Origin: a virus | DNA: 64,000 nucleotides | Virus record (IMG/VR): IMGVR_UViG_3300020183_000065 | Span: 1-64,000 of that record | Reading direction: 5' to 3' (one strand) | Shown: positions 1 through 64,000 of the stretch, piece after piece | How the letters are laid out: each line of letters opens with the position of its first letter | Position numbering within the stretch: the stretch's first letter is position 1 | Made by a program: the position numbers and the translations under genes | Notes under the pieces: model-generated | What the model saw: the letters and a program-made list of their open reading frames with translations, nothing else | The model's database searches: none | Told to the model about the DNA's origin: nothing

Positions 1-2767
1 ATTTGTGAAAATTCTCATCATCTCTTAAATGAAACTCAGTAACTATTTTTGGTATTGTTTTTAAAAATTCAATGTTACTTGGTTGGAATACATCATACTC
101 ACCCCCTTCACAATCACACTTTAAAAAATCAATTTTTTCAATACCATTGTCATCTAAAAATTCTCTAAAACTAAATGTTGGCACACTTTCACTAATCCCA
201 TCCCAGGTAATATTAATTCTTTTTTTGTCGGTTATCGCTCCTTGGATTATTTTAACTTTATCTTTTCCAACATTTTTATGTAGTACCTCAACTTGGTAAG
301 ACAACGGTTCAACAACGTAACATAGTTTAGGGTTGTTTGGTAATATTGAATATGTAAATGGGCCCATTGAAGCTCCTAAATCGACAACAACATCGCCACT
401 TTCAACAGTAAAAAATCTGTCATACACATTATTATTTTCAATTTCTTCCTTTGCCGCGTCACTGTACCAATTATTTTTACCACCCCAATCAAACCCCTCT
501 AATTTTGATTTGGTAACTGTGTTTTCTTTATTCATAATTTTATTTATTTGATTTATCACCATTTCTGATGTTATTTGTTTTGAACATTCAAACATTCTAT
601 CCGTATCTTTATGTAGGGGACACCAATTCCAATCACCAGCGTTTAATCTTTCTTTATTAAAACATCCGTGACAAACATTTTCATTTATAACTCTATATGT
701 GTTTAATTTTGTTTCGGCCCATTTTTCACTAAACCCTGAAATTAAAACAACCGGCAATTCACAAGCCCAAGCTAACCAACTTAATCCGGAACCTAACCCT
801 ATAAAAAATTCACAAGTTGACATATCATTTATTACTTCCTGTAAATTACCACCTTTAAAAACCTTAATCCCATTTGGGTAATTATTACCCATATATCCAT
901 CACCCTCCTTTGAGTATACAATACAATCATAACCTAACGAAACAAGATGATTTATGACCTCTTGCCATCCGGTGGGGTTGTTCCAGTATTTAGCTTGTGC
1001 GGTTGAGTGGAAACCAATACCAACTTTTTTTTGTTTTGTGGTTACCGGTAAATTTAATTTTGGTCTTTGTTCAAAATATTCTAATCCAAGAATATCTGTT
1101 GCTGTTTTTTGTAATGGCTGATTTCTTACATCAAATTTATGGTTATTTTCATTTAATTCACCGTCATCTTTATAAAACCAACCAAGTCTATATTGTGCAT
1201 GTAAATTTTCTACAATTTCTCCAGGTTTAACAAATTCAATTTCAGGATACTGATCTACAAAAAGATAATTCATAAATGTTGACACTATTAATTCACAACC
1301 ATGTTTTAATCTAAAAAGATCACAATATGGTATCCAAGCTAAAGTATCACCAAGAGATTTTGAACCAAATGAAATATAGACTCTTTTATTTTTAAGATCT
1401 AGAGTGTTTTCGTAAACCGTATTTTCATTTTCTTTTACTTCGATTTTCCAATTGGTGTAATACTCTCTATTTAACTTTACCCAACTATTAATTGGTAAAT
1501 TATTATCATAAATTAAATTATTTTCGTCATCAAAAAACTTAATATTAAATTGATTATCACTATCACCTGTAATTCCAAAAAATGGATTTACAACATAGTG
1601 TTGGGTGAAGTTATAATTATTTTTTATTTTATTATTTTTATTGTATGGTAATTCTAAAACTTTATTATAAAATGAGTATAATTCATCACCAAAATAATTT
1701 TTTTCCTCAATTTTATAACAACTATTTGACTCAATTAGATCTATAAGTTGTTTTGAAATATCTTCTGGTGTATTGTTTTTAATTGGGGTTATGTAATTGT
1801 CAAACATCCCCACGTATTGTGGTAGGTTTCTTGTTAATATTTTCAAACCATAATTAATTGACTCTCTTACAACTAGTGGATTACACTCCCATGTTGAGTT
1901 AAACATCAACACGTCACAAGCTTTCATAAAAGAATCAACATCACTCCTTTCACCCCAAACAGTAACATTGTTCGGTAAATCATCCATAATTGGTTTCCAG
2001 TAAGATTCAAAGTTTGGAGCTTGATTCCCAATAAAATGAAAATGTATATCTGGATTTGTTTTTTCTAAAATTCTAGCGACCTCAATACCCTCCTTTTGAT
2101 TTTTACCTTCAGTCCATAACCCAACATTTAGGATGTGTGTTTTAAATAAATCTAAACCCAAAGATTCTCTTTCTGTTATTTTTTGTATAATTGGAATTTT
2201 ATGATCATCATAAAATATATTCAAATCATTTAAAATTGGTTTTACCTTATCCTCATATGGATATAAATGATGTTCTTTATAAACTTCTTCGGTAATGAAT
2301 GTATTGTAATGGTATTTGGTTACAAAAGAATACGCGTCAGGGTGAAATTTTTTATTTGTGGGGTTAAACCAAACATTATGACAAGTTTCAACAATTTTCC
2401 AAGTTCTGGAATTATCATAGAACTCATTTAATAAATCTAAAGACATTTTATTAAAACTTTCAAACGCTTCCGGTATTTCTTCAAAATGAACAATGTCAAT
2501 ATTAAGATCTTTAATTATTTTAATTAATTCTTTTTTTCTTTTAATTTCAGTTGTCCCACCTAAAGTAAAAAAATGACCCAAGTCTAAAAGATCTATTATT
2601 TTATTTCGTTGGACGATGTAGGTATCACTAAATTGTGAATATTCTATTAAGTAGATGTCAATCTTATCTTTAAATTTTTGTAATGACTCAATTCTTTTTA
2701 ATACAAATTGTGGCATACCCCCAGTGGAAAGATGGGGGGTTATATAACAAATCTTAATCTTTTCCAT
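1..2767 (-). CDS. Three-module glycosyltransferase / O-heptosyltransferase-like / FkbM methyltransferase, 3' end outside window
   Basis: The frame is open from an ATG at 2767 to the window edge, at least 922 codons. Module 1 (about residues 1 to 400) looks like a GT4 GT-B glycosyltransferase: an early GGMPQF loop and a late ECNPLVVRE stretch that fits the E-x7-E motif of this clan. Module 2 (about 460 to 760) begins YISFGSKSLGDTLAW and resembles the GT9-like O-heptosyltransferases of the TibC type that modify autotransporter adhesins; it carries the Cys cluster CHGCF (near 697) and WCPLH (near 715) that binds iron in TibC. Module 3 (from about 780) has VVVDLGASMGPF and FLKCDCEGGEYD, typical of FkbM-family SAM methyltransferases. 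The likely job is building and methylating a glycan on a phage or host surface protein. It is divergent from the GT9 gene at 2902. The target is unknown; module order is read directly, functions are inferred. Confidence 0.8.
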   Translation of the reverse strand, partial: MEKIKICYITPHLSTGGMPQFVLKRIESLQKFKDKIDIYLIEYSQFSDTYIVQRNKIIDLLDLGHFFTLGGTTEIKRKKELIKIIKDLNIDIVHFEEIPEAFESFNKMSLDLLNEFYDNSRTWKIVETCHNVWFNPTNKKFHPDAYSFVTKYHYNTFITEEVYKEHHLYPYEDKVKPILNDLNIFYDDHKIPIIQKITERESLGLDLFKTHILNVGLWTEGKNQKEGIEVARILEKTNPDIHFHFIGNQAPNFESYWKPIMDDLPNNVTVWGERSDVDSFMKACDVLMFNSTWECNPLVVRESINYGLKILTRNLPQYVGMFDNYITPIKNNTPEDISKQLIDLIESNSCYKIEEKNYFGDELYSFYNKVLELPYNKNNKIKNNYNFTQHYVVNPFFGITGDSDNQFNIKFFDDENNLIYDNNLPINSWVKLNREYYTNWKIEVKENENTVYENTLDLKNKRVYISFGSKSLGDTLAWIPYCDLFRLKHGCELIVSTFMNYLFVDQYPEIEFVKPGEIVENLHAQYRLGWFYKDDGELNENNHKFDVRNQPLQKTATDILGLEYFEQRPKLNLPVTTKQKKVGIGFHSTAQAKYWNNPTGWQEVINHLVSLGYDCIVYSKEGDGYMGNNYPNGIKVFKGGNLQEVINDMSTCEFFIGLGSGLSWLAWACELPVVLISGFSEKWAETKLNTYRVINENVCHGCFNKERLNAGDWNWCPLHKDTDRMFECSKQITSEMVINQINKIMNKENTVTKSKLEGFDWGGKNNWYSDAAKEEIENNNVYDRFFTVESGDVVVDLGASMGPFTYSILPNNPKLCYVVEPLSYQVEVLHKNVGKDKVKIIQGAITDKKRINITWDGISESVPTFSFREFLDDNGIEKIDFLKCDCEGGEYDVFQPSNIEFLKTIPKIVTEFHLRDDENFHK

Positions 2768-2901
2768 AAGGTAAAAATAAGTTTTTAATTTGTAAATTAA
2801 AGTATTCATAAAATAAATTCGGATAGTAGTGACACAACATTTAGTTCTTTAACACCTTTCTAATATTTTATTTTTTTTAAAAAAACTTATCATTATAAAT
2901 A

Positions 2902-3837
2902 ATGAAAGAAATTTGTATTGATATTACGGGATGTAGAGCTTTAGGTGACACACTATGTTCAACACCAGTAATTAGAAAAATAAGTCAAATATATAATAAA
3001 AAAATATCGGTAATATCACACCATTTTGAAATATTTAAAAATCTACCATACATAGATAAAAATTTTCAGTACAGTCCAAGTACGTATGACCAAATAAAAA
3101 ATGAATACGAAATATTTTCCACATTTGATATTTCATATAAAGACAATGGTGTTTGTTATAAACATAATGTAATGGATATTAGACAATTTCACGCTATTAA
3201 TCTTGGATTTATGTTAACAAAAAATGAAATGGAATTAGATTTTATTCCTGACACATTTTGTCAAATACCGGACTTACCTAAAAAATATGTTTTAATACAT
3301 CCTGTACAAAATTGGAATTCAAGGACTTGGTCCGTTAAAAACTGGAAAATTTTAGTAGAATTATTAAATGATAGTGGAATACATGTTATTTCAGTTGGTA
3401 AAGATTCTTCTGAACTTGGGGGGTCAAATGTTGATAAACCAATATTTAATTTCCCAATAAAACTTGGTCTTAATTTAATGAATAAAACATCTTTAGATGA
3501 AACTTGGGGTTTGATAAAAAATAGTTCTTGTTTTGTAACAATGGACTCGGGTTTATTACATTTAGCTGGAACAACAGATGTGGAGATAATACAACTAGGT
3601 AGTTCGATAAATCCGGAATTTAGATCACCATATAGACGTGGGTCCCAAGAATATAAATATCATTATATTAGTGGTGGTTGTGGGTTACACTGTGCTTCAG
3701 ATATGAAGTATGGTGTTCGTGAATGGGGGTCAATACAAGGTATTCCATCATTAGTCAATTGTCTTGAAAAAAAAGAAACATTTGAGTGTCACCCAAACCC
3801 ATTGTTGGTGTATAATGAAATTTTGAAAATAATTTAA
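2902..3837 (+). CDS. GT9-family (heptosyltransferase-like) glycosyltransferase
   Basis: This 311-residue protein has the GT9 layout: an N-terminal ALGDTLCSTPVIRKI loop, a middle YVLIHPVQNWNSRTW segment that binds the nucleotide-sugar donor in this family, and TMDSGLLHLAGTTD, the conserved D-SG-H-A block of GT9 enzymes. The C-terminal part contains several cysteines (CGLHC and later single ones), recalling the iron-binding cluster of TibC-like O-heptosyltransferases and of module 2 of the divergent gene. It probably transfers a heptose-like sugar in the same pathway as its neighbours. The ATG directly abuts a TATAAATA octamer (2894 to 2901), leaving no room for a normal ribosome site, so the octamer is unlikely to be its promoter unless the message is leaderless. 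Confidence 0.75.
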   Translation: MKEICIDITGCRALGDTLCSTPVIRKISQIYNKKISVISHHFEIFKNLPYIDKNFQYSPSTYDQIKNEYEIFSTFDISYKDNGVCYKHNVMDIRQFHAINLGFMLTKNEMELDFIPDTFCQIPDLPKKYVLIHPVQNWNSRTWSVKNWKILVELLNDSGIHVISVGKDSSELGGSNVDKPIFNFPIKLGLNLMNKTSLDETWGLIKNSSCFVTMDSGLLHLAGTTDVEIIQLGSSINPEFRSPYRRGSQEYKYHYISGGCGLHCASDMKYGVREWGSIQGIPSLVNCLEKKETFECHPNPLLVYNEILKII

Positions 3838-3842
3838 TTTGG

Positions 3843-3850
3843 TATTTATA
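3843..3850 (+). promoter_or_regulatory. TATTTATA octamer, candidate late promoter element
   Basis: TATTTATA lies 14 nt before the ATG at 3865. The same octamer at nearly the same distance precedes many virion genes in the window. Confidence 0.45.
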
Positions 3851-3864
3851 TTAAAAAAATAATA

Positions 3865-4095
3865 ATGCCTTATCAAGTTTCAGTTTCGGGTACTACCGGA
3901 ACACCCCCATATGATTTATATGTTTGTGATATAACAAATACATACTGTTATTTATCTGCTAGTGGGGTTACAATTTCACCCCCATATACATTTTACGTTT
4001 CACCACCATTAGATGTTGTTGAATCGCTTATAATAAAAATTCTTGATTCTAATGGTTGTGAACGATTTGAGGTGGTGTCTTGTTTGTTACTTTGA
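3865..4095 (+). CDS. Small SprB-repeat-like / Ig-like protein
   Basis: This 76-residue protein has its own octamer element and lies alone between two glycosyltransferase genes. The sequence starts VSVSGTTGTPPYDLYV and ends LDSNGCERFEVVSC. The GTPPY near the N terminus and the DSNGC near the C terminus match the signature positions of SprB-type repeats of Bacteroidota adhesins, so it may be a single beta-sandwich module. No signal peptide is visible. It could be a small virion decoration protein or a substrate of the surrounding glycosyltransferases. The fold is inferred from two short motifs only. Confidence 0.5.
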   Translation: MPYQVSVSGTTGTPPYDLYVCDITNTYCYLSASGVTISPPYTFYVSPPLDVVESLIIKILDSNGCERFEVVSCLLL

Positions 4096-4151
4096 TTAAA
4101 AAGTATAGTTTATTTTTTTTCATTTCATAATATATTTTAAATAAAAAAGTT

Positions 4152-5399
4152 ATGAAAATATTCATTCAAATCGCTTCCTACAGAGATCCACAATTGGTAC
4201 CCACAATAAAAGACGCTATTGATAAATCAAAATACCCGGAAAATTTAATATTTGGGATTGCTCGTCAATATCACCCAGAAGATAAATTTGACGATCTTTC
4301 TTTATATGATGAGGATGAAAGATTTAGAATTTTAAATATTCCACATGAGGAATCTAAAGGTGTTTGTTGGGCTAGAAATCAAGTACAACAACTATATGGT
4401 GGTGAAGAATATACTTTACAAATTGATTCACATATGAGATTTTCGGAAAACTGGGATGAGGAATTAATTAATATGATATTTGATTTACAAAATAAAGGTT
4501 ATAAAAAACCATTATTGACGGGATATGTGTCTTCATTTGACCCAGAAAACGATCCTGGAAATAGGGTAAATGAACCTTGGAGAATGGTTTTTGATAGATT
4601 CATACCAGAAGGTGTTGTTTTTTTCTTACCCGAAACAATTCCTGGTTGGAAAGATTTAACGGAACCGATTACCGCTAGATTTTATTCAGCACACTTTTGT
4701 TTCACACTTGGTCAATTTAGTGTTGAGGTACAACATGACCCTGAGTATTATTTTCACGGTGAGGAAATATCTATCGCTGTTAGAGCTTACACTCACGGGT
4801 ATGATTTATTTCATCCACACAAAGTTATTATTTGGCACGAATACACTAGAAAAGGTAGAACAAAACAATGGGATGATGATAAATCATGGTATTTGAAGAA
4901 TGAATCTTCCCACAAAAAGAATAGACAAATATTGGGTGTTGATGGTGAGACGTTTGATGGTGATCTAGGTAAGTATGGGTTTGGTACTGAAAGGACAGTA
5001 AGGGACTATGAAAAATATTCTGGTGTTTTATTTTCTAAAAGAGCGGTACAACAATATACTATTGATAAAAAATACCCACCAAATCCACATGACTATGAGA
5101 CAGAAGAAGAATGGATGGAAAGTTTTTCAACCATATTTAAACACTGTATCGATATTTCGTTTAATAGTGTCCCAGAAGATGATTATGATTTTTGGGTTGT
5201 GGCTTTTCACAATGAAAAAGATGAAACCTTATTTAGACAAGACGCTAGTCCAGATGAAATCAAAACAATGATGATGGATAAAGATGGGTATTGTAAACTT
5301 TGGAGACAATTTAACACAAATGAAAAACCCAAATATTGGGTTGTTTGGCCATACTCAAAATCAAAAGGATGGTGCGATAGATTAACTGGAAATTTATGA
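4152..5399 (+). CDS. GlcNAc-transferase-like (GT-A) glycosyltransferase
   Basis: The 415-residue protein opens with KIFIQIASYRDPQL, has GVCWARNQVQ near residue 70 and a metal-binding DxH motif in LQIDSHMRF (D92, H94). This is the pattern of the GlcNAc-transferase Pfam family (PF11397, Skp1-type), a GT-A fold acting on hydroxyl groups of proteins in eukaryotes and found in bacteria and large viruses. The stretch HGEEISIAVRAYTHG around residue 200 fits the acceptor or catalytic loop of the same family. It overlaps the next gene by the ATGA arrangement, so the two are probably translated in concert. The donor sugar cannot be told from sequence. Confidence 0.8.
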   Translation: MKIFIQIASYRDPQLVPTIKDAIDKSKYPENLIFGIARQYHPEDKFDDLSLYDEDERFRILNIPHEESKGVCWARNQVQQLYGGEEYTLQIDSHMRFSENWDEELINMIFDLQNKGYKKPLLTGYVSSFDPENDPGNRVNEPWRMVFDRFIPEGVVFFLPETIPGWKDLTEPITARFYSAHFCFTLGQFSVEVQHDPEYYFHGEEISIAVRAYTHGYDLFHPHKVIIWHEYTRKGRTKQWDDDKSWYLKNESSHKKNRQILGVDGETFDGDLGKYGFGTERTVRDYEKYSGVLFSKRAVQQYTIDKKYPPNPHDYETEEEWMESFSTIFKHCIDISFNSVPEDDYDFWVVAFHNEKDETLFRQDASPDEIKTMMMDKDGYCKLWRQFNTNEKPKYWVVWPYSKSKGWCDRLTGNL

Positions 5400-6337
5400 G
5401 ATTAAAAATACATAACCCTTGTAATCAATTTACAAAATATTATCGAAACTATAATTTATTTTGGGACGAATTAACAATTGAGTTAAATAAAAAATATGAG
5501 GTAATCGAAAATCGAAACTTTGAGGACGCTCATAAAGATAGATTTAATGTTAAATTTGATTCAATGATTGGTGATGTTGGGCTAAATTTAATGGAATGTG
5601 AATACGTTATTGAAAATTTAGATAGCGGTGATTTTTATGTATTGTCTGTTGCTGATATAATGAGTCAATGTATGTTGTATGAAAAAGACAACCCAAAATT
5701 AAAAAAGGTTTTGATATCACAATTTATAGATTATGAGGTAAAACATCATGCCAAAGAAAATTATGATAAGTATTCACCGTGGATTTATTTTCCATCACCA
5801 ATAAAAAATTTAGATGAGTATTATTTTGAACGTAAAAAAATAACATCGTTTATTGATAAGATGTGTTTTTGGGGTGTGACCTCTGAACGTCCTATTTTGA
5901 AATATTTTAATAAATCAATATTTGATGGGCCAAACTACATGGGGGATCAAGACAAATATTTTACAAATTTAATAAAATATAAAGTAGCTTTATCAATAGC
6001 TGGTGTTGGTGAACTTTGTTATCGTGACATAGAATGTATGGCAATTGGTGTTCCAATAATTAGATTCGAATACCAGACCGATTTGTATGAACCGTTAATT
6101 CCAAACTATCACTATATCTCTGTTGATTACGATAAAACCATACCAAAACATAATGAAATACACACTGATAGATTGGGTGATGAAAGACATTCGTATCAAT
6201 TAGAACAAAGATTTAATCAAGTTAAAGATGATTTAGAGTTTTTAACGTTCATCGCAAATAACGCTAGAAAATACTATGAGGAAAACCTTACCTCCCCAAA
6301 TAGGGTTATTAATACATTAAAAATATTGGGATTATAA
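5396..6337 (+). CDS. GT-B-like glycosyltransferase of unknown specificity
   Basis: The 313-residue product starts on an ATG inside the stop of the previous gene (ATGA overlap) and stops one base into the next start. No family is recognised with certainty. The C-terminal half has IAGVGELCYRDIECMAIGVPIIR, in which an invariant-looking E-C-M-A-G-x-P pattern resembles the donor-binding half of GT-B or exostosin-like enzymes. A WGVTSERPILKYF segment near residue 165 would be the inter-domain region. Tight coupling with the GlcNAc-transferase-like gene and the HtrL-like gene supports a role in one glycan pathway. The assignment rests on this motif and on gene order. Confidence 0.5.
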   Translation: MRLKIHNPCNQFTKYYRNYNLFWDELTIELNKKYEVIENRNFEDAHKDRFNVKFDSMIGDVGLNLMECEYVIENLDSGDFYVLSVADIMSQCMLYEKDNPKLKKVLISQFIDYEVKHHAKENYDKYSPWIYFPSPIKNLDEYYFERKKITSFIDKMCFWGVTSERPILKYFNKSIFDGPNYMGDQDKYFTNLIKYKVALSIAGVGELCYRDIECMAIGVPIIRFEYQTDLYEPLIPNYHYISVDYDKTIPKHNEIHTDRLGDERHSYQLEQRFNQVKDDLEFLTFIANNARKYYEENLTSPNRVINTLKILGL

Positions 6338-7182
6338 TGAAAACTTTAATATATACATCAATATATTCAAATTTATGGGGAACTGAATTTGGTGGTAGGC
6401 CTTCTAGACATTACCATTATAGATTATCACTAAAAAACATTTTAAATGTAAACGCTGATAAATTTATTTGTTTTGTCCCAATTGAGGAATTGGATGATTT
6501 AAAATCACATTTTTATGGGACCTGGGGTGTGTCTAAAGAAAAATTAGAGTTTGTTGTTTTTGATTTACAAAATACAAAATATTTTAACCAAATAAGAAAT
6601 TTAAAAGATTTGGACAAGATGAAAACAATTGACCGGTGTTTTGAAGTTCAATACAATAAATTTTTTTGGTATGATATGTTAGAAAATAAAGAATTGTATG
6701 ATAGAATATATTGGTTTGACGCTGGATTATCACACGGTGGTTTATTCCCAGAAAATTTAGCTTATGGGTCAGGGTTTGATAGACATTTTTTGTTTACATG
6801 TTTTAATCAAGATTTTTTAATGAAATTGAATACTTTATCTGAAGAAAAATTTATTTTAGTTGGTAAGACTAATTCCGGGAGATTTCTTTGGTCACAAACA
6901 ATACCAGAAAAATATTATAGGGAATTTAAAAGAGATCATCATATTATTGGTGGTTTTTTTGGTGGTAAACCAAAAATGTTTGACAAATTGAAAAACAATT
7001 TTGAGTCATTATTGCTTGAGCTTTTAAATAATGAACCATTACTTTATATGGAAGAACAAATATTGTCCTGTTTATATTATGAAAAAACAAATGATTTTGA
7101 ATTATTGGCTTTTGATGATTGGTATCGTAGAGAAGATCACGTTGATAGTGATATAAAATATTTTTATAATTTATTCGAATAA
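6337..7182 (+). CDS. HtrL/YibB-like glycosyltransferase-type protein
   Basis: This 281-residue protein shares its main motifs with the first half of the next gene: YWFDAGLSHGG (compare FWIDAGITNT) and IIGGFFGGKPKMFDKL (compare VARGGFFGGDKNL), followed by an EEQILSCLY segment (compare EESLFTILL). These are the landmarks of the HtrL/YibB family, linked to surface polysaccharide synthesis. The two adjacent genes are therefore probably diverged tandem duplicates. Start and stop overlap by one base with both neighbours. The aspartate in the WxDAG motif is likely to coordinate the sugar nucleotide, by analogy with GT-A enzymes; this is an inference. Confidence 0.6.
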   Translation: MKTLIYTSIYSNLWGTEFGGRPSRHYHYRLSLKNILNVNADKFICFVPIEELDDLKSHFYGTWGVSKEKLEFVVFDLQNTKYFNQIRNLKDLDKMKTIDRCFEVQYNKFFWYDMLENKELYDRIYWFDAGLSHGGLFPENLAYGSGFDRHFLFTCFNQDFLMKLNTLSEEKFILVGKTNSGRFLWSQTIPEKYYREFKRDHHIIGGFFGGKPKMFDKLKNNFESLLLELLNNEPLLYMEEQILSCLYYEKTNDFELLAFDDWYRREDHVDSDIKYFYNLFE

Positions 7183-8858
7183 TGAACACAACATTAGTAA
7201 CTGGGTTATGGGACATTGGTCGTGGAAATATGACTGAAGGATGGTCAAGATCTTTTGATCATTATTTATTAAAATTTAAAGAACTATTATCTGTTGACTG
7301 TAATATGATAATATTTGGGGATAAAGATTTGATGGACTTTGTTTTTAAACATAGGTCACAAGAAAATACACAGTTTATTGTACGTAAAATTGATTGGTTT
7401 AAAACTAACGAATTTCATGATAAAATACAAAAAATAAGAACTAATCCAGATTGGTACAACCAGGTTGGGTGGTTATCAGATTCTACACAATCAAAACTAG
7501 AGATGTACAATCCATTAGTAATGTCAAAAATGTTTATATTACATGACGCTAAAATTTTAGATAGGTTTAATTCAGATAAATTATTTTGGATTGACGCTGG
7601 GATTACAAACACAGTACACCCTGGATATTTCACAAAAGATCTTGTACTTGAAAAAATTAACCGAGAATTAAATAAATTTAACTTTGTTTGTTTTCCATAT
7701 GAAGCTAATACCGAAGTTCATGGTTTTAACTATGATAAAATGTCTGAATTATCGGGTGAAAAAACAAAAATTGTAGCTAGGGGTGGATTTTTTGGTGGTG
7801 ATAAAAATTTAATCACAGATTTAAATACTTTATATTATAATTTACTCATGGGCACATTAAATAACGGTTACATGGGTACAGAAGAAAGTTTATTTACAAT
7901 ACTACTTCACCAAAACCCAAACATAATAAATTATTATGAAATAGGGGGGGATGGTTTGTTATATAAATTTTTTGAGGATTGTAAGAACAATAGTTTAAAT
8001 GTTAAAAACAAGAGTAAAAGATTAGTTAGAAATTACATAAATGACACCGGATCTGTTGGGTTGTATGTAATAACTTTTAATTCCACCAAACAATTTGAAA
8101 CTTTAATAGAATCAATTTTAGAATATGACTCAGATTTTATCACAAAAACAAAAAAATTCCTACTTAATAACTCAACAGATTTGTCAACAACAGATGAATA
8201 TGTCCGATTATGTAATATGTATGGGTTTGAGCATATAAAAAAAGACAATATTGGAATTACTGGTGGTAGACAATTTATTGCTGAACATTTTAATGATCAG
8301 GAAGATTTGTCTTTTTACTATTTTTTTGAGGACGATATGTTTTTCTATAACGGTCCAGATCAAGTATGTAAAAATGGGTTCAACAGAAAAACAAAAAATT
8401 TATTTAATAAAACGTTATCAATATTAAAAAATGAGGATTTTGATTTTTTAAAATTAAATTTTACTGAATTTTTTGGTAGTCACGATAAACAATGGTCATG
8501 GTATAATGTACCACAAAATTTTAGAGAGTCACATTGGCCAAACAACAAAACCTTACCAATTAGAGGGTTGGACCCAAACTCACCAAATTTAGAATTTAAA
8601 CATATAAAATCTTTTGATGGGGTACCATATGTTTCTGGTGAAATATATTTATCCAATTGGCCTATTCTTATGTCAAAATCAGGGAATTTTAAATGTTATA
8701 TTGAAACCAAATTTCAACACCCATACGAACAGACGTTAATGTCACATTGTTTCCAAGAGACAATTAAGGGTTGGGTAAATCCGGGTCTACTTTTAATGAC
8801 ACCAACCGAACACAACCGATTTGAATTTTATGATGGTAATTTAAGAAAAGAATGTTAA
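7182..8858 (+). CDS. HtrL/YibB-like domain fused to a GT-A glycosyltransferase domain
   Basis: The 558-residue protein has two halves. Residues 1 to about 270 match the HtrL/YibB pattern: LVTGLWDIGRGNM at the start, FWIDAG at 135 to 140 and GGFFGGDKN near 201. Residues 290 to 558 form a second domain starting LYVITFNSTKQFETLIESI, with FFEDDMFFY at 381 to 389, a D-x-D type metal site typical of GT-A enzymes. The link near 270 to 290 is rich in Lys and Asn. Such a protein could add two sugars in sequence. It ends the glycosylation operon; the next gene, with its own promoter-like octamer, starts 27 nt later. Confidence 0.65.
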   Translation: MNTTLVTGLWDIGRGNMTEGWSRSFDHYLLKFKELLSVDCNMIIFGDKDLMDFVFKHRSQENTQFIVRKIDWFKTNEFHDKIQKIRTNPDWYNQVGWLSDSTQSKLEMYNPLVMSKMFILHDAKILDRFNSDKLFWIDAGITNTVHPGYFTKDLVLEKINRELNKFNFVCFPYEANTEVHGFNYDKMSELSGEKTKIVARGGFFGGDKNLITDLNTLYYNLLMGTLNNGYMGTEESLFTILLHQNPNIINYYEIGGDGLLYKFFEDCKNNSLNVKNKSKRLVRNYINDTGSVGLYVITFNSTKQFETLIESILEYDSDFITKTKKFLLNNSTDLSTTDEYVRLCNMYGFEHIKKDNIGITGGRQFIAEHFNDQEDLSFYYFFEDDMFFYNGPDQVCKNGFNRKTKNLFNKTLSILKNEDFDFLKLNFTEFFGSHDKQWSWYNVPQNFRESHWPNNKTLPIRGLDPNSPNLEFKHIKSFDGVPYVSGEIYLSNWPILMSKSGNFKCYIETKFQHPYEQTLMSHCFQETIKGWVNPGLLLMTPTEHNRFEFYDGNLRKEC

Positions 8859-8864
8859 TTAATA

Positions 8865-8872
8865 TATTTATA
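8865..8872 (+). promoter_or_regulatory. TATTTATA octamer, candidate late promoter element
   Basis: TATTTATA ends 13 nt before the ATG at 8886, the preferred distance seen across the window. Confidence 0.5.
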
Positions 8873-8885
8873 TTAAAAACATTGA

Positions 8886-9731
8886 ATGGAGTTTTTCATT
8901 AAAAAAAATGCCACACTACCGGTTTTAAAATTACAAGTAGTCAAAGATGGACGTAGTGATTACAATAAGATGATGGATCTTATTGAGGAGTCGTCCATAT
9001 TTTTTTCTATGGTGGACATTGAAACTGGCATACCTAAGTTAGTCACTAGACCAGCTGGTTTTGTTAACAAAGTAATGTTGGATCCAAACGCTGAACCAGA
9101 ATATTATGTATATTATCAATTTTCAAATAAAGACACAAATCGTGTTGGTAGGTATGAAGGTCAGTTTTTATTTAAAACCAGTGAGGGTAATTTAATATTA
9201 CCAATTAGGGAAAAATTATACATCACAGTACAAGATAGTTTTATTTCAGATGATTTACCATATGAGAGTTGTTATGTTAGTGAGTTTCCTTGTTGTGTAC
9301 CGTCAAACCCGGTGATAACAACTACAACAACTCAATTTTGTTTTATAAACCCAGAAACACCACCAGAATTAAATTTGGTAGTTACAATATTACCCGGATC
9401 AATAAACATAACGTATAACCTATTTTCAAATAAACCGGTTTATCAAGACACCACATTAAATTTCACTCATATATTGGGTGTTCTATATGGTGATCCGATA
9501 ACAATAACAACCGGTATAACAATAAGTGAAAAAAGTATATTTAATTCATTGACAATAGTAATAGATGATGAATATACTAGATTATCAAGGATTGATAGTT
9601 TTGAATTTGTATCAACAATCCCGTTAAATTTACAATGGACAATTAACGAATCGTTTCCGTTATCACCAACACCTACACCAACAAATACACCAACACCAAC
9701 ATTAACGTCTACTCAAACGATTAATTTTTAA
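8886..9731 (+). CDS. Virion adhesin-type protein with Thr/Pro-rich tail
   Basis: No family is recognised for certain. Residues 1 to about 130 form a compact beta-rich domain that reads like the N-terminal Ig-like domain of baseplate upper proteins. It is followed by CCVPSNP and a run of threonines near residue 145, a second beta domain, and a mucin-like tail of TP repeats (SPTPTPTNTPTPT) in the last 25 residues. The same kind of Thr/Pro linker occurs in the tail sheath protein at 21777. The gene begins a block of fibre genes, so a part in a distal tail or fibre structure is likely. The Thr/Pro tail is a plausible O-glycosylation target of the adjacent enzymes, which is a guess. Confidence 0.5.
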   Translation: MEFFIKKNATLPVLKLQVVKDGRSDYNKMMDLIEESSIFFSMVDIETGIPKLVTRPAGFVNKVMLDPNAEPEYYVYYQFSNKDTNRVGRYEGQFLFKTSEGNLILPIREKLYITVQDSFISDDLPYESCYVSEFPCCVPSNPVITTTTTQFCFINPETPPELNLVVTILPGSINITYNLFSNKPVYQDTTLNFTHILGVLYGDPITITTGITISEKSIFNSLTIVIDDEYTRLSRIDSFEFVSTIPLNLQWTINESFPLSPTPTPTNTPTPTLTSTQTINF

Positions 9732-9741
9732 TAATAATCAA

Positions 9742-9749
9742 TATTTATA
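9742..9749 (+). promoter_or_regulatory. TATTTATA octamer, candidate late promoter element
   Basis: TATTTATA ends 12 nt before the ATG at 9762; a second in-frame ATG follows at 9765. Confidence 0.5.
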
Positions 9750-9761
9750 TAAAAAAAGAAC

Positions 9762-10043
9762 ATGATGTTAACAGGAAATACAATCGGTAATTATTTTTAT
9801 AATAATACAATTGGTGAATACTTTTATAATAACGTGGTTGTTGATGGATTTTATTCAAACACAGTTTTTGATTTTTTCCAATTAAATGATGTTAGGGTCT
9901 CAATTTTTTCGACTGATTTTAGTAGTGATACACATGTTTATGGGGATTATAATTGTACTTTATTTAAAAATTCATCACTATCCTCAAGACTATCATACTA
10001 TGATGGGTCTGATGTATTAAACATAACAAACATAACAAATTAA
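9762..10043 (+). CDS. Small fibre-associated protein with NxIGxYFYNN repeats
   Basis: The 93-residue product starts with near-repeats of the form GNTIGNYFYNNTIGEYFYNN, then VVVDGFYSNTVFDFF, a period of about 10 residues with an aromatic pair, suggesting a short beta-solenoid. The C terminus is Ser/Asn/Thr rich. The gene sits 2 nt before the large fibre gene, so it is likely co-transcribed and may be a fibre partner or a connector. No known family is recognised. Translation could begin at 9762 or 9765; both leave an A-rich leader behind the octamer. Confidence 0.45.
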   Translation: MMLTGNTIGNYFYNNTIGEYFYNNVVVDGFYSNTVFDFFQLNDVRVSIFSTDFSSDTHVYGDYNCTLFKNSSLSSRLSYYDGSDVLNITNITN

Positions 10044-10045
10044 AA

Positions 10046-12415
10046 ATGGCAGATAAAAGAATATCACAATTACCTTACGTTGGGAATACTGGTTATACAA
10101 CTAGTGATTTAATAGCTATAGTAAACTATGATGTGCCGAGTGGTACAACAAAACACACACCATTAAGTCAGTTTTTACCTTACGTTTTAAGTGGGGTAAC
10201 ATCTGGTGGCGATATTGTGAGTGGAACGTATTTCCCATCATCGGGATTATTACAATTAGATAATTCTACTGGGGGTACAATAAATATAACTGGATACCAG
10301 TATGTTGTTGGTGGGTCTTATAATGACATAACTGAAGAATTAACCCTAACAAATAATGACGGTACTACAGTTGTTATCCCGGGATTTACTGATTTATATT
10401 TCACGGGAATGACCTTCCAAACCCCATCTATGGATTTGACGATAACTAGAAACGATGGGTTTAGTGATACCGTAAGTTTATTACCGTTAATTGGTGATAC
10501 ATTTGTTACTGGTGGAACTTATGATTTAAATACTGGTGACGTACAATTTACAAATAATACTGGAGGTACGTTTATTGTGACTGGATTTGTAACCGGTTAT
10601 ACTGATCATTATGTGACGGGTGGTACTTATGATATAACAACTGGTACATTAGACCTTGACACACAAACAACTACAGCTACAATAACTGGTATTAATATTT
10701 TACATGAAATAGGTACCGGTATAGAATCAATCCAAAGGATAAATGTAAGTTCAGATTCTTTTGGTGATTACTCATCTGTACTTGGTGGGGAAGGTAATAC
10801 ATCTAACACGTCACACAGTAATGTTAGTGGTGGATACTATAACACTTCTGAAGGTTGCTCAACAACCATTAGTGGTGGTTATTGTAACACAGCGTCAAGA
10901 TGTTATTCAGTTATTAATGGTGGTATATCCAATTTTTCAAACGGTAGATGTTCAGTTATTAATGGTGGTTCTAATAACACAGCTATTGGTATTTCATCAA
11001 TAATTGGTGGTGGTAATTTAAATACAACTGAAACCACTGGGATAATCGGTGGTGGTGAGTTTAACACAATAACTAACAACGGATCTAATTCGGTAATAAT
11101 TGGTGGACAATACAACACTTCAGATGGTACATATGGTAGTATTTTAGGTGGTGCTTCAAATGTTGTGGTACTAAGTTCTGATTTAACAACAATTGGTGGT
11201 GGATCCGAAAATACAGTCCTATCAAATTATGGAAATATTAATGGTGGATTTTGTAACACAATATGGGGACCAAATGATTGTTCGGTAATTGGTGGTGGAT
11301 TTAAAAATAAAATAATACGTACTAACTCACTTTCAGTTATAGCTGGTGGGTCTTGTAATATTAGTGATGGGATACATAATAATATATCCGGAGGATTCCA
11401 AAATACATCATATTCTTTTTGTTCCGTAATTGGTGGTGGATGTAAAAATACAGTATGGAATACTGGATTAGGGTCCACAATCGGTGGTGGTTCGTTTAAC
11501 ATATCTTTAGGTGGTCAATCCGTAATAGCTGGTGGGTGTGGTAACACATCATACGGTTCTTGTAGTTTTATTGGGGGTGGTTGTCAAAATACCACTTTTG
11601 GTGATGACTCGATTGTTGTCGGTGGTTACCTAAATAAGTCAACAGCTCTTTGTTCAACTCTTGTTGGGGGGTCAAACAACACGTCATCGAACAACGGTAG
11701 TTCGGTTCTTGGTGGATCTAATAATGTTAGTAGTGGAGCTTTCTCAATAGTTGGTGGTGGTAACGGTAATACATCTTTGGGTTGTCGTTCAGCGGTTGTT
11801 GGTGGAATTCAAAATACATCAACATCATCACACGGATTTATTGGTGGAGGTTGTCGAAATACATCCTTGGGTAATTGTTCGATAGTTATCGGTGGGTTAA
11901 GAAATACAACACAATCAAATTATAATATAGCCTATGGTTGTGGAGCTTCAACAACCAGATACGGTCAACATAGTTGGTCTGTCAATACATTTTCATCACC
12001 CGGTGACAATCAAAAGGTTGAGTTTTTAATGTCCAATTTAACTTCAAACGCTACACCGACTAAACTTTATTTAGATGGTGTTGGTAATACTTTTGGATTG
12101 TCAGTACCTCTAAATAAGTCAATGTTTTTGACCGTGTCAATTTCAGCGGTACAAGAAAACGCGTTGCCTTCATGTGGTATTGGGTGTTCAGCTCACTACA
12201 TTAGAAAAGTAGCTGTTAAAAATATTGGTGGAAACACTCAATTAATTGGTACTGTTTCAACTATAGGTACTGATATGGAAAACAACACTTCTTGGAATGT
12301 CTCGATTACTGCTAACAACGTTATAGATGAGTTAGAAGTATTTGTTACTGGTCAGTTAGGAGCTAACATACGTTGGACAGCCCATGTGGTTGGTGTAGAA
12401 ATGTCTTGGATTTAA
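10046..12415 (+). CDS. Tail fibre with about 25 autotransporter-like beta-roll repeats
   Basis: The 789-residue protein has a short virion-attachment-like N terminus (MADKRISQLPYV, then a PLSQFLPYVLSG segment typical of fibre bases), three beta-rich repeats with VTGGTYD or TGGTFI turns (residues 80 to 220), and from about residue 245 to 630 some 25 copies of a 15 to 18 residue unit with the consensus I-x-G-G-x-x-N-T-S followed by a turn and S-V or S-I. This is the head-type beta-roll of trimeric autotransporters and other adhesins. Around 16 repeats carry a cysteine at similar places. The last 160 residues begin with AYGCGASTTRYGQHSW and form a fibre C-terminal domain of the kind that follows such rolls. 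It is likely the host-binding fibre, and is Ser/Thr/Asn rich. Confidence 0.8.
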   Translation: MADKRISQLPYVGNTGYTTSDLIAIVNYDVPSGTTKHTPLSQFLPYVLSGVTSGGDIVSGTYFPSSGLLQLDNSTGGTINITGYQYVVGGSYNDITEELTLTNNDGTTVVIPGFTDLYFTGMTFQTPSMDLTITRNDGFSDTVSLLPLIGDTFVTGGTYDLNTGDVQFTNNTGGTFIVTGFVTGYTDHYVTGGTYDITTGTLDLDTQTTTATITGINILHEIGTGIESIQRINVSSDSFGDYSSVLGGEGNTSNTSHSNVSGGYYNTSEGCSTTISGGYCNTASRCYSVINGGISNFSNGRCSVINGGSNNTAIGISSIIGGGNLNTTETTGIIGGGEFNTITNNGSNSVIIGGQYNTSDGTYGSILGGASNVVVLSSDLTTIGGGSENTVLSNYGNINGGFCNTIWGPNDCSVIGGGFKNKIIRTNSLSVIAGGSCNISDGIHNNISGGFQNTSYSFCSVIGGGCKNTVWNTGLGSTIGGGSFNISLGGQSVIAGGCGNTSYGSCSFIGGGCQNTTFGDDSIVVGGYLNKSTALCSTLVGGSNNTSSNNGSSVLGGSNNVSSGAFSIVGGGNGNTSLGCRSAVVGGIQNTSTSSHGFIGGGCRNTSLGNCSIVIGGLRNTTQSNYNIAYGCGASTTRYGQHSWSVNTFSSPGDNQKVEFLMSNLTSNATPTKLYLDGVGNTFGLSVPLNKSMFLTVSISAVQENALPSCGIGCSAHYIRKVAVKNIGGNTQLIGTVSTIGTDMENNTSWNVSITANNVIDELEVFVTGQLGANIRWTAHVVGVEMSWI
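10775..11940 (+). repeat. About 25 degenerate beta-roll coding repeats of 45 to 54 bp
   Basis: The DNA repeats a GGTGG-rich core followed by AAYAC(A/T) (Asn-Thr) about every 48 bp. The repeats differ at third positions and in length, so they are old and under protein-level selection rather than recent expansions. They give the shadow reading frames on the minus strand in this stretch. Confidence 0.75.
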
Positions 12416-12447
12416 TTTGATTTAATTATTTTTTTATTATATCTTTG
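12416..12447 (+). promoter_or_regulatory. Bacteroidota-type promoter of the DNA polymerase gene
   Basis: TTTG at 12416 to 12419 and TATCTTTG at 12440 to 12447 are separated by 20 nt. This is an exact match to the published primary sigma consensus of Bacteroides and Flavobacterium (TTTG, 19 to 21 nt, TAnnTTTG). Transcription would start near 12454, about 50 nt before the polymerase ATG. It is a strong clue to the host phylum. Confidence 0.7.
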
Positions 12448-12460
12448 TGGTCAAGGTAAA

Positions 12461-12479
12461 TATCGTAAAAGTTACGATA
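12461..12479 (+). promoter_or_regulatory. Leader hairpin of the DNA polymerase mRNA, possible operator
   Basis: TATCGTAA (12461 to 12468) and TTACGATA (12472 to 12479) form a perfect 8-bp stem with an AAG loop. It lies in the presumed 5' leader, 23 nt before the ATG. T4 polymerase represses its own translation through a leader hairpin; here the hairpin is shaped differently and the role is inferred. Confidence 0.4.
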
Positions 12480-12502
12480 GCTAATACACCAAATTTTAAC
12501 AT

Positions 12503-15460
12503 ATGATATCACAAGAAGAAATTAAAAATTTCCTAGAAGGGAATGATCCGGAAGAATATATTGTTTCCGTTGAGTTTGATCACAAATCAGATCACATTTA
12601 TAAAATTAAAGAAGTACCGGGTAAAGGTAAGTTGGTACAAAGAGATTCACTGATAGCTTTTGCTTGGGTTGGGGATTTAAGGGGTATGAACTTTTACAAA
12701 TCATCCAAGGACCAACAAAAAGAAGCTATGTCTAAATACGGTATAATGATTGAAAAATTGCGTACCGATGGAAATGAAAGACTTGAATCCGGTCTTACAT
12801 TTATGGTTAAATCTTTAAAAGGGTACAGGTCATTAGTTCAGTTTTTTAGGGATGGTGGACTGGATCCATGGGGTGAAAAATCAAAAAATAAAATTTTAAT
12901 ATTAAATCCGGTAGAACAATATTTAATCTCAAAAGAAAAAAGATTATTTAAAGGGTTTGAGGAGTATAATGATATTACTAGACTTGTATTCGACTTGGAG
13001 ACGACCGCTTTGGAACCAAAGGATGGTCGTATATTCATGATTGGGATTAAAACTAACAAGGGTTATAAAAAGGTAATTGAGTGTTCCGATGAAGATGAGG
13101 AACGTAGGGGTATAACAGAATTTTTCAGAATTATAGATGAAATTAAACCATCAATAGTAGCTGGATATAACTCATTTAACTTCGACTGGAATTGGATCTT
13201 TGAGAGGTGTAAGATGTTAAACTTGGACATTAAACGAATATGTAAGTCATTATCACCAGAAAAATCTATATCACAAAAAGACTCCTTATTGAAATTAGCT
13301 AATGAGGTTGAGAAATTCCCCCAAACTCAAATATGGGGTTATAACGTAATTGATATTTTACACTCGGTTCGTAGAGCTCAAGCGATAAACTCAAACATTA
13401 AGGAAGCTGGTCTTAAGTATATTACAAAGTTTATTGACGCTGAAGCTGAAGATCGAATTTATATCGATCACACCAGAATTGGTCCTATGTATAGAGATAA
13501 AGAAGAATATTGGTTAAACATTAAAAATGGTAACTATAAAAAAGTTGGTGTTGATTCTAACATAGATGAGGTTTGTGAAAGAAGAACTGACACATATATA
13601 AAAACAACTGGTGATGATATTGTTGAGAGATATCTTGACGATGACTTAGAAGAGACGTTATTGGTGGATGATGAATATAATCAAGGTTCATTTCTTCTAG
13701 CGTCGCTATTACCAACAACGTATGAGAGGGTGTCAACCATGGGTACAGCTACTCTTTGGAAAATCTTAATGTTAGCTTGGTCATATAAACATGGGTTAGC
13801 TGTTCCAGGTAAACAAGAAAAACGTGACTTTGTTGGTGGATTATCTAGATTAATAAAAACTGGGTATTCTAGAAATGTATTAAAACTTGACTACTCATCA
13901 CTATACCCATCAATTCAATTGGTTCATGACGTGTTCCCAGAATGTGATGTTACTGGGGTTATGAAAGGTTTATTATCATACTTTAGAAATTCTCGTATTA
14001 TGTATAAGAATTTAGCTGAAGAGTATTCCACAATAGATAAGAAAAAATCATTATCATTTGACCGAAAACAATTACCGGTTAAAATATTCATTAACTCCAT
14101 GTTTGGCGCGTTATCAGCTCCTCAAGTATTTCACTGGGCTGATATTGATAAGGGTGAAATGATTACCTGTACTGGTAGACAATATCTTCGTATGATGATA
14201 AATTTTTTCATGGATCGTGGATATGTACCATTAGTTATGGACACCGATGGTATTAACTTTTCAGTACCTGACGGAACTGAATCTAGAAGATATATTGGTA
14301 AGGGTTTAAACTGGAAAGTTGTTGAGGGTAAGGAATATGTTGGTGAGGAAGCTGATGTAATGGAATTTAATGACCTGTCAATGAGAGGTGAAATGGCGTT
14401 AGATACTGATGGTCAATGGCCAGCGTGTATTAATTTAGCTAGAAAGAACTACGCACTTATAACAGCTAAAGGTAAAATAAAACTAACCGGTAATAGTATT
14501 AAGTCAAAGAAGATGCCAAAATACATTGAGATATTTCTAGATAAAGGTATTAAATTATTACTAGATGGTAAAGGTCAGGAATTTATTGAGTGGTACTACG
14601 AGTATTTACAAAAAATTTGTGATCAAAAAATTCCACTATCTGAAATAGCTAACAAAGGTAGAATAAAACAAACTGTAAAAGACTATAAAATACGTAGTAC
14701 ACAAAAAACAAAAGCTGGTAGTTTAATATCTAGACAAGCTCACATGGAACTTGTAATTAAGGATGATTTAAATGTTAGTCTGGGAGATGTCATTTACTAT
14801 GTTAATAATGGAACAAAAGTTTCACAAGGTGATGTTCAGAAAGTTAACAAACCAAAGAAGGGGTGGAGTGAAGAACAGGTGAGATTGTTCTTTTCACAAG
14901 GTGAAAGATCAGATTATAAAAATAAAGAACAATTCCTATTAAACAACGGTTGGGAAAAATCTTGGTCGGATGATAACTGGGTACGTAGTGACTCTAAGTA
15001 TAAGGAAGCGAATAACGGTGTACCAACAGACGTAGCGTATAGAGCGGCTAATTCAGATTCTGTCATACAACTTAATTGTTATAGAATTGATCCGTCAGAT
15101 TTAGAGAATAATCCTGGAATGTTAGGTGAATACAACATACCTAGAGCGGTATCAACATTTAACAAACGGGTAGAACCTTTGTTAGTGGTTTTCGATAAAG
15201 AAATTAGAGATTCTATATTGGTATCAAATCCGGAAGATAGATCATTTTTCACTAAAGAACAATCACGACTAATAAACGGACAACCCTTTGAGGAGAAAGA
15301 TCAGGATGATTTATATCGAGATGTTATGGAAATAACAAATGATGAGAAATTATTTTGGGAAAAAGTGGGGGTTAGTCCTTATCACATGTATAAAAACGCT
15401 GACCCACTTATGTTAAAGTATGTAGATGAGGATGAATTAGTCAATCTTCAGTCCGTCTGA
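12503..15460 (+). CDS. gp43: Family B DNA polymerase with 3'-5' exonuclease
   Basis: The 985-residue protein is a T4 gp43-type replicative polymerase. Exonuclease motif I is FDLETTAL (D164, E166), motif II is AGYNSFNFDWNW (near 227). Polymerase motif A is LDYSSLYPSIQ (D462), motif B KIFINSMFGALS (near 531), and motif C VMDTDGINF (catalytic DTD at about 579 to 581). All catalytic residues are present and the length is normal, compared with 898 in T4; the excess is mostly in the last 300 residues. It has its own host-type promoter and a leader hairpin and no Shine-Dalgarno sequence. It overlaps the convergent gene at 15437 by 24 bp at the 3' ends. Confidence 0.95.
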   Translation: MISQEEIKNFLEGNDPEEYIVSVEFDHKSDHIYKIKEVPGKGKLVQRDSLIAFAWVGDLRGMNFYKSSKDQQKEAMSKYGIMIEKLRTDGNERLESGLTFMVKSLKGYRSLVQFFRDGGLDPWGEKSKNKILILNPVEQYLISKEKRLFKGFEEYNDITRLVFDLETTALEPKDGRIFMIGIKTNKGYKKVIECSDEDEERRGITEFFRIIDEIKPSIVAGYNSFNFDWNWIFERCKMLNLDIKRICKSLSPEKSISQKDSLLKLANEVEKFPQTQIWGYNVIDILHSVRRAQAINSNIKEAGLKYITKFIDAEAEDRIYIDHTRIGPMYRDKEEYWLNIKNGNYKKVGVDSNIDEVCERRTDTYIKTTGDDIVERYLDDDLEETLLVDDEYNQGSFLLASLLPTTYERVSTMGTATLWKILMLAWSYKHGLAVPGKQEKRDFVGGLSRLIKTGYSRNVLKLDYSSLYPSIQLVHDVFPECDVTGVMKGLLSYFRNSRIMYKNLAEEYSTIDKKKSLSFDRKQLPVKIFINSMFGALSAPQVFHWADIDKGEMITCTGRQYLRMMINFFMDRGYVPLVMDTDGINFSVPDGTESRRYIGKGLNWKVVEGKEYVGEEADVMEFNDLSMRGEMALDTDGQWPACINLARKNYALITAKGKIKLTGNSIKSKKMPKYIEIFLDKGIKLLLDGKGQEFIEWYYEYLQKICDQKIPLSEIANKGRIKQTVKDYKIRSTQKTKAGSLISRQAHMELVIKDDLNVSLGDVIYYVNNGTKVSQGDVQKVNKPKKGWSEEQVRLFFSQGERSDYKNKEQFLLNNGWEKSWSDDNWVRSDSKYKEANNGVPTDVAYRAANSDSVIQLNCYRIDPSDLENNPGMLGEYNIPRAVSTFNKRVEPLLVVFDKEIRDSILVSNPEDRSFFTKEQSRLINGQPFEEKDQDDLYRDVMEITNDEKLFWEKVGVSPYHMYKNADPLMLKYVDEDELVNLQSV

Positions 15461-15796
15461 AGAAAGTATGTACCAATTATTATCCACAAAAAATAATTGT
15501 ACACACGAACCTTTTTCCATCATTAGTTCGTCCCACTCCTCATCAATTTTACCAATGTCTGGTTTAACCAAAACTGTTGTTAGTGATTTAACAATAATCA
15601 TATGATTATCCACAGAATTTAATGTTATTGTTGATTCTTCGATACCCCTAACAATTAATAGTGTCTCGTTTGAGACTTTATAGTCCGGTATATTTACCAC
15701 CTTACTAGTTGGTTTTTTATTTACCGGAATACTAATTGTTTGTGGACCCTTCATCACTGTCTTTCTTGGTGATATGTTTGTAATTTTAAATGACAT
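15437..15796 (-). CDS. Small virion-type protein, convergent with DNA polymerase
   Basis: The 119-residue product is the last of the minus-strand operon. Its ATG lies within the end of the preceding gene (11-nt overlap), so translation is likely coupled. It is beta rich; the end reads CVQLFFVDNNWYILSSDG, a pattern common at the end of phage virion proteins that carry a compact beta-sandwich. There are no known catalytic motifs. Its 3' end overlaps the polymerase coding strand by 24 bp. A virion or neck-associated role is guessed from the gene that precedes it. Confidence 0.45.
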   Translation of the reverse strand: MSFKITNISPRKTVMKGPQTISIPVNKKPTSKVVNIPDYKVSNETLLIVRGIEESTITLNSVDNHMIIVKSLTTVLVKPDIGKIDEEWDELMMEKGSCVQLFFVDNNWYILSSDGLKID

Positions 15797-16913
15797 AAAT
15801 TTGATTTGGCATTGCTCTAAACTTTAAAGACTTATTTAGATTCTCAGCGATTAACGCTTCACGTTCCATTACCTTTTCAGGTTTAAGTCTTGTTAGTCTA
15901 CCTTCAGCACCTATTAATTCCTCAATTAATTTTGTTTTTTCATCTTTAGCTTCGGTTGCTAATGAAGTGTAATCCATTGTTAAATCACCATCTGGGGTTT
16001 TTAGATTTCCACTGAATTTACCACGTACTCTAGATAAAGTTTCCTTACAGTAAGCTATGAACCATCTTCTAACCCAAATCTGTGATGGATTATTTAAGTC
16101 AACCCAACTCATCTTATCAAACGGTACATCTGACGGCATTGTGATAATGTCTGGATTTAATTTTAAACATTTATCCCTATCTTCCGGACCAACATCATAA
16201 TACCAATACCAAACTTTACCTCTTGTTAATGTTGAGTTTCCGAAATCAAATTTTCCACCTGGTGTATTCATTAAGTGAATAGCTTTTTTACCATCAGGTA
16301 GTGCTGTAACTCGATATGTTAAATCACCAACAATTATTCTTCTTTGAATATTAATTTCCTGCATTCGTAATAACATATCAAATACTGGCATCATAAAATA
16401 ACTACCACCCATATTTCCCATCTGTGCTAGTCCTCCACCACCACCGAGTCCTCCACCAACACCCAAAGCTCCAAAAGACCAAGGATCGAACATTGTATTA
16501 TTTAACTCAGCTGGGGTAAACCATAATAATTCATTTAACTCTCTATTAGCTGGTATCTCGTATATTTGTTGATTTGGTACTAATTGAATATAATCTTTTT
16601 TCAAAACATAGTCACCTCCGGTTTGTAGTCCAACAATTTTTGAATAAGCGTATGTATACCTAGTTTCATAATCCAAACTTCTGGTTGTAAATGCTCTCGT
16701 TAAGGATTGTGTATCCATGTTTAGATTATATAAATTTGCCCATTGGGATTCAATTAACCAGTCTTGGATGTATTGTGAGTATTCATCAATTGAGAACTCC
16801 AATAAGGTGTCCATTTGTTCGTCCTCTAATTCTACACTTCTTTGTGGAGCACCAAGTAAATGTCTTATTTGGGTGTATAACTTACTTCTTTCAGGTTCTT
16901 GAATTATTGCCAT
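15786..16913 (-). CDS. Probable neck or connector virion protein (gp13-like position)
   Basis: The 375-residue protein has an alpha-helical N terminus (IRHLLGAPQRSVEL, then LLEFSIDEYSQYIQDW), a beta-rich centre (YIQLVPNQQIYEIP), a Gly-rich loop at 148 to 170 and a C-terminal region with WVRRWFIAYCKETLSRVRGKF followed by a long charged helix with REALIAENLN. Proteins of this layout in T4-like marine phages are annotated as neck or head-tail connector proteins; I recognise the layout only in general. The ATG at 16913 stands 13 nt behind a minus-strand TATTTATA octamer, the spacing of other virion genes, which supports a late virion role. Confidence 0.5.
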   Translation of the reverse strand: MAIIQEPERSKLYTQIRHLLGAPQRSVELEDEQMDTLLEFSIDEYSQYIQDWLIESQWANLYNLNMDTQSLTRAFTTRSLDYETRYTYAYSKIVGLQTGGDYVLKKDYIQLVPNQQIYEIPANRELNELLWFTPAELNNTMFDPWSFGALGVGGGLGGGGGLAQMGNMGGSYFMMPVFDMLLRMQEINIQRRIIVGDLTYRVTALPDGKKAIHLMNTPGGKFDFGNSTLTRGKVWYWYYDVGPEDRDKCLKLNPDIITMPSDVPFDKMSWVDLNNPSQIWVRRWFIAYCKETLSRVRGKFSGNLKTPDGDLTMDYTSLATEAKDEKTKLIEELIGAEGRLTRLKPEKVMEREALIAENLNKSLKFRAMPNQIYVI

Positions 16914-16926
16914 GGTAATTTTTTTA

Positions 16927-16934
16927 TATAAATA
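16927..16934 (-). promoter_or_regulatory. TATTTATA octamer (minus strand), candidate late promoter element
   Basis: On the minus strand TATTTATA ends 13 nt before the ATG at 16913. Its use on both strands argues for an orientation-specific element rather than a compositional effect. Confidence 0.5.
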
Positions 16935-16936
16935 TC

Positions 16937-18034
16937 TTATTGTTTTGTTCTAAGAAGATATAACTCATTAACAAATTCCCAATTAACATGATTCCAAAAC
17001 TTTTTAATATATTCATCACGTTTGTTTTGATATTTTAAATAATAAGCGTGCTCCCATAAATCTAAACCCAAAAGTGGGTACCCCCCGTCTTTAATGGTGT
17101 TCATTAGTGGATTATCCTGATTAGGTGTTGATACAATTTTTAATTTATTTGTTTTAGTTAGAACCAACCAAACCCACCCGGACCCAAATCTATCTTTAGC
17201 TACCGATTCGAATTCATCTTTCATTTTTTTAATATTTCCGTATTGTTTGGTAATTTTTTCATAAACCTCACCTTTAGGTACTTGTTTTTTTGGTGATAAC
17301 ATTTTCCAGAATAACGCGTGGTTAAAAGCACCCCCAGCGTTATTTCGAATCACATCATTATACTTACTAATAGTTTTGAGAATACTTTCCAATTCAAGAT
17401 CACCTTTAATATTTTTTTTAGATAACGCGTCGTTTAATTTTTTAACATACCCTTTATAATGTTTGTTATAATGGATGTCCATAGTTTTTGGGTCCACAAA
17501 TTGACTCATGGATGAATATGAGTATGGTAATTTTTCTATTCCGATTTTTTTCATTTCGATTAATAATTCAGACCTTAAATTTGTTTTTTCCTGAATTATT
17601 AATTGTTCACTGATTAATGTTAATTTTTTTTCTATCCCAGATAAACTTTCATAAACTAAGTTTTCATACTGGGGGTGATCACGTTCAAACATTTTAACTA
17701 GTCGACCAGCATACGCGTTCGCTTCATCTTCATTCTGACCACCAATGTCCTCACCACGTTCACGACCTAAAACATCTCTTTGGTATTCGTGAACCCATTC
17801 GTGAGCTAGTGTTCTTAATACGTCACGGTTTAATCTATTTTTAGTTAAAACTTTTATACCTCGTTCTGGGTGGTGACCACCAGTTGACATACTACCAATT
17901 CGTTCACCAACAAAATTTATATTAATTTCTCTTTTTATTGGAATTTTTTTCTGTAGGTATTTAATAAAGTCATCGGTTAATTTTCTGTCTTCCGAGGACA
18001 TATCACATTTAATATGTTTTACATTAACTTTCAT
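16937..18034 (-). CDS. Zinc-metalloprotease-like domain fused to a Mn-type superoxide dismutase
   Basis: Residues 1 to about 160 contain LAHEWVHEYQ, a full HExxH zinc motif (H78, E79, H82), followed by NEDEANAYAG in which E104 could be the third ligand, as in gluzincin proteases. Residues 163 to 363 form a complete bacterial superoxide dismutase: metal ligands H188 (MDIHYNKHY), H239 (GGAFNHALFW), D325 and H329 (LDLWEHAYYLKYQN), with the second-shell H192, Y196, W327 and E328. Gly-Gly at 234 to 235 and Gln306 (STPNQDNPL) are the marks of Mn rather than Fe enzymes. All key residues are present, so the dismutase is probably active. No signal peptide is visible. It lies between a helicase and a virion gene in a minus-strand operon. 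Confidence 0.85.
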   Translation of the reverse strand: MKVNVKHIKCDMSSEDRKLTDDFIKYLQKKIPIKREININFVGERIGSMSTGGHHPERGIKVLTKNRLNRDVLRTLAHEWVHEYQRDVLGRERGEDIGGQNEDEANAYAGRLVKMFERDHPQYENLVYESLSGIEKKLTLISEQLIIQEKTNLRSELLIEMKKIGIEKLPYSYSSMSQFVDPKTMDIHYNKHYKGYVKKLNDALSKKNIKGDLELESILKTISKYNDVIRNNAGGAFNHALFWKMLSPKKQVPKGEVYEKITKQYGNIKKMKDEFESVAKDRFGSGWVWLVLTKTNKLKIVSTPNQDNPLMNTIKDGGYPLLGLDLWEHAYYLKYQNKRDEYIKKFWNHVNWEFVNELYLLRTKQ

Positions 18035-18038
18035 TATT

Positions 18039-18046
18039 GATAAATA
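18039..18046 (-). promoter_or_regulatory. TATTTATC octamer (minus strand) upstream of the protease-SOD gene
   Basis: The minus-strand octamer ends 4 nt before the ATG at 18034, closer than in most cases, so a promoter role would need a leaderless message. Confidence 0.25.
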
Positions 18047-18066
18047 TTACCAAAAATAAAAGATTA

Positions 18067-19878
18067 TTACCTACGTTTATTTATTAGATTTAAAATTTCC
18101 TCAACCATATCACCACTGGTTTGTTCAATATCACCATCACCCATAACCGTTCTGATAACTTGTTTCTTATTGTTTAAGATATCATATATTATACCTTCTA
18201 TTGTGTTATCAAATAGGGGGTAATAAACTAATACATTATTTTTTTGACCATATCTGTAAGCTCTGTCTTCAGCTTGTGAATGTTCGGCAGGAACAAATGA
18301 TAAATCATTCATTATAACAACCTCAGCGGATGTTAGTGTTAAACCGACACCAGCAGCTTTTAAATTTCCGACAAATACTTTTATTTTTTCATTTTCTTGG
18401 AACTGATCTACAGCGTATTGTCTTTGTTGTTTTGAACAACTTCCGTCCAGATAAACAGATTCTTTTTTAAAATGGTTATGTATTATTTGTAGTGTGTCTG
18501 TAAAGTTTGTAAAAATGATTACTTTTTTACCTTGGTCGATAATATTCTCAGCAATCTCAATTGTTTGGTTAACCTTTTCATTGGCTATAATTTTTCTAAC
18601 CTTCATTAACTTAGAGAATTGTACAGTCAGTGATGATGATTCATCAGGGTTTTTATCGTACCATTCGTAGTACTCACCCATAACTTCTTCGTATTCTTTA
18701 GATTTCAATCTTAAGTATATTGGTGATATTATTTTTTCAGGTAAGTCTAGTACATCTTCTTTTAATCTACGTAGAATTTGTTTTGATGTTCTATCCCGTA
18801 ATTCCTCCAGGTTTGAAGCTCCGGAAACATTCCAAACTTTTCTATTACCAGCTCTGAATTGGTAACCTTGACAATACCTTATAGCGTAAGCCATCCAGTT
18901 TTGAGCTACAGGACTTTCAATTATGGATAATAAATTATAATAGTTCATGGGTCTAGATGTCATTGGTGTTCCGGTTAACAACCAAACGTATTTAATACCT
19001 TTAACAAAATTATTAATTACTTTAGTCCTTTGTGCTTGTGAGTTGGATACCATGTGAGCTTCGTCTAAAATGACCAAATCAAAATTTGACTGTATAATTA
19101 ATGACTCATCTCGATTCTTTGGGTCGTGAAAATTTTTTATAATATCATAGTTAACAATCACAAAGTCATGTTCTGTTGAAAATTTTTTACCTTCACAGAT
19201 ATAGACACTACGATCTGAATAATTTTCGATTTCCCTTTGCCAATTTATTTTTAAAGAAGCTGGACAAATTATTAATATTTTTTTTGGTCCAGACTCAAGT
19301 GCGGCAATAATTGTTGAGGTTGTTTTACCGAGTCCCATGTCGTCAGCCAAAATATATCTTCTAGAACCTACTAATTTTTCGATAGCTTCTTTTTGGTGGG
19401 TCAGTGGTGGTCTGTGTGAATATTTAGTGTAATCAATTGATACGTCTTTAGTTGATTGGGATTTAATTAGTGATGACCTAGGAACCCAAAATTCACTTAA
19501 TTGGTCTTCATCAAAAAATTTAGCCCAAATGTGGTAAGATTTTTCTTTCTCAACAAGAAGTTTCTCAACATAAACTTTTTCAGGAACCTTAAGTAGGTAT
19601 CTTTCATCTGAAAATTTTTTAGCGAAGTACGAATCCAGATCAACCCATTTTCTAGCTATCTTTGGTATTGTATTAAAATAATTAACAATATATTCAGCTT
19701 GGGTTCTAGTCGGGTAGAATTTTTTATTTGTTTCTTTTTTGTTTTTCAAAAACAATATATAGTTATTGGACCCAGAATACGTATCGAGTAGGTCCAATGA
19801 TTTATGTTCTATAAGTTGTTGACTGATATCCAAAATACCTTTTATTTTAAAAATAACAAAAATTTTAATATTTATCAA
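18067..19878 (-). CDS. SNF2-family DNA helicase/translocase
   Basis: The 603-residue protein has motif I YILADDMGLGKTTS (K185), motif II VILDEAHM (D272, E273, H275), motif III WLLTGTPMTSRP, and in the second RecA lobe VIIFTNFTD, GVGLTLTSAEVVIMN and the motif VI QAEDRAYRYGQ. The last is typical of SNF2/SMARCAL1-like enzymes. T4-like phages often use the shorter UvsW here for fork regression, so this may be a functional replacement. There is no ATG before the helicase core. The longest frame starts at TTG 19878; a second TTG at 19833 behind an AAAATAAAAGG stretch is an alternative. It is the first gene of the minus-strand operon and lies divergent from the gene at 19892. Confidence 0.85.
   Translation of the reverse strand: MINIKIFVIFKIKGILDISQQLIEHKSLDLLDTYSGSNNYILFLKNKKETNKKFYPTRTQAEYIVNYFNTIPKIARKWVDLDSYFAKKFSDERYLLKVPEKVYVEKLLVEKEKSYHIWAKFFDEDQLSEFWVPRSSLIKSQSTKDVSIDYTKYSHRPPLTHQKEAIEKLVGSRRYILADDMGLGKTTSTIIAALESGPKKILIICPASLKINWQREIENYSDRSVYICEGKKFSTEHDFVIVNYDIIKNFHDPKNRDESLIIQSNFDLVILDEAHMVSNSQAQRTKVINNFVKGIKYVWLLTGTPMTSRPMNYYNLLSIIESPVAQNWMAYAIRYCQGYQFRAGNRKVWNVSGASNLEELRDRTSKQILRRLKEDVLDLPEKIISPIYLRLKSKEYEEVMGEYYEWYDKNPDESSSLTVQFSKLMKVRKIIANEKVNQTIEIAENIIDQGKKVIIFTNFTDTLQIIHNHFKKESVYLDGSCSKQQRQYAVDQFQENEKIKVFVGNLKAAGVGLTLTSAEVVIMNDLSFVPAEHSQAEDRAYRYGQKNNVLVYYPLFDNTIEGIIYDILNNKKQVIRTVMGDGDIEQTSGDMVEEILNLINKRR
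19869..19876 (+). promoter_or_regulatory. TATTTATC octamer, candidate late promoter element
   Basis: The octamer ends 15 nt before the ATG at 19892. It overlaps the TTG start of the divergent helicase gene, which weakens that TTG as the true start. Confidence 0.45.
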
Positions 19879-19891
19879 TAAAAAGTTGACA

Positions 19892-20404
19892 ATGTCGAAT
19901 AAAATTCCAATAACAAGACTAGGAAAATTTTTTGGTGATAGTGATTATAACCTTGAAATATCTATGGGTGAGGAGTGGTTAGTTGGTGATATGAACTTTA
20001 CTTGTATACTTTATAGGGTTGATAGAAATAAAACAAAAACTGATGACGTGTATGGTGAAACGGTATCTGACGGTGTCAAATTTTTACCTCCCATTGAATT
20101 TAACGCTTATGTTGGTATAGCAGCTCCTGAAAATAAATTACTAGGGTCAACCAAGTTAGACCAAATGGAGCCTGGAAATATAACGGTTTCGGTATACCAA
20201 AAAACATTAGAAGATTTGGAGATAGACATTACTTTTGGAGACTACATTGGGTACTACGAGAGTGAAACTTTTGTTAGATACTACACCGTGGTAAATGATG
20301 GTCGTGTTGTGTCAGACACAAAACACAACTATAGAGGTTATAAACCGTTCTATAGGACAATAATTGGTTCACCGGTTGGACCAAATGAATTCAGAGGATT
20401 ATAA
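19892..20404 (+). CDS. Probable neck or tail-completion virion protein
   Basis: I chose the ATG at 19892 (MSNKIPITRLGKFF) rather than the TTG six bases earlier, giving 170 residues. The protein is beta rich. A D-V-Y-G-E motif near residue 51, followed by FLPPIEFNAYVGI, resembles the YGE-containing region of gp14-type neck proteins in T4-like phages, and PFYRTIIG near the end fits a domain-swapped tail. It precedes a probable tail terminator and the sheath gene, which is where neck proteins are encoded. The similarity is weak, so a general head-tail joining role is the safest reading. Confidence 0.45.
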   Translation: MSNKIPITRLGKFFGDSDYNLEISMGEEWLVGDMNFTCILYRVDRNKTKTDDVYGETVSDGVKFLPPIEFNAYVGIAAPENKLLGSTKLDQMEPGNITVSVYQKTLEDLEIDITFGDYIGYYESETFVRYYTVVNDGRVVSDTKHNYRGYKPFYRTIIGSPVGPNEFRGL

Positions 20405-20405
20405 T

Positions 20406-21443
20406 ATGGGTTTACCTAAAAAGATAAAGAAAGATATTGATCTTATTGAGAAGAAGACTTTATTACCTAGACGACATGAGATAGCCGACATGATATCTAG
20501 GGATGGTACTTACTTACCAAAAAGTCTACTACACGCTGATTTAGATCGTGGATTTTTAGATTTTGTTCGAGATGAATTGAGATGTGTTGTTGGGGGTAGT
20601 GTGGTACCTATGGTTGATATCCTGTTAACGACACAAAACTGGTCACAGTTTACCGAGTCTTGGGATTTCCAAAATATTGACAAGAATATTGAACCCCCAT
20701 TTATAACGGTAATTAGAACACCAGAGGTTAAGTTTGGTACAAATCCAGCTACACTATATAACATACCAAATAGACGAATGTATTATTACGCACAGGTCCC
20801 AACATGGGATGGACAAAGACATGGGATGGACATATATAAAATACCACAACCAGTACCTGTGGATATTAAATATACCGTAGCTATTGTATGTAATAGAATG
20901 AGGGAATTAAATAAATTTAATCAAATTATTATTGAGAAGTTCGCGTCCAGACAAGCGTACCAAGTAATTAAGGGTCACTATATACCAATAATTAATGATG
21001 ATACATCTGATGAGTCTGTCATGGATTTGGAAAAAAGAAAATTTTACATACAAAAGTACAATTTCACATTGATGGGATTTTTAATTGATGAAGATGAGTT
21101 TGAGGTTAAACCAGCTTTAACTAGAGTTTTTCAAATGTATGAAACCGACACTAAGGTTAAAAGAAAAAAACCAAGAAAGGAAATACCACAAATTCCAGGT
21201 ACATCCATATTTACATATCCGGTTGGTAACTTAGTAATTGAGAGGGAGTATGATTATTTAGTTAACCTACACTATGTTAGTGATAAGAATGTTAATACTT
21301 ACCAAATTTTTATAAATAATGATTTTTATGGTAATGATATTACCGAAATACAAATAAACAATGGTGATCTTGTTAGAATAATTGTAACTAAATTAGATAA
21401 TACCCAGATATCTGAAATAATATTTAATGAGGAATTATTATAA
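20406..21443 (+). CDS. Probable tail terminator / sheath-stabilising protein (gp15-like position)
   Basis: The ATG at 20406 directly follows the stop of the previous gene (TAATATG), a junction repeated elsewhere in this genome, so I prefer it to the in-frame ATG at 20364 inside the previous gene. The product has 345 residues. It contains IYKIPQPVPVDIKYTVAIVCNRM, SRQAYQVIKGHYIPI and a FLIDEDEFEVKPALTR segment. A similar sequence of conserved blocks is found in tail completion proteins next to sheath genes. The last 60 residues look like an added beta domain. The role as terminator or stabiliser comes mainly from its location between a neck-like gene and the sheath gene. Confidence 0.45.
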   Translation: MGLPKKIKKDIDLIEKKTLLPRRHEIADMISRDGTYLPKSLLHADLDRGFLDFVRDELRCVVGGSVVPMVDILLTTQNWSQFTESWDFQNIDKNIEPPFITVIRTPEVKFGTNPATLYNIPNRRMYYYAQVPTWDGQRHGMDIYKIPQPVPVDIKYTVAIVCNRMRELNKFNQIIIEKFASRQAYQVIKGHYIPIINDDTSDESVMDLEKRKFYIQKYNFTLMGFLIDEDEFEVKPALTRVFQMYETDTKVKRKKPRKEIPQIPGTSIFTYPVGNLVIEREYDYLVNLHYVSDKNVNTYQIFINNDFYGNDITEIQINNGDLVRIIVTKLDNTQISEIIFNEELL

Positions 21444-21496
21444 TATATAATTAATTATTATATATATATAGCCATACCCATTATGTTTCTCACTTT

Positions 21497-21658
21497 TCAG
21501 TTTTCACCATAAATATCTTTTTTTTCTTTACACTTATCCAGTATAAGATTTTCCAAAAACTTATACATTTTAATACCCCGTTTATCACAGTATTTTTTAA
21601 GGACAGAGTGTACCTCTGGTGATATCTTTAAGTTCTTTATTTTCTTAGTATTATCCAT
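21497..21658 (-). CDS. Ribbon-helix-helix DNA-binding protein
   Basis: The likely start is the ATG at 21658, giving 53 residues; a longer frame upstream would add a hydrophobic tail that looks like translated leader. The sequence KIKNLKISPEVHSVLKKYC forms the beta strand and first helix, and GIKMYKFLENLILDKC the second helix of a ribbon-helix-helix fold (Arc/CopG type). It lies on the minus strand between the tail completion and sheath genes. Directly before its start are two tandem 11-bp repeats (21659 to 21680) that may be its operator. It is likely a phage transcription regulator. Confidence 0.65.
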   Translation of the reverse strand: MDNTKKIKNLKISPEVHSVLKKYCDKRGIKMYKFLENLILDKCKEKKDIYGEN

Positions 21659-21680
21659 GGTAGAAAAAAGGTAGAAAAAA
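21659..21680 (-). repeat. Two tandem 11-bp repeats before the ribbon-helix-helix start
   Basis: GGTAGAAAAAA occurs twice head to tail on the plus strand (21659 to 21669, 21670 to 21680), touching the start codon of the regulator. Ribbon-helix-helix repressors of the CopG and omega type often bind tandem direct repeats at their own promoters. Confidence 0.5.
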
Positions 21681-21692
21681 ATCATACCAATA

Positions 21693-21700
21693 TATAAATA
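21693..21700 (-). promoter_or_regulatory. TATTTATA octamer (minus strand)
   Basis: On the minus strand it lies 34 nt before the ATG at 21658, upstream of the tandem repeats; a possible promoter element for the regulator gene. Confidence 0.25.
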
Positions 21701-21736
21701 GTTTTTAATAAGTAAAGTTTTTACAAAAAACGTCAA

Positions 21737-21744
21737 TATTTATT
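21737..21744 (+). promoter_or_regulatory. TATTTATT octamer before the tail sheath gene
   Basis: The octamer ends 32 nt before the sheath ATG, with an A-rich leader; weaker match and longer spacing than the main group. Confidence 0.3.
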
Positions 21745-21776
21745 ATTAAAATAAAAGAATAAACAATTAATAGAAA

Positions 21777-24700
21777 ATGGCTACTAACAGTAAAGTATTT
21801 GTATCACCTGGAGTATACACGTCTGAAGTTGATTTGAGTTTCGTAGCTCAAAGTGTCGGAGTTACCACTTTAGGTATCGTGGGTGAGACCATCAAAGGAC
21901 CAGCTTTTGAACCAATATTCGTTAGAAATTATGACGAATTCCAAACTTACTTTGGGGGTACAACACCTGAAAAATTTATAAACACACAAATTCCTAAATA
22001 TGAAGCGGCTTATATAGCTAAAGCTTATTTACAACAATCAAATCAATTGTTTGTAACAAGAGTATTGGGTTTATCCGGTTATGACGCTGGACCATCTTGG
22101 TCAATCGTAACTAAAGCTAATGTTGATCCAGACACTATCGGTAGATATTGTGTAGACCCTGTAATTTTCGACTGTTTACCAGCTTGTAATGAGTATGAAA
22201 AAATTGGGTACACATTTAATTTTACAGCTTGTACAAACTCAACCGGACAAGCAACTTTCGATGTTTCTGGAATTGATCCTTTAATCTTAGAGAAGTTAAA
22301 CATACCTTTTGAACAATTCAACGGGTCTACCTCATCAATAAATAATTATTTGAATGATTTAATTTATGATGTAATTAATTCAAACGATCAGACATTAGCT
22401 GAGTCCACTACAATTAGTTATTTTGGTTCCGTTGATACTGATGATTATAATATATTATCACCAGTTTTTACAGCAGAAACAAATGTGTACGGAATTCCAA
22501 ATGTTTCATTAAATGATAATGATCTGAATTCACCGTTTAACGATCCTTGGTTCTATTCACAATTTGACAATACTGGAAATGGTGAGTATTCAGGATTTTC
22601 GTTTTTCTCATACATCACTGGGTTAACTAATGTAACTCCAGTTACCACAACAACTACTTTACCTATACCACCCTCACCTACACCTACACCAGACCCTTGT
22701 GTTACACCTGTACCAACACCGGTTCCAACAGCTACACCAGTTCCATTGATTGTTGAATGTTATACGGGTTCATTAATTGGTGTAATTTATACATATACAG
22801 GTTCTTCATACACTGAATATGATGATTTAGTAATCGCTACTTTAAGATCTCGAGGTTTAGCTACATACACATCAAGTGAGAACCCAACATACGAAGTTTC
22901 AAACATTAATAATGTAACTTTAAATGTGTCAGGAATATATTCCGGAGCTACCAAAAATCCATACTTACCGTTTGCGGTTAATGTAACAAATGATAATGGA
23001 ACTAACTTTACGTTTGAAACATCATTCAGTGTGTCGGATTCAAATTATGTGACTAAAGTGTTTGGTACTGATAATTTTGGTAAACCTAAAGGTGTTGTTC
23101 CTGTTTTCTTGGAGGAAAGATTCCAATCGTTATTAAATTTTGGATTTAGGAAGGGATATATTAGAGGTATTAGTTCTGATTTAATTTCTCTAGATTCAGC
23201 ACAGAGTGAAACATTAGACTCTATTGGTTGGTACTTGGATAGATATCAATCAGCAAATTCACCTTGGGTTGTGTCAGAATTACGTGGTACTAAAGTGTAC
23301 AACTTATTTAAATTCTACACAATTTCTGATGGTGACGCTGCGAATACACAAGTTAAGATATCGATTACAAATATATCATTTAATAATTTAACTTTTGACA
23401 TTTTAATTAGAGATTATTATGATACGGATTCAAACCCTGTCGTACTTGAGAAGTTTACTAACTGTTCAATGAATCCAAATGAAAATAGTTTCGTAGCTAA
23501 AAAAGTTGGTACTTTGGATGGTGAATATGAGTTAAACTCTAAATACGTAATGGTTGAAATTAATGAGGACGCTCCTAGTGATTCATTACCTTGTGGTTTT
23601 GATGGGTATAAATTCAGACAGTATGACGGTGTTAAATCACCATTCCCTATCATTAAAACAAAATATTTCTTCCCGGGTGAAGTTTTCTTTAATCCACCAT
23701 TTGGTTTTGCTAATGGTAATGATGACGCAACCACAGAATCTGGTGACAATGTCAGAAGAACATACTTAGGTATCTCAAACAGTTTTGGTTATGATACTAG
23801 TTATTATGAATATAAAGGTAAAAGAAATCCTAGTTCGTCTTGTGATATTGATGGAAACGAGTGGTCTTATTTAAGTAAAGGATTCCATATGGATAAAAAC
23901 GCTAGTGGAATTACAATTTCTAATGGGTTCTCAACTAGTGGTACCCATAGATTCTATGTTGGTGACGCTTCATTTAACGGTGAACCAGCTGATACATCAA
24001 ATCCATACTATCGTTTATACGCTCGTAAATTTACTTTACTAGTACAAGGTGGTTTTGATGGTTGGGATATCTACAGAGAATACCGAACAAATAAAGATGA
24101 GTTTGTTTTAGGTAAATCTGGATTCCTAAATGGAGCTTGTCCTAGTGATAGATATCCTAACGCGTCTGGATGGGGAGCGTTTAAACAAATTTCTGTCGGT
24201 GATGGGACTATGGAGTTCGCTAATACCGATTATTACGCTTACCTGTTAGGTATTAAAACATTCTCAAATCCTGAATCGGTTAACATTAATGTATTTGTTA
24301 CACCAGGTATTGATTATGTGAATAACAGTAATTTAGTTGAGGAAGCTATTGACATGATTGAAAATGAAAGGGCTGATTCGTTGTACATCACAACAACTCC
24401 GGATTACAATTTATACCTACCAACAACTACTGGAACTGACGGTCTAATTTATCCACAAGAAGCTGTTGACAATCTTGAATTAATTGGTTTAGATTCAAAC
24501 TACACAGCAACTTATTATCCTTGGGTATTAACAAGAGATACGGTAAATAATACACAAATTTACATACCACCAACAGCTGAAGTTACTAGAAACCTAGCTT
24601 TGACCGATAACATAGCATTCCCGTGGTTTGCAGCGGCAGGTTACACGAGAGGTATTGTTAACTCAATAAAAGCTCGTAAAAAACTAACACAAGAAGATAG

Positions 24701-25115
24701 AGACGTGTTATATACGGGTAGAATTAACCCAATAGCTACCTTCGCGGATGTTGGTACGGTTATATGGGGTAATAAAACTTTACAGGTACGTGAATCAGCA
24801 CTTGATAGAATAAACGTTAGACGATTATTATTACAAGCACGTAAACTGATTTCTGCGGTATCTGTGAGGTTATTATTTGATCAAAACGATGAACAAGTTA
24901 GACAAGATTTCTTAAATTCAATAAACCCAATCTTGGACGCAATTAGAAGAGATAGAGGTTTATATGACTTCCGAGTTACAGTATCATCAGATACTTCTGA
25001 CTTAGATAGAAATCAGATGACTGGTAAAATATACATTAAACCAACAAGATCTCTTGAGTTTATTGATATAACATTCTATATCACACCAACTGGAGCTTCT
25101 TTTGATGATGTATAA
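21777..25115 (+). CDS. gp18: Tail sheath protein
   Basis: The 1112-residue protein begins FVSPGVYTSEVDLS, the classical sheath N terminus, and ends with the conserved sheath C-terminal domain: FPWFAAAGYTRGIV, TGRINPIATF, VIWGNKTLQ, NVRRLLLQARKLI and a final IDITFYITPTG. It is much longer than T4 gp18 (659). The extra length is in the middle, where residues 289 to 325 form a Thr/Pro linker (TTTTTLPIPPSPTPTP and further TP or VP pairs) that joins inserted beta-rich domains; these probably decorate the outside of the sheath. It is followed by a strong terminator. Sheath subunits surround the tube and drive contraction. Confidence 0.95.
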   Translation: MATNSKVFVSPGVYTSEVDLSFVAQSVGVTTLGIVGETIKGPAFEPIFVRNYDEFQTYFGGTTPEKFINTQIPKYEAAYIAKAYLQQSNQLFVTRVLGLSGYDAGPSWSIVTKANVDPDTIGRYCVDPVIFDCLPACNEYEKIGYTFNFTACTNSTGQATFDVSGIDPLILEKLNIPFEQFNGSTSSINNYLNDLIYDVINSNDQTLAESTTISYFGSVDTDDYNILSPVFTAETNVYGIPNVSLNDNDLNSPFNDPWFYSQFDNTGNGEYSGFSFFSYITGLTNVTPVTTTTTLPIPPSPTPTPDPCVTPVPTPVPTATPVPLIVECYTGSLIGVIYTYTGSSYTEYDDLVIATLRSRGLATYTSSENPTYEVSNINNVTLNVSGIYSGATKNPYLPFAVNVTNDNGTNFTFETSFSVSDSNYVTKVFGTDNFGKPKGVVPVFLEERFQSLLNFGFRKGYIRGISSDLISLDSAQSETLDSIGWYLDRYQSANSPWVVSELRGTKVYNLFKFYTISDGDAANTQVKISITNISFNNLTFDILIRDYYDTDSNPVVLEKFTNCSMNPNENSFVAKKVGTLDGEYELNSKYVMVEINEDAPSDSLPCGFDGYKFRQYDGVKSPFPIIKTKYFFPGEVFFNPPFGFANGNDDATTESGDNVRRTYLGISNSFGYDTSYYEYKGKRNPSSSCDIDGNEWSYLSKGFHMDKNASGITISNGFSTSGTHRFYVGDASFNGEPADTSNPYYRLYARKFTLLVQGGFDGWDIYREYRTNKDEFVLGKSGFLNGACPSDRYPNASGWGAFKQISVGDGTMEFANTDYYAYLLGIKTFSNPESVNINVFVTPGIDYVNNSNLVEEAIDMIENERADSLYITTTPDYNLYLPTTTGTDGLIYPQEAVDNLELIGLDSNYTATYYPWVLTRDTVNNTQIYIPPTAEVTRNLALTDNIAFPWFAAAGYTRGIVNSIKARKKLTQEDRDVLYTGRINPIATFADVGTVIWGNKTLQVRESALDRINVRRLLLQARKLISAVSVRLLFDQNDEQVRQDFLNSINPILDAIRRDRGLYDFRVTVSSDTSDLDRNQMTGKIYIKPTRSLEFIDITFYITPTGASFDDV

Positions 25116-25139
25116 AAAAGAAATAATTTAAAAAAATGG

Positions 25140-25168
25140 GGGGGATATTTGATTATCTCCCTTTTTTT
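25140..25168 (+). terminator. Intrinsic terminator after the sheath gene
   Basis: An 8-bp stem (25140 to 25147 with 25154 to 25161, one G-U pair) with a TTTGAT loop is followed by seven T. The loop also holds the upstream box of the next promoter. Confidence 0.85.
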
Positions 25169-25179
25169 ATTTATATTTG
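25148..25179 (+). promoter_or_regulatory. Bacteroidota-type promoter of the HAD gene
   Basis: TTTG (25148 to 25151), 20 nt, then TATATTTG (25172 to 25179): the same exact arrangement as before the polymerase gene. The leader would be about 15 nt. Confidence 0.65.
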
Positions 25180-25199
25180 TTAACTTTTAAATTTAGTTT

Positions 25200-26015
25200 A
25201 TGAAGAATATCACTGATTTTGGATTAAAATACTACGCTTTTGATTGGGATGATAATTTATTAAAAATGCCGACAATGGTCTATCTGAAAACGAAGGATAA
25301 TCGTGTTGTTGGTATGCCGACATACGAGTACTCATTTAAGAAATCTATAATTGGTAAAAGACAATTTAAATTTAATGGTAATTTAATTGTTGGTTACGAT
25401 AATGAACCGTTTAGGGATTTCCTTCAGGGTGGTGATGATAGATTTATAATGGATATTAAAAAATCAAAGATAGCCTCATCAGATATTTGGAAAGACTTTG
25501 TTGAGGCAATAAATAACGGGTCAATATTTTCAATCATTACCGCTAGAGGTCACAATCCAGAAACAATTAAAAATGGAATAAAAAATCTTATAGACATATC
25601 GTACGAAGGTATTGATAGGGATAAATTAATAAATAACCTAATTGGGTACCACATAATAACTAACTCAAAATTTAATAATGACTACGATTGGTTAATTAAA
25701 GATTATTTAGATAAATGTAGGTTTTATCCAATAACTTATTTACATGGTACCATGTCGGATCCGTCGGAGGGTAAGGTTAAAGCTATGAACGATTTTTTAA
25801 ATTATATTGAGGAACAGTCAAAAAAAGTGAGGATTAGTCTTGTTTCCTATGTTAATTTGGATTTCAATGTCAAACCGTCGATAGGATTTTCAGATGACGA
25901 TATAGATAACGTTAATTTAATTAGAGATAAAATTTTCCGGGAAGACTTTAATATCAGTATTTACCACACAAAAAACGGTAAAAAAGTTAAAATTGATTTA
26001 ACAAAAGATAATTAA
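25200..26015 (+). CDS. HAD-superfamily phosphatase-like protein
   Basis: The 271-residue protein has HAD motif I YYAFDWDDNLL (D15, D17), motif II SIITARGH (near 110 to 116) and a motif IV-like GFSDDDIDN near 230. The extra sequence between motif I and motif II would be a cap. Within motif I the usual threonine or valine after the second Asp is replaced by D-N, as seen in some phage and mitochondrial HAD proteins. The substrate is unknown; nucleotide or polynucleotide 3' phosphate removal is possible but not shown. It has its own host-type promoter between sheath and tube genes, so it is likely expressed separately from them. Confidence 0.7.
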   Translation: MKNITDFGLKYYAFDWDDNLLKMPTMVYLKTKDNRVVGMPTYEYSFKKSIIGKRQFKFNGNLIVGYDNEPFRDFLQGGDDRFIMDIKKSKIASSDIWKDFVEAINNGSIFSIITARGHNPETIKNGIKNLIDISYEGIDRDKLINNLIGYHIITNSKFNNDYDWLIKDYLDKCRFYPITYLHGTMSDPSEGKVKAMNDFLNYIEEQSKKVRISLVSYVNLDFNVKPSIGFSDDDIDNVNLIRDKIFREDFNISIYHTKNGKKVKIDLTKDN

Positions 26016-26104
26016 TTATTATATTTTATAAGCAGCTAGCTAATTAATTATTACATTTTATAAGCAGCTAGCTAATTAATTATTATATAAAAAGCTAGCT
26101 TGCT
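26009..26104. repeat. Tandem 32-bp repeats with GCTAGC palindromes
   Basis: Two full copies of a 32-bp unit (26009 to 26040 and 26041 to 26072) differ at one base. A third, diverged copy follows to about 26104, and contains the palindrome AAGCTAGCTT. Each unit has TAATTAATTA, an AT-rich run and GCAGCTAGC. The array covers the end of the HAD gene and the spacer before the tube gene. Its role is unknown: recombination relic, protein binding site or RNA structure. Confidence 0.8.
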
Positions 26105-26160
26105 CGCAATTATATCAATAAAAAAAATAAAAGTCAATAGAATAAAAAATTTTTTTGGTA

Positions 26161-26168
26161 TATTTATT
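26161..26168 (+). promoter_or_regulatory. TATTTATT octamer before the tail tube gene
   Basis: It ends 33 nt before the tube ATG; possible late promoter element with a longer leader. Confidence 0.35.
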
Positions 26169-26201
26169 ATATGAAAATAAACAAGACTAAAAAAATTTAC
26201 T

Positions 26202-26690
26202 ATGGCTGATTTATTAATGAAAATGCCTATACCCTACGAACCTAAACGTGAAAACCGTTGGATTCTTAGATTCCCATCATCTTTAGGTATCAATGAGTGG
26301 TACGTAGAGAGTACTTCAAGACCGAAACTTAAAATAGCTTCGACTGAAATCCCATTCTTAAATACCTCAACATATGTAGCTGGACGATTTAACTGGGAGG
26401 AAATTCCGGTTAAATTTAGAGATCCAATCGGACCATCAGCTTCACAAGCGGTTATGGAATGGATTCGTTTATGTGCTGAATCTGTTACCGGTCGTATGGG
26501 TTACGCAGCTGGTTATAAAAAGAATGTTGACTTGGAAATGTTAGACCCAACTGGTGTGGTTGTTGAAAAATGGATTTTAGAGGGTGCTTTCTTACTTGGG
26601 TATGATGGGGGATCATTGGATTATTCAAGTGATAAAATCGCTGGGATATCAGCTAGTATCCGTATGGATCGTTGTATATTAGTTTACTAA
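26202..26690 (+). CDS. gp19: Tail tube protein
   Basis: The 162-residue product matches gp19-type tubes in length (163 in T4) and sequence: PYEPKRENRWILRFPSSLG at the start, FNWEEIPVKFRDPI in the centre, AVMEWIRLCAESVTGRMGYA, and a final GGSLDYSSDKIAGISASIRMD, the conserved strand region that seals the tube ring. It stacks in hexameric rings inside the sheath. It stands between the tandem repeat region and a strong terminator, so is probably made from a single-gene message, in keeping with the need for many copies. Confidence 0.92.
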   Translation: MADLLMKMPIPYEPKRENRWILRFPSSLGINEWYVESTSRPKLKIASTEIPFLNTSTYVAGRFNWEEIPVKFRDPIGPSASQAVMEWIRLCAESVTGRMGYAAGYKKNVDLEMLDPTGVVVEKWILEGAFLLGYDGGSLDYSSDKIAGISASIRMDRCILVY

Positions 26691-26710
26691 ATACTATTTA
26701 CTTATATCAG

Positions 26711-26747
26711 AATCCGTGTACTATATTATGGTATACGGATTTTTTTA
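26711..26747 (+). terminator. Intrinsic terminator after the tube gene
   Basis: AATCCGTGTAC (26711 to 26721) pairs with GTATACGGATT (26731 to 26741) over 11 bp with one G-U pair and is followed by a T run. Confidence 0.85.
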
Positions 26748-26774
26748 TTATAATAAAACTTAATTTAAATAACA

Positions 26775-27542
26775 ATGGAAACAAATGATATAGTTAATTA
26801 TGGTCAATCTGACTTTAATCTACCACATGACGTGTTAGAACTACCTTCTGGTGGTATATTTTATAAGTCTAAAAAGAAAAGTGTTAAGATTGGATATCTA
26901 ACAGCGTCTGATGAAAACATTTTATTAAATAACGACAGTCGTAAATCAATAAAGGAAGCTATTGTTTTACCATTACTTAGAAATAAACTATATGAAAGGG
27001 AACTTAGACCGGAAGAACTATTGGAAGGGGACGTTGAATCTATATTAATATTTTTAAGAAACACATCATTTGGACCTGAATATAAATTAAATGTTGAGGA
27101 TCCTAAAACCGGAAAACAATTTGAAACGTCAATAATGTTAGATAGGATGAACATAGTCCAATCTAAAGAGAAACCAAACGATGATGGTACATTTACACTA
27201 TCATTACCGTTTTCAAAAAATACTGTTAAAGTTAAATTTCTATCACTATATGATACCATTGAAATTGATAGAATATTAGATACCTATCCAGTTGGTAGAG
27301 TTGTACCAACCGTAACCACAAGATTAAATAGAATGGTTGTGGAATTAAATGGTAGTTCAGATCGAAATGATATATCAACATTCTGTGAAAATATGCCAAT
27401 CGGTGACTCAAAGTATATCAGAAACTTTTTAAGAGACAACGAACCAAGATTAGACCTAAAAAAAGAAATTGTAGCCCCGTCTGGAGAAAAGGTGACCGTG
27501 AGTCTTGCCTTTGGGGTTGAATTTTTTCGGCCTTTCTTCTGA
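26775..27542 (+). CDS. Tail assembly chaperone / gp26-like baseplate hub protein, zero-frame product
   Basis: The 255-residue protein has LELPSGGIFYKSKKKSVKIGYLTA, then DENILLNNDSRKS and LLEGDVESILIFLRN. This is the pattern of the T4 baseplate gp26 family (PF12322) and of the first protein of tail assembly chaperone pairs. It lies between tube and tape measure, the universal place for such pairs. The zero frame ends with TTT TTT CGG CCT TTC TTC TGA. The next 140 bp are open in the +1 frame and encode a helical domain without any ATG, so a programmed shift probably makes a minor longer form. See the site at 27522. Confidence 0.75.
   Translation: METNDIVNYGQSDFNLPHDVLELPSGGIFYKSKKKSVKIGYLTASDENILLNNDSRKSIKEAIVLPLLRNKLYERELRPEELLEGDVESILIFLRNTSFGPEYKLNVEDPKTGKQFETSIMLDRMNIVQSKEKPNDDGTFTLSLPFSKNTVKVKFLSLYDTIEIDRILDTYPVGRVVPTVTTRLNRMVVELNGSSDRNDISTFCENMPIGDSKYIRNFLRDNEPRLDLKKEIVAPSGEKVTVSLAFGVEFFRPFF
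27522..27530 (+). other. Candidate +1 programmed frameshift site (TTT TTT CGG)
   Basis: Phe-tRNA on TTT can slip forward to TTC when the following rare CGG Arg codon is decoded slowly. The +1 frame then reads GGC CTT TCT TCT GAT. The two frames overlap only from 27502 to 27539. A -1 shift would end after a few codons. Confidence 0.6.
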
Positions 27543-27681
27543 TTACTCAAAAGTAATATTAGACGAATATTATTATCTCGCTAAACATCTCGGAGTACAG
27601 TACGGTGAGTTCTTTAAGATTCCAACGTATGTTCGTAAATATCTTCTTGAAAAAATATTTAACGAAGGAAAACGAAACTAA
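27529..27681 (+). CDS. +1-frame extension of the tail assembly chaperone
   Basis: The +1 frame is open from 27502, has no ATG and ends at TAA 27681. After the shift it encodes about 50 residues, GLSSDYSKVILDEYYYLAKH and then YGEFFKIPTYVRKYLLEKIF. The helix, aromatic turn and P-x-x-x-R-x-x helix are typical of the T part of gpG-gpGT-type chaperones and of short proteins found after gp26-like genes in T4-like phages. With the zero-frame part the fusion has 301 residues. Initiation at an internal TTG (27505, 27511 or 27517) is an alternative. A sequence error is possible but less likely, because the join gives a well-formed protein exactly where such fusions are expected. Confidence 0.65.
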   Translation, partial: GLSSDYSKVILDEYYYLAKHLGVQYGEFFKIPTYVRKYLLEKIFNEGKRN

Positions 27682-27684
27682 AAA

Positions 27685-27692
27685 TATTTATC
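27685..27692 (+). promoter_or_regulatory. TATTTATC octamer before the tape measure gene
   Basis: It ends 15 nt before the ATG at 27708. Confidence 0.5.
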
Positions 27693-27707
27693 ATTAAATA
27701 TTATTAA

Positions 27708-29579
27708 ATGTCTACAACAGTACCAACAACTTTAAGTAAATCACAACTAGATAAATTAAAGGTTCTCGAGGACTATGAATCAGCAAATCAAAGAGCTTTT
27801 GATTTGAATAAATCCTTTGTTAGTGGTATGAAAGACTTGATAAGCCCAACATTTTCAATGTCGGAGATTATAAAGCAATCAGCTAAAGCTATTACTGAAA
27901 CAGATTCTTTAAGATTTTTAGATGAACAAGCTACAAAAATACAAAACGCTTTTGGTGTTGGGAAACAAAGATTGAGTGAATTTAAAACATTAATCGCTGA
28001 CACAACCCCGGAGTTAGTTAAAATGGGTTTCAGTCAGGAGGAATCTACACAAGCGGTAATAGATATTACAAAAAGTTTAGGAACTAACGCTTCAGTTGGA
28101 AAAGAAGCTGTTGTTGAGTTATCAGCGGTAAGTAGGTTAACTGGTGAAGATATCACAACACTCGCGTCTAGTTTTAGAGATGTTGGAGTCTCAATATACG
28201 ACGCTGGTGATAAAATGAAAGAGGTTATCGATTACGCTAAAAATGTTGGGGTTAGTGTACAAGCTGTATCCAAAGGAGTTTTAAATAATTTGGATAAGAT
28301 GAACCTTTATAATTTTGAAAATGGTGTTAAAGGTTTAGCTAAAATGGCGGCAGAAGCTTCTAGACTAGGTGTTGATATGTCCCACGTATTTGCTATTGCT
28401 GAGAAAGTATTTAATCCCGAAGGTGCGATTGAGTTAGCTGCTGGACTACAAAGATTAGGTGTAACAGCTAATGGTCTTTTAGATCCATTAAGAGCTATGG
28501 ATTTAGCACGTAATGATCCAGAACAATTGGAAAAGGAATTAGTTAATATTACTAAAGAATGGACAATTTTTAATGAGAAAACTCAGCAATTTGAAATATT
28601 ACCAGGTGCTAAAAGTAGGATTAGAGAAATAGCTACTGAATTAAATATACCAGCTTCAGAATTGACAAAAATGTCAATAAGAGCTGCCGACTTCGATAAA
28701 AAACTACAACAGATTAAATTCCCATCATTAGTTGGTACTGAAGATGAACAGACTAGAGAAATGATTGCTTCATTAGCAACACTATCAGGTGGAACCGCGG
28801 TTATTAAGGTTAGAGACGAACAAGGTAAAGAAGTTACTAAAAGAGTGGAGGATTTATTACCACAAGAAATTGAACAATTAAGGGAGCAAGCTGCTGATCA
28901 AAATAAAAGTTTGGAGGAATTAGCTTATGAACAACTAACTATAATGGAATCAATAAACGCGAATATTGGTTCATTAGTGGGTAAAATGACACTTGGTAAA
29001 TCTAGTGCAGCTCCAGTACAACGTGTTTTTGACGCTATAACTAAAGTACAAACAAAATATACCGAGATAGCCACTAGAGATGTCACAACAGAAACATTTA
29101 GATCCGGTGTTGATCAGTTTACTGGGTTATTAGAAGACGCAGCTTTAAAATTAGCCAAAGGAGATCAAACAGGATCTTTTGAAGCTTTTAGAGACGCTTT
29201 TAATAGTATGGCTGATTTGGAATTAAAATTTCAAGAAGGGGTTAAAAATAAATTTGAAACTTTTATAACTGAATATAGAAAAGACTTAACAAAAACATAT
29301 GAAAACCAATTAAACCCCAAACCAAAAAAAACCCAAGCTGAGTTAATTGTTGAAGAATTAAATGACAAAAAAGAAGTTATTGAAAAGAAAGAGATAATAA
29401 CAAAATCAACAGTGGACGCTAATATAACAATAACCGGTTCAGGTACATTGACAAATATGTCAACAACCGAGATTCAAAACACAATTAATAACTGGTTGTC
29501 AACCCCAGAAGGAAAATCCTGGTTAAATAAATTGTTTGAGGTTAAAGATGGGGGTCTAAGAACAACACCACCATACTAA
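27708..29579 (+). CDS. Tail tape measure protein
   Basis: The 623-residue protein is mostly alpha helical with Ala, Lys, Glu and Leu-rich segments, for example VVELSAVSRLTGEDITTLASSF and KGLAKMAAEASRLGVDMS, which resemble the early part of tape measure proteins. It follows the frameshifted chaperone pair directly, as tape measures do. The length is close to T4 gp29 (590), which would predict a tail of about 100 nm. A TITGSGTLTNMSTTEIQN segment near the C terminus may contact the tube or baseplate. No lytic domain or membrane segment is visible. Confidence 0.75.
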   Translation: MSTTVPTTLSKSQLDKLKVLEDYESANQRAFDLNKSFVSGMKDLISPTFSMSEIIKQSAKAITETDSLRFLDEQATKIQNAFGVGKQRLSEFKTLIADTTPELVKMGFSQEESTQAVIDITKSLGTNASVGKEAVVELSAVSRLTGEDITTLASSFRDVGVSIYDAGDKMKEVIDYAKNVGVSVQAVSKGVLNNLDKMNLYNFENGVKGLAKMAAEASRLGVDMSHVFAIAEKVFNPEGAIELAAGLQRLGVTANGLLDPLRAMDLARNDPEQLEKELVNITKEWTIFNEKTQQFEILPGAKSRIREIATELNIPASELTKMSIRAADFDKKLQQIKFPSLVGTEDEQTREMIASLATLSGGTAVIKVRDEQGKEVTKRVEDLLPQEIEQLREQAADQNKSLEELAYEQLTIMESINANIGSLVGKMTLGKSSAAPVQRVFDAITKVQTKYTEIATRDVTTETFRSGVDQFTGLLEDAALKLAKGDQTGSFEAFRDAFNSMADLELKFQEGVKNKFETFITEYRKDLTKTYENQLNPKPKKTQAELIVEELNDKKEVIEKKEIITKSTVDANITITGSGTLTNMSTTEIQNTINNWLSTPEGKSWLNKLFEVKDGGLRTTPPY

Positions 29580-29598
29580 AAAAAATGAACCCAAATCG

Positions 29599-29606
29599 TA
29601 TTTATA
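29599..29606 (+). promoter_or_regulatory. TATTTATA octamer before the large baseplate gene
   Basis: It ends 13 nt before the ATG at 29620. This is one of the few starts with a Shine-Dalgarno-like AGGAGA. Confidence 0.5.
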
Positions 29607-29619
29607 AAATAAAAGGAGA

Positions 29620-32600
29620 ATGCCAAGTTCACTATCATTTGTCTCAACAGAATCTTTTAGGAATAACCTATTAGTTAAAAATTTACCACCATATTCCGTT
29701 ACTGGAGTTTTTGGTCCGGTAACAAATGTTGTACAACAGACAAATTTAAATGTTTTTAGTGTTGTTGATTCACCAAACAATTTAGTATCAACAAATCAAT
29801 TTGCTAATTCTGTTTATCCATTAAATGAATATGGTCCAGATGGTGGATTTGATAACCCGATAAATGTTAACAACTTACTACCCGTGGACCCAAATCAAGG
29901 TCCATACGACTTAAACGATTCAAACCTGGAATTGGTTAATGAGTTTTTTATTGATTCAGCTTATGTTAAAAACATATTTGGCCCAGAAGACGGATATAAA
30001 GATTTATATATTGTAACGGATAATTATAACATCAACCAATACTTCTTACCGTACGCTGATATGTTTGTTAATTCAGCTTACAGTACGTTTTCAATGATAT
30101 TTCAAGATAATCCAGTTGGATCCAATGGGTTATTATCACAAGATAGTTTTATTGTTAAAATAGGATCGACTCAATTGAAAGGAGCTTTCCAAGAAAGGAT
30201 TGCTGCTGAGATATCACAAGCTACCGTTGGTAGATTTAATCTAGACACATTACAAGATCCATTTACCGCGGCTATGGTAGCTACCGGTAAACAACCATTT
30301 TTCGATAAAAACTGGAAAATAACAGTACCAGAATCACCAGTATTAGCTGCCGTATCACTAGCCAATAGATTAACAGGGACTTATTTCCCTGTTTCTTTTA
30401 TCCCAGGTGACTATTTTAATGACCCAGACCCTATACAATCCCCCCAAGTTGAATCAGCACTTAATGTTGTAAATAAATTAACAGGTGGATTTTTAGGACC
30501 GGTTTTAAACAAATATAGAAATCCGTCAGAAACATTTGTCCAAAATACCGGTAACGGTCAACGGTCAGTATTATTTAAAAGTTTAGATTATAACAGATAT
30601 AAACCAGCTTATAATAGAGGTTTAGTTCAAGGACTAACAACAGCTATTGGTCGATTATTTGATGAAGACAGACAAAACACTGGTGGTTATTATGTGGGTA
30701 GTCAAGACGCTGAACCTTCACAAATAACATCACCAGCTAATCAGGTACCCATAGATAGATTTGGTAAACAAACCCAATCAATAGTATATGGTCCATCTGA
30801 ACTTGGTATTTTATATGAAGGTAATGAAAGTAAATTAAACTTCGGGTTAAAAGGTAAATCGTACTCTAACGATGGCGGTATTACGGGACAACTAATTTGG
30901 ACATCACCAAAGTATAAAGGTGACGCTGGATTTAAAGTAGGTAAGAACGGAAAGAAAGGTAATCTTGATGAAGGTTTTGAAAGTTTAACAACCCAATATA
31001 ACCAATACCAATCAACTGAAGTTGGTGAATTTAAACCAGGGTCCATTTTAGATAATACACAAAGATTAATTGATTCCGCTGATAACGTTTCTGGTATAGC
31101 TAGATTAAAACACGTAGGTAACGCGATTAATCAGGTATCAAAAGTATTTAATGATGGTTATAAGGAATTGACAAAGGGTTCACAAGTACTTTCATATACA
31201 AATGATACAACTGGTGTTGAGGAGGGTATTGAATACTGTAGAGTATTTACCAAAGATACACCATATTTTACGTATGACGACTTACAAAAGACTGAAGGTA
31301 TAACAACATCAAACAGGAGATTTAGTTACTCTGTATTGGATAATACGTATAATTTAAATATAGCTCCGTTAAAAAATCCAGGATCCACAAATATTATTGA
31401 TAATAAAGTTAAAAAGTACATGTTCTCAATAGAGAATTTAGCTTGGAGAACTTCAGACAAACCTGGATATACTGTTAGTGAATTACCAGTTTGTGAACAA
31501 GGACCAAATGGGGGTAGAATTATGTGGTTCCCACCATATGATTTACAATTCTCCGATGATAGTAAACCAGATTTCAATCAGACAAACTTCCTTGGAAGAC
31601 CTGAACCGATATACACCTATAAGAATACAAGTCGTAGTGGAACTATTAGTTGGAAAATAGTTGTTGACCACCCATCAATAATGAACACAATTATAACCAA
31701 ACAACTAAAAAACATACCCAAAGAAAGAGTAGACTCAATAATGGATTCATTTTTCGCTGGTTGTGTTAAGTACGATTTATATGAATTAGCTTCAAAATTC
31801 AATCAAATACCTGTTAGTGATTTGTACACATATCAGGAGATATTAAAAAATCCAAGATTAACTGATGAAGAATTACAGTCGGTAGCAGTTGAGATAAGAC
31901 CTGATCCGGTTATAAATATATTAATTAAAGCCAACGCGGAGGGTTCAGCTGGTACTGATCAAAATGGTGTTGGTGGTAACGGCAAAATTGTTGAAGAACA
32001 AACCGTTGATAAGGATGTTAGTAGTGATTTTAATGAAATAATAGACTTAGGATTCTATTTTGATAATAACTGTCCAACCTGTAAAAACGACACAGGTACT
32101 GATGGTAAAGAACCATATAACAATTGGTATGATTTATATATTGGTAAAAAAGAAATATATAAAAATAATGCTCCGTATGTTGTAAAAACTGATAAAACAT
32201 ACTCAGGATCTTCAGTTTCCGACTTTTTTACTAAAGTAGTTGAAGCTAATTATAAAAAAATACAAGATACTTTAATCCCAAAAATAATAAAGGTGGTTTC
32301 CGAACAAAAGGGAACTTTTGAATTAAAATTAAGTGCTTCAGCTTCGTCACCAAATACTGAAGAATATAATGTTAACATCGCTAAAAGGAGAGATGACTCA
32401 GTTAAAAGGTGGTTTAGATCTCAAAAAATCGGTGAAAAAACATTTTCCGAATGGGAAAAAGATGGTAAAATTAAATTTTTAGAGTCAAACATCTTAGGTG
32501 AAACAACCGTGATTCCAAAAGCTATTGACGCTACATTGACACCAGACCCCAACAACCCAGAATTAAATGACGTTATACCACCACAACAGGATGTTAACTG

Positions 32601-34638
32601 TAATACAAATATTGTCAGTTATGATTCTAACGGTGTTAAAATGACATCACAGTCAGCCGGTAAAAAATATTCAATACCAGCTATGGCTTGTCGTAGAGTT
32701 GTAATTTCAGAAATAAAAGCAGTTATTAAAGAGGTAGTCAAACCAGTTGAAACCGTACAAACAACAAACCCAACACCTGAAATTACCGTCGATGTCCCAC
32801 AAACAAATACCCAACCAATTAAACCACTACCCTCAAGAACAATACAACAAAAAATTAAAGATGGGATATCGAAAAAAGTAGTTAGAACTTTATTTTCCGA
32901 ATGTGACTATTTTGAGGTACTAAAGAAAGAAAACCCTATGGTTTTTGATAGTATTAGAGATAAGATAAAATATTTTAATCCAACGTTCCACTCTACAACT
33001 CCAGAAGGATTAAACGCTAGACTTACATTTTTAAATCAATGTGTTAGACCGGGTCAATCAATACCAGTTATCGGAACTGACGGTAGACCAAAAACAAATG
33101 ACGCTCTTAATACCTCATTTGGAACACCACCAGTTTTAGTACTTAGGATTGGAGATTTTTATCATACTAAAATAATACCCACAAGTTTAGGTATTACTTA
33201 TGACCCTTTAATTTATGATATGAATCCAGAAGGTATTGGGGTTCAACCAATGATAGCTAAAATAAGTTTAGGTTTTAATTTTATTGGTGGTCACGGGTTA
33301 AAAGAACCAGTTGACCAATTACAAAACGCACTATCTTTTAATTATTACGCTAACACTGAAGTTTACGACGAAAGATCGACAGCTACTGATATTGAAAGTC
33401 AAACAACTCTAGATAATTTAGTTGTTAATAGAATTTTAGAGTTACAAAAAAATCTAACTACTAAGGATGTTGTCAACCAAGAACCAAAAAAAGGTGGTGA
33501 AACCATTGGTAAAATAATTGACGGTGTGTCAGCTGGGACAATATCCTACGATGTGATTTTAACAAAATTAAATGAACAGTTGGTTGATTATTTTAAAATA
33601 GTACCAAACTCACTAAACACATTGTTAAAGACAACAAATTATGGTATTGTACAATTAACCAATAATAAACGAAATTATATTGATGGTGAAATATCTGAGT
33701 TCACAACAGGAATTTTATCACCAAGACCAACTAAAATATACGGAAAACCAGACTCGTTTGAAAATTTTGTAGACAGCCTAATTGAAAAGGTTGTTAAGGA
33801 CGTTAAAAACAACGATGACCCAATTACCGGAGGTATGAAATCAATCCCCTCATTTGACAAAAAGGTATTACGTGAGGTTACCGATAAGTTAATTTCTAAA
33901 GTGAATTCTAAAAAAGAATACTTAAAAGAAGTGATCACCACAAACTCAAATCAAATAGTTAAAATTGAGGAAGAATTAATTTATTCATTAAGAAAAATGG
34001 ATGTTGTCATGAACAAACTTGACGGTGTATTAACACAAAACAACGAACCACAATGTTATGATTTAAGCGGTGGTACATATTTTGAACAGGGTGGTAAATT
34101 AGATCTATCATACAGATTGGGTGTCTCAAACATATTAAAAAACTTTTATGAATTTTTAGAAGCTTTCATTTTAAAGCCAAGTAAATTTGACCCTAAAACA
34201 TCCACCTCATCATATTATAAGGATAGATTTAGTACTGAAGTGGCTAATAGATTTTATTTATCAATGTCTGATTACTTTTTAGATGATAGTAAGTATAATT
34301 TATTTGTTACTGATTTAACAAATGGTAATGAAGTTAAAACTAAAAATATGTCGAATAAGATTAAAGAAATATGTGATTTTATAAAAAATATATATACAAA
34401 TATACATAATAATGAAATTAGTGAAACTGACACATTATTGTTTAATACAGAGTCATACCAAAAATATTTAAATTATAGTATAGAAAACACAACAAATATT
34501 GTTGGTAACACAGTTAATTATACAACACCACCAACAAATAATGTAAATTCCAAAAACAAAATAATAAAGGATTTATATTCAAACGTAAATTTAAATGAGA
34601 ATAAAAAAACATTTAATGGTAAAGTTAAATTAAACTAA
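29620..34638 (+). CDS. Giant baseplate protein with an OmpA-like domain
   Basis: This 1672-residue protein lies between the tape measure and the LysM wedge gene. Around residues 635 to 690 it has RIMWFPPYDLQFSDDS and FLGRPEPIYTYKNTSRSG followed by VVDHPS, a block seen in tube-proximal baseplate proteins. Residues 808 to about 1030 begin DLGFYFDNNCP and contain LSASASSPNTEEYNVNIAKR and RDDSVKRWF, then ACRRVVISEI. This matches the OmpA C-terminal peptidoglycan-binding fold (F-x-x-x, then Y-N-x-x-x-A-x-x-R-x-x-x-V). The remaining parts are not recognised. It may organise the inner baseplate and bind host peptidoglycan during injection; the last point is inferred. Confidence 0.65.
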   Translation: MPSSLSFVSTESFRNNLLVKNLPPYSVTGVFGPVTNVVQQTNLNVFSVVDSPNNLVSTNQFANSVYPLNEYGPDGGFDNPINVNNLLPVDPNQGPYDLNDSNLELVNEFFIDSAYVKNIFGPEDGYKDLYIVTDNYNINQYFLPYADMFVNSAYSTFSMIFQDNPVGSNGLLSQDSFIVKIGSTQLKGAFQERIAAEISQATVGRFNLDTLQDPFTAAMVATGKQPFFDKNWKITVPESPVLAAVSLANRLTGTYFPVSFIPGDYFNDPDPIQSPQVESALNVVNKLTGGFLGPVLNKYRNPSETFVQNTGNGQRSVLFKSLDYNRYKPAYNRGLVQGLTTAIGRLFDEDRQNTGGYYVGSQDAEPSQITSPANQVPIDRFGKQTQSIVYGPSELGILYEGNESKLNFGLKGKSYSNDGGITGQLIWTSPKYKGDAGFKVGKNGKKGNLDEGFESLTTQYNQYQSTEVGEFKPGSILDNTQRLIDSADNVSGIARLKHVGNAINQVSKVFNDGYKELTKGSQVLSYTNDTTGVEEGIEYCRVFTKDTPYFTYDDLQKTEGITTSNRRFSYSVLDNTYNLNIAPLKNPGSTNIIDNKVKKYMFSIENLAWRTSDKPGYTVSELPVCEQGPNGGRIMWFPPYDLQFSDDSKPDFNQTNFLGRPEPIYTYKNTSRSGTISWKIVVDHPSIMNTIITKQLKNIPKERVDSIMDSFFAGCVKYDLYELASKFNQIPVSDLYTYQEILKNPRLTDEELQSVAVEIRPDPVINILIKANAEGSAGTDQNGVGGNGKIVEEQTVDKDVSSDFNEIIDLGFYFDNNCPTCKNDTGTDGKEPYNNWYDLYIGKKEIYKNNAPYVVKTDKTYSGSSVSDFFTKVVEANYKKIQDTLIPKIIKVVSEQKGTFELKLSASASSPNTEEYNVNIAKRRDDSVKRWFRSQKIGEKTFSEWEKDGKIKFLESNILGETTVIPKAIDATLTPDPNNPELNDVIPPQQDVNCNTNIVSYDSNGVKMTSQSAGKKYSIPAMACRRVVISEIKAVIKEVVKPVETVQTTNPTPEITVDVPQTNTQPIKPLPSRTIQQKIKDGISKKVVRTLFSECDYFEVLKKENPMVFDSIRDKIKYFNPTFHSTTPEGLNARLTFLNQCVRPGQSIPVIGTDGRPKTNDALNTSFGTPPVLVLRIGDFYHTKIIPTSLGITYDPLIYDMNPEGIGVQPMIAKISLGFNFIGGHGLKEPVDQLQNALSFNYYANTEVYDERSTATDIESQTTLDNLVVNRILELQKNLTTKDVVNQEPKKGGETIGKIIDGVSAGTISYDVILTKLNEQLVDYFKIVPNSLNTLLKTTNYGIVQLTNNKRNYIDGEISEFTTGILSPRPTKIYGKPDSFENFVDSLIEKVVKDVKNNDDPITGGMKSIPSFDKKVLREVTDKLISKVNSKKEYLKEVITTNSNQIVKIEEELIYSLRKMDVVMNKLDGVLTQNNEPQCYDLSGGTYFEQGGKLDLSYRLGVSNILKNFYEFLEAFILKPSKFDPKTSTSSYYKDRFSTEVANRFYLSMSDYFLDDSKYNLFVTDLTNGNEVKTKNMSNKIKEICDFIKNIYTNIHNNEISETDTLLFNTESYQKYLNYSIENTTNIVGNTVNYTTPPTNNVNSKNKIIKDLYSNVNLNENKKTFNGKVKLN

Positions 34639-34639
34639 T

Positions 34640-34963
34640 ATGGGACTACAATATTATAACAGATATAATGAATTTTTAATTAACGGAGAACAAACTGTGG
34701 TTCCGTATATTGTATTACCATCAAAATCTTCAGATAAAAAACATATTTATGTAGCTAATCAATCGAGATTAGATAAGATATCCCAACAGTATTACGGAAC
34801 ACCATTCTTTGGGTGGTTAATACAAACAGCTAACCCCCAATTTAGTGGGTTAGAAAGTAACATTCCTGATGGTACAGTATTGACAATTCCATTTCCATTA
34901 GTAAGTTCTTTACAAGACTATAAAACTCAATTAGATAATCATTTCTTTTATTATGGTAGGTAA
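34640..34963 (+). CDS. LysM-type baseplate wedge protein (gp53-like)
   Basis: The 107-residue protein has ANQSRLDKISQQYYGTPFF, GWLIQTANPQFSGLES and NIPDGTVLTIPFP, the pattern of the LysM-like domain of gp53-type wedge proteins, which bind the inner baseplate rather than peptidoglycan. It starts one base after the previous stop (TAATATG junction) and overlaps the next gene by 11 nt. The length fits a minimal gp53 core (196 in T4). Confidence in the family is good; its precise partner is not known. Confidence 0.8.
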   Translation: MGLQYYNRYNEFLINGEQTVVPYIVLPSKSSDKKHIYVANQSRLDKISQQYYGTPFFGWLIQTANPQFSGLESNIPDGTVLTIPFPLVSSLQDYKTQLDNHFFYYGR

Positions 34964-37900
34964 CGGTGAAAATATATTAGTAGAATACGACTACGACAAC
35001 ATAACCGTAATAGACCCAAATAAAGTAATTGATGATTTAGGGAATGTTTCAGAAAGATTTGTCAAACAAGAAGATTTAGTTTATTACGCCAACCTTGAGT
35101 GTAATGTACTACCCAGAACTAAACTAGCTTTGGGTACCGCGGTTAATGATCAAATTAGAACCATATCTGTCGGTAAAATTAATTTTTTAAACCCTGGGTT
35201 TAAAACCTTTTTAGATAATTCATACACTGATGAGATTACCGGTAAAGGATCACTAACGGGACAAGGAGTGAATCAACCAAAATTAAACTCAATACAAAAT
35301 CCAAATAAGGAAGGTGACTATTACATAACACAAGAAACATATAGTAACGGTAAACCTGGATCAATTGACAATGGATTACTAGGTATGGTTGATATAAATG
35401 TTTCGATCGGTCTAGATTACTTACCTGTAATTGACATTACATTGGAGGACGTTAAGGGGAGAGCTTTGTTTGAAGGGGGGGATAACTCACCATACGCAGC
35501 TTTTTTTCAATTACCATACCCCCAATTTACATTAACACTTAAAGGATACTACGGTAAAGCGGTTAAGTACCCCATAATGTTACAATCTTTCACCTCAACT
35601 TTTCAACCGTCGAGTGGTAATTTTGTCATTAAATTAAAATTTTATGGTTATAAATACACATTACTATCGTATATAAATTGGGATTCCTTAATGGCGGTAC
35701 CACATATGTACAACAGTAACGTTAGTACAGTTAAGTTCACAACTACAGATAATCAAACTAACGTATCAAGTATAAGTAAGAAAACAGTTAGTAGGGGGTA
35801 TCAAAAAATAAAAGAAGTCTATTCTGAATATAAATCTAAAGGACTTATTGGTGACGACTTCCCAGAGATTACAATCAAACAATTAAAATCCAGATTAGAT
35901 TTATTTATTACGGATGTTTTAAATAGTTTTTCAAAACAAAACTTCGCTGTATTAACCGAAATAGACAACTACTCAAGAATACTGTATGAATACAACCAAA
36001 AAGTATTTCAGTTACAATTAGATTCCTGGTTTAATAAATTCATGGACACCACAAATTATTTTTTGGTTAAAAACACAGATATTAAGATTTACCAATTTAA
36101 AAAAGAATTAAACACTGAAACATTAAGAACTGAAGGTATAACAGTTCTTGAGGGTTACATTACCGAGTACAATAAAAAACTATCGGAAAATCCGGTACTT
36201 GGGAAGAATGGTAGAGTTGAGATAAATGTTAATGAGGTACAAAAAACCGTACCAGTTGATATCTCACTTCAGACATTTAAATACCCAGTTACGGTCGACG
36301 ACATCAATTTTGAGGAGAGTTATTTACAAAGGAACCCAACAGTAAAAACTACTTCCGGTCCAATCTACGATAAATTTGTCACAGATAGTAAGACCGAATT
36401 TTTTTCAGCCGGGACAAATCAAACTTTATTTTATTATTTTGAGGGTAAAAATTCATTTAGGGATAAAATAACCACAATCGAAAAAACTGTTTTGGAAATT
36501 AGAAATCTAATTGAGGATGATATGACCAAAGCTATTACTAGTAAATTAAATGATAAGAATAATAAACTAGGTTTCAAACCGTCAATAAGAAATATTTTAG
36601 CTGTTTTTTACGCACAGGGTGAAGCTTTTATTAGATTACTTGATGATGTACATATAAAAGCTTGGGGGTTAAACGACAATAAATACCGAAAAGAATTGAT
36701 ATTCGGAAATACAACAGTAAAAAGTGTTGACTTCAAAGACACATCACAAAATAATACACCAATATATCCTTGGCCCCAAGTAATTAGAGAAACTATTGGT
36801 GAGGATAAAGAAGAAAAATTTGAATTAATATATCCAGGTGATCCATCTATATCAACAACAGCAAGAGCTTTTTCACCTGAAATTTGGCCGGAAGTTGAAT
36901 TTGTTGAAGAATGGATAAAGGGTTTTACTACTAGAGATGAATTAATACCAGATCCCGGACCAGTATCTGATTCTAGTGGACGACCAAATAGATCTAGTTT
37001 AAATGGGGTTGAGTTCCCAATATCAAACCAAGTATTTCAGAATAAAGAGGAAGTTAAATTTTTCTTTGAAATTTATGAAAGATTATTTTTAAATAGTTTT
37101 TATAGTAAATTAAGTCGAGTTTCTGGTTATGATTCCGGTGTATATACCGTTGAATCTGAATGTGAAAAAGTTAACATCGTAAATAGTCTTGGTGACGACA
37201 ACCCATTTTTAATTAAAACATTACGAGAATATCAACTAAATCAATCAAATTTTTTACCATTCCTTAGACATATTTCTAATAGTGGTGAAGGTGAGAGTTG
37301 GCAAAAATACATTCGAGGTGAATTTGTAACCCCATATATCCAAAATTTTTCAGAATCCCCATACGGCATCTTTAATTCAGATATTATAGGGAATCAAAAA
37401 TCACAACCAGATGTTAGTTTAATTGATAAAACAGAAACAAATATAACCGAATATATAGAAAACCAAACCACATCAAATAGTTTTGATTTTTCCGACACGT
37501 ATCCGATTACAAATTTATTTTGGGACAACAACTACCTAGCTAATGGTAAAACAATATTATTAAGTGAAAATTCGTATAACACTAAAAATACGTTAAAATA
37601 TAACCCAACATTAAAAACAATTACTAATTTTTTAAATAACTACGATTTCAATACATGTAGACCAATAACTAATTTTAATTATAAAAATAATACATTTAGT
37701 CAAGAAATTGATTTATCAAATCTAACCTCATTCTACAAAAATAGAAAATATGATGAACAGTTTATAACTGAGGGTAATTTAAATTATATCAACTATAGTG
37801 GTACTGTGAGTAGTAATCAAACTACGTCAATGTTAAACACCCCGTATTTTATAAACGCAATACAAAAGGGGGTTTATAATTTCAGATATGAGACACTTAA

Positions 37901-40900
37901 TTTGTATCCATTTAAATCCGCGGCTTTTTTATTTTTAAATAGTTTACCACTATCTACCTTAAGAGAAAAATATAAAAATTTTGATGAAACAAATAACACA
38001 ACAACAGAACTAGATTATTTAATATCAACATTTAAAAAATTTGGTGCGGTACATAAATTACCATATGCTTGGATTTTAAAATACGGATCAATTTGGCACA
38101 GATATAAAACCTGGAACGAAACTGGTGTCGATATCTTGGATGAGGTGTGGAAAAATTTTGACTATAAATCTAGTTATAACCCATATGAACCATCAGCTAC
38201 CACAAAAACATTTACTGTGAATATTGACAGTTCACCAACTGATATTGTATTACAAGAAAACATATTAGATTTAACCAAAACAAATACAGTAATAAACACT
38301 GGATTTTACCCACAATTAATTGACGACTTTAACACATTTTTTCAAGGAACTAGATTATTCTCCGGTACAACACAGGTAATCGGTAAAGGTAGTGTAAGTG
38401 GTACAACATTTACTGTTAATGAAATTAATGTAAATGAATTAGTTACCGGATCAACAATTGTTCTATCCGGTGTCACAACAGGATTCACAATTGTAAATCA
38501 AGTTTCCGGAACAGCGAATGGTGTTGGTAAATATACAATCGACACTAATTTACCAGTTCAGACACTAAAGTCATTTTATGTTACAAATCTAAGTGTTGAC
38601 CCATATCAAGACACAAACTTACAAGGTTTGATTGATACTGGTGGGATGATATTAACAAATACACAACAAACAAAGATATTTGAAGAAATAGGTTTTGACC
38701 CAAACAACCCATTAAGAGCTTTAAAATTTGTACCTTGGAGTGTACTAGCTAAAAAAAGTGATAGTGAGTATTATGTATTACCTTCATTTGGAACTACGGT
38801 TAGTCAGATAAAGGGTGAATTATTTAAATCCGGTAAATTAAAATTTGAAATTATAGATAATACATCATTATATAATGGATCTGTAAGATTATTCTGGGGA
38901 GCACCAAATTTTGGATTTTTTGACAACAGCAGAGTTGTTAAATCATCACCAGATAGTTATTTTAAGTATGTCCTATCCGGTGAGTCAAAACAAGAAAACT
39001 TCTCAATAAATGGTGAAATAAGTGGGTATACAAAAATAAGTGAAATATTTACCACTTTTGAAAAAGGAATTTTAGATTTGTTTGAGACCGAATTTTTAAA
39101 CTTTAGTAGAAGTGTTTACGATTATAAACAAACAATACCCCCAACACAAACAACAGAAACTGAAACAGAAATCACTAATAAAAATTTCCAACAGTTAATG
39201 AGAAAAATGTTTGTGGTAAAAAAACCAACAGGGACTACCGGTGATTTAATTATTTCAGAAACAATATCAAATCAAAAACTAACATTTGAATCATATTTTA
39301 AACAGTTTATGGAATATGATGTTGTTTTAAAAGTTGGAAACCCAACTATGTTTAATCGAAGAACTTTTTACACTTTCTCTAATAAATTTTTTGTCGACCC
39401 AATTAGTTATTTTGGTTATAATCAAACAACACCAGGATCATTACCAACTAGTGGTGGTACAATAACATTATCACAATCTAAATCAATATACCCAGAAACT
39501 TGGAAAGATTTGGAGTTATATGTTGGATTTTCAGAAATTCCAGAATTACAATATAAAGATTCCGGATCATATATTACAGATTTTTTTGTGGATATGAATG
39601 TACAGTTTAATTCAAAAAACATAATTGATTTTGCCCCCATAATAAAAATATACGCAACACAAAAACTTAAAGATCCGTCATTAAATTATACAAAATTTTA
39701 TGACTTAATGAACACCTATCTTGATACTACTGAAAAATATTTAAACGACTCACTGGAAGTTTTGATGACATCAGTTAGAAAAGATTTACCAGGAGTCGTG
39801 TCAATTTCAATCGACGACCAGAGTAAATATAAAGAATACCAAGGGGAACAAACAAGATTTGAGTTATGGGAATTATTTAAAACACTAAATGATACCTGGA
39901 TATCTGGTGGTGACTTTAAAACAAAAACATTATTTGAAGATGTAATGTTAGTCGACAGAGCTAGTAGGGATATCGGTGATAAAATATTGGTGGATATTTT
40001 TAAAATTAGGTCATTAATCGATAACGATAACGTTAAGGTAAATTTGTTAGATGTAGTAACAACAATATTAACACAAAATAACTTTATTCACTTCATGTTA
40101 CCAGCTTACGTTAATTTTTATAATGTACAAGACGTTGTTAAAAACCCGATACCAAGATCTGAAGGTAGTTTGGAATTTGCTAACTCGTTATTTGGTACAT
40201 ATTTAAATGTTGATTATCGTAAGTCATCACCAAAGTTTTTATGTATGTACGCCTCAAAACCGAGTGAACACTTGGATATGAAAGAAAATATTGACTACAG
40301 GTTTAGAAATGACGCTTTTGATTTAAGAAGAGCTAGTGATAACCCATTAGTTGAGGACCAAACAAATAAAACTAACTGGGCAACATCAAATAAAGTCGTC
40401 GGTTTTAATGTTGATGTCGGACCACAGAACCAACAAATATTTAAAGAATTTAGTGTTTCACAAGACCCCGGAAAACCAACGAGTGAGTCGATAGCTGCTA
40501 TCGATGACATGGCAAACCAAAATAGAAATAGAACATCAACAACACAAAGTAACTCATTATACAACATATATAAAAATAGGAGTTATAGTTGTCAAGTTGA
40601 AATGATGGGTAACGCACTAATCCAACCGATGATGTATTTTAATCTGAGGTACGTACCTATGTTTAGTGGACCATATATGATAACAAAAGTAATACATAGA
40701 ATTAGTGAAAATGGTTTTGACACTTCATTTGAGGGTATTAGACAACCATTTTATAGTATACCAAAAATTGACAACTTTATTCAGTCATTAACAAAAAACA
40801 TAGTAACAAAAATAAGGGAAGAAATAAAGGAGAGTTATACTAGATCAAAATTGGACCCAAACAATGTGATCTTCCAAAAAGATACAATTCTAGGTAATTT

Positions 40901-41537
40901 AGGAACTAAAGAGACATTAACAACAAATCAAGATTGTTCAGATAAATTGTTACCACAATATGGTTTATATTACAATTTGACAAATCCAACACAAACCAAA
41001 GTAACATTCAAAGACGTTTTCGATAAAATAATAACAAAACTGGAAGCTTTAAATTTTAAAGACGACACAACAAACAAGTTATTTTATTTGGAAAACGGAG
41101 CTTCATTTATATTCAGTGTCATGTATGTCGACTCTGGGATTTCAACCGGATTTGAAGCTTACGAGAATAACTTCTCAACGATAAATCTAACGGAGTTTTA
41201 TGGTGGTGATTTAACAACATATATGACAACTAAATATTTTTGTGTGACCAGAGGAAATTCACAAACAACAAATATTCCAGTTGCTCAATTTGAAACATTG
41301 GATAAGTTTTTAGATTTCTTTGTAGTTAAGTTTAGTGGTAAGATAGTTTCACTAACAAAGGAAATAAATTCAACAACAACTCCAGTTTTAGATACATTAC
41401 TTAAATATTATGTTTTGGAATGGCCAATAAAACAAAATGACGACGTTCTCACTCTATTAACCGAGGATGATAAAACTAAAATACAATCAAGAATTGGTGA
41501 AGGTTTATTGAAATTTCAGGAATTATACAAAAAGTAA
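34953..41537 (+). CDS. Giant baseplate hub-region protein
   Basis: At 2194 residues this is the largest product in the window. Residues 140 to 240 include GLLGMVDINVSIGLDYLPVI and PYPQFTLTLKGYYGKAVKYPI, a beta-barrel-like stretch such as tail tube initiator or hub domains have. Near residue 1870 it has YSCQVEMMGNALIQPMMYF, then RYVPMFSGPYMITKVIHRIS and FDTSFEGIRQPF, which fits the hub domain of gp27 and late control D proteins, where a barrel is followed by a loop to the spike. The middle 1500 residues are not recognised. It overlaps the previous gene by 11 nt. It is probably a fused hub and initiator; no spike or lysozyme motif is visible in it. Confidence 0.6.
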   Translation: MVGNGENILVEYDYDNITVIDPNKVIDDLGNVSERFVKQEDLVYYANLECNVLPRTKLALGTAVNDQIRTISVGKINFLNPGFKTFLDNSYTDEITGKGSLTGQGVNQPKLNSIQNPNKEGDYYITQETYSNGKPGSIDNGLLGMVDINVSIGLDYLPVIDITLEDVKGRALFEGGDNSPYAAFFQLPYPQFTLTLKGYYGKAVKYPIMLQSFTSTFQPSSGNFVIKLKFYGYKYTLLSYINWDSLMAVPHMYNSNVSTVKFTTTDNQTNVSSISKKTVSRGYQKIKEVYSEYKSKGLIGDDFPEITIKQLKSRLDLFITDVLNSFSKQNFAVLTEIDNYSRILYEYNQKVFQLQLDSWFNKFMDTTNYFLVKNTDIKIYQFKKELNTETLRTEGITVLEGYITEYNKKLSENPVLGKNGRVEINVNEVQKTVPVDISLQTFKYPVTVDDINFEESYLQRNPTVKTTSGPIYDKFVTDSKTEFFSAGTNQTLFYYFEGKNSFRDKITTIEKTVLEIRNLIEDDMTKAITSKLNDKNNKLGFKPSIRNILAVFYAQGEAFIRLLDDVHIKAWGLNDNKYRKELIFGNTTVKSVDFKDTSQNNTPIYPWPQVIRETIGEDKEEKFELIYPGDPSISTTARAFSPEIWPEVEFVEEWIKGFTTRDELIPDPGPVSDSSGRPNRSSLNGVEFPISNQVFQNKEEVKFFFEIYERLFLNSFYSKLSRVSGYDSGVYTVESECEKVNIVNSLGDDNPFLIKTLREYQLNQSNFLPFLRHISNSGEGESWQKYIRGEFVTPYIQNFSESPYGIFNSDIIGNQKSQPDVSLIDKTETNITEYIENQTTSNSFDFSDTYPITNLFWDNNYLANGKTILLSENSYNTKNTLKYNPTLKTITNFLNNYDFNTCRPITNFNYKNNTFSQEIDLSNLTSFYKNRKYDEQFITEGNLNYINYSGTVSSNQTTSMLNTPYFINAIQKGVYNFRYETLNLYPFKSAAFLFLNSLPLSTLREKYKNFDETNNTTTELDYLISTFKKFGAVHKLPYAWILKYGSIWHRYKTWNETGVDILDEVWKNFDYKSSYNPYEPSATTKTFTVNIDSSPTDIVLQENILDLTKTNTVINTGFYPQLIDDFNTFFQGTRLFSGTTQVIGKGSVSGTTFTVNEINVNELVTGSTIVLSGVTTGFTIVNQVSGTANGVGKYTIDTNLPVQTLKSFYVTNLSVDPYQDTNLQGLIDTGGMILTNTQQTKIFEEIGFDPNNPLRALKFVPWSVLAKKSDSEYYVLPSFGTTVSQIKGELFKSGKLKFEIIDNTSLYNGSVRLFWGAPNFGFFDNSRVVKSSPDSYFKYVLSGESKQENFSINGEISGYTKISEIFTTFEKGILDLFETEFLNFSRSVYDYKQTIPPTQTTETETEITNKNFQQLMRKMFVVKKPTGTTGDLIISETISNQKLTFESYFKQFMEYDVVLKVGNPTMFNRRTFYTFSNKFFVDPISYFGYNQTTPGSLPTSGGTITLSQSKSIYPETWKDLELYVGFSEIPELQYKDSGSYITDFFVDMNVQFNSKNIIDFAPIIKIYATQKLKDPSLNYTKFYDLMNTYLDTTEKYLNDSLEVLMTSVRKDLPGVVSISIDDQSKYKEYQGEQTRFELWELFKTLNDTWISGGDFKTKTLFEDVMLVDRASRDIGDKILVDIFKIRSLIDNDNVKVNLLDVVTTILTQNNFIHFMLPAYVNFYNVQDVVKNPIPRSEGSLEFANSLFGTYLNVDYRKSSPKFLCMYASKPSEHLDMKENIDYRFRNDAFDLRRASDNPLVEDQTNKTNWATSNKVVGFNVDVGPQNQQIFKEFSVSQDPGKPTSESIAAIDDMANQNRNRTSTTQSNSLYNIYKNRSYSCQVEMMGNALIQPMMYFNLRYVPMFSGPYMITKVIHRISENGFDTSFEGIRQPFYSIPKIDNFIQSLTKNIVTKIREEIKESYTRSKLDPNNVIFQKDTILGNLGTKETLTTNQDCSDKLLPQYGLYYNLTNPTQTKVTFKDVFDKIITKLEALNFKDDTTNKLFYLENGASFIFSVMYVDSGISTGFEAYENNFSTINLTEFYGGDLTTYMTTKYFCVTRGNSQTTNIPVAQFETLDKFLDFFVVKFSGKIVSLTKEINSTTTPVLDTLLKYYVLEWPIKQNDDVLTLLTEDDKTKIQSRIGEGLLKFQELYKK

Positions 41538-41555
41538 TTTTATGGTAGATTGATA

Positions 41556-41563
41556 TATTTATA
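41556..41563 (+). promoter_or_regulatory. TATTTATA octamer, candidate late promoter element
   Basis: It ends 15 nt before the ATG at 41579. Confidence 0.45.
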
Positions 41564-41578
41564 TATAAAAACAATACT

Positions 41579-41806
41579 ATGAGTAATACAAAATTAATTT
41601 TAGATAACTACCTTGGAAAAAACACTAGAGTTAGTGAAAAAGATTCCGGTAATGGGTATAAAGAAGTTTGTGATTTGGATACTGGTGATTGCTACACAAT
41701 CAGAATGAAAGATGGTCTAATTGAAAGGGTTGATAATACCATGAATAAATTTAAAAAAATTCAAGTTGAAACCACTACTGGAATTAAACAATTATTAAAC
41801 GGATAA
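41579..41806 (+). CDS. Small conserved-looking protein of unknown function
   Basis: The 75-residue product has KEVCDLDTGDCYTIRMKDGLIER, two cysteines around a D-T-G-D turn, a strand and a helical end. No family is recognised. It shares a promoter-like octamer and probably a message with the next gene, which starts one base after its stop. A role in tail or baseplate assembly is suggested only by the location after the hub gene. Confidence 0.5.
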   Translation: MSNTKLILDNYLGKNTRVSEKDSGNGYKEVCDLDTGDCYTIRMKDGLIERVDNTMNKFKKIQVETTTGIKQLLNG

Positions 41807-41807
41807 A

Positions 41808-42515
41808 ATGAGAATAGACGAAAAAATAATCAAAGAAATCGAAAGATACAATACTATTAATAAATATATTGTAGAACAAGTAGAACTGGATCCAGCTGCC
41901 GCACCAGTTGACGAACCAACAGATCTACCACCAGTTCCTGGTGAGGGAACCGATGTAGGGGTTCCACCACCAACAGGGGATGTTCCACCAGTGGGAGATG
42001 TTCCACCAGCAGGAACTACACCACCCACACCACCATCCGGTCCAGAACCAGTTGATGTCACTAAAGATCCGGACGTTGAGGAATTAGGTAATGAAGAAAA
42101 CACTGATGAAGAAGGTGAAACTGAGGAATTAGACATTACTGACTTGGTTGACACACAAAAAACAATGTCGGACAAACAGGAAGAATATTTCGATAATTTA
42201 TTTAATCAATTAAGTTCATTAGAATCTAAATTAGGTGAAATGGACACATTGGTCAACAAGATTAATGATTTAGAAAATAAACTGGAAAAATATAGACCTA
42301 AAACACCACAAGAAAAATTAGAATTAAGGTCTCTAGATTCCGGACCATTCCAACAAAAATTGTCAGACTTCTTTGTTGATAAACAAGAAGAAATGGAAAA
42401 GTCAGGTAAAAACGAATATGTCTTAACAACGGATGATGTTTCGGAGTTTTCACCAAAACAAATTGAAGACACCTTTAATACTTATGATGAGGAGAATCTT
42501 AAAAACTTAAGATAA
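41808..42515 (+). CDS. Pro-rich and coiled-coil virion-type protein
   Basis: The 235-residue protein has a short charged helix at residues 1 to 25 (IIKEIERYNTINKYI), then a Pro/Gly/Val/Thr-rich low-complexity stretch (residues 28 to 85), an acidic segment (EELGNEENTDEEGETEEL), a coiled coil (DNLFNQLSSLESKLGEMDTL and NKINDLENKLEKY, about 125 to 165) and a C-terminal helical domain ending EENLKNLR. The layout fits a structural adaptor or scaffold that connects two complexes. It is the last gene before a terminator. Function is unknown. Confidence 0.5.
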   Translation: MRIDEKIIKEIERYNTINKYIVEQVELDPAAAPVDEPTDLPPVPGEGTDVGVPPPTGDVPPVGDVPPAGTTPPTPPSGPEPVDVTKDPDVEELGNEENTDEEGETEELDITDLVDTQKTMSDKQEEYFDNLFNQLSSLESKLGEMDTLVNKINDLENKLEKYRPKTPQEKLELRSLDSGPFQQKLSDFFVDKQEEMEKSGKNEYVLTTDDVSEFSPKQIEDTFNTYDEENLKNLR

Positions 42516-42518
42516 TAG

Positions 42519-42546
42519 AATGGGACCAAAAGTCCCATTTTTTTTT
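42519..42546 (+). terminator. Intrinsic terminator before the replication module
   Basis: AATGGGAC (42519 to 42526) and GTCCCATT (42532 to 42539) form a perfect 8-bp stem with a CAAAA loop and a T run. Confidence 0.9.
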
Positions 42547-42556
42547 GTTCCACTAC

Positions 42557-42585
42557 TTGACAACCTAATTTATTTATCTTATACT
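42557..42585 (+). promoter_or_regulatory. Promoter of the SSB gene
   Basis: TTGACA (42557 to 42562), 17 nt and TATACT (42580 to 42585) form a near-perfect sigma70-type promoter; read as TTG-N20-TA-TA-CTTA it is also close to the Bacteroidota type. The leader is about 25 nt and AU rich. Confidence 0.55.
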
Positions 42586-42596
42586 TACAATTGTAA
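42585..42596. promoter_or_regulatory. 12-bp palindrome at the SSB transcription start
   Basis: TTACAATTGTAA is a perfect palindrome directly after the TATACT box, where an operator would block initiation. It could equally be a short hairpin or chance in AT-rich DNA. Confidence 0.3.
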
Positions 42597-42616
42597 ACTT
42601 TTAATTTATATATTTT

Positions 42617-43477
42617 ATGGCGACAAATGTCTTAGACGCGGTACTAGCACAGTACGAACAATCAAAACAAAGTGGTTCTTCCTCCACTTCAAAAATGTCT
42701 CAGGAAGAGAGAATGAAAAAATATTTCGCAGCAATCCTTAAGGATACTGAGAAACAAGGTCAACGAAGAGTTAGAATCCTACCAACAAGTGACGGATCAT
42801 CACCATTTAAAGAGGTTTGGTTTCATGATCTCCAAGTAGATGGTAAGTATCAGAAATTTTATGACCCAGGAAAAAATGACAATGAACGTTCACCTTTAAA
42901 TGAGGTTTACGAAACTTTAATGTCAACCGGGAAAGATTCTGACAAAGAACTAGCTAAACAATACAAAGCACGTAAGTTTTATATTGTTAAAGTAATTGAT
43001 CGTGATAATGAACAAGACGGAGTTAAGTTTTGGAGATTTAAACACAATTACAAACAAGAAGGGATTCTTGATAAAATAATTCCAATCTGGAAAGCTAAGG
43101 GTGATATTACAAATCCAGAAAATGGTAGAGACTTGATCCTTGAACTAACCAAAGCTAAAACACCAAAGGGTGGGGTATACACGGTAATCCAAACAATTAT
43201 GTATGATGACCCAAGTTCAATTAGTAGTGATTCTGATTTAGCTAACGAATGGGTTAATGATGAATTAACTTGGGAAGACGTGTACTCTAAAAAACCAGTT
43301 GAATATCTTGAGGCTATCTCTAGAGGGGAAACACCAAGATGGGACTCAGACGCTGGAAAATATGTCTACTCTAATGACGTTGAAGAAACCACAACAATTG
43401 GTGGTGGATCAAAATCAATCAATGAAGTAGAAGATCCACAAGTTAATGACGATATTGACGAGGAGTTACCATTCTAA
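42617..43477 (+). CDS. gp32: Single-stranded DNA-binding protein, gp32-like
   Basis: The 286-residue protein begins the replication module. It has a flexible Ser-rich N terminus, a core with RRVRILPTSDG and WFHDLQVDGKYQKFYDP, KARKFYIVKVIDR and KFWRFKHNYKQEG, which fit the OB fold of T4-like gp32 proteins, and an acidic tail ending DDIDEELPF. It has no cysteine, so the zinc site of T4 gp32 is absent. The C-terminal tip resembles the D-D-I-P-F tip of bacterial SSB, so it may dock host or phage replication proteins. It probably coats ssDNA for UvsX and the helicase. It is regulated by a strong promoter and possibly by binding its own AU-rich leader, as T4 gp32 does. Confidence 0.85.
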   Translation: MATNVLDAVLAQYEQSKQSGSSSTSKMSQEERMKKYFAAILKDTEKQGQRRVRILPTSDGSSPFKEVWFHDLQVDGKYQKFYDPGKNDNERSPLNEVYETLMSTGKDSDKELAKQYKARKFYIVKVIDRDNEQDGVKFWRFKHNYKQEGILDKIIPIWKAKGDITNPENGRDLILELTKAKTPKGGVYTVIQTIMYDDPSSISSDSDLANEWVNDELTWEDVYSKKPVEYLEAISRGETPRWDSDAGKYVYSNDVEETTTIGGGSKSINEVEDPQVNDDIDEELPF

Positions 43478-43488
43478 TTTTTAATATA

Positions 43489-43523
43489 CTTGGACATCTA
43501 CCTAGATTAGGTGTCCAAGTTTT
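43489..43523 (+). terminator. Terminator-like hairpin after the SSB gene
   Basis: A 12-bp stem (43489 to 43500 with 43508 to 43519, one T-G pair) with a CCTAGAT loop is followed by only TTTT, so read-through is likely. It may reduce expression of later genes relative to SSB. Confidence 0.7.
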
Positions 43524-43534
43524 ACTATAAAAAA

Positions 43535-44185
43535 ATGAAAGTATTGTGTTTTACCCCAAGTTTTAATCGGTATAAAATGTTAAGAGGATGTGTACAGGAT
43601 ATAAATAGTCAAACATATCAAGATATATTCCACTCAGTAAATATTACAATGGAAAGATCCACGCATCAAAAAAATTACATCCAAAAAATATTTGACGATG
43701 TTAAAACCAATAAAAATAGTTTCACTTACACATTAAATCAACACCAACATACAAATCACATTAATACAATTTTAGCTGTGGAGAATTATGAAGAGTATGA
43801 CATTTTTGTTAAAATAGACGATGATGACATATATAAAAAAGATTACATAATGAACATAGTTAATTTCTTTAAAGAAAACGATGTAGATGTCCTATCCTCA
43901 ACAATAAGGTATCAGTTAAATGGAAACGTTGTAAGATTGGTTAACACTCATAATTTAGGAGCTAATCCAGAAAATTGTGATTTTAAAATACCAGCTACAT
44001 TTGCTTTTAACTTAAAAAGTTTTAATTTAATAAAAACCCTATCAAAAATTTACGGATTTGAGGATAACATGTGGAGAGACGTTTGGTGTGAAAATAAATG
44101 TAAAATATGTGAAATAGATAACACCGAAAATATAATTTGGAATATACACGGAAAAAATACATCAACATCTAATTTTTTAATTTAA
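43535..44185 (+). CDS. GT2-type glycosyltransferase inserted in the replication module
   Basis: The ATG at 43535 is preferred to a GTG at 43511 that lies in the hairpin, giving 216 residues. The sequence opens KVLCFTPSFNRYKMLRGCVQ, which is the N-terminal strand of GT-A family 2 enzymes, and has FVKIDDDDIYKKDYI with a D-x-D site. The protein is short, lacking a C-terminal helical domain. It is out of place between SSB and UvsX, in a region otherwise made of DNA metabolism genes. It may modify DNA bases or a protein, or be an accessory gene gained later. Base composition is like its neighbours. Confidence 0.75.
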   Translation: MKVLCFTPSFNRYKMLRGCVQDINSQTYQDIFHSVNITMERSTHQKNYIQKIFDDVKTNKNSFTYTLNQHQHTNHINTILAVENYEEYDIFVKIDDDDIYKKDYIMNIVNFFKENDVDVLSSTIRYQLNGNVVRLVNTHNLGANPENCDFKIPATFAFNLKSFNLIKTLSKIYGFEDNMWRDVWCENKCKICEIDNTENIIWNIHGKNTSTSNFLI

Positions 44186-44201
44186 AAAAAAAAATAAATA
44201 T

Positions 44202-45206
44202 ATGGCAATAAAGAAAAACGATTTTAGTAATATTAAGAAAAAATTTTCAACATCGGCTAAATACAAACCACAAAGATTCTTTGATCTTGGGGAAGCTTTT
44301 TTAGACGCGGTTGGGTTACCAGGTCCAGCTATTGGACATATTAATATGTTTCTAGGTCACAGTGATACAGGAAAGACAACTGCTTTAGTTAAAACAGCAG
44401 TTGACGCTCAGAAAAAAGGAATCCTACCAGTGTTCATTATTACTGAACAAAAATGGAGTTTTGAACACGCTAAACTAATGGGTTTTGAATGTGATGAAGT
44501 TGTTGATACCGATACCGGTGAGTTAGAGTGGGATGGATTTTACATATTCAATAACAACTTCGATTACATTGAACAAATTACAGATTATATCAATGATTTG
44601 TTAGATTCACAAGAAAAGGGTGAACTAGATTACTCATTATGTATCATGTGGGATTCTGTTGGGTCTGTTCCGTGTAAAATGACATATGAAGGTAAAGGTG
44701 GTAAACAACATAACGCTTCAGTTTTAGCTGATAAAATTGGTATGGGAATTAACCAACGTATATCTGGGTCACGTAAATCCGACTCAAAATATGAAAACAC
44801 ATTAATAATTGTTAATCAACCATGGGTTGAATTACCAGATAATCCTTTTGGACAACCAAAAATTAAAGCTAAAGGTGGTGAAGCAATTTGGTTAAACTCA
44901 TCACTAGTCTTCTTGTATGGTAATCAGAAAGGAGCTGGAACAACAAAGATAACCGCCACTAAAGACAAAAGAACCGTTAAGTTTGCTTCTAGAACAAAAA
45001 TTTCAGTTATGAAAAACCATATAAACGGTTTAGGTTATGAAGACGGTAAAATTATAGTAACACCACACGGATTTTTACCCGGTAAAGATACTACTGAGGA
45101 AAAATCCTCGATAGAACAGTACAAAAAAGAATTCGCTGATTACTGGAAAGAGGTAATCGGTGTTGAAGGAGATTTTGATTTGAGAACCGAAAAAGAAGAA
45201 GCTTAG
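44202..45206 (+). CDS. uvsX: UvsX-type RecA recombinase
   Basis: The 334-residue protein has Walker A LGHSDTGKTTA (G52 to T60), Walker B LCIMWDSVGS (D151), and IVNQPWVELPDNPFGQPKIKAKGGE, the glutamine-containing loop of RecA family proteins, followed by a KNHINGLGY stretch. The glutamate that normally activates water lies in IITEQKW near residue 82. The length and order fit T4 UvsX (393) with a shorter C terminus. It would form filaments on ssDNA coated with the SSB for recombination-dependent replication. No UvsY homologue is obvious next to it. Confidence 0.9.
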   Translation: MAIKKNDFSNIKKKFSTSAKYKPQRFFDLGEAFLDAVGLPGPAIGHINMFLGHSDTGKTTALVKTAVDAQKKGILPVFIITEQKWSFEHAKLMGFECDEVVDTDTGELEWDGFYIFNNNFDYIEQITDYINDLLDSQEKGELDYSLCIMWDSVGSVPCKMTYEGKGGKQHNASVLADKIGMGINQRISGSRKSDSKYENTLIIVNQPWVELPDNPFGQPKIKAKGGEAIWLNSSLVFLYGNQKGAGTTKITATKDKRTVKFASRTKISVMKNHINGLGYEDGKIIVTPHGFLPGKDTTEEKSSIEQYKKEFADYWKEVIGVEGDFDLRTEKEEA

Positions 45207-45208
45207 TA

Positions 45209-46342
45209 ATGGAAATAAAATTAACCCACGAAGAAGTTATGGGTATGGTAGAAACCTTAAATGGTTTTTATAATAAAGTACCAACAATACAGGATTATTT
45301 TCTTGAAAGAAAGAAAGAAAAAATTGTAAATATCGATGTTGAACATTGGAGTAAACGATTATTTAATGACCACACACTCGAACCAAAAGACATGGATATT
45401 GTTGTTGAAGTTGTTGACCAAAATACATTAAATAATTTAGCTCAAATAACCATTAGTTTGCCCCTGGAGTCACAGATAGGTAGGCAAGTTACATTAGGTG
45501 TAAAGGAAGGTAAGTCAGGTAAATATTTAGGTTTTATTAAAATAGCTTCACCCGTTTTATCTATCAAACCAAGAAACGATTTTTTTGGTGAACCATTACG
45601 AGCAACACACGTAAACAGACATATGGTAAACGGAGCTATAATTGTGCCAACCCAACCATTTGGATTTAATTGTTTAGGGGGTAAATTACTAGCTTTAATA
45701 TGTAGTTCACATTTAGTTTTAGATCTATTTAACACAAAGTATGGTGATAAAATGGATTTATGTTTTCTCGAAACAACATCATTGTATGGGAATATAAAAA
45801 GTTCATCACAGTACGACGGACTAGAACCGTATATCCGGTACAACGGTATGACAGAGTCCGATCTGTTTTTATTCCCAAGTGATGAAATTTATATGGAACT
45901 TAGGAATTATTTAAGACCAATATACGGTAAGGAGGAATGGAACGGAATGTTAGTTGATCCGGTACCGTCAGCACCAAAAATGAGAGAGTATTCCAAAATC
46001 ATACAAATAATAAAAACCCATTTAAAAGAGTTAGATCCTGAAGAATATACTAAATTTAATGAGTTTGTTAAATGTTGTATGAAAACAAAAACAAAAAAGA
46101 GGTATTACTATACAAATTTTGGGTATTCAAACATAAAAGAACACATACTATCAAACGGTGAAATTAAGTTAGAGAAAAAGGAAAATTTTGAAAAACACAA
46201 ATTGGAGAACTTAATTGAAGTATGGAGAAAGAAAGCTCAAAAAAGATGGGAAAAATTAAATTCAGAAATGAGACTTAAGGAAAACCTGGAAGTATATTCA
46301 TTAGAAAAAATCCAAAATATGGATTATGAAATTATTAGATAG
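45209..46342 (+). CDS. DruA-like (DUF4338-type) protein
   Basis: The 377-residue protein starts 2 nt after uvsX. Residues 60 to 235 follow the order of blocks of the Druantia DruA/DUF4338 family: GRQVTLGVKEGKSGKYLGFI, SIKPRNDFFG, NRHMVNGAIIVPTQPFGFNC, LICSSHLVLDLFNTKYGDKM and LCFLETTSLYG followed by YNGMTESD. The family is found in an anti-phage system and also alone in phages and plasmids. A C-terminal helical part of about 120 residues follows. In T4 the recombination mediator UvsY might be expected near here, so this protein could be a DNA-processing partner of UvsX. The match is by pattern only and the biochemical role is not known. Confidence 0.5.
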   Translation: MEIKLTHEEVMGMVETLNGFYNKVPTIQDYFLERKKEKIVNIDVEHWSKRLFNDHTLEPKDMDIVVEVVDQNTLNNLAQITISLPLESQIGRQVTLGVKEGKSGKYLGFIKIASPVLSIKPRNDFFGEPLRATHVNRHMVNGAIIVPTQPFGFNCLGGKLLALICSSHLVLDLFNTKYGDKMDLCFLETTSLYGNIKSSSQYDGLEPYIRYNGMTESDLFLFPSDEIYMELRNYLRPIYGKEEWNGMLVDPVPSAPKMREYSKIIQIIKTHLKELDPEEYTKFNEFVKCCMKTKTKKRYYYTNFGYSNIKEHILSNGEIKLEKKENFEKHKLENLIEVWRKKAQKRWEKLNSEMRLKENLEVYSLEKIQNMDYEIIR

Positions 46343-46368
46343 ATGTCAAACCATATAATTAAACATGA

Positions 46369-47379
46369 ATGTCAAAAACTTTATTAGTAGATGGTAACAA
46401 CCTATTAAAAATAGGTTTCCACGGTGTAAAAGATTTCTTTAACAAAGGACAACACGTAGGTGGTATATGGCACTTTTTAAATACATTGAGAAAATTTCTA
46501 GAAGAGGAAAACTATACTAAAGTTGTTGTTTTTTGGGATAGTGAAACTAGTAAATCACAAAGAAGAATACTTTACCCAAAGTATAAGTTAAATCGAAAAA
46601 TATCAAACGAAGTTGATTTTAAAGAAGTATCCTTTGGACAACAAAAACAAAGGGTAAAACAATACCTTGAGGAAATGTTTGTTAGACAGATTGAAGTTGG
46701 TCATTGTGAAGCTGATGATCTAATCGCTTATTATTGTCAAATATCTGTGGATGAAGACAAAACAATTTTTTCTGGTGACAGGGACCTAACTCAATTAATT
46801 TCGGATAAAGTTAGAATTTATTCACCAAACACAAAACAATTTTATAAGTTAGGTGATAAGATAAAAATGTATGATATTGAAATACCACACTACAACATTA
46901 AAACTTATAAAATTTTAGCTGGTGATACATCAGATAATATTGATGGTATATTTTACCTGGGTGAGAAAACTTTTGTAAAATTATTTCCCGAGATACTTGA
47001 AAATGAAATTTCTCTTACCGATATTTTAAACAAAGGTGAAGAACTGATAAAAGAACAAAAAGATAGTGTTATTTTACAGAACTTACTGAGTGGAAAAACA
47101 AGAGAAGGGATATTTGGTGATGAGTTCTTTGTGGTAAATAAAAAATTGGTAGATCTGTCCGAACCACTTATAAGTGATGAGGGTAAAGAATTGGTTGAAT
47201 CTTACTATAAAGAGTCGTTGGACCCGGACGGACGTGGTCATAGAAATTTAATTAAAATGATGATGGAAGACGGATTCTTTAAGTACCTACCAAAAGGTGA
47301 TGACGCTTGGATAAGATTTTTAAAACCATTTTTAAAACTATCTAGAAAAGAAAAAAATAAATATAGAAATAAAATATAA
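46369..47379 (+). CDS. 5'-3' exonuclease / flap endonuclease (T4 RNase H type)
   Basis: The 336-residue protein has the FEN/PIN metal site series: KTLLVDGNNLL (D8), HCEADDLIAYY (E114, D116, D117), FSGDRDLTQLI (D137, D139) and LAGDTSDNIDGI (D186, D189), followed by a helix-hairpin-helix type YLGEKTFVK. This is the layout of the 5' nuclease domain of Pol I and T4 RNase H, which removes RNA primers and flaps. The length is close to T4 RNase H (305). The start at 46369 is chosen because the overlapping ATG at 46365 is in another frame. It lies in a run of replication genes and is most likely needed for lagging strand maturation. Confidence 0.9.
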   Translation: MSKTLLVDGNNLLKIGFHGVKDFFNKGQHVGGIWHFLNTLRKFLEEENYTKVVVFWDSETSKSQRRILYPKYKLNRKISNEVDFKEVSFGQQKQRVKQYLEEMFVRQIEVGHCEADDLIAYYCQISVDEDKTIFSGDRDLTQLISDKVRIYSPNTKQFYKLGDKIKMYDIEIPHYNIKTYKILAGDTSDNIDGIFYLGEKTFVKLFPEILENEISLTDILNKGEELIKEQKDSVILQNLLSGKTREGIFGDEFFVVNKKLVDLSEPLISDEGKELVESYYKESLDPDGRGHRNLIKMMMEDGFFKYLPKGDDAWIRFLKPFLKLSRKEKNKYRNKI

Positions 47380-47394
47380 AAACAAATAAGTAAT

Positions 47395-47844
47395 ATGAAA
47401 AATCAAGACGTAACAAAAGTAGAGTTTTTATTAATGTGTAATGATAATATAGTTGTACAAAGATACTTTAATGTGAAAGGATTTAATAAAAACGCACATA
47501 AATCTGTTGAATTTTATGAATACATTGACAACCTATGTAATCGATTACAATATGACCTGAAAATGAGAAGTGTTGTTTATATGTTGGACAATCAGTTTGA
47601 AATATCTGAGAATCCAGAAATACTAAACACATCAATAACAGATGGTGATGAGAATTTTAATATTTATATTAAAATGGATGATATGACAATTTGTCAGAGA
47701 ACATTCGACGCTAAAGTATACCCACCAAAGGTCAGATATACCGTAGACTTACGACCAAAGTTAAAATCAATATTAGGTGACCTAACTGACATTTTTTCAG
47801 GTAAGAAATTTAATTATTTTTATCCGCAATTTATTAAGAATTAA
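47395..47844 (+). CDS. Conserved-looking T4-like protein of unknown function
   Basis: The 149-residue product has FLLMCNDNIVVQRYFNVKGF near the start and then FYEYIDNLCNRLQYDLKMRS and later a region rich in acidic and aromatic residues with YTVDLRPKLKS. A C-N-D-N-I-V-x-Q-R-Y-F-N-V pattern occurs in proteins next to helicase genes in T4-like phages, but I do not recognise a function. It stands between the 5' nuclease and the helicase and may be a small replication accessory protein. Confidence 0.5.
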   Translation: MKNQDVTKVEFLLMCNDNIVVQRYFNVKGFNKNAHKSVEFYEYIDNLCNRLQYDLKMRSVVYMLDNQFEISENPEILNTSITDGDENFNIYIKMDDMTICQRTFDAKVYPPKVRYTVDLRPKLKSILGDLTDIFSGKKFNYFYPQFIKN

Positions 47845-47847
47845 TAC

Positions 47848-47855
47848 TATTTATC
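47848..47855 (+). promoter_or_regulatory. TATTTATC octamer before the helicase gene
   Basis: It ends 23 nt before the ATG at 47879, further than in most virion genes, and precedes a replication gene, so its role here is doubtful. Confidence 0.25.
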
Positions 47856-47878
47856 AATACTAAAGTAATAAAAAAAAT

Positions 47879-49273
47879 ATGGCGACAAATAAAAATTTTG
47901 AATATCTAGGAAACACTTTTCAACTACAACTTCTTAATCAAATAATTTTAGACAAAGACTTTTCTGTGTCGATAATAGATGTACTTAACACTAATTATTT
48001 TGAAAATCAATATTTTAAAATAATTATTCAGATGATCAGGGAGTACTATACAAAGTACGATCATACACCATCCTTCGAGACATTAGAACAAATAACAAAG
48101 TCTGAGTTACAAAATCAAATGGCTTCTAAAATAGTCTTAGACACAATATCTAAGATCAAAGAAGCTCCATTGGACGGATCCAATTTTGTTCAAGAAAAAG
48201 CACTTAAATTCTGTAAACAACAAGAGTTACAGAAAGTCATGAAAAAAGCCCAGAAAATTATCGATGGTGGGGAATTTGAAAACTACGATACATTGGAAGA
48301 AATGGTAAAAGAGGCTTTAATGGTTGGTTCAAAAGACACATCAATGTTAGATGTCTTTTCAAACATAGACCAAGTTCTTGAGGAAGATTACAGACACCCA
48401 ATCCCAATGGGTATACCAGGTATTGATAGATTGTTAAAAGGTGGATTAGCTAAAGGTGAGATTGGTGTTATATTAGCACCAACCGGAGTAGGTAAATCCA
48501 CAATATTGACAAAAATATCCAACCACGCTTTTAATTTAGGAAACAACGTACTTCAAATATTTTTTGAAGACAACCCGAAAGTAATCCAACGAAAACACTT
48601 CACACTTTGGACAAAAGTACACCCTGATGAATTATCCGAACGTAAAGATGAGGTAATTAGTAAGGTTAAAAAAATTGAAGAAACAATGGATAATAGATTG
48701 GAGTTGAAAAAACTACCATCAGACACTAAAACCATGTTACAGATAAAGAATGAAATTAGAAAATTAATATCTGATGGTATGAGAGTGGATATGGTTGTTT
48801 TAGACTACATAGACTGTGTTGTTCCAGATAAAAATTTAGGGGATGAATGGAAAAGTGAAGGTTCCGTTATGAGAGCTTTCGAAGCTATGTGTCACGAACT
48901 TAACATTGTGGGATGGACAGCAACACAAGGAAACAGATCTTCCATATCTTCTGAAGTGGTAACTACGGATCAAATGGGTGGGTCAATTAAAAAAGCACAG
49001 GTTGGTCACGTAATAATTTCAGTAGCTAAAACATTACAACAAAAAGAGATGAAATTAGCTACCATAGCTATCACAAAATCTAGAATTGGTGATGATGGTG
49101 TTGTTTTCGAAAACTGTAAATTTGACAATGCTATGATTGAGATTGACACCGAAAGTTCAATGACATTTTTAGGGTTAGAAGAACAGAAAGAAGAAAGACA
49201 ACGTTTACGTGTTAAAGAGTTGATGGAGAAAAGAAAACAAAAAGATAACGCCAATAATAATACAATAAATTAG
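47879..49273 (+). CDS. gp41: Replicative DNA helicase, gp41/DnaB family
   Basis: The 464-residue protein has an N-terminal helical domain, then the RecA-like core with IPGIDRLLKGGLAKGEIGV, Walker A ILAPTGVGKSTIL (K206) and Walker B MVVLDYIDC (D309), TATQGNRSS with the sensor glutamine, and TIAITKSRIGDDGV. This is the T4 gp41 layout (475 residues). It would form a hexamer and unwind the fork. No primase gene (gp61) is visible in the window, so it must lie elsewhere or be replaced. Confidence 0.92.
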   Translation: MATNKNFEYLGNTFQLQLLNQIILDKDFSVSIIDVLNTNYFENQYFKIIIQMIREYYTKYDHTPSFETLEQITKSELQNQMASKIVLDTISKIKEAPLDGSNFVQEKALKFCKQQELQKVMKKAQKIIDGGEFENYDTLEEMVKEALMVGSKDTSMLDVFSNIDQVLEEDYRHPIPMGIPGIDRLLKGGLAKGEIGVILAPTGVGKSTILTKISNHAFNLGNNVLQIFFEDNPKVIQRKHFTLWTKVHPDELSERKDEVISKVKKIEETMDNRLELKKLPSDTKTMLQIKNEIRKLISDGMRVDMVVLDYIDCVVPDKNLGDEWKSEGSVMRAFEAMCHELNIVGWTATQGNRSSISSEVVTTDQMGGSIKKAQVGHVIISVAKTLQQKEMKLATIAITKSRIGDDGVVFENCKFDNAMIEIDTESSMTFLGLEEQKEERQRLRVKELMEKRKQKDNANNNTIN

Positions 49274-49290
49274 ATAAAAATTTAAAAATC

Positions 49291-51150
49291 ATGGATGTAT
49301 CACAACGAATATTAAGTGACATTACTGTTTATATGAAGTACGCTAAATTCTTACCAGAAAAAAATAGAAGAGAAACCTGGGAAGAATTAGTAACTCGAAA
49401 TAAAGAAATGCACCAAAAAAAATACCCAAAAATCAAAGATGAGATTGAAGAGGTATATAAAATGGTGTATGATAAAAAAATACTACCCTCAATGAGGTCA
49501 TTACAGTTTGGGGGTAAACCAATTGAAATATCCCCCAATAGGGTTTACAATTGCGCTTATTTACCAATTGACCATACGGACGCTTTTTCAGAGACTATGT
49601 TTCTTTTATTAGGTGGTACTGGTGTTGGATTTTCAGTACAAAAACATCACGTAGATAAGTTACCTGAGATTAAAAAACCTAACCCTAGTAGGACTAGACG
49701 ATATTTGATTGGTGATTCAATTGAAGGGTGGGCGGACGCTATTAAGGTTTTGATTGAATCATATTTAGGATCAAAGTCATCAACACCAATTTTTGATTTT
49801 TCCGATATAAGACAAAAGGGGTCTTTGTTGGTTACATCAGGCGGTAAAGCACCAGGACCACAACCATTAAAGGATTGTATTCATAATATTACCAAAGTTT
49901 TGGAAAATAAAAATGACGGTGATAAACTGACCACAATAGAAACACACGACATCGTTTGTCATATCGCTGATGCGGTACTAGCTGGTGGTATCAGAAGAGC
50001 TGCTCTTATCTCATTATTTTCAGCTGATGACGATGAAATGATTTCTTGTAAATCAGGAAACTGGTGGGAATCAAATCCCCAGAGAGGTAGAGCTAATAAT
50101 TCAGCTGTATTACTTAGACATAAGGTTACCCAAGAATATTTTATGGATCTTTGGAAACGAATTGAGTTATCCGGAGCTGGTGAACCCGGAATTTATTTAT
50201 CAAATGATAAAGATTGGGGGACTAATCCATGTTGTGAAATAGCACTTAGACCATATCAATTTTGTAATTTATGTGAGGTAAACGCTTCTGATATTGAATC
50301 ACAAGAAGACTTTGAAAAAAGAGTTAAAGGAGCTGCTTTCATTGGAACCTTACAAGCTGGATATACCGACTTTCACTATTTAAGAGACGCTTGGAAACGA
50401 ACAACTGAAAAAGACGCACTGATCGGTGTTGGTATGACTGGTATTGGTTCCGGTGTTGTTTTGGGTTATGATATGAAATTAGCAGCTGAATCTGTTAAAC
50501 AAGAAAACGAAAGAGTAGCTAATTTAATTGGTATTAACAAATCAGCTAGAACAACAACCGTTAAACCATCTGGAACCTCATCATTGGTTTTAGGTACATC
50601 TTCAGGTATTCACGCTTGGCACAATGACTTTTATTTGAGAAGAATTCGAGTTGGTAAAAACGAGTCAATATACCAACATTTGGTAACAAATCATCCCGAG
50701 TTGGTTGAAGATGAATATTTTAGACCACACGACACCGCGGTGATTACAATACCACAGAAAGCACCTGAAGGGTCAATTTTAAGACACGAATCAGTATTTC
50801 AAATGTTGGAGAGAGTCAAAAAGGTGTCACAAGAATGGATAAGAAATGGACACAGAACAGGACAAAATACACATAACGTATCAGCTACTGTATCAATAAA
50901 GGACGATGAGTGGGATTTAGTTGGTGATTGGATGTGGAAAAATAGAAAGTTCTATAATGGGTTGTCAGTTTTACCATATAACGGTGGAACATACACACAA
51001 GCACCGTTTGAAGATTGTACTGAGGAAGAATTTAATAGATTGGTTATAACATTGAAAGATGTTGATCTAACAAAAGTGATCGAACTACAAGATAACACCG
51101 ACCTTAGAGGTGAAGCCGCTTGTGCTGGTGGAGCTTGTGAAATCGTTTAA
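49291..51150 (+). CDS. nrdJ: Class II (adenosylcobalamin) ribonucleoside-triphosphate reductase, monomeric type
   Basis: The 619-residue protein matches the Lactobacillus leichmannii RTPR type: YNCAYLP with C88, NPCCEIAL with C314 (thiyl radical Cys) and FCNLCEV with C325, eleven residues later, as in RTPR (C408 and C419). The C-terminal CAGGAC (C611, C616) has the spacing of the reducing pair C731 and C736. It is shorter than RTPR (739). It has all catalytic residues, so is probably active and supplies deoxynucleotides from NTPs using host-derived B12. It follows the helicase at 17 nt, so is part of the same operon. Confidence 0.9.
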   Translation: MDVSQRILSDITVYMKYAKFLPEKNRRETWEELVTRNKEMHQKKYPKIKDEIEEVYKMVYDKKILPSMRSLQFGGKPIEISPNRVYNCAYLPIDHTDAFSETMFLLLGGTGVGFSVQKHHVDKLPEIKKPNPSRTRRYLIGDSIEGWADAIKVLIESYLGSKSSTPIFDFSDIRQKGSLLVTSGGKAPGPQPLKDCIHNITKVLENKNDGDKLTTIETHDIVCHIADAVLAGGIRRAALISLFSADDDEMISCKSGNWWESNPQRGRANNSAVLLRHKVTQEYFMDLWKRIELSGAGEPGIYLSNDKDWGTNPCCEIALRPYQFCNLCEVNASDIESQEDFEKRVKGAAFIGTLQAGYTDFHYLRDAWKRTTEKDALIGVGMTGIGSGVVLGYDMKLAAESVKQENERVANLIGINKSARTTTVKPSGTSSLVLGTSSGIHAWHNDFYLRRIRVGKNESIYQHLVTNHPELVEDEYFRPHDTAVITIPQKAPEGSILRHESVFQMLERVKKVSQEWIRNGHRTGQNTHNVSATVSIKDDEWDLVGDWMWKNRKFYNGLSVLPYNGGTYTQAPFEDCTEEEFNRLVITLKDVDLTKVIELQDNTDLRGEAACAGGACEIV

Positions 51151-51152
51151 AC

Positions 51153-51233
51153 ATGAAAGTCACATGGGGTAATAACGTTACTTTAACTTACCAAGTTTTA
51201 TTAGCGTATTATAATCTAAGAAAAAATAATTAA
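51153..51233 (+). CDS. 26-residue small protein between the reductase and the DUF5522-like gene
   Basis: The ATG lies 2 nt after the stop of the reductase gene and the stop TAA lies one base before the next ATG, the tight packing of real genes here. It has 26 residues, starting MKVTWGNNVTLTYQVLLAYY. It has no known motif; it may be amphipathic. Confidence 0.4.
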   Translation: MKVTWGNNVTLTYQVLLAYYNLRKNN

Positions 51234-51234
51234 G

Positions 51235-51465
51235 ATGACAGTTAACCCATCAAACGATTGGATACAACAGTTATATGTTCGGGAGATCACTAAAAAGACT
51301 CCCGAACCTGACTTTTATAAGGATAAGTTTGGTAACATCGTCATGACAGAATCATTTCACATAAAACGAGGAAAGTGCTGTGGATCTGGTTGTAAACATT
51401 GTCCGTACGAACCATTGTACCAAAAAGGAAGTACTAACTTAAAGGAATCACTGAGAAATCAGTGA
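51235..51465 (+). CDS. DUF5522-like small Cys-rich protein
   Basis: The 76-residue protein has FHIKRGKCCGSGCKHCPYEP, with C48, C49, C53 and C56, matching the DUF5522 pattern (YHLKRGYCCGSGCRHCPY) of Bacteroidota and other bacteria. It is probably a metal-binding or Fe-S type small protein. Located after a class II reductase it might help reduce the enzyme or handle metal, but this is only a guess. Its 3' end is within the terminator stem. Confidence 0.7.
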   Translation: MTVNPSNDWIQQLYVREITKKTPEPDFYKDKFGNIVMTESFHIKRGKCCGSGCKHCPYEPLYQKGSTNLKESLRNQ

Positions 51466-51473
51466 TTTTTTTT
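51446..51473 (+). terminator. Intrinsic terminator of the replication and nucleotide module
   Basis: AATCACTGA (51446 to 51454) pairs with TCAGTGATT (51459 to 51467) around a GAAA tetraloop and is followed by a T run. It overlaps the end of the DUF5522-like gene. Confidence 0.92.
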
Positions 51474-51498
51474 ATTTATATAAAATATCTGAATACTA

Positions 51499-51506
51499 TA
51501 TTTATT
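51499..51506 (+). promoter_or_regulatory. TATTTATT octamer immediately before the gp25-like gene
   Basis: It ends 4 nt before the ATG; a second octamer, TATTTATA, is at 51473 to 51480, 30 nt before the ATG. The latter is the more plausible promoter. Confidence 0.35.
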
Positions 51507-51510
51507 AGAT

Positions 51511-51969
51511 ATGTCTAACGGTATAACATACGGTATAACATTCCCATTTAGAGATTCCTTTGTTGGGAGATATCTTGACGCTTCTGATACAATTGAAGAG
51601 GAAATAAGAAATAATTTAATTCACTTACTATTAACTAGGAAGGGAAGTAGATATTTTTTACCGGATTTTGGAACACGATTATATGAATATATATTTGAAC
51701 CATTGGACGGACCAACATTTAGTGATATTGAATTTGAAATTAGAGATTCAGTTGAAAAATACATACCGGGTATATTGGTCACCAATATAAAAATAACTGA
51801 CGCTTCTTTAGGTTTGGAGGATAAAGGTACATACATTACAGATTCTGGTGAAAGAGAATTTAAAGTTACTAATATCGGAGATAGAGAACATACAGCTAAA
51901 GTTAGGATCGACTATAGAATAACCAATCAAGCTTTAGAAAGCAGTGATTTTGTAATTATTAATATTTAA
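51511..51969 (+). CDS. gp25: Baseplate wedge protein, gp25-like
   Basis: The 152-residue protein has FPFRDSFVGRYLDASDTIEE, IRNNLIHLLLTRKGSRYFLP and DFGTRLYEYIFEPL, the lysozyme-like fold found in gp25 and phage P2 W proteins that bridges the sheath and the wedge. The E-x-x-I-R-x-x-L pattern and the DFGS/T-R-L motif are the family signature. It forms the start of a second baseplate module, one base before the gp6-like gene (TAATATG junction). Confidence 0.92.
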   Translation: MSNGITYGITFPFRDSFVGRYLDASDTIEEEIRNNLIHLLLTRKGSRYFLPDFGTRLYEYIFEPLDGPTFSDIEFEIRDSVEKYIPGILVTNIKITDASLGLEDKGTYITDSGEREFKVTNIGDREHTAKVRIDYRITNQALESSDFVIINI

Positions 51970-51970
51970 T

Positions 51971-53809
51971 ATGGCTGAAAAGAAAATATCGTACACAACT
52001 AGGGATTTCCAGGGTATAAGAACGGAACTAATAAATTTTACCAGAACTTACTACCCAGACCTTATCCAAAACTTCAACGACGCTGGTATTTTTTCAGTTA
52101 TGTTGGATTTAAACGCGGCTGTAACTGACAATCTACAATTTCAGATCGATAGGAGTATTCAAGAAACAGTTTTACAATACGCTCAACAAAAATCATCAGT
52201 ATATAATATAGCAAGAACATACGGTTTAAAAATTCCAGGACAAAGACCCTCAGTCGCTTTGGTTGATTTTTCAATCATTGTCCCAGCTTTTGGTGATAGT
52301 GAAGATTTAAGATACTGTGGTATTCTAAGGAGGGGTTCACAAGTAAGTGGTGCTGGACAACCATTTGAGACGGTTTATGATATTGATTTTTCTTCACCAG
52401 TAAATTCAGAAGGATCTCCCAATAGATTAAAGGTTCCGAACTTTGATTCAAATGGAACACTAATTAATTATACAATAACAAAGAGGGAAGTTGTTGTTAA
52501 TGGTATTACAAAGGTTTTTAAACGAGTTATAACAGCTAATGATGTTAGACCATTTTTTGAGTTGTTTTTACCTGAAAAAAATGTGTTAGGTGTAACTAGT
52601 GTTTTACTTAAAGACGGAACACAATATAATACAATACCACAACCACAAGAATTTTTAGGATTGGATAATAGATGGTATGAGGTCAAAGCTTTAGCTGAGG
52701 ATCGAGTTTTTATTGAGGACCCAACAAAGGTTTCCGATCAACCAGGTGTTAAAGTTGGGAGATACATAACAACAAATACTAAATTTATAACAGAATATAC
52801 ACCAGAAGGTTTTTTAAAAATGACATTTGGTGGAGGTAGTATATCAGCCGAAGAACAATTACGTGAATTTGCTAGAAACGGGTCTTATTTTGATTTAAAC
52901 AAGTATTCAAATAACTTAGGTCTTGGGTCAGCTTTAAAATCAAATACGACACTATTCATTCAGTACAGAATTGGTGGAGGTCAAGCCACAAATTTAGGGT
53001 CAAATGTTATTACCCAAATTGGTACCGTATCGTTTTCAGTAAACGGACCGTCAGAAAGTGTTAACAGGTCCGTAATAAATTCATTAACATGTAACAATGT
53101 TACAGCAGCTATTGGTGGAGCTAACCAACCAACAATTGAGGAGGTTAGACAATATGTCTCATTTAATTTTGCGGCACAAAATAGAGCCGTTACAATTAAT
53201 GATTACGAATCAATACTCAGAACAATGCCATCACAATTTGGAGCTCCAGCTAAAGTATCCGTGTTGGAGGAAAATAATAAGATTAAAATAAAGATGTTGT
53301 CGTATGATACCGAAGGTAATCTAACTGATAACATTTCAAACACAATAAAAACAAACATAGCTAATTATTTGTCAAATTATAGAATGATAAATGATTACAT
53401 TTCGATTGAATCAGCTAGTCCTATCGACCTGGGTATTGAAGTTGATGTTGTGTTAGACTCAACACAAAATCAAGGATCGTTAATTAGTAGAACTATTGAT
53501 ATTATTAGTAATTATTTTAGTCCACTAAATCAACAATTGGGTAGGAACATTAATGTGTCCGAAATAAGAAGATTAATACAAAGTGAAAACGGGGTTATTA
53601 GTATATCAGATATCAGGTTCTTTAATAAAGTTGGGGGTCAGTACTCGTCTAACCAAACATCACAAAGATATTCCAACCCAACAACCAAACAAATTGAGTT
53701 GATAGCTGACACCATATTCGCTGAACCAAGTCAAATATACCAAGTAAGGTATCCAAATAAGGATATATCAGTTAGAGTTCTTAATTTTAAGAACATTAAT
53801 TTCTCTTGA
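51971..53809 (+). CDS. gp6: Baseplate wedge protein, gp6-like (baseplate J)
   Basis: The 612-residue protein begins ISYTTRDFQGIRTELINFTR, has FNDAGIFSVMLDLNAAVTDN and DRSIQETVLQYAQQKSSVYN, and later AAQNRAVTINDYESILRTMP. These are the marks of gp6 of T4 and of the baseplate J family. The length fits T4 gp6 (660). It probably forms the wedge dimer together with gp25 and the following large protein, and builds the inner ring of the baseplate. Confidence 0.92.
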   Translation: MAEKKISYTTRDFQGIRTELINFTRTYYPDLIQNFNDAGIFSVMLDLNAAVTDNLQFQIDRSIQETVLQYAQQKSSVYNIARTYGLKIPGQRPSVALVDFSIIVPAFGDSEDLRYCGILRRGSQVSGAGQPFETVYDIDFSSPVNSEGSPNRLKVPNFDSNGTLINYTITKREVVVNGITKVFKRVITANDVRPFFELFLPEKNVLGVTSVLLKDGTQYNTIPQPQEFLGLDNRWYEVKALAEDRVFIEDPTKVSDQPGVKVGRYITTNTKFITEYTPEGFLKMTFGGGSISAEEQLREFARNGSYFDLNKYSNNLGLGSALKSNTTLFIQYRIGGGQATNLGSNVITQIGTVSFSVNGPSESVNRSVINSLTCNNVTAAIGGANQPTIEEVRQYVSFNFAAQNRAVTINDYESILRTMPSQFGAPAKVSVLEENNKIKIKMLSYDTEGNLTDNISNTIKTNIANYLSNYRMINDYISIESASPIDLGIEVDVVLDSTQNQGSLISRTIDIISNYFSPLNQQLGRNINVSEIRRLIQSENGVISISDIRFFNKVGGQYSSNQTSQRYSNPTTKQIELIADTIFAEPSQIYQVRYPNKDISVRVLNFKNINFS

Positions 53810-53859
53810 TAATTTATTTTTTAATAAATAAGACTATTTTTTGAAAATAGGAAATAAAC

Positions 53860-53867
53860 TATTTATC
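53860..53867 (+). promoter_or_regulatory. TATTTATC octamer, candidate late promoter element
   Basis: It ends 13 nt before the ATG at 53881. A 7-bp hairpin (53834 to 53850) without a T run precedes it. Confidence 0.5.
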
Positions 53868-53880
53868 AAAAAAAGACTTA

Positions 53881-56800
53881 ATGCCTAAATCATACAGAAT
53901 ACGAACACAAGTAGGTGTTGACAAACACATCAACCTTAAGTTAGAACAGGATTTTGAAACATTGGAAATCTTATCATTAAAGATTAACCAAAGCGATGTA
54001 TACACTAGAATATGTTCTGATTATGGGGTTATCGTTGGACGAGTATTTGTTAATGGGGGTTATGGGTTACCAAACGCTAAAGTATCTTTATTTATCCCAA
54101 TGGAAGATTTGGATGAATTAAATCCGGTGGTTTCTGAATTATATCCATATAAAACATTATCGACATTAAATGAAAACGGTTATAGGTATAATTTATTACC
54201 GAAAGAACCATCATATCCAGGACACTCAGCTACCGGGACATTCCCAACAAAGGAAGAAGTTCTTATTGATCAAACAACTATAGAAGTTTATGACAAATAC
54301 TACAAATTTACAGTAAAAACAAACGATAGTGGTGATTACATGATATTTGGTGTACCAACAGGTAGTCAAACAATTTTTATGGATGTTGATTTATCCGATA
54401 TGGGATGTTTTTCATTGTCACCACAAGATTTAATAAGAACCGGTCAAGCTACCGAAACACAATTAAATGGTACAACATTTAAAACATCCACGGATTTAAA
54501 TGAATTACCACAAATAAAAACATTAAATAAAATTGTGGAAGTCTCACCATTATGGGGAGAAGATGATGTTTGTCAAATTGGTATCACTAGAGTTGACTTT
54601 GATTTAACAACTGAAAGTAGTGTTAAGATTGAACCAACAGCTATTTTTATGGGTTCAGTTGTTTCAACATCAAACGATGATTACTTGAGTGTTGGTTGTA
54701 CACCAAAACTAGACATGGGTAATCTTTGTGATTTAGTTTCCGGTCCCGGACAAATACTATCAATTCGACAAACAATAAATGTTGATGAGTTCGGTGACCC
54801 AATACTAGAACAATATGTTTTAGAAAATGATGGTAAAATTATTGATGAAAACGGAACATGGTTAGCTAACTTACCAATGAATTTGGATTATATAACCACA
54901 GACGAATTCGGAAATCAGGTATTTTCAAACGATCCAAACATAGGAATACCAACAAAGTCAAAATATAGATTTAAAATTAAATGGCAAAACGAAACCGGAA
55001 ATAATAACAATTTTGTTAGAGCTAATTACTTAGTTCCAAATATTAGGGAATACGGGTGGACCAGTAATATTGACCCATCAAATACAGTATTGGTAACTTA
55101 CACCTCAAATATACCAGTACCTGATTACGAAGATAGTTTAACTATTGTTGGTTCCGGAGATATTTTAGGTCCAGTTGTGACATCAAACGTATTAACATTT
55201 AGTGTCTTTATACAATCAAATCCCCTATCTAGCCAGTCACCATATGGTGGTGACCCAACTTTAGGTATTACCGGGTTAACAAACAATAATGTTGTGAATA
55301 TTATTTTTACACCGATTGACCCCACCTTACCAGCTACAATAACATACCCAGGTGGATCATTAGGTCCAGTAACATTTACAATACCATCTAACACAATATC
55401 AACCGTTTGGGGTCCCTTTATTCAAGGGGGGTTAGTTAGTGACACAACAACTAACGTACAATCATATACTGTGGAAATCGGACCATCAGCTTTGGGACCA
55501 TGGACATTATATTCAGGCAGTTTGAATTCTATACCAATAAACGTAGGACAATTTATTAGAATAACACCAACAGCTATTGATATAAGTCAACCACAACAGG
55601 TCGTATACAGTTTTGGTAATCAAAATTACTTTGATTACATAAGATCGTATGCTTTTAGTTTAGATTGGGATGATTATGTTGATAAAAATGTAGCTATAAA
55701 CTGCGAAGACACATTTTACCAATTTCACTATAATAAAGTTTATACTATTTCATCTTTTATTGACAGATATAAAAAAGGTAAAAACAAAGATAGACACTTA
55801 GGTATTAAAGAAATTACAGACAGGAGATGTCAAACAGAAAATAATAAATTTCCAGTAAACGACCTACAAAGAAATTTTGATTTTATTGAATTTGTGGTAC
55901 AGTTACTTTTAAACATATTAACACTACCAATTATTGTTTTAATAACAGTAGCTCATTTTGTTATTGTTTCTTGGCCGGTTTTAAAATGGGTGGTATCTGT
56001 TGGAATACCAGCTTGGTTGGGTTATCAAATCGCTCAAGCTATTGGTACCGCGATATACGCTTTCCCAGCGATATTCATAGTGATACCACAAATTATTACC
56101 GCTATTTTATACATCGCTTTATTAGTGTTTTTTATTGTGTATATAATACCAAGAATGATTAATTGGAATACATTTAATAGAATTGGATTACCAATGTTAA
56201 CATATCCCGATTGTGACGCTTGTCCATGTGATACATTATTAGCTAATTTGGATGAACCTGATAGTGATTTGGGTGAAGGTATTGTTGATACAAATAATTC
56301 ATTTTTGGCTGATACAACAGCTTCATATAATTACCAGGACCCAACAAAACCGTGTAACCCAAGAAACCCATATCAAAATAGAATTGATGAGGACGATCCT
56401 GAAAAATCGTTTGAGTCCGCGGCACAATTTTATCAATTATTTTCCGGTATTGATAGATTAGGTAACCCAAGAAGAGGAATAACAGCTTTTTTAACTGATT
56501 GTAAAACACCGGCTTCTGAGTGGGGTTACCCAATAACCGAACACTGGCCAAATAAATTAAATAGTTTTAATTTAAGAGATAAATTCTTTAGAAGTAAAAA
56601 CTTTATAAGAACATACGTTAATAACTCAACCGATTATTTTGAGGATCAACCATTAGTTATCGTTGTCGACTGGGATATGTACAACGCTTTCCAAGCGGGT
56701 GAAATGATGACTTTTCAAAACCCAAGAATGTCTGGGGACTTATATCGACTTACCGGATTGACAGACTCAACTGGGGGGACTATATATAATCAGTTTAATT

Positions 56801-59661
56801 GTCGATCAATAACTGGAACAACATTATCAGAAGGATTACATAATGTAACGATTGAGTACGCTAACAGATCATCGTTCCCAGGTGAACCACCAAACAAGTC
56901 CGTAACTATACAAATAAGTGCTTCAACAGATAATGGTAGTTATAGATTTCCTAGTGATATGGAATATTTTCAAGTAATAACTGGGATGTCCGTCTCTAAT
57001 TTCTTATCAATGTCAAATGAAACAAATTCATCATTTTTCCCAAAAGAATATTTGGGTCACATAATTAAATGGAGGTATGAGGAGTATGGTACTGGAAACG
57101 AAAAGTATGAACAACAAGCTAGAGCTATAGATAATTACGCTGATTCACAAAATCTAGGAATAATAATATTAACAAGAGGTGTGGATCCATATACAGACAG
57201 ACAATTAATAAAATATGAACTAGGTACTTTATTTGGTAAAGCAGCTAATCAGGTTAGTGTAACCGGTTACTATAAGTTAAATTACCCAATAAGGAGATAT
57301 ACAACAGGTAGTAATTTTACACCAGTTAGACACAACATACCAACAAATATAAATTACCAATCAGCTTCTGGTGGTAGGAGTCCATACCATAAATCATTTA
57401 GTTACACACCAGATTTTACAATGTTCACCCAGTACACAAATACCGGATCGACATTACCATATTATTATTCATCTTTGGACTGGGAAAATTCTGGACTTGA
57501 AATGAGACAAGTTCTACCGTACTTTTCATCAGGAAGACTAGCCGATTTAAGTGACCAACCATATACAGGAATAGAACCAACTTATTTTGATTCAAATAGT
57601 ATGGTCGATTTTAACGCTGGTGGTGCTGAACGAAATGTATTACCATTTAGGGGTGTTACTAGTGAAATATTGTCACTAGATAATAGTGGTGTGTGTGGTA
57701 GCACCGCTGATGCTTGGTTACCGTCGAACTTTAGTGATTCAAGTTTTAATTATTATAATTATGGATCCGGAATAGTTTACGTTGGGGGTGGATCATACTT
57801 GGCCTCAACAGGTACTTATTTGGGTGATATTTCAGCCGACGCTGACGGTTCTGGTCCGTGGACACCACCACCCGGAACGTCGTACTTAGCACAAAATCCA
57901 ATCCCACATGATAGTATTAGATCTGACTCAAACAACTATAAAGCACAAACAAATACAATATGGTATTTAAATTCACCAGCGTACATTAGTTATTATGAAG
58001 TACCGTCTGGGGATTGCTCAACACCCGGATGTACAACTAATAATGGAGCTTGGTGTTTAAATTGTGACACAAGTTCGGTTAAAGGTGTAAACTTTAATGA
58101 TAGATTTGGTTTAGTCATGAGAAGTGACAGGTTACCAACCTCAACAAAGTTAGAATCTAAAGGACCATTTAAATCTGGATACGATGGTGATCCATACACT
58201 AAATTTGTACTACACGAAAATAATTCATTTATATATTATAAAATACCAGATGATGGTCTTTGTGACACGATATTTCAGTATGAATTACAAAGTGATGAAC
58301 CTAGTGGTAATCTAAGTGATTCAGATATACCAGAGTCCCTAGCTTCTAGTTTAACTTGTGAAGGGATGACAGAACTATCTTGTTATGAGGGGTATGGTAC
58401 CGGATTTACAGTTAATGAAACTTGTGCTGAAGAGGATAAAGTTATAAATGGGTGTTATTATCTGTTAAATCAACCATATGTATCCAGTATTGGTAGTGAC
58501 ATTACTTTATTTTTAGAGTGGAAAGCTAGATTTAGAATTATGTACGCTGCTTGTCGAGGCGTATTTTCACATATGTTCCAAAATAACTGGGTTAACGGTA
58601 CTCTATATATGCCAACATTTAATAAATTAACACTGTATGATCAGTTTGGGGACTTTACCGATTACAAATATTGTGAGGAATTGATTACATATAATACAGC
58701 TAGTAATAGTTTCTTCTATAGATCAAGTCCATATAATGGAACATCATTTATTGGGTCACAAAACACAAGCCCAGGTGATAATTCTGTGAATAATAGACAA
58801 ATAAAATCACCAACCACATTAATGGATTTAGGTAAAAGAGATGCGTTTATTTCTTTTATATGTTCTAATTCTGAATTTAGTGGTGAGTATTTATCCGATA
58901 CACTAACCAGTTCATCTTACAACGATTCGTCATTAGTATTACAACTAGGTATTATATCAAGATTGGTTAATTCTACATGGTTAAATCAATTGTTCAACAC
59001 CAATGACGCGTCAGTACAACAGTATTTCTCGAGAACAGGATCTAGAATTGATGGTGATATTGCACAATCAATGTCAATAAATTCTGAATACAAAATAAAC
59101 CCATTTGTTGGATCAAACTATCCTGATCAGTTTATTTGGGTTGGGGTCGATTCAGTGAATAAACCAGTTTTTGGTGTATTTTACAACACAAGTGAACAAC
59201 AATATAAAAATAGGAGAGCTTTATCACCTGGTTACAAAATTTATAACTTCTCACCACTATTACAAGATTTAATACCATATACCAGTACACAAGAAGTACC
59301 ACTTTATCGTTGGATATTAAATGACAATAATACAATTTTTGGTAATGAATTTAATACCTGGGACACATCTTGGGTCTCTGGAACCAGTAAGTTACCTTCC
59401 AGGAAATACCAATCACTAGATACTGATAGTAATATTTCACCATATAATTATTTCCAAACATCAACAATGACATCAACACCACCAAATTTAAAATACGGAT
59501 TTATTACAAATATAAATTCATCCGGTAATCCAGTGTTAAATGGTTCACCATTACAGAATAGATTTGTTGTGGGTGCTCCGTATCATTTTTATTTCGGATT
59601 AAAAAATGGTAAAACAGCTGTTAATAGATTTATAAAATTATATGTAAATACCAATGACTAA
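53881..59661 (+). CDS. Giant baseplate-module protein with a carboxypeptidase-regulatory-like domain and membrane segments
   Basis: The 1926-residue protein begins with IRTQVGVDKHINLKLEQDFE. Residues 49 to 180 contain GVIVGRVFVNGGYGLPNAKV and NDSGDYMIFGVPTGSQTIFM, which match a carboxypeptidase regulatory or transthyretin-like beta domain. Residues about 668 to 757 are a run of hydrophobic stretches (IEFVVQLLLNILTLPIIVLI, then VIVSWPVLKWVVSVGIPAWL and IVIPQIITAILYIALLVFFI), probably three to four transmembrane helices, followed by a cysteine cluster (DCDACPCD). This is unusual in a tail protein. The rest is beta rich with many Tyr, Asn and Ser. It stands where T4 has gp7. The membrane part may enter the host membrane at injection, which is a hypothesis. 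Confidence 0.6.
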   Translation: MPKSYRIRTQVGVDKHINLKLEQDFETLEILSLKINQSDVYTRICSDYGVIVGRVFVNGGYGLPNAKVSLFIPMEDLDELNPVVSELYPYKTLSTLNENGYRYNLLPKEPSYPGHSATGTFPTKEEVLIDQTTIEVYDKYYKFTVKTNDSGDYMIFGVPTGSQTIFMDVDLSDMGCFSLSPQDLIRTGQATETQLNGTTFKTSTDLNELPQIKTLNKIVEVSPLWGEDDVCQIGITRVDFDLTTESSVKIEPTAIFMGSVVSTSNDDYLSVGCTPKLDMGNLCDLVSGPGQILSIRQTINVDEFGDPILEQYVLENDGKIIDENGTWLANLPMNLDYITTDEFGNQVFSNDPNIGIPTKSKYRFKIKWQNETGNNNNFVRANYLVPNIREYGWTSNIDPSNTVLVTYTSNIPVPDYEDSLTIVGSGDILGPVVTSNVLTFSVFIQSNPLSSQSPYGGDPTLGITGLTNNNVVNIIFTPIDPTLPATITYPGGSLGPVTFTIPSNTISTVWGPFIQGGLVSDTTTNVQSYTVEIGPSALGPWTLYSGSLNSIPINVGQFIRITPTAIDISQPQQVVYSFGNQNYFDYIRSYAFSLDWDDYVDKNVAINCEDTFYQFHYNKVYTISSFIDRYKKGKNKDRHLGIKEITDRRCQTENNKFPVNDLQRNFDFIEFVVQLLLNILTLPIIVLITVAHFVIVSWPVLKWVVSVGIPAWLGYQIAQAIGTAIYAFPAIFIVIPQIITAILYIALLVFFIVYIIPRMINWNTFNRIGLPMLTYPDCDACPCDTLLANLDEPDSDLGEGIVDTNNSFLADTTASYNYQDPTKPCNPRNPYQNRIDEDDPEKSFESAAQFYQLFSGIDRLGNPRRGITAFLTDCKTPASEWGYPITEHWPNKLNSFNLRDKFFRSKNFIRTYVNNSTDYFEDQPLVIVVDWDMYNAFQAGEMMTFQNPRMSGDLYRLTGLTDSTGGTIYNQFNCRSITGTTLSEGLHNVTIEYANRSSFPGEPPNKSVTIQISASTDNGSYRFPSDMEYFQVITGMSVSNFLSMSNETNSSFFPKEYLGHIIKWRYEEYGTGNEKYEQQARAIDNYADSQNLGIIILTRGVDPYTDRQLIKYELGTLFGKAANQVSVTGYYKLNYPIRRYTTGSNFTPVRHNIPTNINYQSASGGRSPYHKSFSYTPDFTMFTQYTNTGSTLPYYYSSLDWENSGLEMRQVLPYFSSGRLADLSDQPYTGIEPTYFDSNSMVDFNAGGAERNVLPFRGVTSEILSLDNSGVCGSTADAWLPSNFSDSSFNYYNYGSGIVYVGGGSYLASTGTYLGDISADADGSGPWTPPPGTSYLAQNPIPHDSIRSDSNNYKAQTNTIWYLNSPAYISYYEVPSGDCSTPGCTTNNGAWCLNCDTSSVKGVNFNDRFGLVMRSDRLPTSTKLESKGPFKSGYDGDPYTKFVLHENNSFIYYKIPDDGLCDTIFQYELQSDEPSGNLSDSDIPESLASSLTCEGMTELSCYEGYGTGFTVNETCAEEDKVINGCYYLLNQPYVSSIGSDITLFLEWKARFRIMYAACRGVFSHMFQNNWVNGTLYMPTFNKLTLYDQFGDFTDYKYCEELITYNTASNSFFYRSSPYNGTSFIGSQNTSPGDNSVNNRQIKSPTTLMDLGKRDAFISFICSNSEFSGEYLSDTLTSSSYNDSSLVLQLGIISRLVNSTWLNQLFNTNDASVQQYFSRTGSRIDGDIAQSMSINSEYKINPFVGSNYPDQFIWVGVDSVNKPVFGVFYNTSEQQYKNRRALSPGYKIYNFSPLLQDLIPYTSTQEVPLYRWILNDNNTIFGNEFNTWDTSWVSGTSKLPSRKYQSLDTDSNISPYNYFQTSTMTSTPPNLKYGFITNINSSGNPVLNGSPLQNRFVVGAPYHFYFGLKNGKTAVNRFIKLYVNTND

Positions 59662-59662
59662 T

Positions 59663-61408
59663 ATGGGTGTAGATACAACAACAAATATAATATTAGGTAG
59701 TCTTAGATACTCATCATCACCAAACGTGAATGATGAGATTGACATTTCATTAACACAAAATACCAAAGAAATTGTTGATTTTGATAGAATTGTTGATTTA
59801 AGTTTAGAAACTGTTTACGATAATGAACGACAGTCGTCAACAGTATTTAGACCATCCACCAAATTTACGGTCGTATTTAAAAACACTTTTAGTGGTAGCA
59901 CCACCTACAAACCGTATAAAAATAATTTGTATTATACAAACCCAATTAACAACGCTTCATCACAGATATTGTCCTCTAGTCCAAATACTGTTCCATGGGA
60001 AGGATATCCACAATATCAAGAATTTGATTTTATCAGGACTGACAACAACGTTGTTGGTTACACCACCCCACCAAACAACCACTTAAATTTTTTAAACAAA
60101 AGTGCTACAACATATAATTGGACACACTATGTGAGCTATCCATTTCAGAATGATTACACAAAACAAATGTACTCCGTTGACTACGACACGTCAACATCTT
60201 GGTCATGGACTGTTAGTGATGGGATACCATATTTAATAACTTTAGGTAGTAATTTGAATGGTAGAAACATAAAGTTTAGATCACCAGTTAAACATGGTTT
60301 AAATGTCGGTGAATACGTTAAACTATCAACGAACTATAATGGTGAATCAATATTTAAAGTAACTAGATTAGGTGATTCAGGTTATGGTAGTGAGGAGTAT
60401 GTTTTTAATATTAAAAACGTTGGTTTTACCGGAACAACATTTCTAACAAATAATTCAGGGATATTTAAACGAGTTATAAGTAAATCAAATGAAAGTGAAA
60501 CAACCTCAAAATACTATGTTAGGGTACATAAAATAATAACAAATAGTAATCAAGCTGTATTAGTTAAATCAGGTTTTGAACAAAACATATTCAAAGACAC
60601 AATAAAGGACGAGATAGCTATATTAACACCAAACAACCAACAAAGAAGTTCAATTAAAGAGGGGTCACAATCCTACACACTATCATTCAATACCGACATT
60701 GATATAAACCCACTTAGGGATAACCAAAATAGACCCATAAGTAGGTTATATTTTACAACATTATGGAAAGGATTTTTTGGCTGGACAAAAAATTTGAAAC
60801 AAGGATGGGAGTTTAACATGTCATTGGTTAATAACCAACCAAATTCTTGGTGGGACACATTCAACCTACTGTCAAACACAACAATATCTGAGGGCAATTA
60901 TTCATCAAATACATTACCACCCGAAAATCCATTTTATTATAATCAAGATTTGATTTCCGGAGATACACTAGACGGTGACTTCTGTGAGTGGAACGATTAT
61001 GAACAAACTGAAAGATTGGTATCTAGGTATTGTCACAAGATAAGATTTAATAATAATTGGTTTTATTTAACCAATGACAACCAACAAACCAACCAATTCG
61101 GATATTATTACTACCCACATAACGAAATAGTAATAAGGGAATTTTCAGACTATATCGAAGAAAGTCTAGTTGAAAACATCGTCGGTCTACCTGACTATAG
61201 TTTCTATTCCAATTTATCAAACGGGTTTAGATGGAGAGATTTATATCAATACGGATTTATTGATCAAAACAATATTGGGGTTGATTACCCCTTTACAAAT
61301 GGTAAACATTATCCGTTTGTGAATACAATTTTTAGAATAATTCCAGAAGGAACTAATGTTAAAAACATAAATGAAATTCAAGACCCATTAATAGATGATT
61401 GTGAATAA
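59663..61408 (+). CDS. Large virion protein of unknown function
   Basis: I chose the ATG at 59663, directly after the previous stop (TAATATG), rather than the one at 59654 that overlaps the previous gene; the product has 581 residues. It is Asn, Ser, Thr and Tyr rich and mostly beta, with TSKYYVRVHKIITNSNQAVL and LYFTTLWKGFFGWTKNLKQG. No known domain is recognised. The order of genes and composition make a peripheral baseplate or fibre component likely. Its end overlaps the next gene by 14 nt. Confidence 0.55.
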   Translation: MGVDTTTNIILGSLRYSSSPNVNDEIDISLTQNTKEIVDFDRIVDLSLETVYDNERQSSTVFRPSTKFTVVFKNTFSGSTTYKPYKNNLYYTNPINNASSQILSSSPNTVPWEGYPQYQEFDFIRTDNNVVGYTTPPNNHLNFLNKSATTYNWTHYVSYPFQNDYTKQMYSVDYDTSTSWSWTVSDGIPYLITLGSNLNGRNIKFRSPVKHGLNVGEYVKLSTNYNGESIFKVTRLGDSGYGSEEYVFNIKNVGFTGTTFLTNNSGIFKRVISKSNESETTSKYYVRVHKIITNSNQAVLVKSGFEQNIFKDTIKDEIAILTPNNQQRSSIKEGSQSYTLSFNTDIDINPLRDNQNRPISRLYFTTLWKGFFGWTKNLKQGWEFNMSLVNNQPNSWWDTFNLLSNTTISEGNYSSNTLPPENPFYYNQDLISGDTLDGDFCEWNDYEQTERLVSRYCHKIRFNNNWFYLTNDNQQTNQFGYYYYPHNEIVIREFSDYIEESLVENIVGLPDYSFYSNLSNGFRWRDLYQYGFIDQNNIGVDYPFTNGKHYPFVNTIFRIIPEGTNVKNINEIQDPLIDDCE

Positions 61409-62237
61409 GTATAAAATTTTAAGGGACAATATCGATAATCAAATAAATATTCCAATCGAGATGAGTTGGGATTTTATGGGTCGAGATCAAAGCGTTGAGG
61501 AGTATGAAACCGAAATGGTTAAAGAAGTGATAGGTGTAGCTAAAGATTTTGAAACCGTGAGATTTAGCCATGACGAATGGAATCTAGTGATATCAACACC
61601 ATTATTTACCATTAACAAGATAGCTACACAAATCTACCATAATTTTAACTTCTATAAAGATTTACAATCTATAACTGCTACAACCGTAACATCTAGTGAT
61701 TGGGGACCAAGTTATGTGTACGAAGATTTTAGTCCACAAGAAATCTATTATTTTAAAAAACCATTTACAAAGTCATTCTTTAAATTGGATTTATATGATA
61801 CTAACGATGAAAAAAATCAAAAAATATATTTGACAATTATAATCCCCGTACAACAAGGATTAACTGAGTCGGTATCAATAAACCCACTACAACCAAACGT
61901 TAATATAAAAAAACCACAATTTGTACTGGATTATATTGGGGACAAAGAAGGTTTTTTTATTTACTGGTTAAGAGATCGATCATACATTGACATTGACGAA
62001 TTTTATATGTCAGCTAAATTTTTTGACGCGAAACTAGGAACCTTTGTTAGAATGACAAACAAACCACAAAGTTCAATAACCCCGAATAAATTTAATTTTG
62101 ATAATGGACAATATTTTTACTATAAGGTCAAATTAGATTATGATGAAAAAACATATAGAGTTTTTAGAACTGATAACGGAACAAGATGTGGGATATTAAT
62201 AAACCAGATTAATTGGTATGAATACGTAAACCCTTAA
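61395..62237 (+). CDS. Virion protein of unknown function
   Basis: The 280-residue product has IEMSWDFMGRDQSVEEYETE and EVIGVAKDFETVRFSHDEW near the start and ends with a beta-rich domain with FNFDNGQYFYYKVKLDYDEK. It may be an adapter between baseplate and fibres. No family was recognised. It overlaps the previous gene by 14 nt and is one base from the next, so these genes are cotranscribed. Confidence 0.5.
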   Translation: MIVNKYKILRDNIDNQINIPIEMSWDFMGRDQSVEEYETEMVKEVIGVAKDFETVRFSHDEWNLVISTPLFTINKIATQIYHNFNFYKDLQSITATTVTSSDWGPSYVYEDFSPQEIYYFKKPFTKSFFKLDLYDTNDEKNQKIYLTIIIPVQQGLTESVSINPLQPNVNIKKPQFVLDYIGDKEGFFIYWLRDRSYIDIDEFYMSAKFFDAKLGTFVRMTNKPQSSITPNKFNFDNGQYFYYKVKLDYDEKTYRVFRTDNGTRCGILINQINWYEYVNP

Positions 62238-62238
62238 T

Positions 62239-63414
62239 ATGGAAGAACAAAAGTATTATTTTAAAATTTCACCAGAAAATATAAAAGGTGATTTAATTAC
62301 AGTGACATATACGGGTGACGGTGAAACATTTTACACTATTGATCCGTGTTGTTTATTTACCGCCTCCACAATTGAGTATTTAACGGGAACAACAGGTGTT
62401 TATACCGGTATGACCAATATATTAAGTGGTGGTACTAACGGAACTTCACTATTAACCGGATTAACAGTACCAATTTTATTTACACAAACAGCAATTGATA
62501 TTGGGTACTATTCCACATTTGATGGAGCTATTCTACAAAAAGATGTTATTCAGAATTTTTTATTTTCAGGATCAACATCAACACCAACAACATATTCGTT
62601 ATATAACACCTCAGACTTGGAATTTAAAAAGTTTTTAGAATTGGTATCATATTCTGTGGATTGGGGTGATGGAACATCACAATCAATTAGTGGAACCACA
62701 CCAGTTACACATGTCTATCCACTAACAAATGAAACGTTTACAATTGTTATGACCGCAACATCACCATGGGGTATATCTACCGTATCAAAAACGGTAACAG
62801 TACCATTTACTAATGTGGTACCATTTAACCCACAAGGAACCGCCACTTTCACACCATCAGGTGGTAATTGGTCCGGTACACCAATAAGTTACGATTATAT
62901 TTTTACCGGTGATTCAAATACCGACATAAATGATTTTGTTAGTAGTAATTACATATCAGTCCCATTTTTAGTGACAGGTTATACTGAATCAACAGTTAAT
63001 GATTTGATTCAGTATGGACCAAAATATAATCTATTTGGTGGTAAATTTAAATTAGGCATCCCAGTTACCGGAACTTCTGGTAATGTTGGAATATATTGGG
63101 GACCAGACCCCACAGGATCATATACCGCTTATACCATAAGTGATATTGATTATTATGATTATGAGGACGGGACAACAATATATATTACACAATCATCCGG
63201 ATTGACCATAAACGATATGATATTGTCAGCGATAACAAAAAATGAAAGTTATTTAAATATTATCGATCAACCAGAAGTACAAACAAATGTCTATGTTGAT
63301 CGGGGAAAATTAACAGCTCTAGAATATATTGAAAGATTGGGGGAGGTTGATAATTTAGGTGACTTAACCAAATACGGTTACGGGTTTTTCAAAGTTAAAA
63401 ACGACTATAATTAG
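62239..63414 (+). CDS. PKD-domain virion protein
   Basis: The 391-residue protein has a PKD-like domain at about residues 134 to 190: SYSVDWGDGTSQSISGTTP, THVYPL and then FTIVMTATSPWG. The WGDGT turn and the H-x-Y before the last strand are the PKD signature. Such domains occur in Bacteroidota surface proteins and phage fibres and bind glycans or proteins. The N-terminal part is Thr/Gly rich. It is probably a peripheral fibre or baseplate decoration. It starts one base after the preceding gene. Confidence 0.65.
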   Translation: MEEQKYYFKISPENIKGDLITVTYTGDGETFYTIDPCCLFTASTIEYLTGTTGVYTGMTNILSGGTNGTSLLTGLTVPILFTQTAIDIGYYSTFDGAILQKDVIQNFLFSGSTSTPTTYSLYNTSDLEFKKFLELVSYSVDWGDGTSQSISGTTPVTHVYPLTNETFTIVMTATSPWGISTVSKTVTVPFTNVVPFNPQGTATFTPSGGNWSGTPISYDYIFTGDSNTDINDFVSSNYISVPFLVTGYTESTVNDLIQYGPKYNLFGGKFKLGIPVTGTSGNVGIYWGPDPTGSYTAYTISDIDYYDYEDGTTIYITQSSGLTINDMILSAITKNESYLNIIDQPEVQTNVYVDRGKLTALEYIERLGEVDNLGDLTKYGYGFFKVKNDYN

Positions 63415-63422
63415 TATTTATA
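63415..63422 (+). promoter_or_regulatory. TATTTATA octamer before the last gene
   Basis: It overlaps the end of the PKD gene and ends 28 nt before the GTG start at 63451. Confidence 0.35.
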
Positions 63423-63450
63423 AATAAATTAAAATTAAAACAAATTAATT

Positions 63451-64000
63451 GTGGCTACAGGTAATTACGGAACAATAAGAAGTGCGGATGTTAGTCCAGA
63501 CGATGTTGAAATAATATTAAATTACACACCAAGTAGGGATGATACTGACAATTTTTTACTACAAAAATTGGACGCTAGTACCATTTTGAGACCATATTTT
63601 CATAACAATTTAACTGGTGGAAATACTAATGTTGAAATATTGGGTGGGTTATATAATTTAAAGTTACCAGCTGATGTATTTAACAAATTAGGTATTTACA
63701 CACTATATATTAGACCAGCTGAAATTAGGACAGTCATAACCGATTGTGGGATATTATCATCACTACCAAATGTCAAAGGATTGGTTATAGATTTAAATAA
63801 TGTACCAACACAATATAGAAATAAATTTATAAACCAAGGATTAGTCGGATTTAGAGTTGAATACCTAAATTCCGATGGAACAAAGATACCTAATTTTTTT
63901 AGGATAATAACCTCATCATTTTATTGTGAACCGGTATATCAAAATTTAACAAATACATCCCAAAAATCTATTAGGTATAGATATGTTGAAGGAGCCACAA
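63451..64000 (+). CDS. Virion protein, 3' end outside window
   Basis: The frame starts with a GTG (VATGNYGTIRSADVSPDDVE) after an A-rich leader; no ATG is near, and the frame stays open for 183 codons to the window end. It is rich in beta strands with LPADVFNKLGIYTLYIRPAE and TVITDCGILSSLPNV. No family is recognised. It follows the PKD protein gene and is probably another part of the distal baseplate or fibre. Confidence 0.55.
   Translation, partial: MATGNYGTIRSADVSPDDVEIILNYTPSRDDTDNFLLQKLDASTILRPYFHNNLTGGNTNVEILGGLYNLKLPADVFNKLGIYTLYIRPAEIRTVITDCGILSSLPNVKGLVIDLNNVPTQYRNKFINQGLVGFRVEYLNSDGTKIPNFFRIITSSFYCEPVYQNLTNTSQKSIRYRYVEGAT

Follow-up and report, generated by a model that had tools for sequence, protein, structure and literature searches.

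The closest described counterparts of the system studied here are the BAHT/TibC-AAH O-heptosyltransferases (eLife 2014, PMC4358343). In the portion of that paper drawn on here, TibC uses proteins as substrates, and its key residues are the catalytic Asp110, the sugar-binding Thr226, Lys230, Trp305 and four iron-finger cysteines, as well as Arg286, which contacts the adenine and on which full activity depends. We took transfer of heptose from ADP-heptose to serine as a TibC/AAH trait. Known TibC substrates are type Va autotransporters; UspA1 is type Vc, and UspA1-type heads lie outside the known TibC substrate classes. O-glycans also occur on collagen-like repeats, as in BclA-type spore proteins, the Thr-galactosylated vent-worm collagen and mimivirus collagen, and the enzymes involved differ. 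Virions of mycobacteriophages are reportedly glycosylated, phage glycosyltransferases being thought to modify virion proteins, with other enzymes and targets. Lastly, collagen-like side-tail proteins are described for phages of E. coli O157:H7; in the portion of that paper used here, the recombinant protein was unglycosylated and its stability was ascribed to a high share of proline (PMC3368898).

We analyzed a window of 64,000 nucleotides from a phage of environmental origin, the whole stretch at positions 1 to 64,000 of the IMG/VR virus record IMGVR_UViG_3300020183_000065, whose left end carries the features listed in Table 1. On balance, comparison of the sequences favors reading the island at this end as a cytoplasmic O-glycosylation system, probably for heptosylation, that would serve the phage's own Ser/Thr-rich collagen-like fibers. 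The first-pass annotation had placed a glycosylation island directly beside a fiber. The block of glycosyltransferase-type genes is real and spans 2–8858, but "directly beside" was too loose: the TibC fusion runs on the strand opposite to the fiber, is truncated at the first base of the record, and is separated from the fiber by eight predicted genes.

Table 1. Coordinates of the features at the left end of the window
Feature	Coordinates	Strand	Evidence or remark
GT4 + TibC-type O-heptosyltransferase domain + FkbM methyltransferase fusion	2..2809	(-)	936 aa visible, C-terminal end cut at record start
FkbM methyltransferase domain, aa 807-927	29..391	(-)	TIGR01444 45.3 bits, cut-off 37.7; PF05050 40.4 bits
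TibC domain, aa 419-758	536..1555	(-)	TIGR04414 290.1 bits, cut-off 200; alignment to 4rap/4rb4
GT4 domain (Glycos_transf_1), aa 212-362	1724..2176	(-)	PF00534 56.3 bits, cut-off 26.4
GT9-superfamily glycosyltransferase	2902..3837	(+)	PF01075 53 bits, cut-off 22
Small conserved protein	3865..4095	(+)	47% identical homolog in L004; no Pfam, NCBIfam or PHROGs match
PF11397 glycosyltransferase	4152..5399	(+)	235 bits, cut-off 21
Island protein without family match	5396..6337	(+)	33% identical to L024 protein of same island
Conserved island protein without family match	6337..7182	(+)	Homologs in XacN1, RAS14
HtrL/YibB-family protein, long C-terminal extension	7182..8858	(+)	PF09612 73 bits, cut-off 24.1
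Protein with Thr-Pro-rich (mucin-like) C-terminal stretch	8886..9731	(+)	Sequence; presumed tail role
93-aa Asn/Tyr-rich repeat ORF	9762..10043	(+)	Sequence
Putative fiber, 789 aa	10046..12415	(+)	Repeats; presumed virion location
25 tandem ~15-residue repeats, xxSxIxGGxxNTSxG, UspA1-type beta-roll	10784..11935	(+)	Repeat count; 3pr7 match

Judged from its sequence, the fusion at 2–2809 (−) carries a true TibC-type protein O-glycosyltransferase domain and is presumably active. The TibC structures 4rb4 and 4rap matched it with E-values of 2e-65 and 7e-65, and alignment to them placed D488, T603, K607 and W678 at TibC D110, T226, K230 and W305, and C713, C716, C730 and C742 at the iron-finger residues C339, C342, C358 and C370. 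Asp110, Lys230, Trp305 and the four cysteines were invariant in all 59 dereplicated viral or MAG-phage rows, and Thr226 was kept in 58 of the 59. The position of Arg286 is taken by V659, and was Val in 39 of the 59 rows and Arg in three; thus the donor may differ. The locus shares with the BAHT/TibC-AAH systems the domain homology, the catalytic Asp, the Lys, the Trp, the four Cys and, in many phage relatives, a Ser-rich repeat protein near the enzyme. It differs from them in the fusion to GT4 and FkbM domains and in the replaced Arg286, and a strand-loop-strand autotransporter was not found. Full-length relatives of the fusion measured 972–974 aa, and the alignment to L004, the tree sister of this record's TibC, stopped at residue 923 of 974, so that ~50 codons are missing. 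A second TibC-type enzyme had been claimed at 2902–3837. Only the fusion stood up to the TIGR04414 cut-off of 200 bits; the product of 2902–3837 scored 29.6, below every NCBIfam cut-off, and was dropped as a TibC.

The fiber at 10046–12415 had been described as bearing about 25 beta-roll repeats rich in Ser, Thr and Asn, and this was borne out. It contains 27 GGxxN motifs, 25 of them in a tandem array at aa 247–630, and 25 core motifs were counted versus at most three in 2000 residue shuffles. Its repeat profile (A2) matched the UspA1 structure 3pr7 at E = 6.9e-18 in seven stretches sharing one register, the 15-residue GGxxN repeat being common to the fiber and the heads of this trimeric autotransporter. 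An AlphaFold monomer of the repeat part, given no alignment, had a pLDDT of 38.8 and was set aside. The fiber had also been assigned to the class of TibC substrates, and this assignment failed: TIGR04415 strand-loop-strand repeats numbered zero both in the fiber and in L004's collagen, while three Caballeronia/Paraburkholderia controls had 31, 19 and 28 stretches, and Pfam and NCBIfam searches found no autotransporter domains in the fiber. Searches for relatives of the fiber, by tblastn in phages and for related loci in IMG/VR, returned none, probably because the repeats were masked. Beta-roll records were found by a pattern scan instead, and because the pattern misses this fiber, the sample represents the same repeat type and not orthologs.

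Whether the TibC enzyme heptosylates this UspA1-like fiber deserves consideration, and we think it distinctly unlikely. The two share an island, the repeats are rich in Ser, Thr and Asn, and a single protein of L032 (contig G006), with a GTSGTNG stalk and 14 GGxxN repeats, shows that the two repeat types can share one fiber; contig G003 likewise has both collagen-like and beta-roll types. However, among 48 beta-roll records sampled without regard to TibC just three had the enzyme, and among 18 long TibC contigs just two (G003 and G006) had a clear GGxxN fiber. Relatives with the enzymes but no beta-roll fiber, the case that the annotation itself had named as refuting, therefore exist, and the beta-roll is not supported as the enzyme's specific partner. 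The lack of strand-loop-strand repeats, and the difference between type Va substrates and type Vc UspA1, argue the same way. The fiber may be a bystander or a second target.

A more consistent TibC partner than the beta-roll was a mostly proline-free, collagen-like protein of Gly-(Thr/Ser)-(Ser/Asn) repeats. At least 552 IMG/VR stretches encode TibC relatives; at dereplicated TibC loci a collagen-like protein was present in 40 of 62 cases, versus 7 of 84 tiles taken from remote parts of TibC contigs, and PF01391 exceeded the Pfam cut-off in 21 of 24 TibC records. Most TibC-linked collagens had proline near zero with Thr and Ser dominant, whereas the O157:H7 phage proteins, which have Gly-X-Y fiber repeats in common with them, are high in proline (PMC3368898, in the portion used here). 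Because proline is nearly absent, a bare triple helix seems doubtful. Collagens with a Thr+Ser share below 0.5 also occurred near TibC (L052, L063, L064, L074, L078), and the five measured in G019 had Thr+Ser of 0.18–0.34 and Pro of up to 0.26.

The long-contig set comprised 18 of the 24 records (G014, G017, G018 and W01–W03 were left out) and was read as 20-kb tiles, the last bases of G007, G012 and G015 being missing. A collagen-like gene was found in 17 of the 18 contigs, and was TibC's immediate neighbor, with gaps of 0–80 bp, in five (G001, G003, G004, G005, G015); in G004 the single collagen-like gene among 287 genes adjoins TibC. Per-contig p values ran from 0.004 to 0.88 (Fisher-combined 8e-8, without phylogeny correction). 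The distance was 25.7 kb in G020 and 73.5 kb in G009, and G010 had no collagen. The collagen gene of L004, encoding a 2723-aa protein (PF01391, 840 bits), lies 39 bp from TibC. In Microcystis phage Mel-JY01, 1.7 kb separate TibC from a Gly-Thr/Ser-Ser collagen gene. PF01391 was not found within the present record; the gene is predicted from synteny, some 150–250 bases past the left end, where its expected side is cut off. A search by a 34-base word for a contig of the same virus that bridges this end gave three contigs, namely that of L004, a second with the same collagen protein, and that of L025; ungapped identity was 76% over 1213 bases with the L004 contig and 83% over 220 bases with the second.

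Among records drawn blind to TibC, those with Thr/Ser-rich collagen had the enzyme in 17 of 50 cases, those with Pro-rich collagen in 1 of 72 and those of the GTQ type in 0 of 20, beside the beta-roll count given above. Two collagen scans supplied at least 120 rows each, with a Gly-X-X stretch in 167 of 239 loci among the matches listed; these were grouped as 52 Thr/Ser-rich (50 once L402 and L413, on contigs already included, were removed), 72 Pro-rich and 20 others, with 23 outside the thresholds. The beta-roll group fell from 50 to 48 (L331 came from elsewhere and L552 had no roll by eye; eight duplicates were excluded beforehand), and L360, which is in both the Thr/Ser and beta-roll groups, was omitted from a 47-locus beta-roll count and is included in the 48. 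Base composition is a confounder, the median GC of fetched pieces being 0.37 for Thr/Ser-collagen versus 0.52 for Pro-collagen, but the contrast still held at GC < 0.42 (Thr/Ser-rich 13/42, Pro-rich 1/11, GTQ 0/11, beta-roll 2/42).

These counts bear on a reading in which the enzymes alter the surface of the host, be it LPS/O-antigen or glycoproteins, to exclude other phages, their proximity to fiber genes marking no more than a hypervariable host-interaction region. Pelagimyophage glycosyltransferases beside tail-fiber genes are read in this manner in the portion of PMC7029224 drawn on here, and the product of 2902–3837 belongs to the GT9, or LPS heptosyltransferase, superfamily. We consider host remodeling unlikely, because the link was specific to Thr/Ser-rich repeats and did not extend to Pro-rich or GTQ repeats, and because generic GT2 was not enriched (7/22 versus 8/23) in the same records in which TibC was found in 12/22 versus 1/23. 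Bacterial MAG contigs also pair TibC with (GTS)n proteins. PF11397 enzymes, of which the island encodes one, have proteins as substrates. TibC modifies proteins as well (PMC4358343, in the portion drawn on here). DNA-base glucosylation was considered as a further role and dropped.

The same counts bear on lineage hitch-hiking, in which one large phage group would carry TibC and Thr/Ser-rich collagen with no enzyme–substrate link. Many of the loci are related, the uncorrected p values leave room for such an effect, TibC was not seen in 33 of the 50 Thr/Ser-collagen records (many of them fragments), and a 15-row clade mostly lacks nearby collagen. Hitch-hiking nevertheless strikes us as very unlikely, given that TibC and collagen adjoin in opposite (G001, G003–G005) as well as in the same (G015) orientation, that this adjacency recurs across several deep branches and extends to bacterial MAG contigs, and that GC-matched beta-roll records had TibC in just 2 of 42.

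In the TibC tree, for which 95 domains were reduced to 66 at 90% identity, the split between the record's group and three bacterial enzymes linked to AIDA had 100/100 support. At 12 of 80 loci TibC was closely followed by a pair of HldE-like (ADP-heptose) genes, which supports heptose transfer indirectly; clustering at 90% identity left eight of the 12 distinct. When the pair was scored in two loci, G020 and G007, the best NCBIfam models were the two HldE halves, at scores below the curated cut-offs (117–122 versus 345 and ~100 versus 181.5; TIGR02198/TIGR02199); no TIGR02199 match was found in this record or in G001–G005. Most HldE-like cases fell in a stand-alone-TibC clade of 15 rows, delimited after data inspection, in which collagen lay within the fetched 10 kb in three. 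Because this clade is HldE-rich and collagen-poor, donor and acceptor evidence clearly coincide only in G007/L036. In the bacterial MAG contigs L569, L571 and L572 a stand-alone TibC is paired with small (GTS)n proteins, and L570 is a weaker pair, with a GSS-rich protein 5 kb off TibC. A class-wide bacterial search recovered TibC in 2 of the 369 genomes covered, and these two had been found before; evidence for the bacterial pairing is thus limited to three clear examples and a weak one. L567 and L568 have bacterial MAG titles but, by gene content, look like phage DNA.

In the mechanism that we propose for collagen-like fibers, the TibC domain would put heptose on hydroxyls, most likely those of Ser residues, in a long fiber built of Gly-(Thr/Ser)-(Ser/Asn) repeats and predicted to be encoded just past the record's left end. 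Heptose would come from host ADP-heptose here, and from HldE-like activation genes in some relatives. The fused GT4 domain would extend the glycan and the FkbM domain methylate it, and the dense sugar would stiffen and protect the near-proline-free repeat and alter fiber adhesion. We infer which sugar is transferred, which residue accepts it and how the steps follow one another, as well as the presence of a collagen gene in this phage and the role in the virion. The earlier suggestion that the phage coats its own fiber thereby survives in part, as TibC does stand beside fiber-like repeat proteins in many relatives, but without the beta-roll as partner. More tentatively, a general system of phages and bacteria is possible, in which a TibC-like clade, separate from the autotransporter-linked enzymes compared here, adds heptose to proline-free Gly-(Thr/Ser)-(Ser/Asn) repeats. 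Each chain would then carry hundreds of sugars in place of proline/hydroxyproline and become a stiff, protected glyco-fiber, and some phages would bring ADP-heptose genes. Many viral contigs encode long Thr/Ser-rich "collagen" proteins whose folding without proline has no evident reason; a linked O-glycosyltransferase offers one. If true, TibC-type heptosylation would extend from autotransporters to phage fibers and small bacterial proteins. The number of IMG/VR stretches with TibC relatives suggests that fiber glycosylation is possibly common in such phages, and sugar-coating by TibC-type enzymes may be a little-noticed route; among the matches listed in a search of titles and abstract openings of the open-access literature, we found no paper on phage TibC or heptosylated collagen-like proteins.

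Elsewhere in the island, the PF11397 gene, g6337 and the YibB gene may constitute a second, separable module. We take the product of 4152–5399, as a PF11397 member, to be a GT60 enzyme with polypeptide alpha-GlcNAc-transferase activity; PF11397 (GT60) enzymes transfer GlcNAc onto Thr or hydroxyproline. Its homolog in Xanthomonas phage XacN1 is 49% identical, and XacN1 and RAS14 both have homologs of 7182–8858, in which the HtrL/YibB match covers aa 2–254 of 558. The GT9 enzyme has a 75% identical homolog near TibC in L004. Searches of Pfam, NCBIfam and PHROGs gave no family match for 5396–6337 or 6337–7182, so that both are called glycosyltransferases provisionally, the former by position only. 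The second module may modify stretches rich in Thr-Pro, among them the one that ends the 8886–9731 product. This protein is a candidate acceptor for the PF11397 enzyme, and its homologs in L016, L019, L026 and L027 have stronger Thr-Pro/Thr-rich stretches.

The window comprised bases 1-64,000 of a 67,054-base IMG/VR record. That record has genes for ribonucleotide reductase and DNA polymerase as well as for tail sheath and baseplate wedge, and therefore derives from a myovirus-like phage. The TibC domain of its GT4-TibC-FkbM fusion scored 290 bits against the TIGR04414 profile (cut-off 200) and aligned with TibC crystal structures at E ~1e-65. In the alignment, D110, T226, K230 and W305 of TibC corresponded to window D488, T603, K607 and W678, and C339/C342/C358/C370 to C713/C716/C730/C742; the functional roles of these TibC residues are described in PMC4358343. 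The dereplicated set of 59 rows consisted of viral contigs and phages together with the window and two phage-like MAG contigs; within it, the Asp, Lys, Trp and four Cys were invariant and the Thr was kept in 58. At the donor site, Arg286 was replaced by Val in the window and 39 of the 59 rows, and Pro300 by Gly in 48. The Arg286 replacement matters because Ala at this position abolished or largely diminished TibC activity (PMC4358343). Judged by its sequence, the window domain is a genuine TibC. The first-pass annotation had judged two enzymes to look TibC-type; the fusion was rightly identified, and the second (2902-3837) is an ordinary GT9. Three autotransporter-linked enzymes split from the other 63 rows of the TibC tree with 100/100 support.

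Analysis of gene neighborhoods showed that a collagen-like protein is TibC's usual partner. Among relatives of the same synteny with DNA reaching past TibC, the product of the adjoining gene was in most cases giant and built from Gly-Thr-Ser/Gly-Thr-Asn triplets, numbering up to 904, with Pro near zero. In locus L004, the window's nearest row in the tree, the collagen-like gene lay 39 bases from the TibC gene end. The window record ends inside the TibC gene, ~50 codons short of the gene's end as judged by L004, and thus a collagen-like neighbor would fall just outside the record; the gene was absent from the window's first 22 kb, and no collagen-type ORF was noticed elsewhere in the window. 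A collagen-like gene was present in 17 of 18 long TibC-bearing contigs and was the immediate TibC neighbor in five; the exceptions were G009 (73.5 kb apart), G020 (25.7 kb apart) and G010 (none). The collagens of contig G019 were not Thr/Ser-rich, being Gln-rich with some Pro. Runs of at least 8 Gly-X-X triplets occurred in 40 of 62 dereplicated TibC loci, compared with 7/84 control tiles >20 kb from TibC on the same contigs and 2/47 beta-roll loci (3/48 counting L360). Such runs were found at 3/15 loci within the stand-alone-TibC clade, which was defined post hoc once the tree had been seen, and at 37/47 outside it. In Microcystis phage Mel-JY01, a plus-strand Gly-Thr/Ser-Ser collagen ORF (L006:2-3052), open at the record start, was overlaid by two minus-strand genes annotated as 'hypothetical', probably on the wrong strand.

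The TibC profile was also run against records that had been picked for their collagen type or beta-roll repeat, blind to TibC. TibC was detected in 17/50 Thr/Ser-rich, Pro-free collagen records, 1/72 Pro-rich records (a search that also recovered G001, included as a positive control) and 0/20 GTQ and other Pro-free records. The proposed co-occurrence of enzyme and beta-roll fibre was not borne out in viral records, as just 3/48 beta-roll records held TibC. The respective counts were 12/22, 1/23, 0/5 and 3/26 for records of at least 40 kb, and 13/42, 1/11, 0/11 and 2/42 for those <42% GC. The common glycosyltransferase family GT2 had no such bias (7/22 vs 8/23; 45 longer collagen records). Fisher tests, uncorrected for relatedness of the records, gave p = 5e-7 for 17/50 vs 1/72 and p = 8e-4 for 17/50 vs 3/48.

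The window fibre had 25 tandem repeats of ~15 residues, which matched the head of UspA1 (3pr7), a trimeric autotransporter adhesin, at E=6.9e-18 over seven stretches sharing one register. Thus the suggested repeat fibre is genuine, but its class is UspA1-type: a profile search found no TIGR04415 strand-loop-strand repeats in it, whereas the neighbor at three bacterial TibC yardstick loci had 19-31. Ser in the TibA/AIDA-I autotransporter passengers is a demonstrated TibC target (PMC4358343). The role of the beta-roll fibre may be that of a passive bystander or of a further target, or it may form a fibre's head, which is possible because locus L032 joins stalk and roll in one chain. Single proteins with a Gly-X-X stretch and many GGxxN beta-roll repeats were seen at L032:1-3858, L360:9049-14160, L478:2325-11927 and L484:7060-13005.

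We infer that the phage glycosylates its own collagen-like fibre on Ser, and possibly Thr. The transferred sugar would be heptose; GT4 would extend the glycan and FkbM methylate it. Glycosylation could stabilize the proline-poor repeat or shield it; PMC3368898 states, citing a reference, that Thr glycosylation can stabilize collagen. Two HldE-like genes lay downstream of TibC in 12/80 TibC loci, which reduce to 8 at 90% identity, directly after it with ends overlapping by 1-4 bases in 11, and after one cupin-like gene in L036. For the two cases tested (G020, G007), the best NCBIfam models were those for the ADP-heptose enzyme HldE, namely its two halves, with scores below the curated cut-offs. 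The kinase's best solved match was heptose-7-phosphate kinase, and the nucleotidyltransferase's were ethanolamine- and glycerol-phosphate cytidylyltransferases. The order in G007/L036 was TibC, cupin-like gene, hldC, hldN, 123-aa ORF and (GSS)n collagen; among these viral contigs, examples of the split HldE-like kinase and nucleotidyltransferase genes are L036:8882-12569 and L079:9923-12205. No TIGR02199 match was found in the window record or G001-G005, all fragments; these phages would draw on host ADP-heptose. In three bacterial MAG contigs, stand-alone TibC had short proteins ending in (GTS/GSS)n tails close by, at 7 bases (L569), ~110 (L572) and ~760 with another ORF between (L571). By eye, their N-termini resembled lipoprotein signals, and the pairs are perhaps a small two-gene system.

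Locations of the window gene row, the shared cassette and the bacterial TibC pairs
Feature	Location	Strand	Position
GT4-TibC-FkbM fusion	left end of window	minus	
GT9	2902-3837	plus	next after TibC fusion
76-aa protein		plus	follows GT9
PF11397 (GT60)		plus	follows 76-aa protein
Two proteins without family		plus	between PF11397 and HtrL/YibB
HtrL/YibB		plus	follows the two family-less proteins
8886 product, Thr-Pro-rich tail		plus	follows HtrL/YibB
93-aa repeat ORF		plus	between 8886 product and fibre
Beta-roll fibre		plus	before DNA polymerase
DNA polymerase	12503-15460	plus	end of described row
Cassette, Xanthomonas phage XacN1	L565:8989-15946		
Cassette, Stenotrophomonas phage RAS14	L566:8992-15341		
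Stand-alone TibC + (GTS/GSS)n	L569:9980-11423		
Stand-alone TibC + (GTS/GSS)n	L571:7779-10951		
Stand-alone TibC + (GTS/GSS)n	L572:3596-5178		

A second module, a cassette of PF11397, the protein encoded at 6337 and YibB, was common to the window and the jumbo phages XacN1 and RAS14. Neither phage was among the tblastn matches listed for the TibC fusion, and the fetched DNA held no collagen-like gene near their cassettes. Thr-Pro-rich stretches occurred in a 3313-aa XacN1 protein adjoining baseplate genes and in several homologues of the 8886 product; this would tentatively fit a Thr-Pro-directed enzyme. Among named phages, relatives of the DNA polymerase adjoining the fibre were all distant, with only 23-34% identity to Salinibacter and Nostoc/Anabaena phage polymerases. 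At window 26009-26088, mostly between two ORFs, a 32-bp unit was repeated in tandem for 2.5 copies with a 95% match.

Follow-up and report, generated by a model that had tools for sequence, protein, structure and literature searches.

The window analysed here is a 64,000-nucleotide stretch of viral DNA (positions 1 to 64,000 of IMG/VR record IMGVR_UViG_3300020183_000065). A gene on its minus strand at 16937-18034 (ATG at 18034, TAA at 16939-16937) encodes a 365-aa protein in which an N-terminal zincin domain is joined to a superoxide dismutase (SOD). A reading-frame check gave 365 codons with no internal stop, and the opposite (+) strand of the same interval contains many stops. The zincin (gluzincin-like) domain spans residues 1-130 (17645..18034), an (L/I)xE-rich interdomain linker residues 131-160 (17555..17644), and the Mn-type SOD domain residues 161-365 (16940..17554), all on the minus strand.

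Upstream, in the same operon, lies a gene for an SNF2-family helicase (18067..19878, minus strand; PF00176, 2.1e-30; phrog_62, 1.3e-111). Downstream are a gene for a neck/head-tail adaptor-like protein (15786..16913, minus strand; phrog_211, 5.1e-11 over a short stretch) and, at the end of the conserved cluster, one for a 119-aa protein with no family match (15437..15796, minus strand), which is also found downstream in relatives. The order helicase, fusion, neck-like protein, 119-aa protein is kept in relatives wherever the flanks are present. The phage origin and the helicase and neck-like neighbours described in an earlier note on this DNA are supported. Two of the helicase ORFs (L029 and L071) carry an intein-like insertion of ~368 aa after residue 185, near the motif ADDMGLGKT, which the window helicase lacks. 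Elsewhere in the window, 10046-12415 (+) encodes a protein of 789 aa that is rich in GG..NTS-type repeats and looks like an adhesin or fibre.

The earlier note had proposed that one phage gene joins an HExxH domain to an SOD, and had named a join error between two genes as the finding that would overturn this. To look for the same two-domain order in viral sequences, we scanned IMG/VR for close relatives. At least 592 stretches were confirmed, making the zincin-SOD family a common one, and the identical fused ORF architecture was present in 80/80 loci among the matches listed. Together with a second scan started from a divergent member, the IMG/VR contigs yielded at least 74 distinct fused sequences, which rules out a sequencing or assembly join as the source of the fusion. 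Residue invariance was judged on aligned distinct alleles, 56 in one set and 48 in another. In the fused alleles so examined, H78, E79, H82, E102, E104, H188, Y196, H239, Q306, D325 and H329 are invariant; the zinc-motif residues (H78, E79, H82) and SOD residues (H188, H239, D325, H329, Q306, Y196) named earlier all lie at those numbers. With the closest members set aside, identity to the window protein is 72-86% in the SOD part and 49-62% in the zincin; no part of the fusion is better conserved than the SOD.

Pfam recognizes both halves of the SOD, in order and at full length (Sod_Fe_N, PF00081, 3.7e-19; Sod_Fe_C, PF02777, 6.6e-40), and the closest solved structure is the superoxide dismutase 6gsc (E = 1e-60), followed by the Mn-SOD 5a9g. 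With these the phage domain shares its full length, the metal ligands His, His, Asp, His (H188, H239, D325, H329), the second-shell residues Y196 and Q306, and the motifs RNNAGG..NH and STPNQD. Judged from these matches and the invariant residues, the domain is a complete SOD of the Mn type, as first supposed. It differs from these enzymes in being fused and in forming a separate group on a long branch, with at most 53% identity to the Bacteroidia SODs sampled; the tree grouping of the phage SODs has low support (48/0). Recent capture of the SOD from a Bacteroidia host is thus unsupported, given a best host identity of 53% and the long branch between the groups. SOD matches in many INPHARED records filed as phages of Staphylococcus, Salmonella, Enterococcus and Listeria (OR850395, OR850012, OR844989, OR845917, OR851122, AFYI01000005, AGRM01000004 and similar) look like bacterial DNA and were set aside.

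In Pfam, no family reaches its cut-off with the HExxH domain of the window protein, M78 (PF06114) included. Members of the zincin family do match M78 (up to 6.5e-5; 16/48 members), SprT-like and M76, and the window zincin is best described as a fold related to Peptidase M78 and not classed as M78. An AlphaFold2 model of the domain (mean pLDDT 86.6) has the order strand, N-terminal helix, strands, HExxH helix, Glu helix. In BFVD its fold is matched by phage proteins; several carry the annotation IrrE-N-like or SprT-like (annotated ones down to 2e-7), and several are long chains of many domains. Fold matches in the PDB are weak (Wss1, YbeY and M61, E ≥ 3e-3), and a PDB profile search with the zincin returned chance-level matches only.

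In a joint alignment of fused and stand-alone zincins, H78, E79 and H82 (17789..17803, minus strand) and E102 (17729..17731, minus strand) are invariant, giving the pattern HExxH-x19-E, with the spacing of gluzincins. E102 is most likely the third zinc ligand, because even distant stand-alone homologues keep it without exception; E104, an earlier candidate for this role, is replaced by Q or R in some of these and was dropped. The model, with its zincin topology, places the HExxH helix in a protease-type fold, as the earlier note had wished to see checked. Its metalloprotease reading holds for the predicted fold and the zincin ligands, and the domain can be called a zincin on both grounds; protease activity is a prediction that lies outside this support.

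Stand-alone homologues of the zincin occur in cyanophages S-SRM01 and B23 and at 80 further IMG/VR loci. They share the motifs NRHPxDxxRTxxHExxHxxQ and ENEANxxAG with the fused form and lack the SOD; the S-SRM01 copy sits among replication genes. The B23 protein (L119:1327-1701) begins MNYKQFLRES, which resembles a T4-type capsid targeting peptide. A cellular origin of the fusion was rejected after a zincin scan of 84,980 genomes gave a single relative, without SOD. This relative (L117:7-222, 51% identity over 69 aa) comes from a Flavobacteriales MAG, where it lies at a contig edge and its neighbours are ordinary bacterial genes.

The window's fusion and 27 others (28/74 alleles in all) end after the SOD, and the remaining 46/74 continue into a C-terminal extension of type A (n = 22), B (n = 13), C (n = 3) or D (n = 8). 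We considered whether the long ORFs were SOD-neck fusions and rejected this, as the extensions (65-600 aa) consist of different domains and a separate neck gene comes after them. Type A has conserved DFE, P(Y/F)D and SCK motifs (model pLDDT 80.6), and its best fold matches are the restriction endonucleases NhoI and Eco15I, then PvuII, all weak (best E 0.02). Most members of type B carry GQDFD...QVK. These two commonest extensions look like PD-(D/E)XK nucleases, B by motif alone; none of the extension types has a Pfam match above cut-off, and PDB profile searches with A and B gave only chance-level matches. Both A and B also occur as stand-alone proteins with (L/I)NE-type N-termini. Seven loci in the same gene neighbourhood encode SOD-B-A without the zincin, and within one 194-kb record of this group no zincin match was found.

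The gene is thus a modular array with swappable C-terminal modules, a feature beyond the earlier note. That note's picture of an odd two-enzyme fusion was right as to the fusion and missed the large modular family with its extra C-terminal modules, hence our reading of the protein as a polyvalent-type precursor. Polyvalent proteins of phages and conjugative elements are multidomain, and many are predicted to be packaged in the head (Iyer et al. 2017, PMC5512222). Like them, the window family combines at least two unrelated enzyme domains in one polypeptide with domain shuffling; the domain most often found there is a zincin, with the same core of N-terminal helix, three strands, HExxH helix and Glu helix (PMC5512222). 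The SNF2 ATPase is also a known polyvalent-protein domain (PMC5512222). Two differences are the conserved (L/I)xE linkers and the place beside structural genes. In addition, the word 'superoxide' occurs 0 times in that paper, whereas the window family contains an SOD. A possible second protein of this type is encoded by a relative, G003 (41587-44094, minus strand; within L107-L108): it has 835 aa, with several modules split by the same xES/LNEN-type linkers and a first part that by eye is DHH phosphoesterase-like.

The SOD is present in every fused architecture seen (zincin-SOD, zincin-SOD-A, zincin-SOD-B and SOD-B-A). Fe/Mn-SODs are dimers or tetramers. The domain could accordingly act mainly as a dimerising scaffold that pairs the zincin or the nuclease, with catalysis incidental. 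We regard this as very unlikely, since the metal ligands and second shell, which scaffolding does not need, are invariant in the alleles examined.

Motifs of the (L/I)xE type stand at nearly every module junction. In the zincin-SOD linker, residues 141-143 and 158-160 read [IL]xE in 74/74 alleles; the middle residue varies, as do most positions neighbouring the two motifs. These form two candidate head-protease sites on the minus strand, I-S-E143/Q (17606..17614, cut after E143) and L-I-E160/M (17555..17563, cut after E160), with P3 I or L and P1 E throughout, and a cut after E160 would release an SOD of normal length. The density of [LIV]xE is 10 per 100 aa in the linker, compared to 0.9 in the zincin and 1.3 in the SOD, and shuffled linkers yield 1.3 (L/I)xE motifs against 3.1 observed, the motif being a short one. 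At the extension junctions, [LIV]xE[SNAT] occurs within the first 24 residues in 44/46 cases, compared to 8% of windows inside extensions and 0.05% inside domains, in counts that ignore shared ancestry. The linker is predicted to be helical in the AlphaFold2 model, and a coiled coil could account for part of its I/L/E pattern.

Which enzyme would read these motifs? One answer is the zincin itself, an autoprotease with cargo that cuts its own linkers. In polyvalent proteins no domain is more frequent than the zincin, which has been proposed to process them (PMC5512222), and here HExxH and E102 are invariant. However, the zincin-less homologues begin LLKES-ILIKE-DILSE-A just ahead of the SOD and have similar motifs at their SOD-B and B-A junctions. 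Because (L/I)xE persists where the zincin is absent, the interdomain motifs are probably read by an enzyme other than the zincin. The linker motifs also fit the rule of another protease, gp21, described below. Self-processing is thus a doubtful explanation, and processing of a virion protein, offered earlier as a reason for the fusion, is less favoured.

Free SOD could also arise by translation from M161, yielding SOD alongside the fusion with no need for proteolysis. M161 is invariant (74/74), and T4 gene 21 is likewise annotated with an internal start. Yet the zincin-less homologues have A at this position and begin upstream, and M161 doubles as P1' of the second candidate site. We consider an internal start very unlikely.

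The T4 protease gp21 cuts its substrates behind L/I-X-E, and proteins are directed to the T4 head by short targeting sequences (PMC9026906). The junctions of the window family follow this substrate rule, with (L/I)xE at E143 and E160 and [LIV]xE at the extension junctions in the proportions given above. A gp21-like head protease was found in 9/15 records searched, all relatives. One of them, the jumbo relative G001, encodes a terminase, a portal, a gp21-like protease and a T4-like capsid protein. Capsid proteins of eight records carry an INE/AT site (mostly SFLINE/AT, cut after E), which by eye, beside an alignment gap, stands near the place of SFLTE/AE in T4 gp23, where the cut falls after E. 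A related motif is enriched at N-termini ~fourfold in G001 and G003 and ~2.5-fold in G004, in counts that again ignore shared ancestry. A head module was not found in the window phage's incomplete fragment or in a 95% relative. A small ORF of G002 (107092-107292; L440) is 35% identical to residues 16-85 of the major capsid protein, and the ends of the G001 record (L082 1-7471; end of L096) contain long repetitive frames, with GTNGTSGTNGT at the end, that are probably collagen-like repeats.

The likeness to the T4 internal proteins and Alt (PMC9026906) thus lies in the L/I-X-E cutting rule and in the related protease, capsid protein and capsid site of the clade. The arrangement differs. In T4, a small targeting propeptide sits at one end of a single cargo, whereas here the motifs stand between several enzymes of one chain, and where the T4 proteins are cargo in the head, a head location of the window family's protein is a prediction. 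Nothing like a targeting sequence stands at the N-terminus of the window protein, whose motifs sit between domains. Another protein of the window (41808-42515, +; 235 aa) starts MRIDEKIIKEIERYNTINKYIVEQ, continues with proline/acidic sequence and resembles targeting-type N-termini.

The main rival to packaging is a cytoplasmic auxiliary metabolic enzyme. The fusion would then stay in the infected cell, where the SOD would shield phage production from superoxide in late infection, the zincin would serve as a protease in regulation or quality control, and the linkers would be plain helical spacers. Such a role would agree with the complete active site and strong conservation of the SOD and with the missing N-terminal targeting sequence. 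Unfused Fe/Mn-type SODs, 25-28% identical to the window's, are moreover encoded by the jumbo phages PA5oct, MIJ3 and Callisto and by Vibrio phage 2.275.O, and in jumbo phages such a gene adjoins clpX, clpS, ibpB and ftsH, a cluster of stress and proteolysis functions. These SODs are stand-alone, and that of Callisto sits in a stress-gene cluster. An auxiliary role would leave unexplained why the junctions carry (L/I)xE, why nuclease modules can be swapped, why the gene keeps its place beside structural genes and why there is an SOD fusion in the first place, and we judge it possible, if somewhat unlikely.

The hosts of the clade are predicted to be Bacteroidota, and the phages large and lake-dwelling. 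The host assignment is made because the head module of G001 contains, on the opposite strand, a gene for ribosomal protein bS21 (L094:16837-16986; G001 256837-256986), as is also the case in freshwater Bacteroidetes phages (PMC9723584). In G002, G005, G008 and G009, S21 falls just below the Pfam cut-off.

We propose that the fusion is a polyvalent-type precursor of T4-like jumbo phages of freshwater Bacteroidota that is packaged in the head, cleaved and injected, a reading that in our judgement stands about even. The precursor would be made alongside the late structural genes and enter the prohead, where the gp21-like head maturation protease would cut the linkers at (L/I)xE sites, freeing the zincin, the SOD and, in many relatives, the nuclease modules. 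The freed enzymes would be injected with the DNA; the SOD would then remove superoxide that would otherwise hamper infection, and the zincin and nuclease may act on host or defence targets. The earlier suggestion that the protein is packaged in the virion accordingly stands as a possibility that the junction motifs support, with packaging itself still a prediction.

More tentatively, and with somewhat less than even confidence, we suggest a phage polyprotein: protease, SOD and nuclease would enter the head as one chain, the capsid maturation protease would split it into separate enzymes, and their joint injection would deliver ready-made antioxidant protection along with the DNA. Superoxide is a plausible obstacle to infection: when the host lost sodB, a T4-like Campylobacter phage plated at 0.30 (PMC6024767), although a later paper puts the figure at 61%, a modest effect (PMC8540345). 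Neither a zincin-SOD fusion nor an SOD as a phage virion protein turned up in the literature searched, outside which many subscription papers lie. Unfused phage SODs and zincin-bearing polyvalent proteins are known, and we found no SOD-containing polyvalent protein described.

If the proposal is correct, a redox enzyme would be added to the effector domains of polyvalent phage proteins, and this would suggest that large phages of aerobic lakes have to cope with superoxide on entry or shortly afterwards. The linkers, with their conserved (L/I)xE motifs, would amount to a simple rule for unpacking a multi-enzyme chain inside a T4-type head, one that may also help to recognise injected proteins of other jumbo phages.
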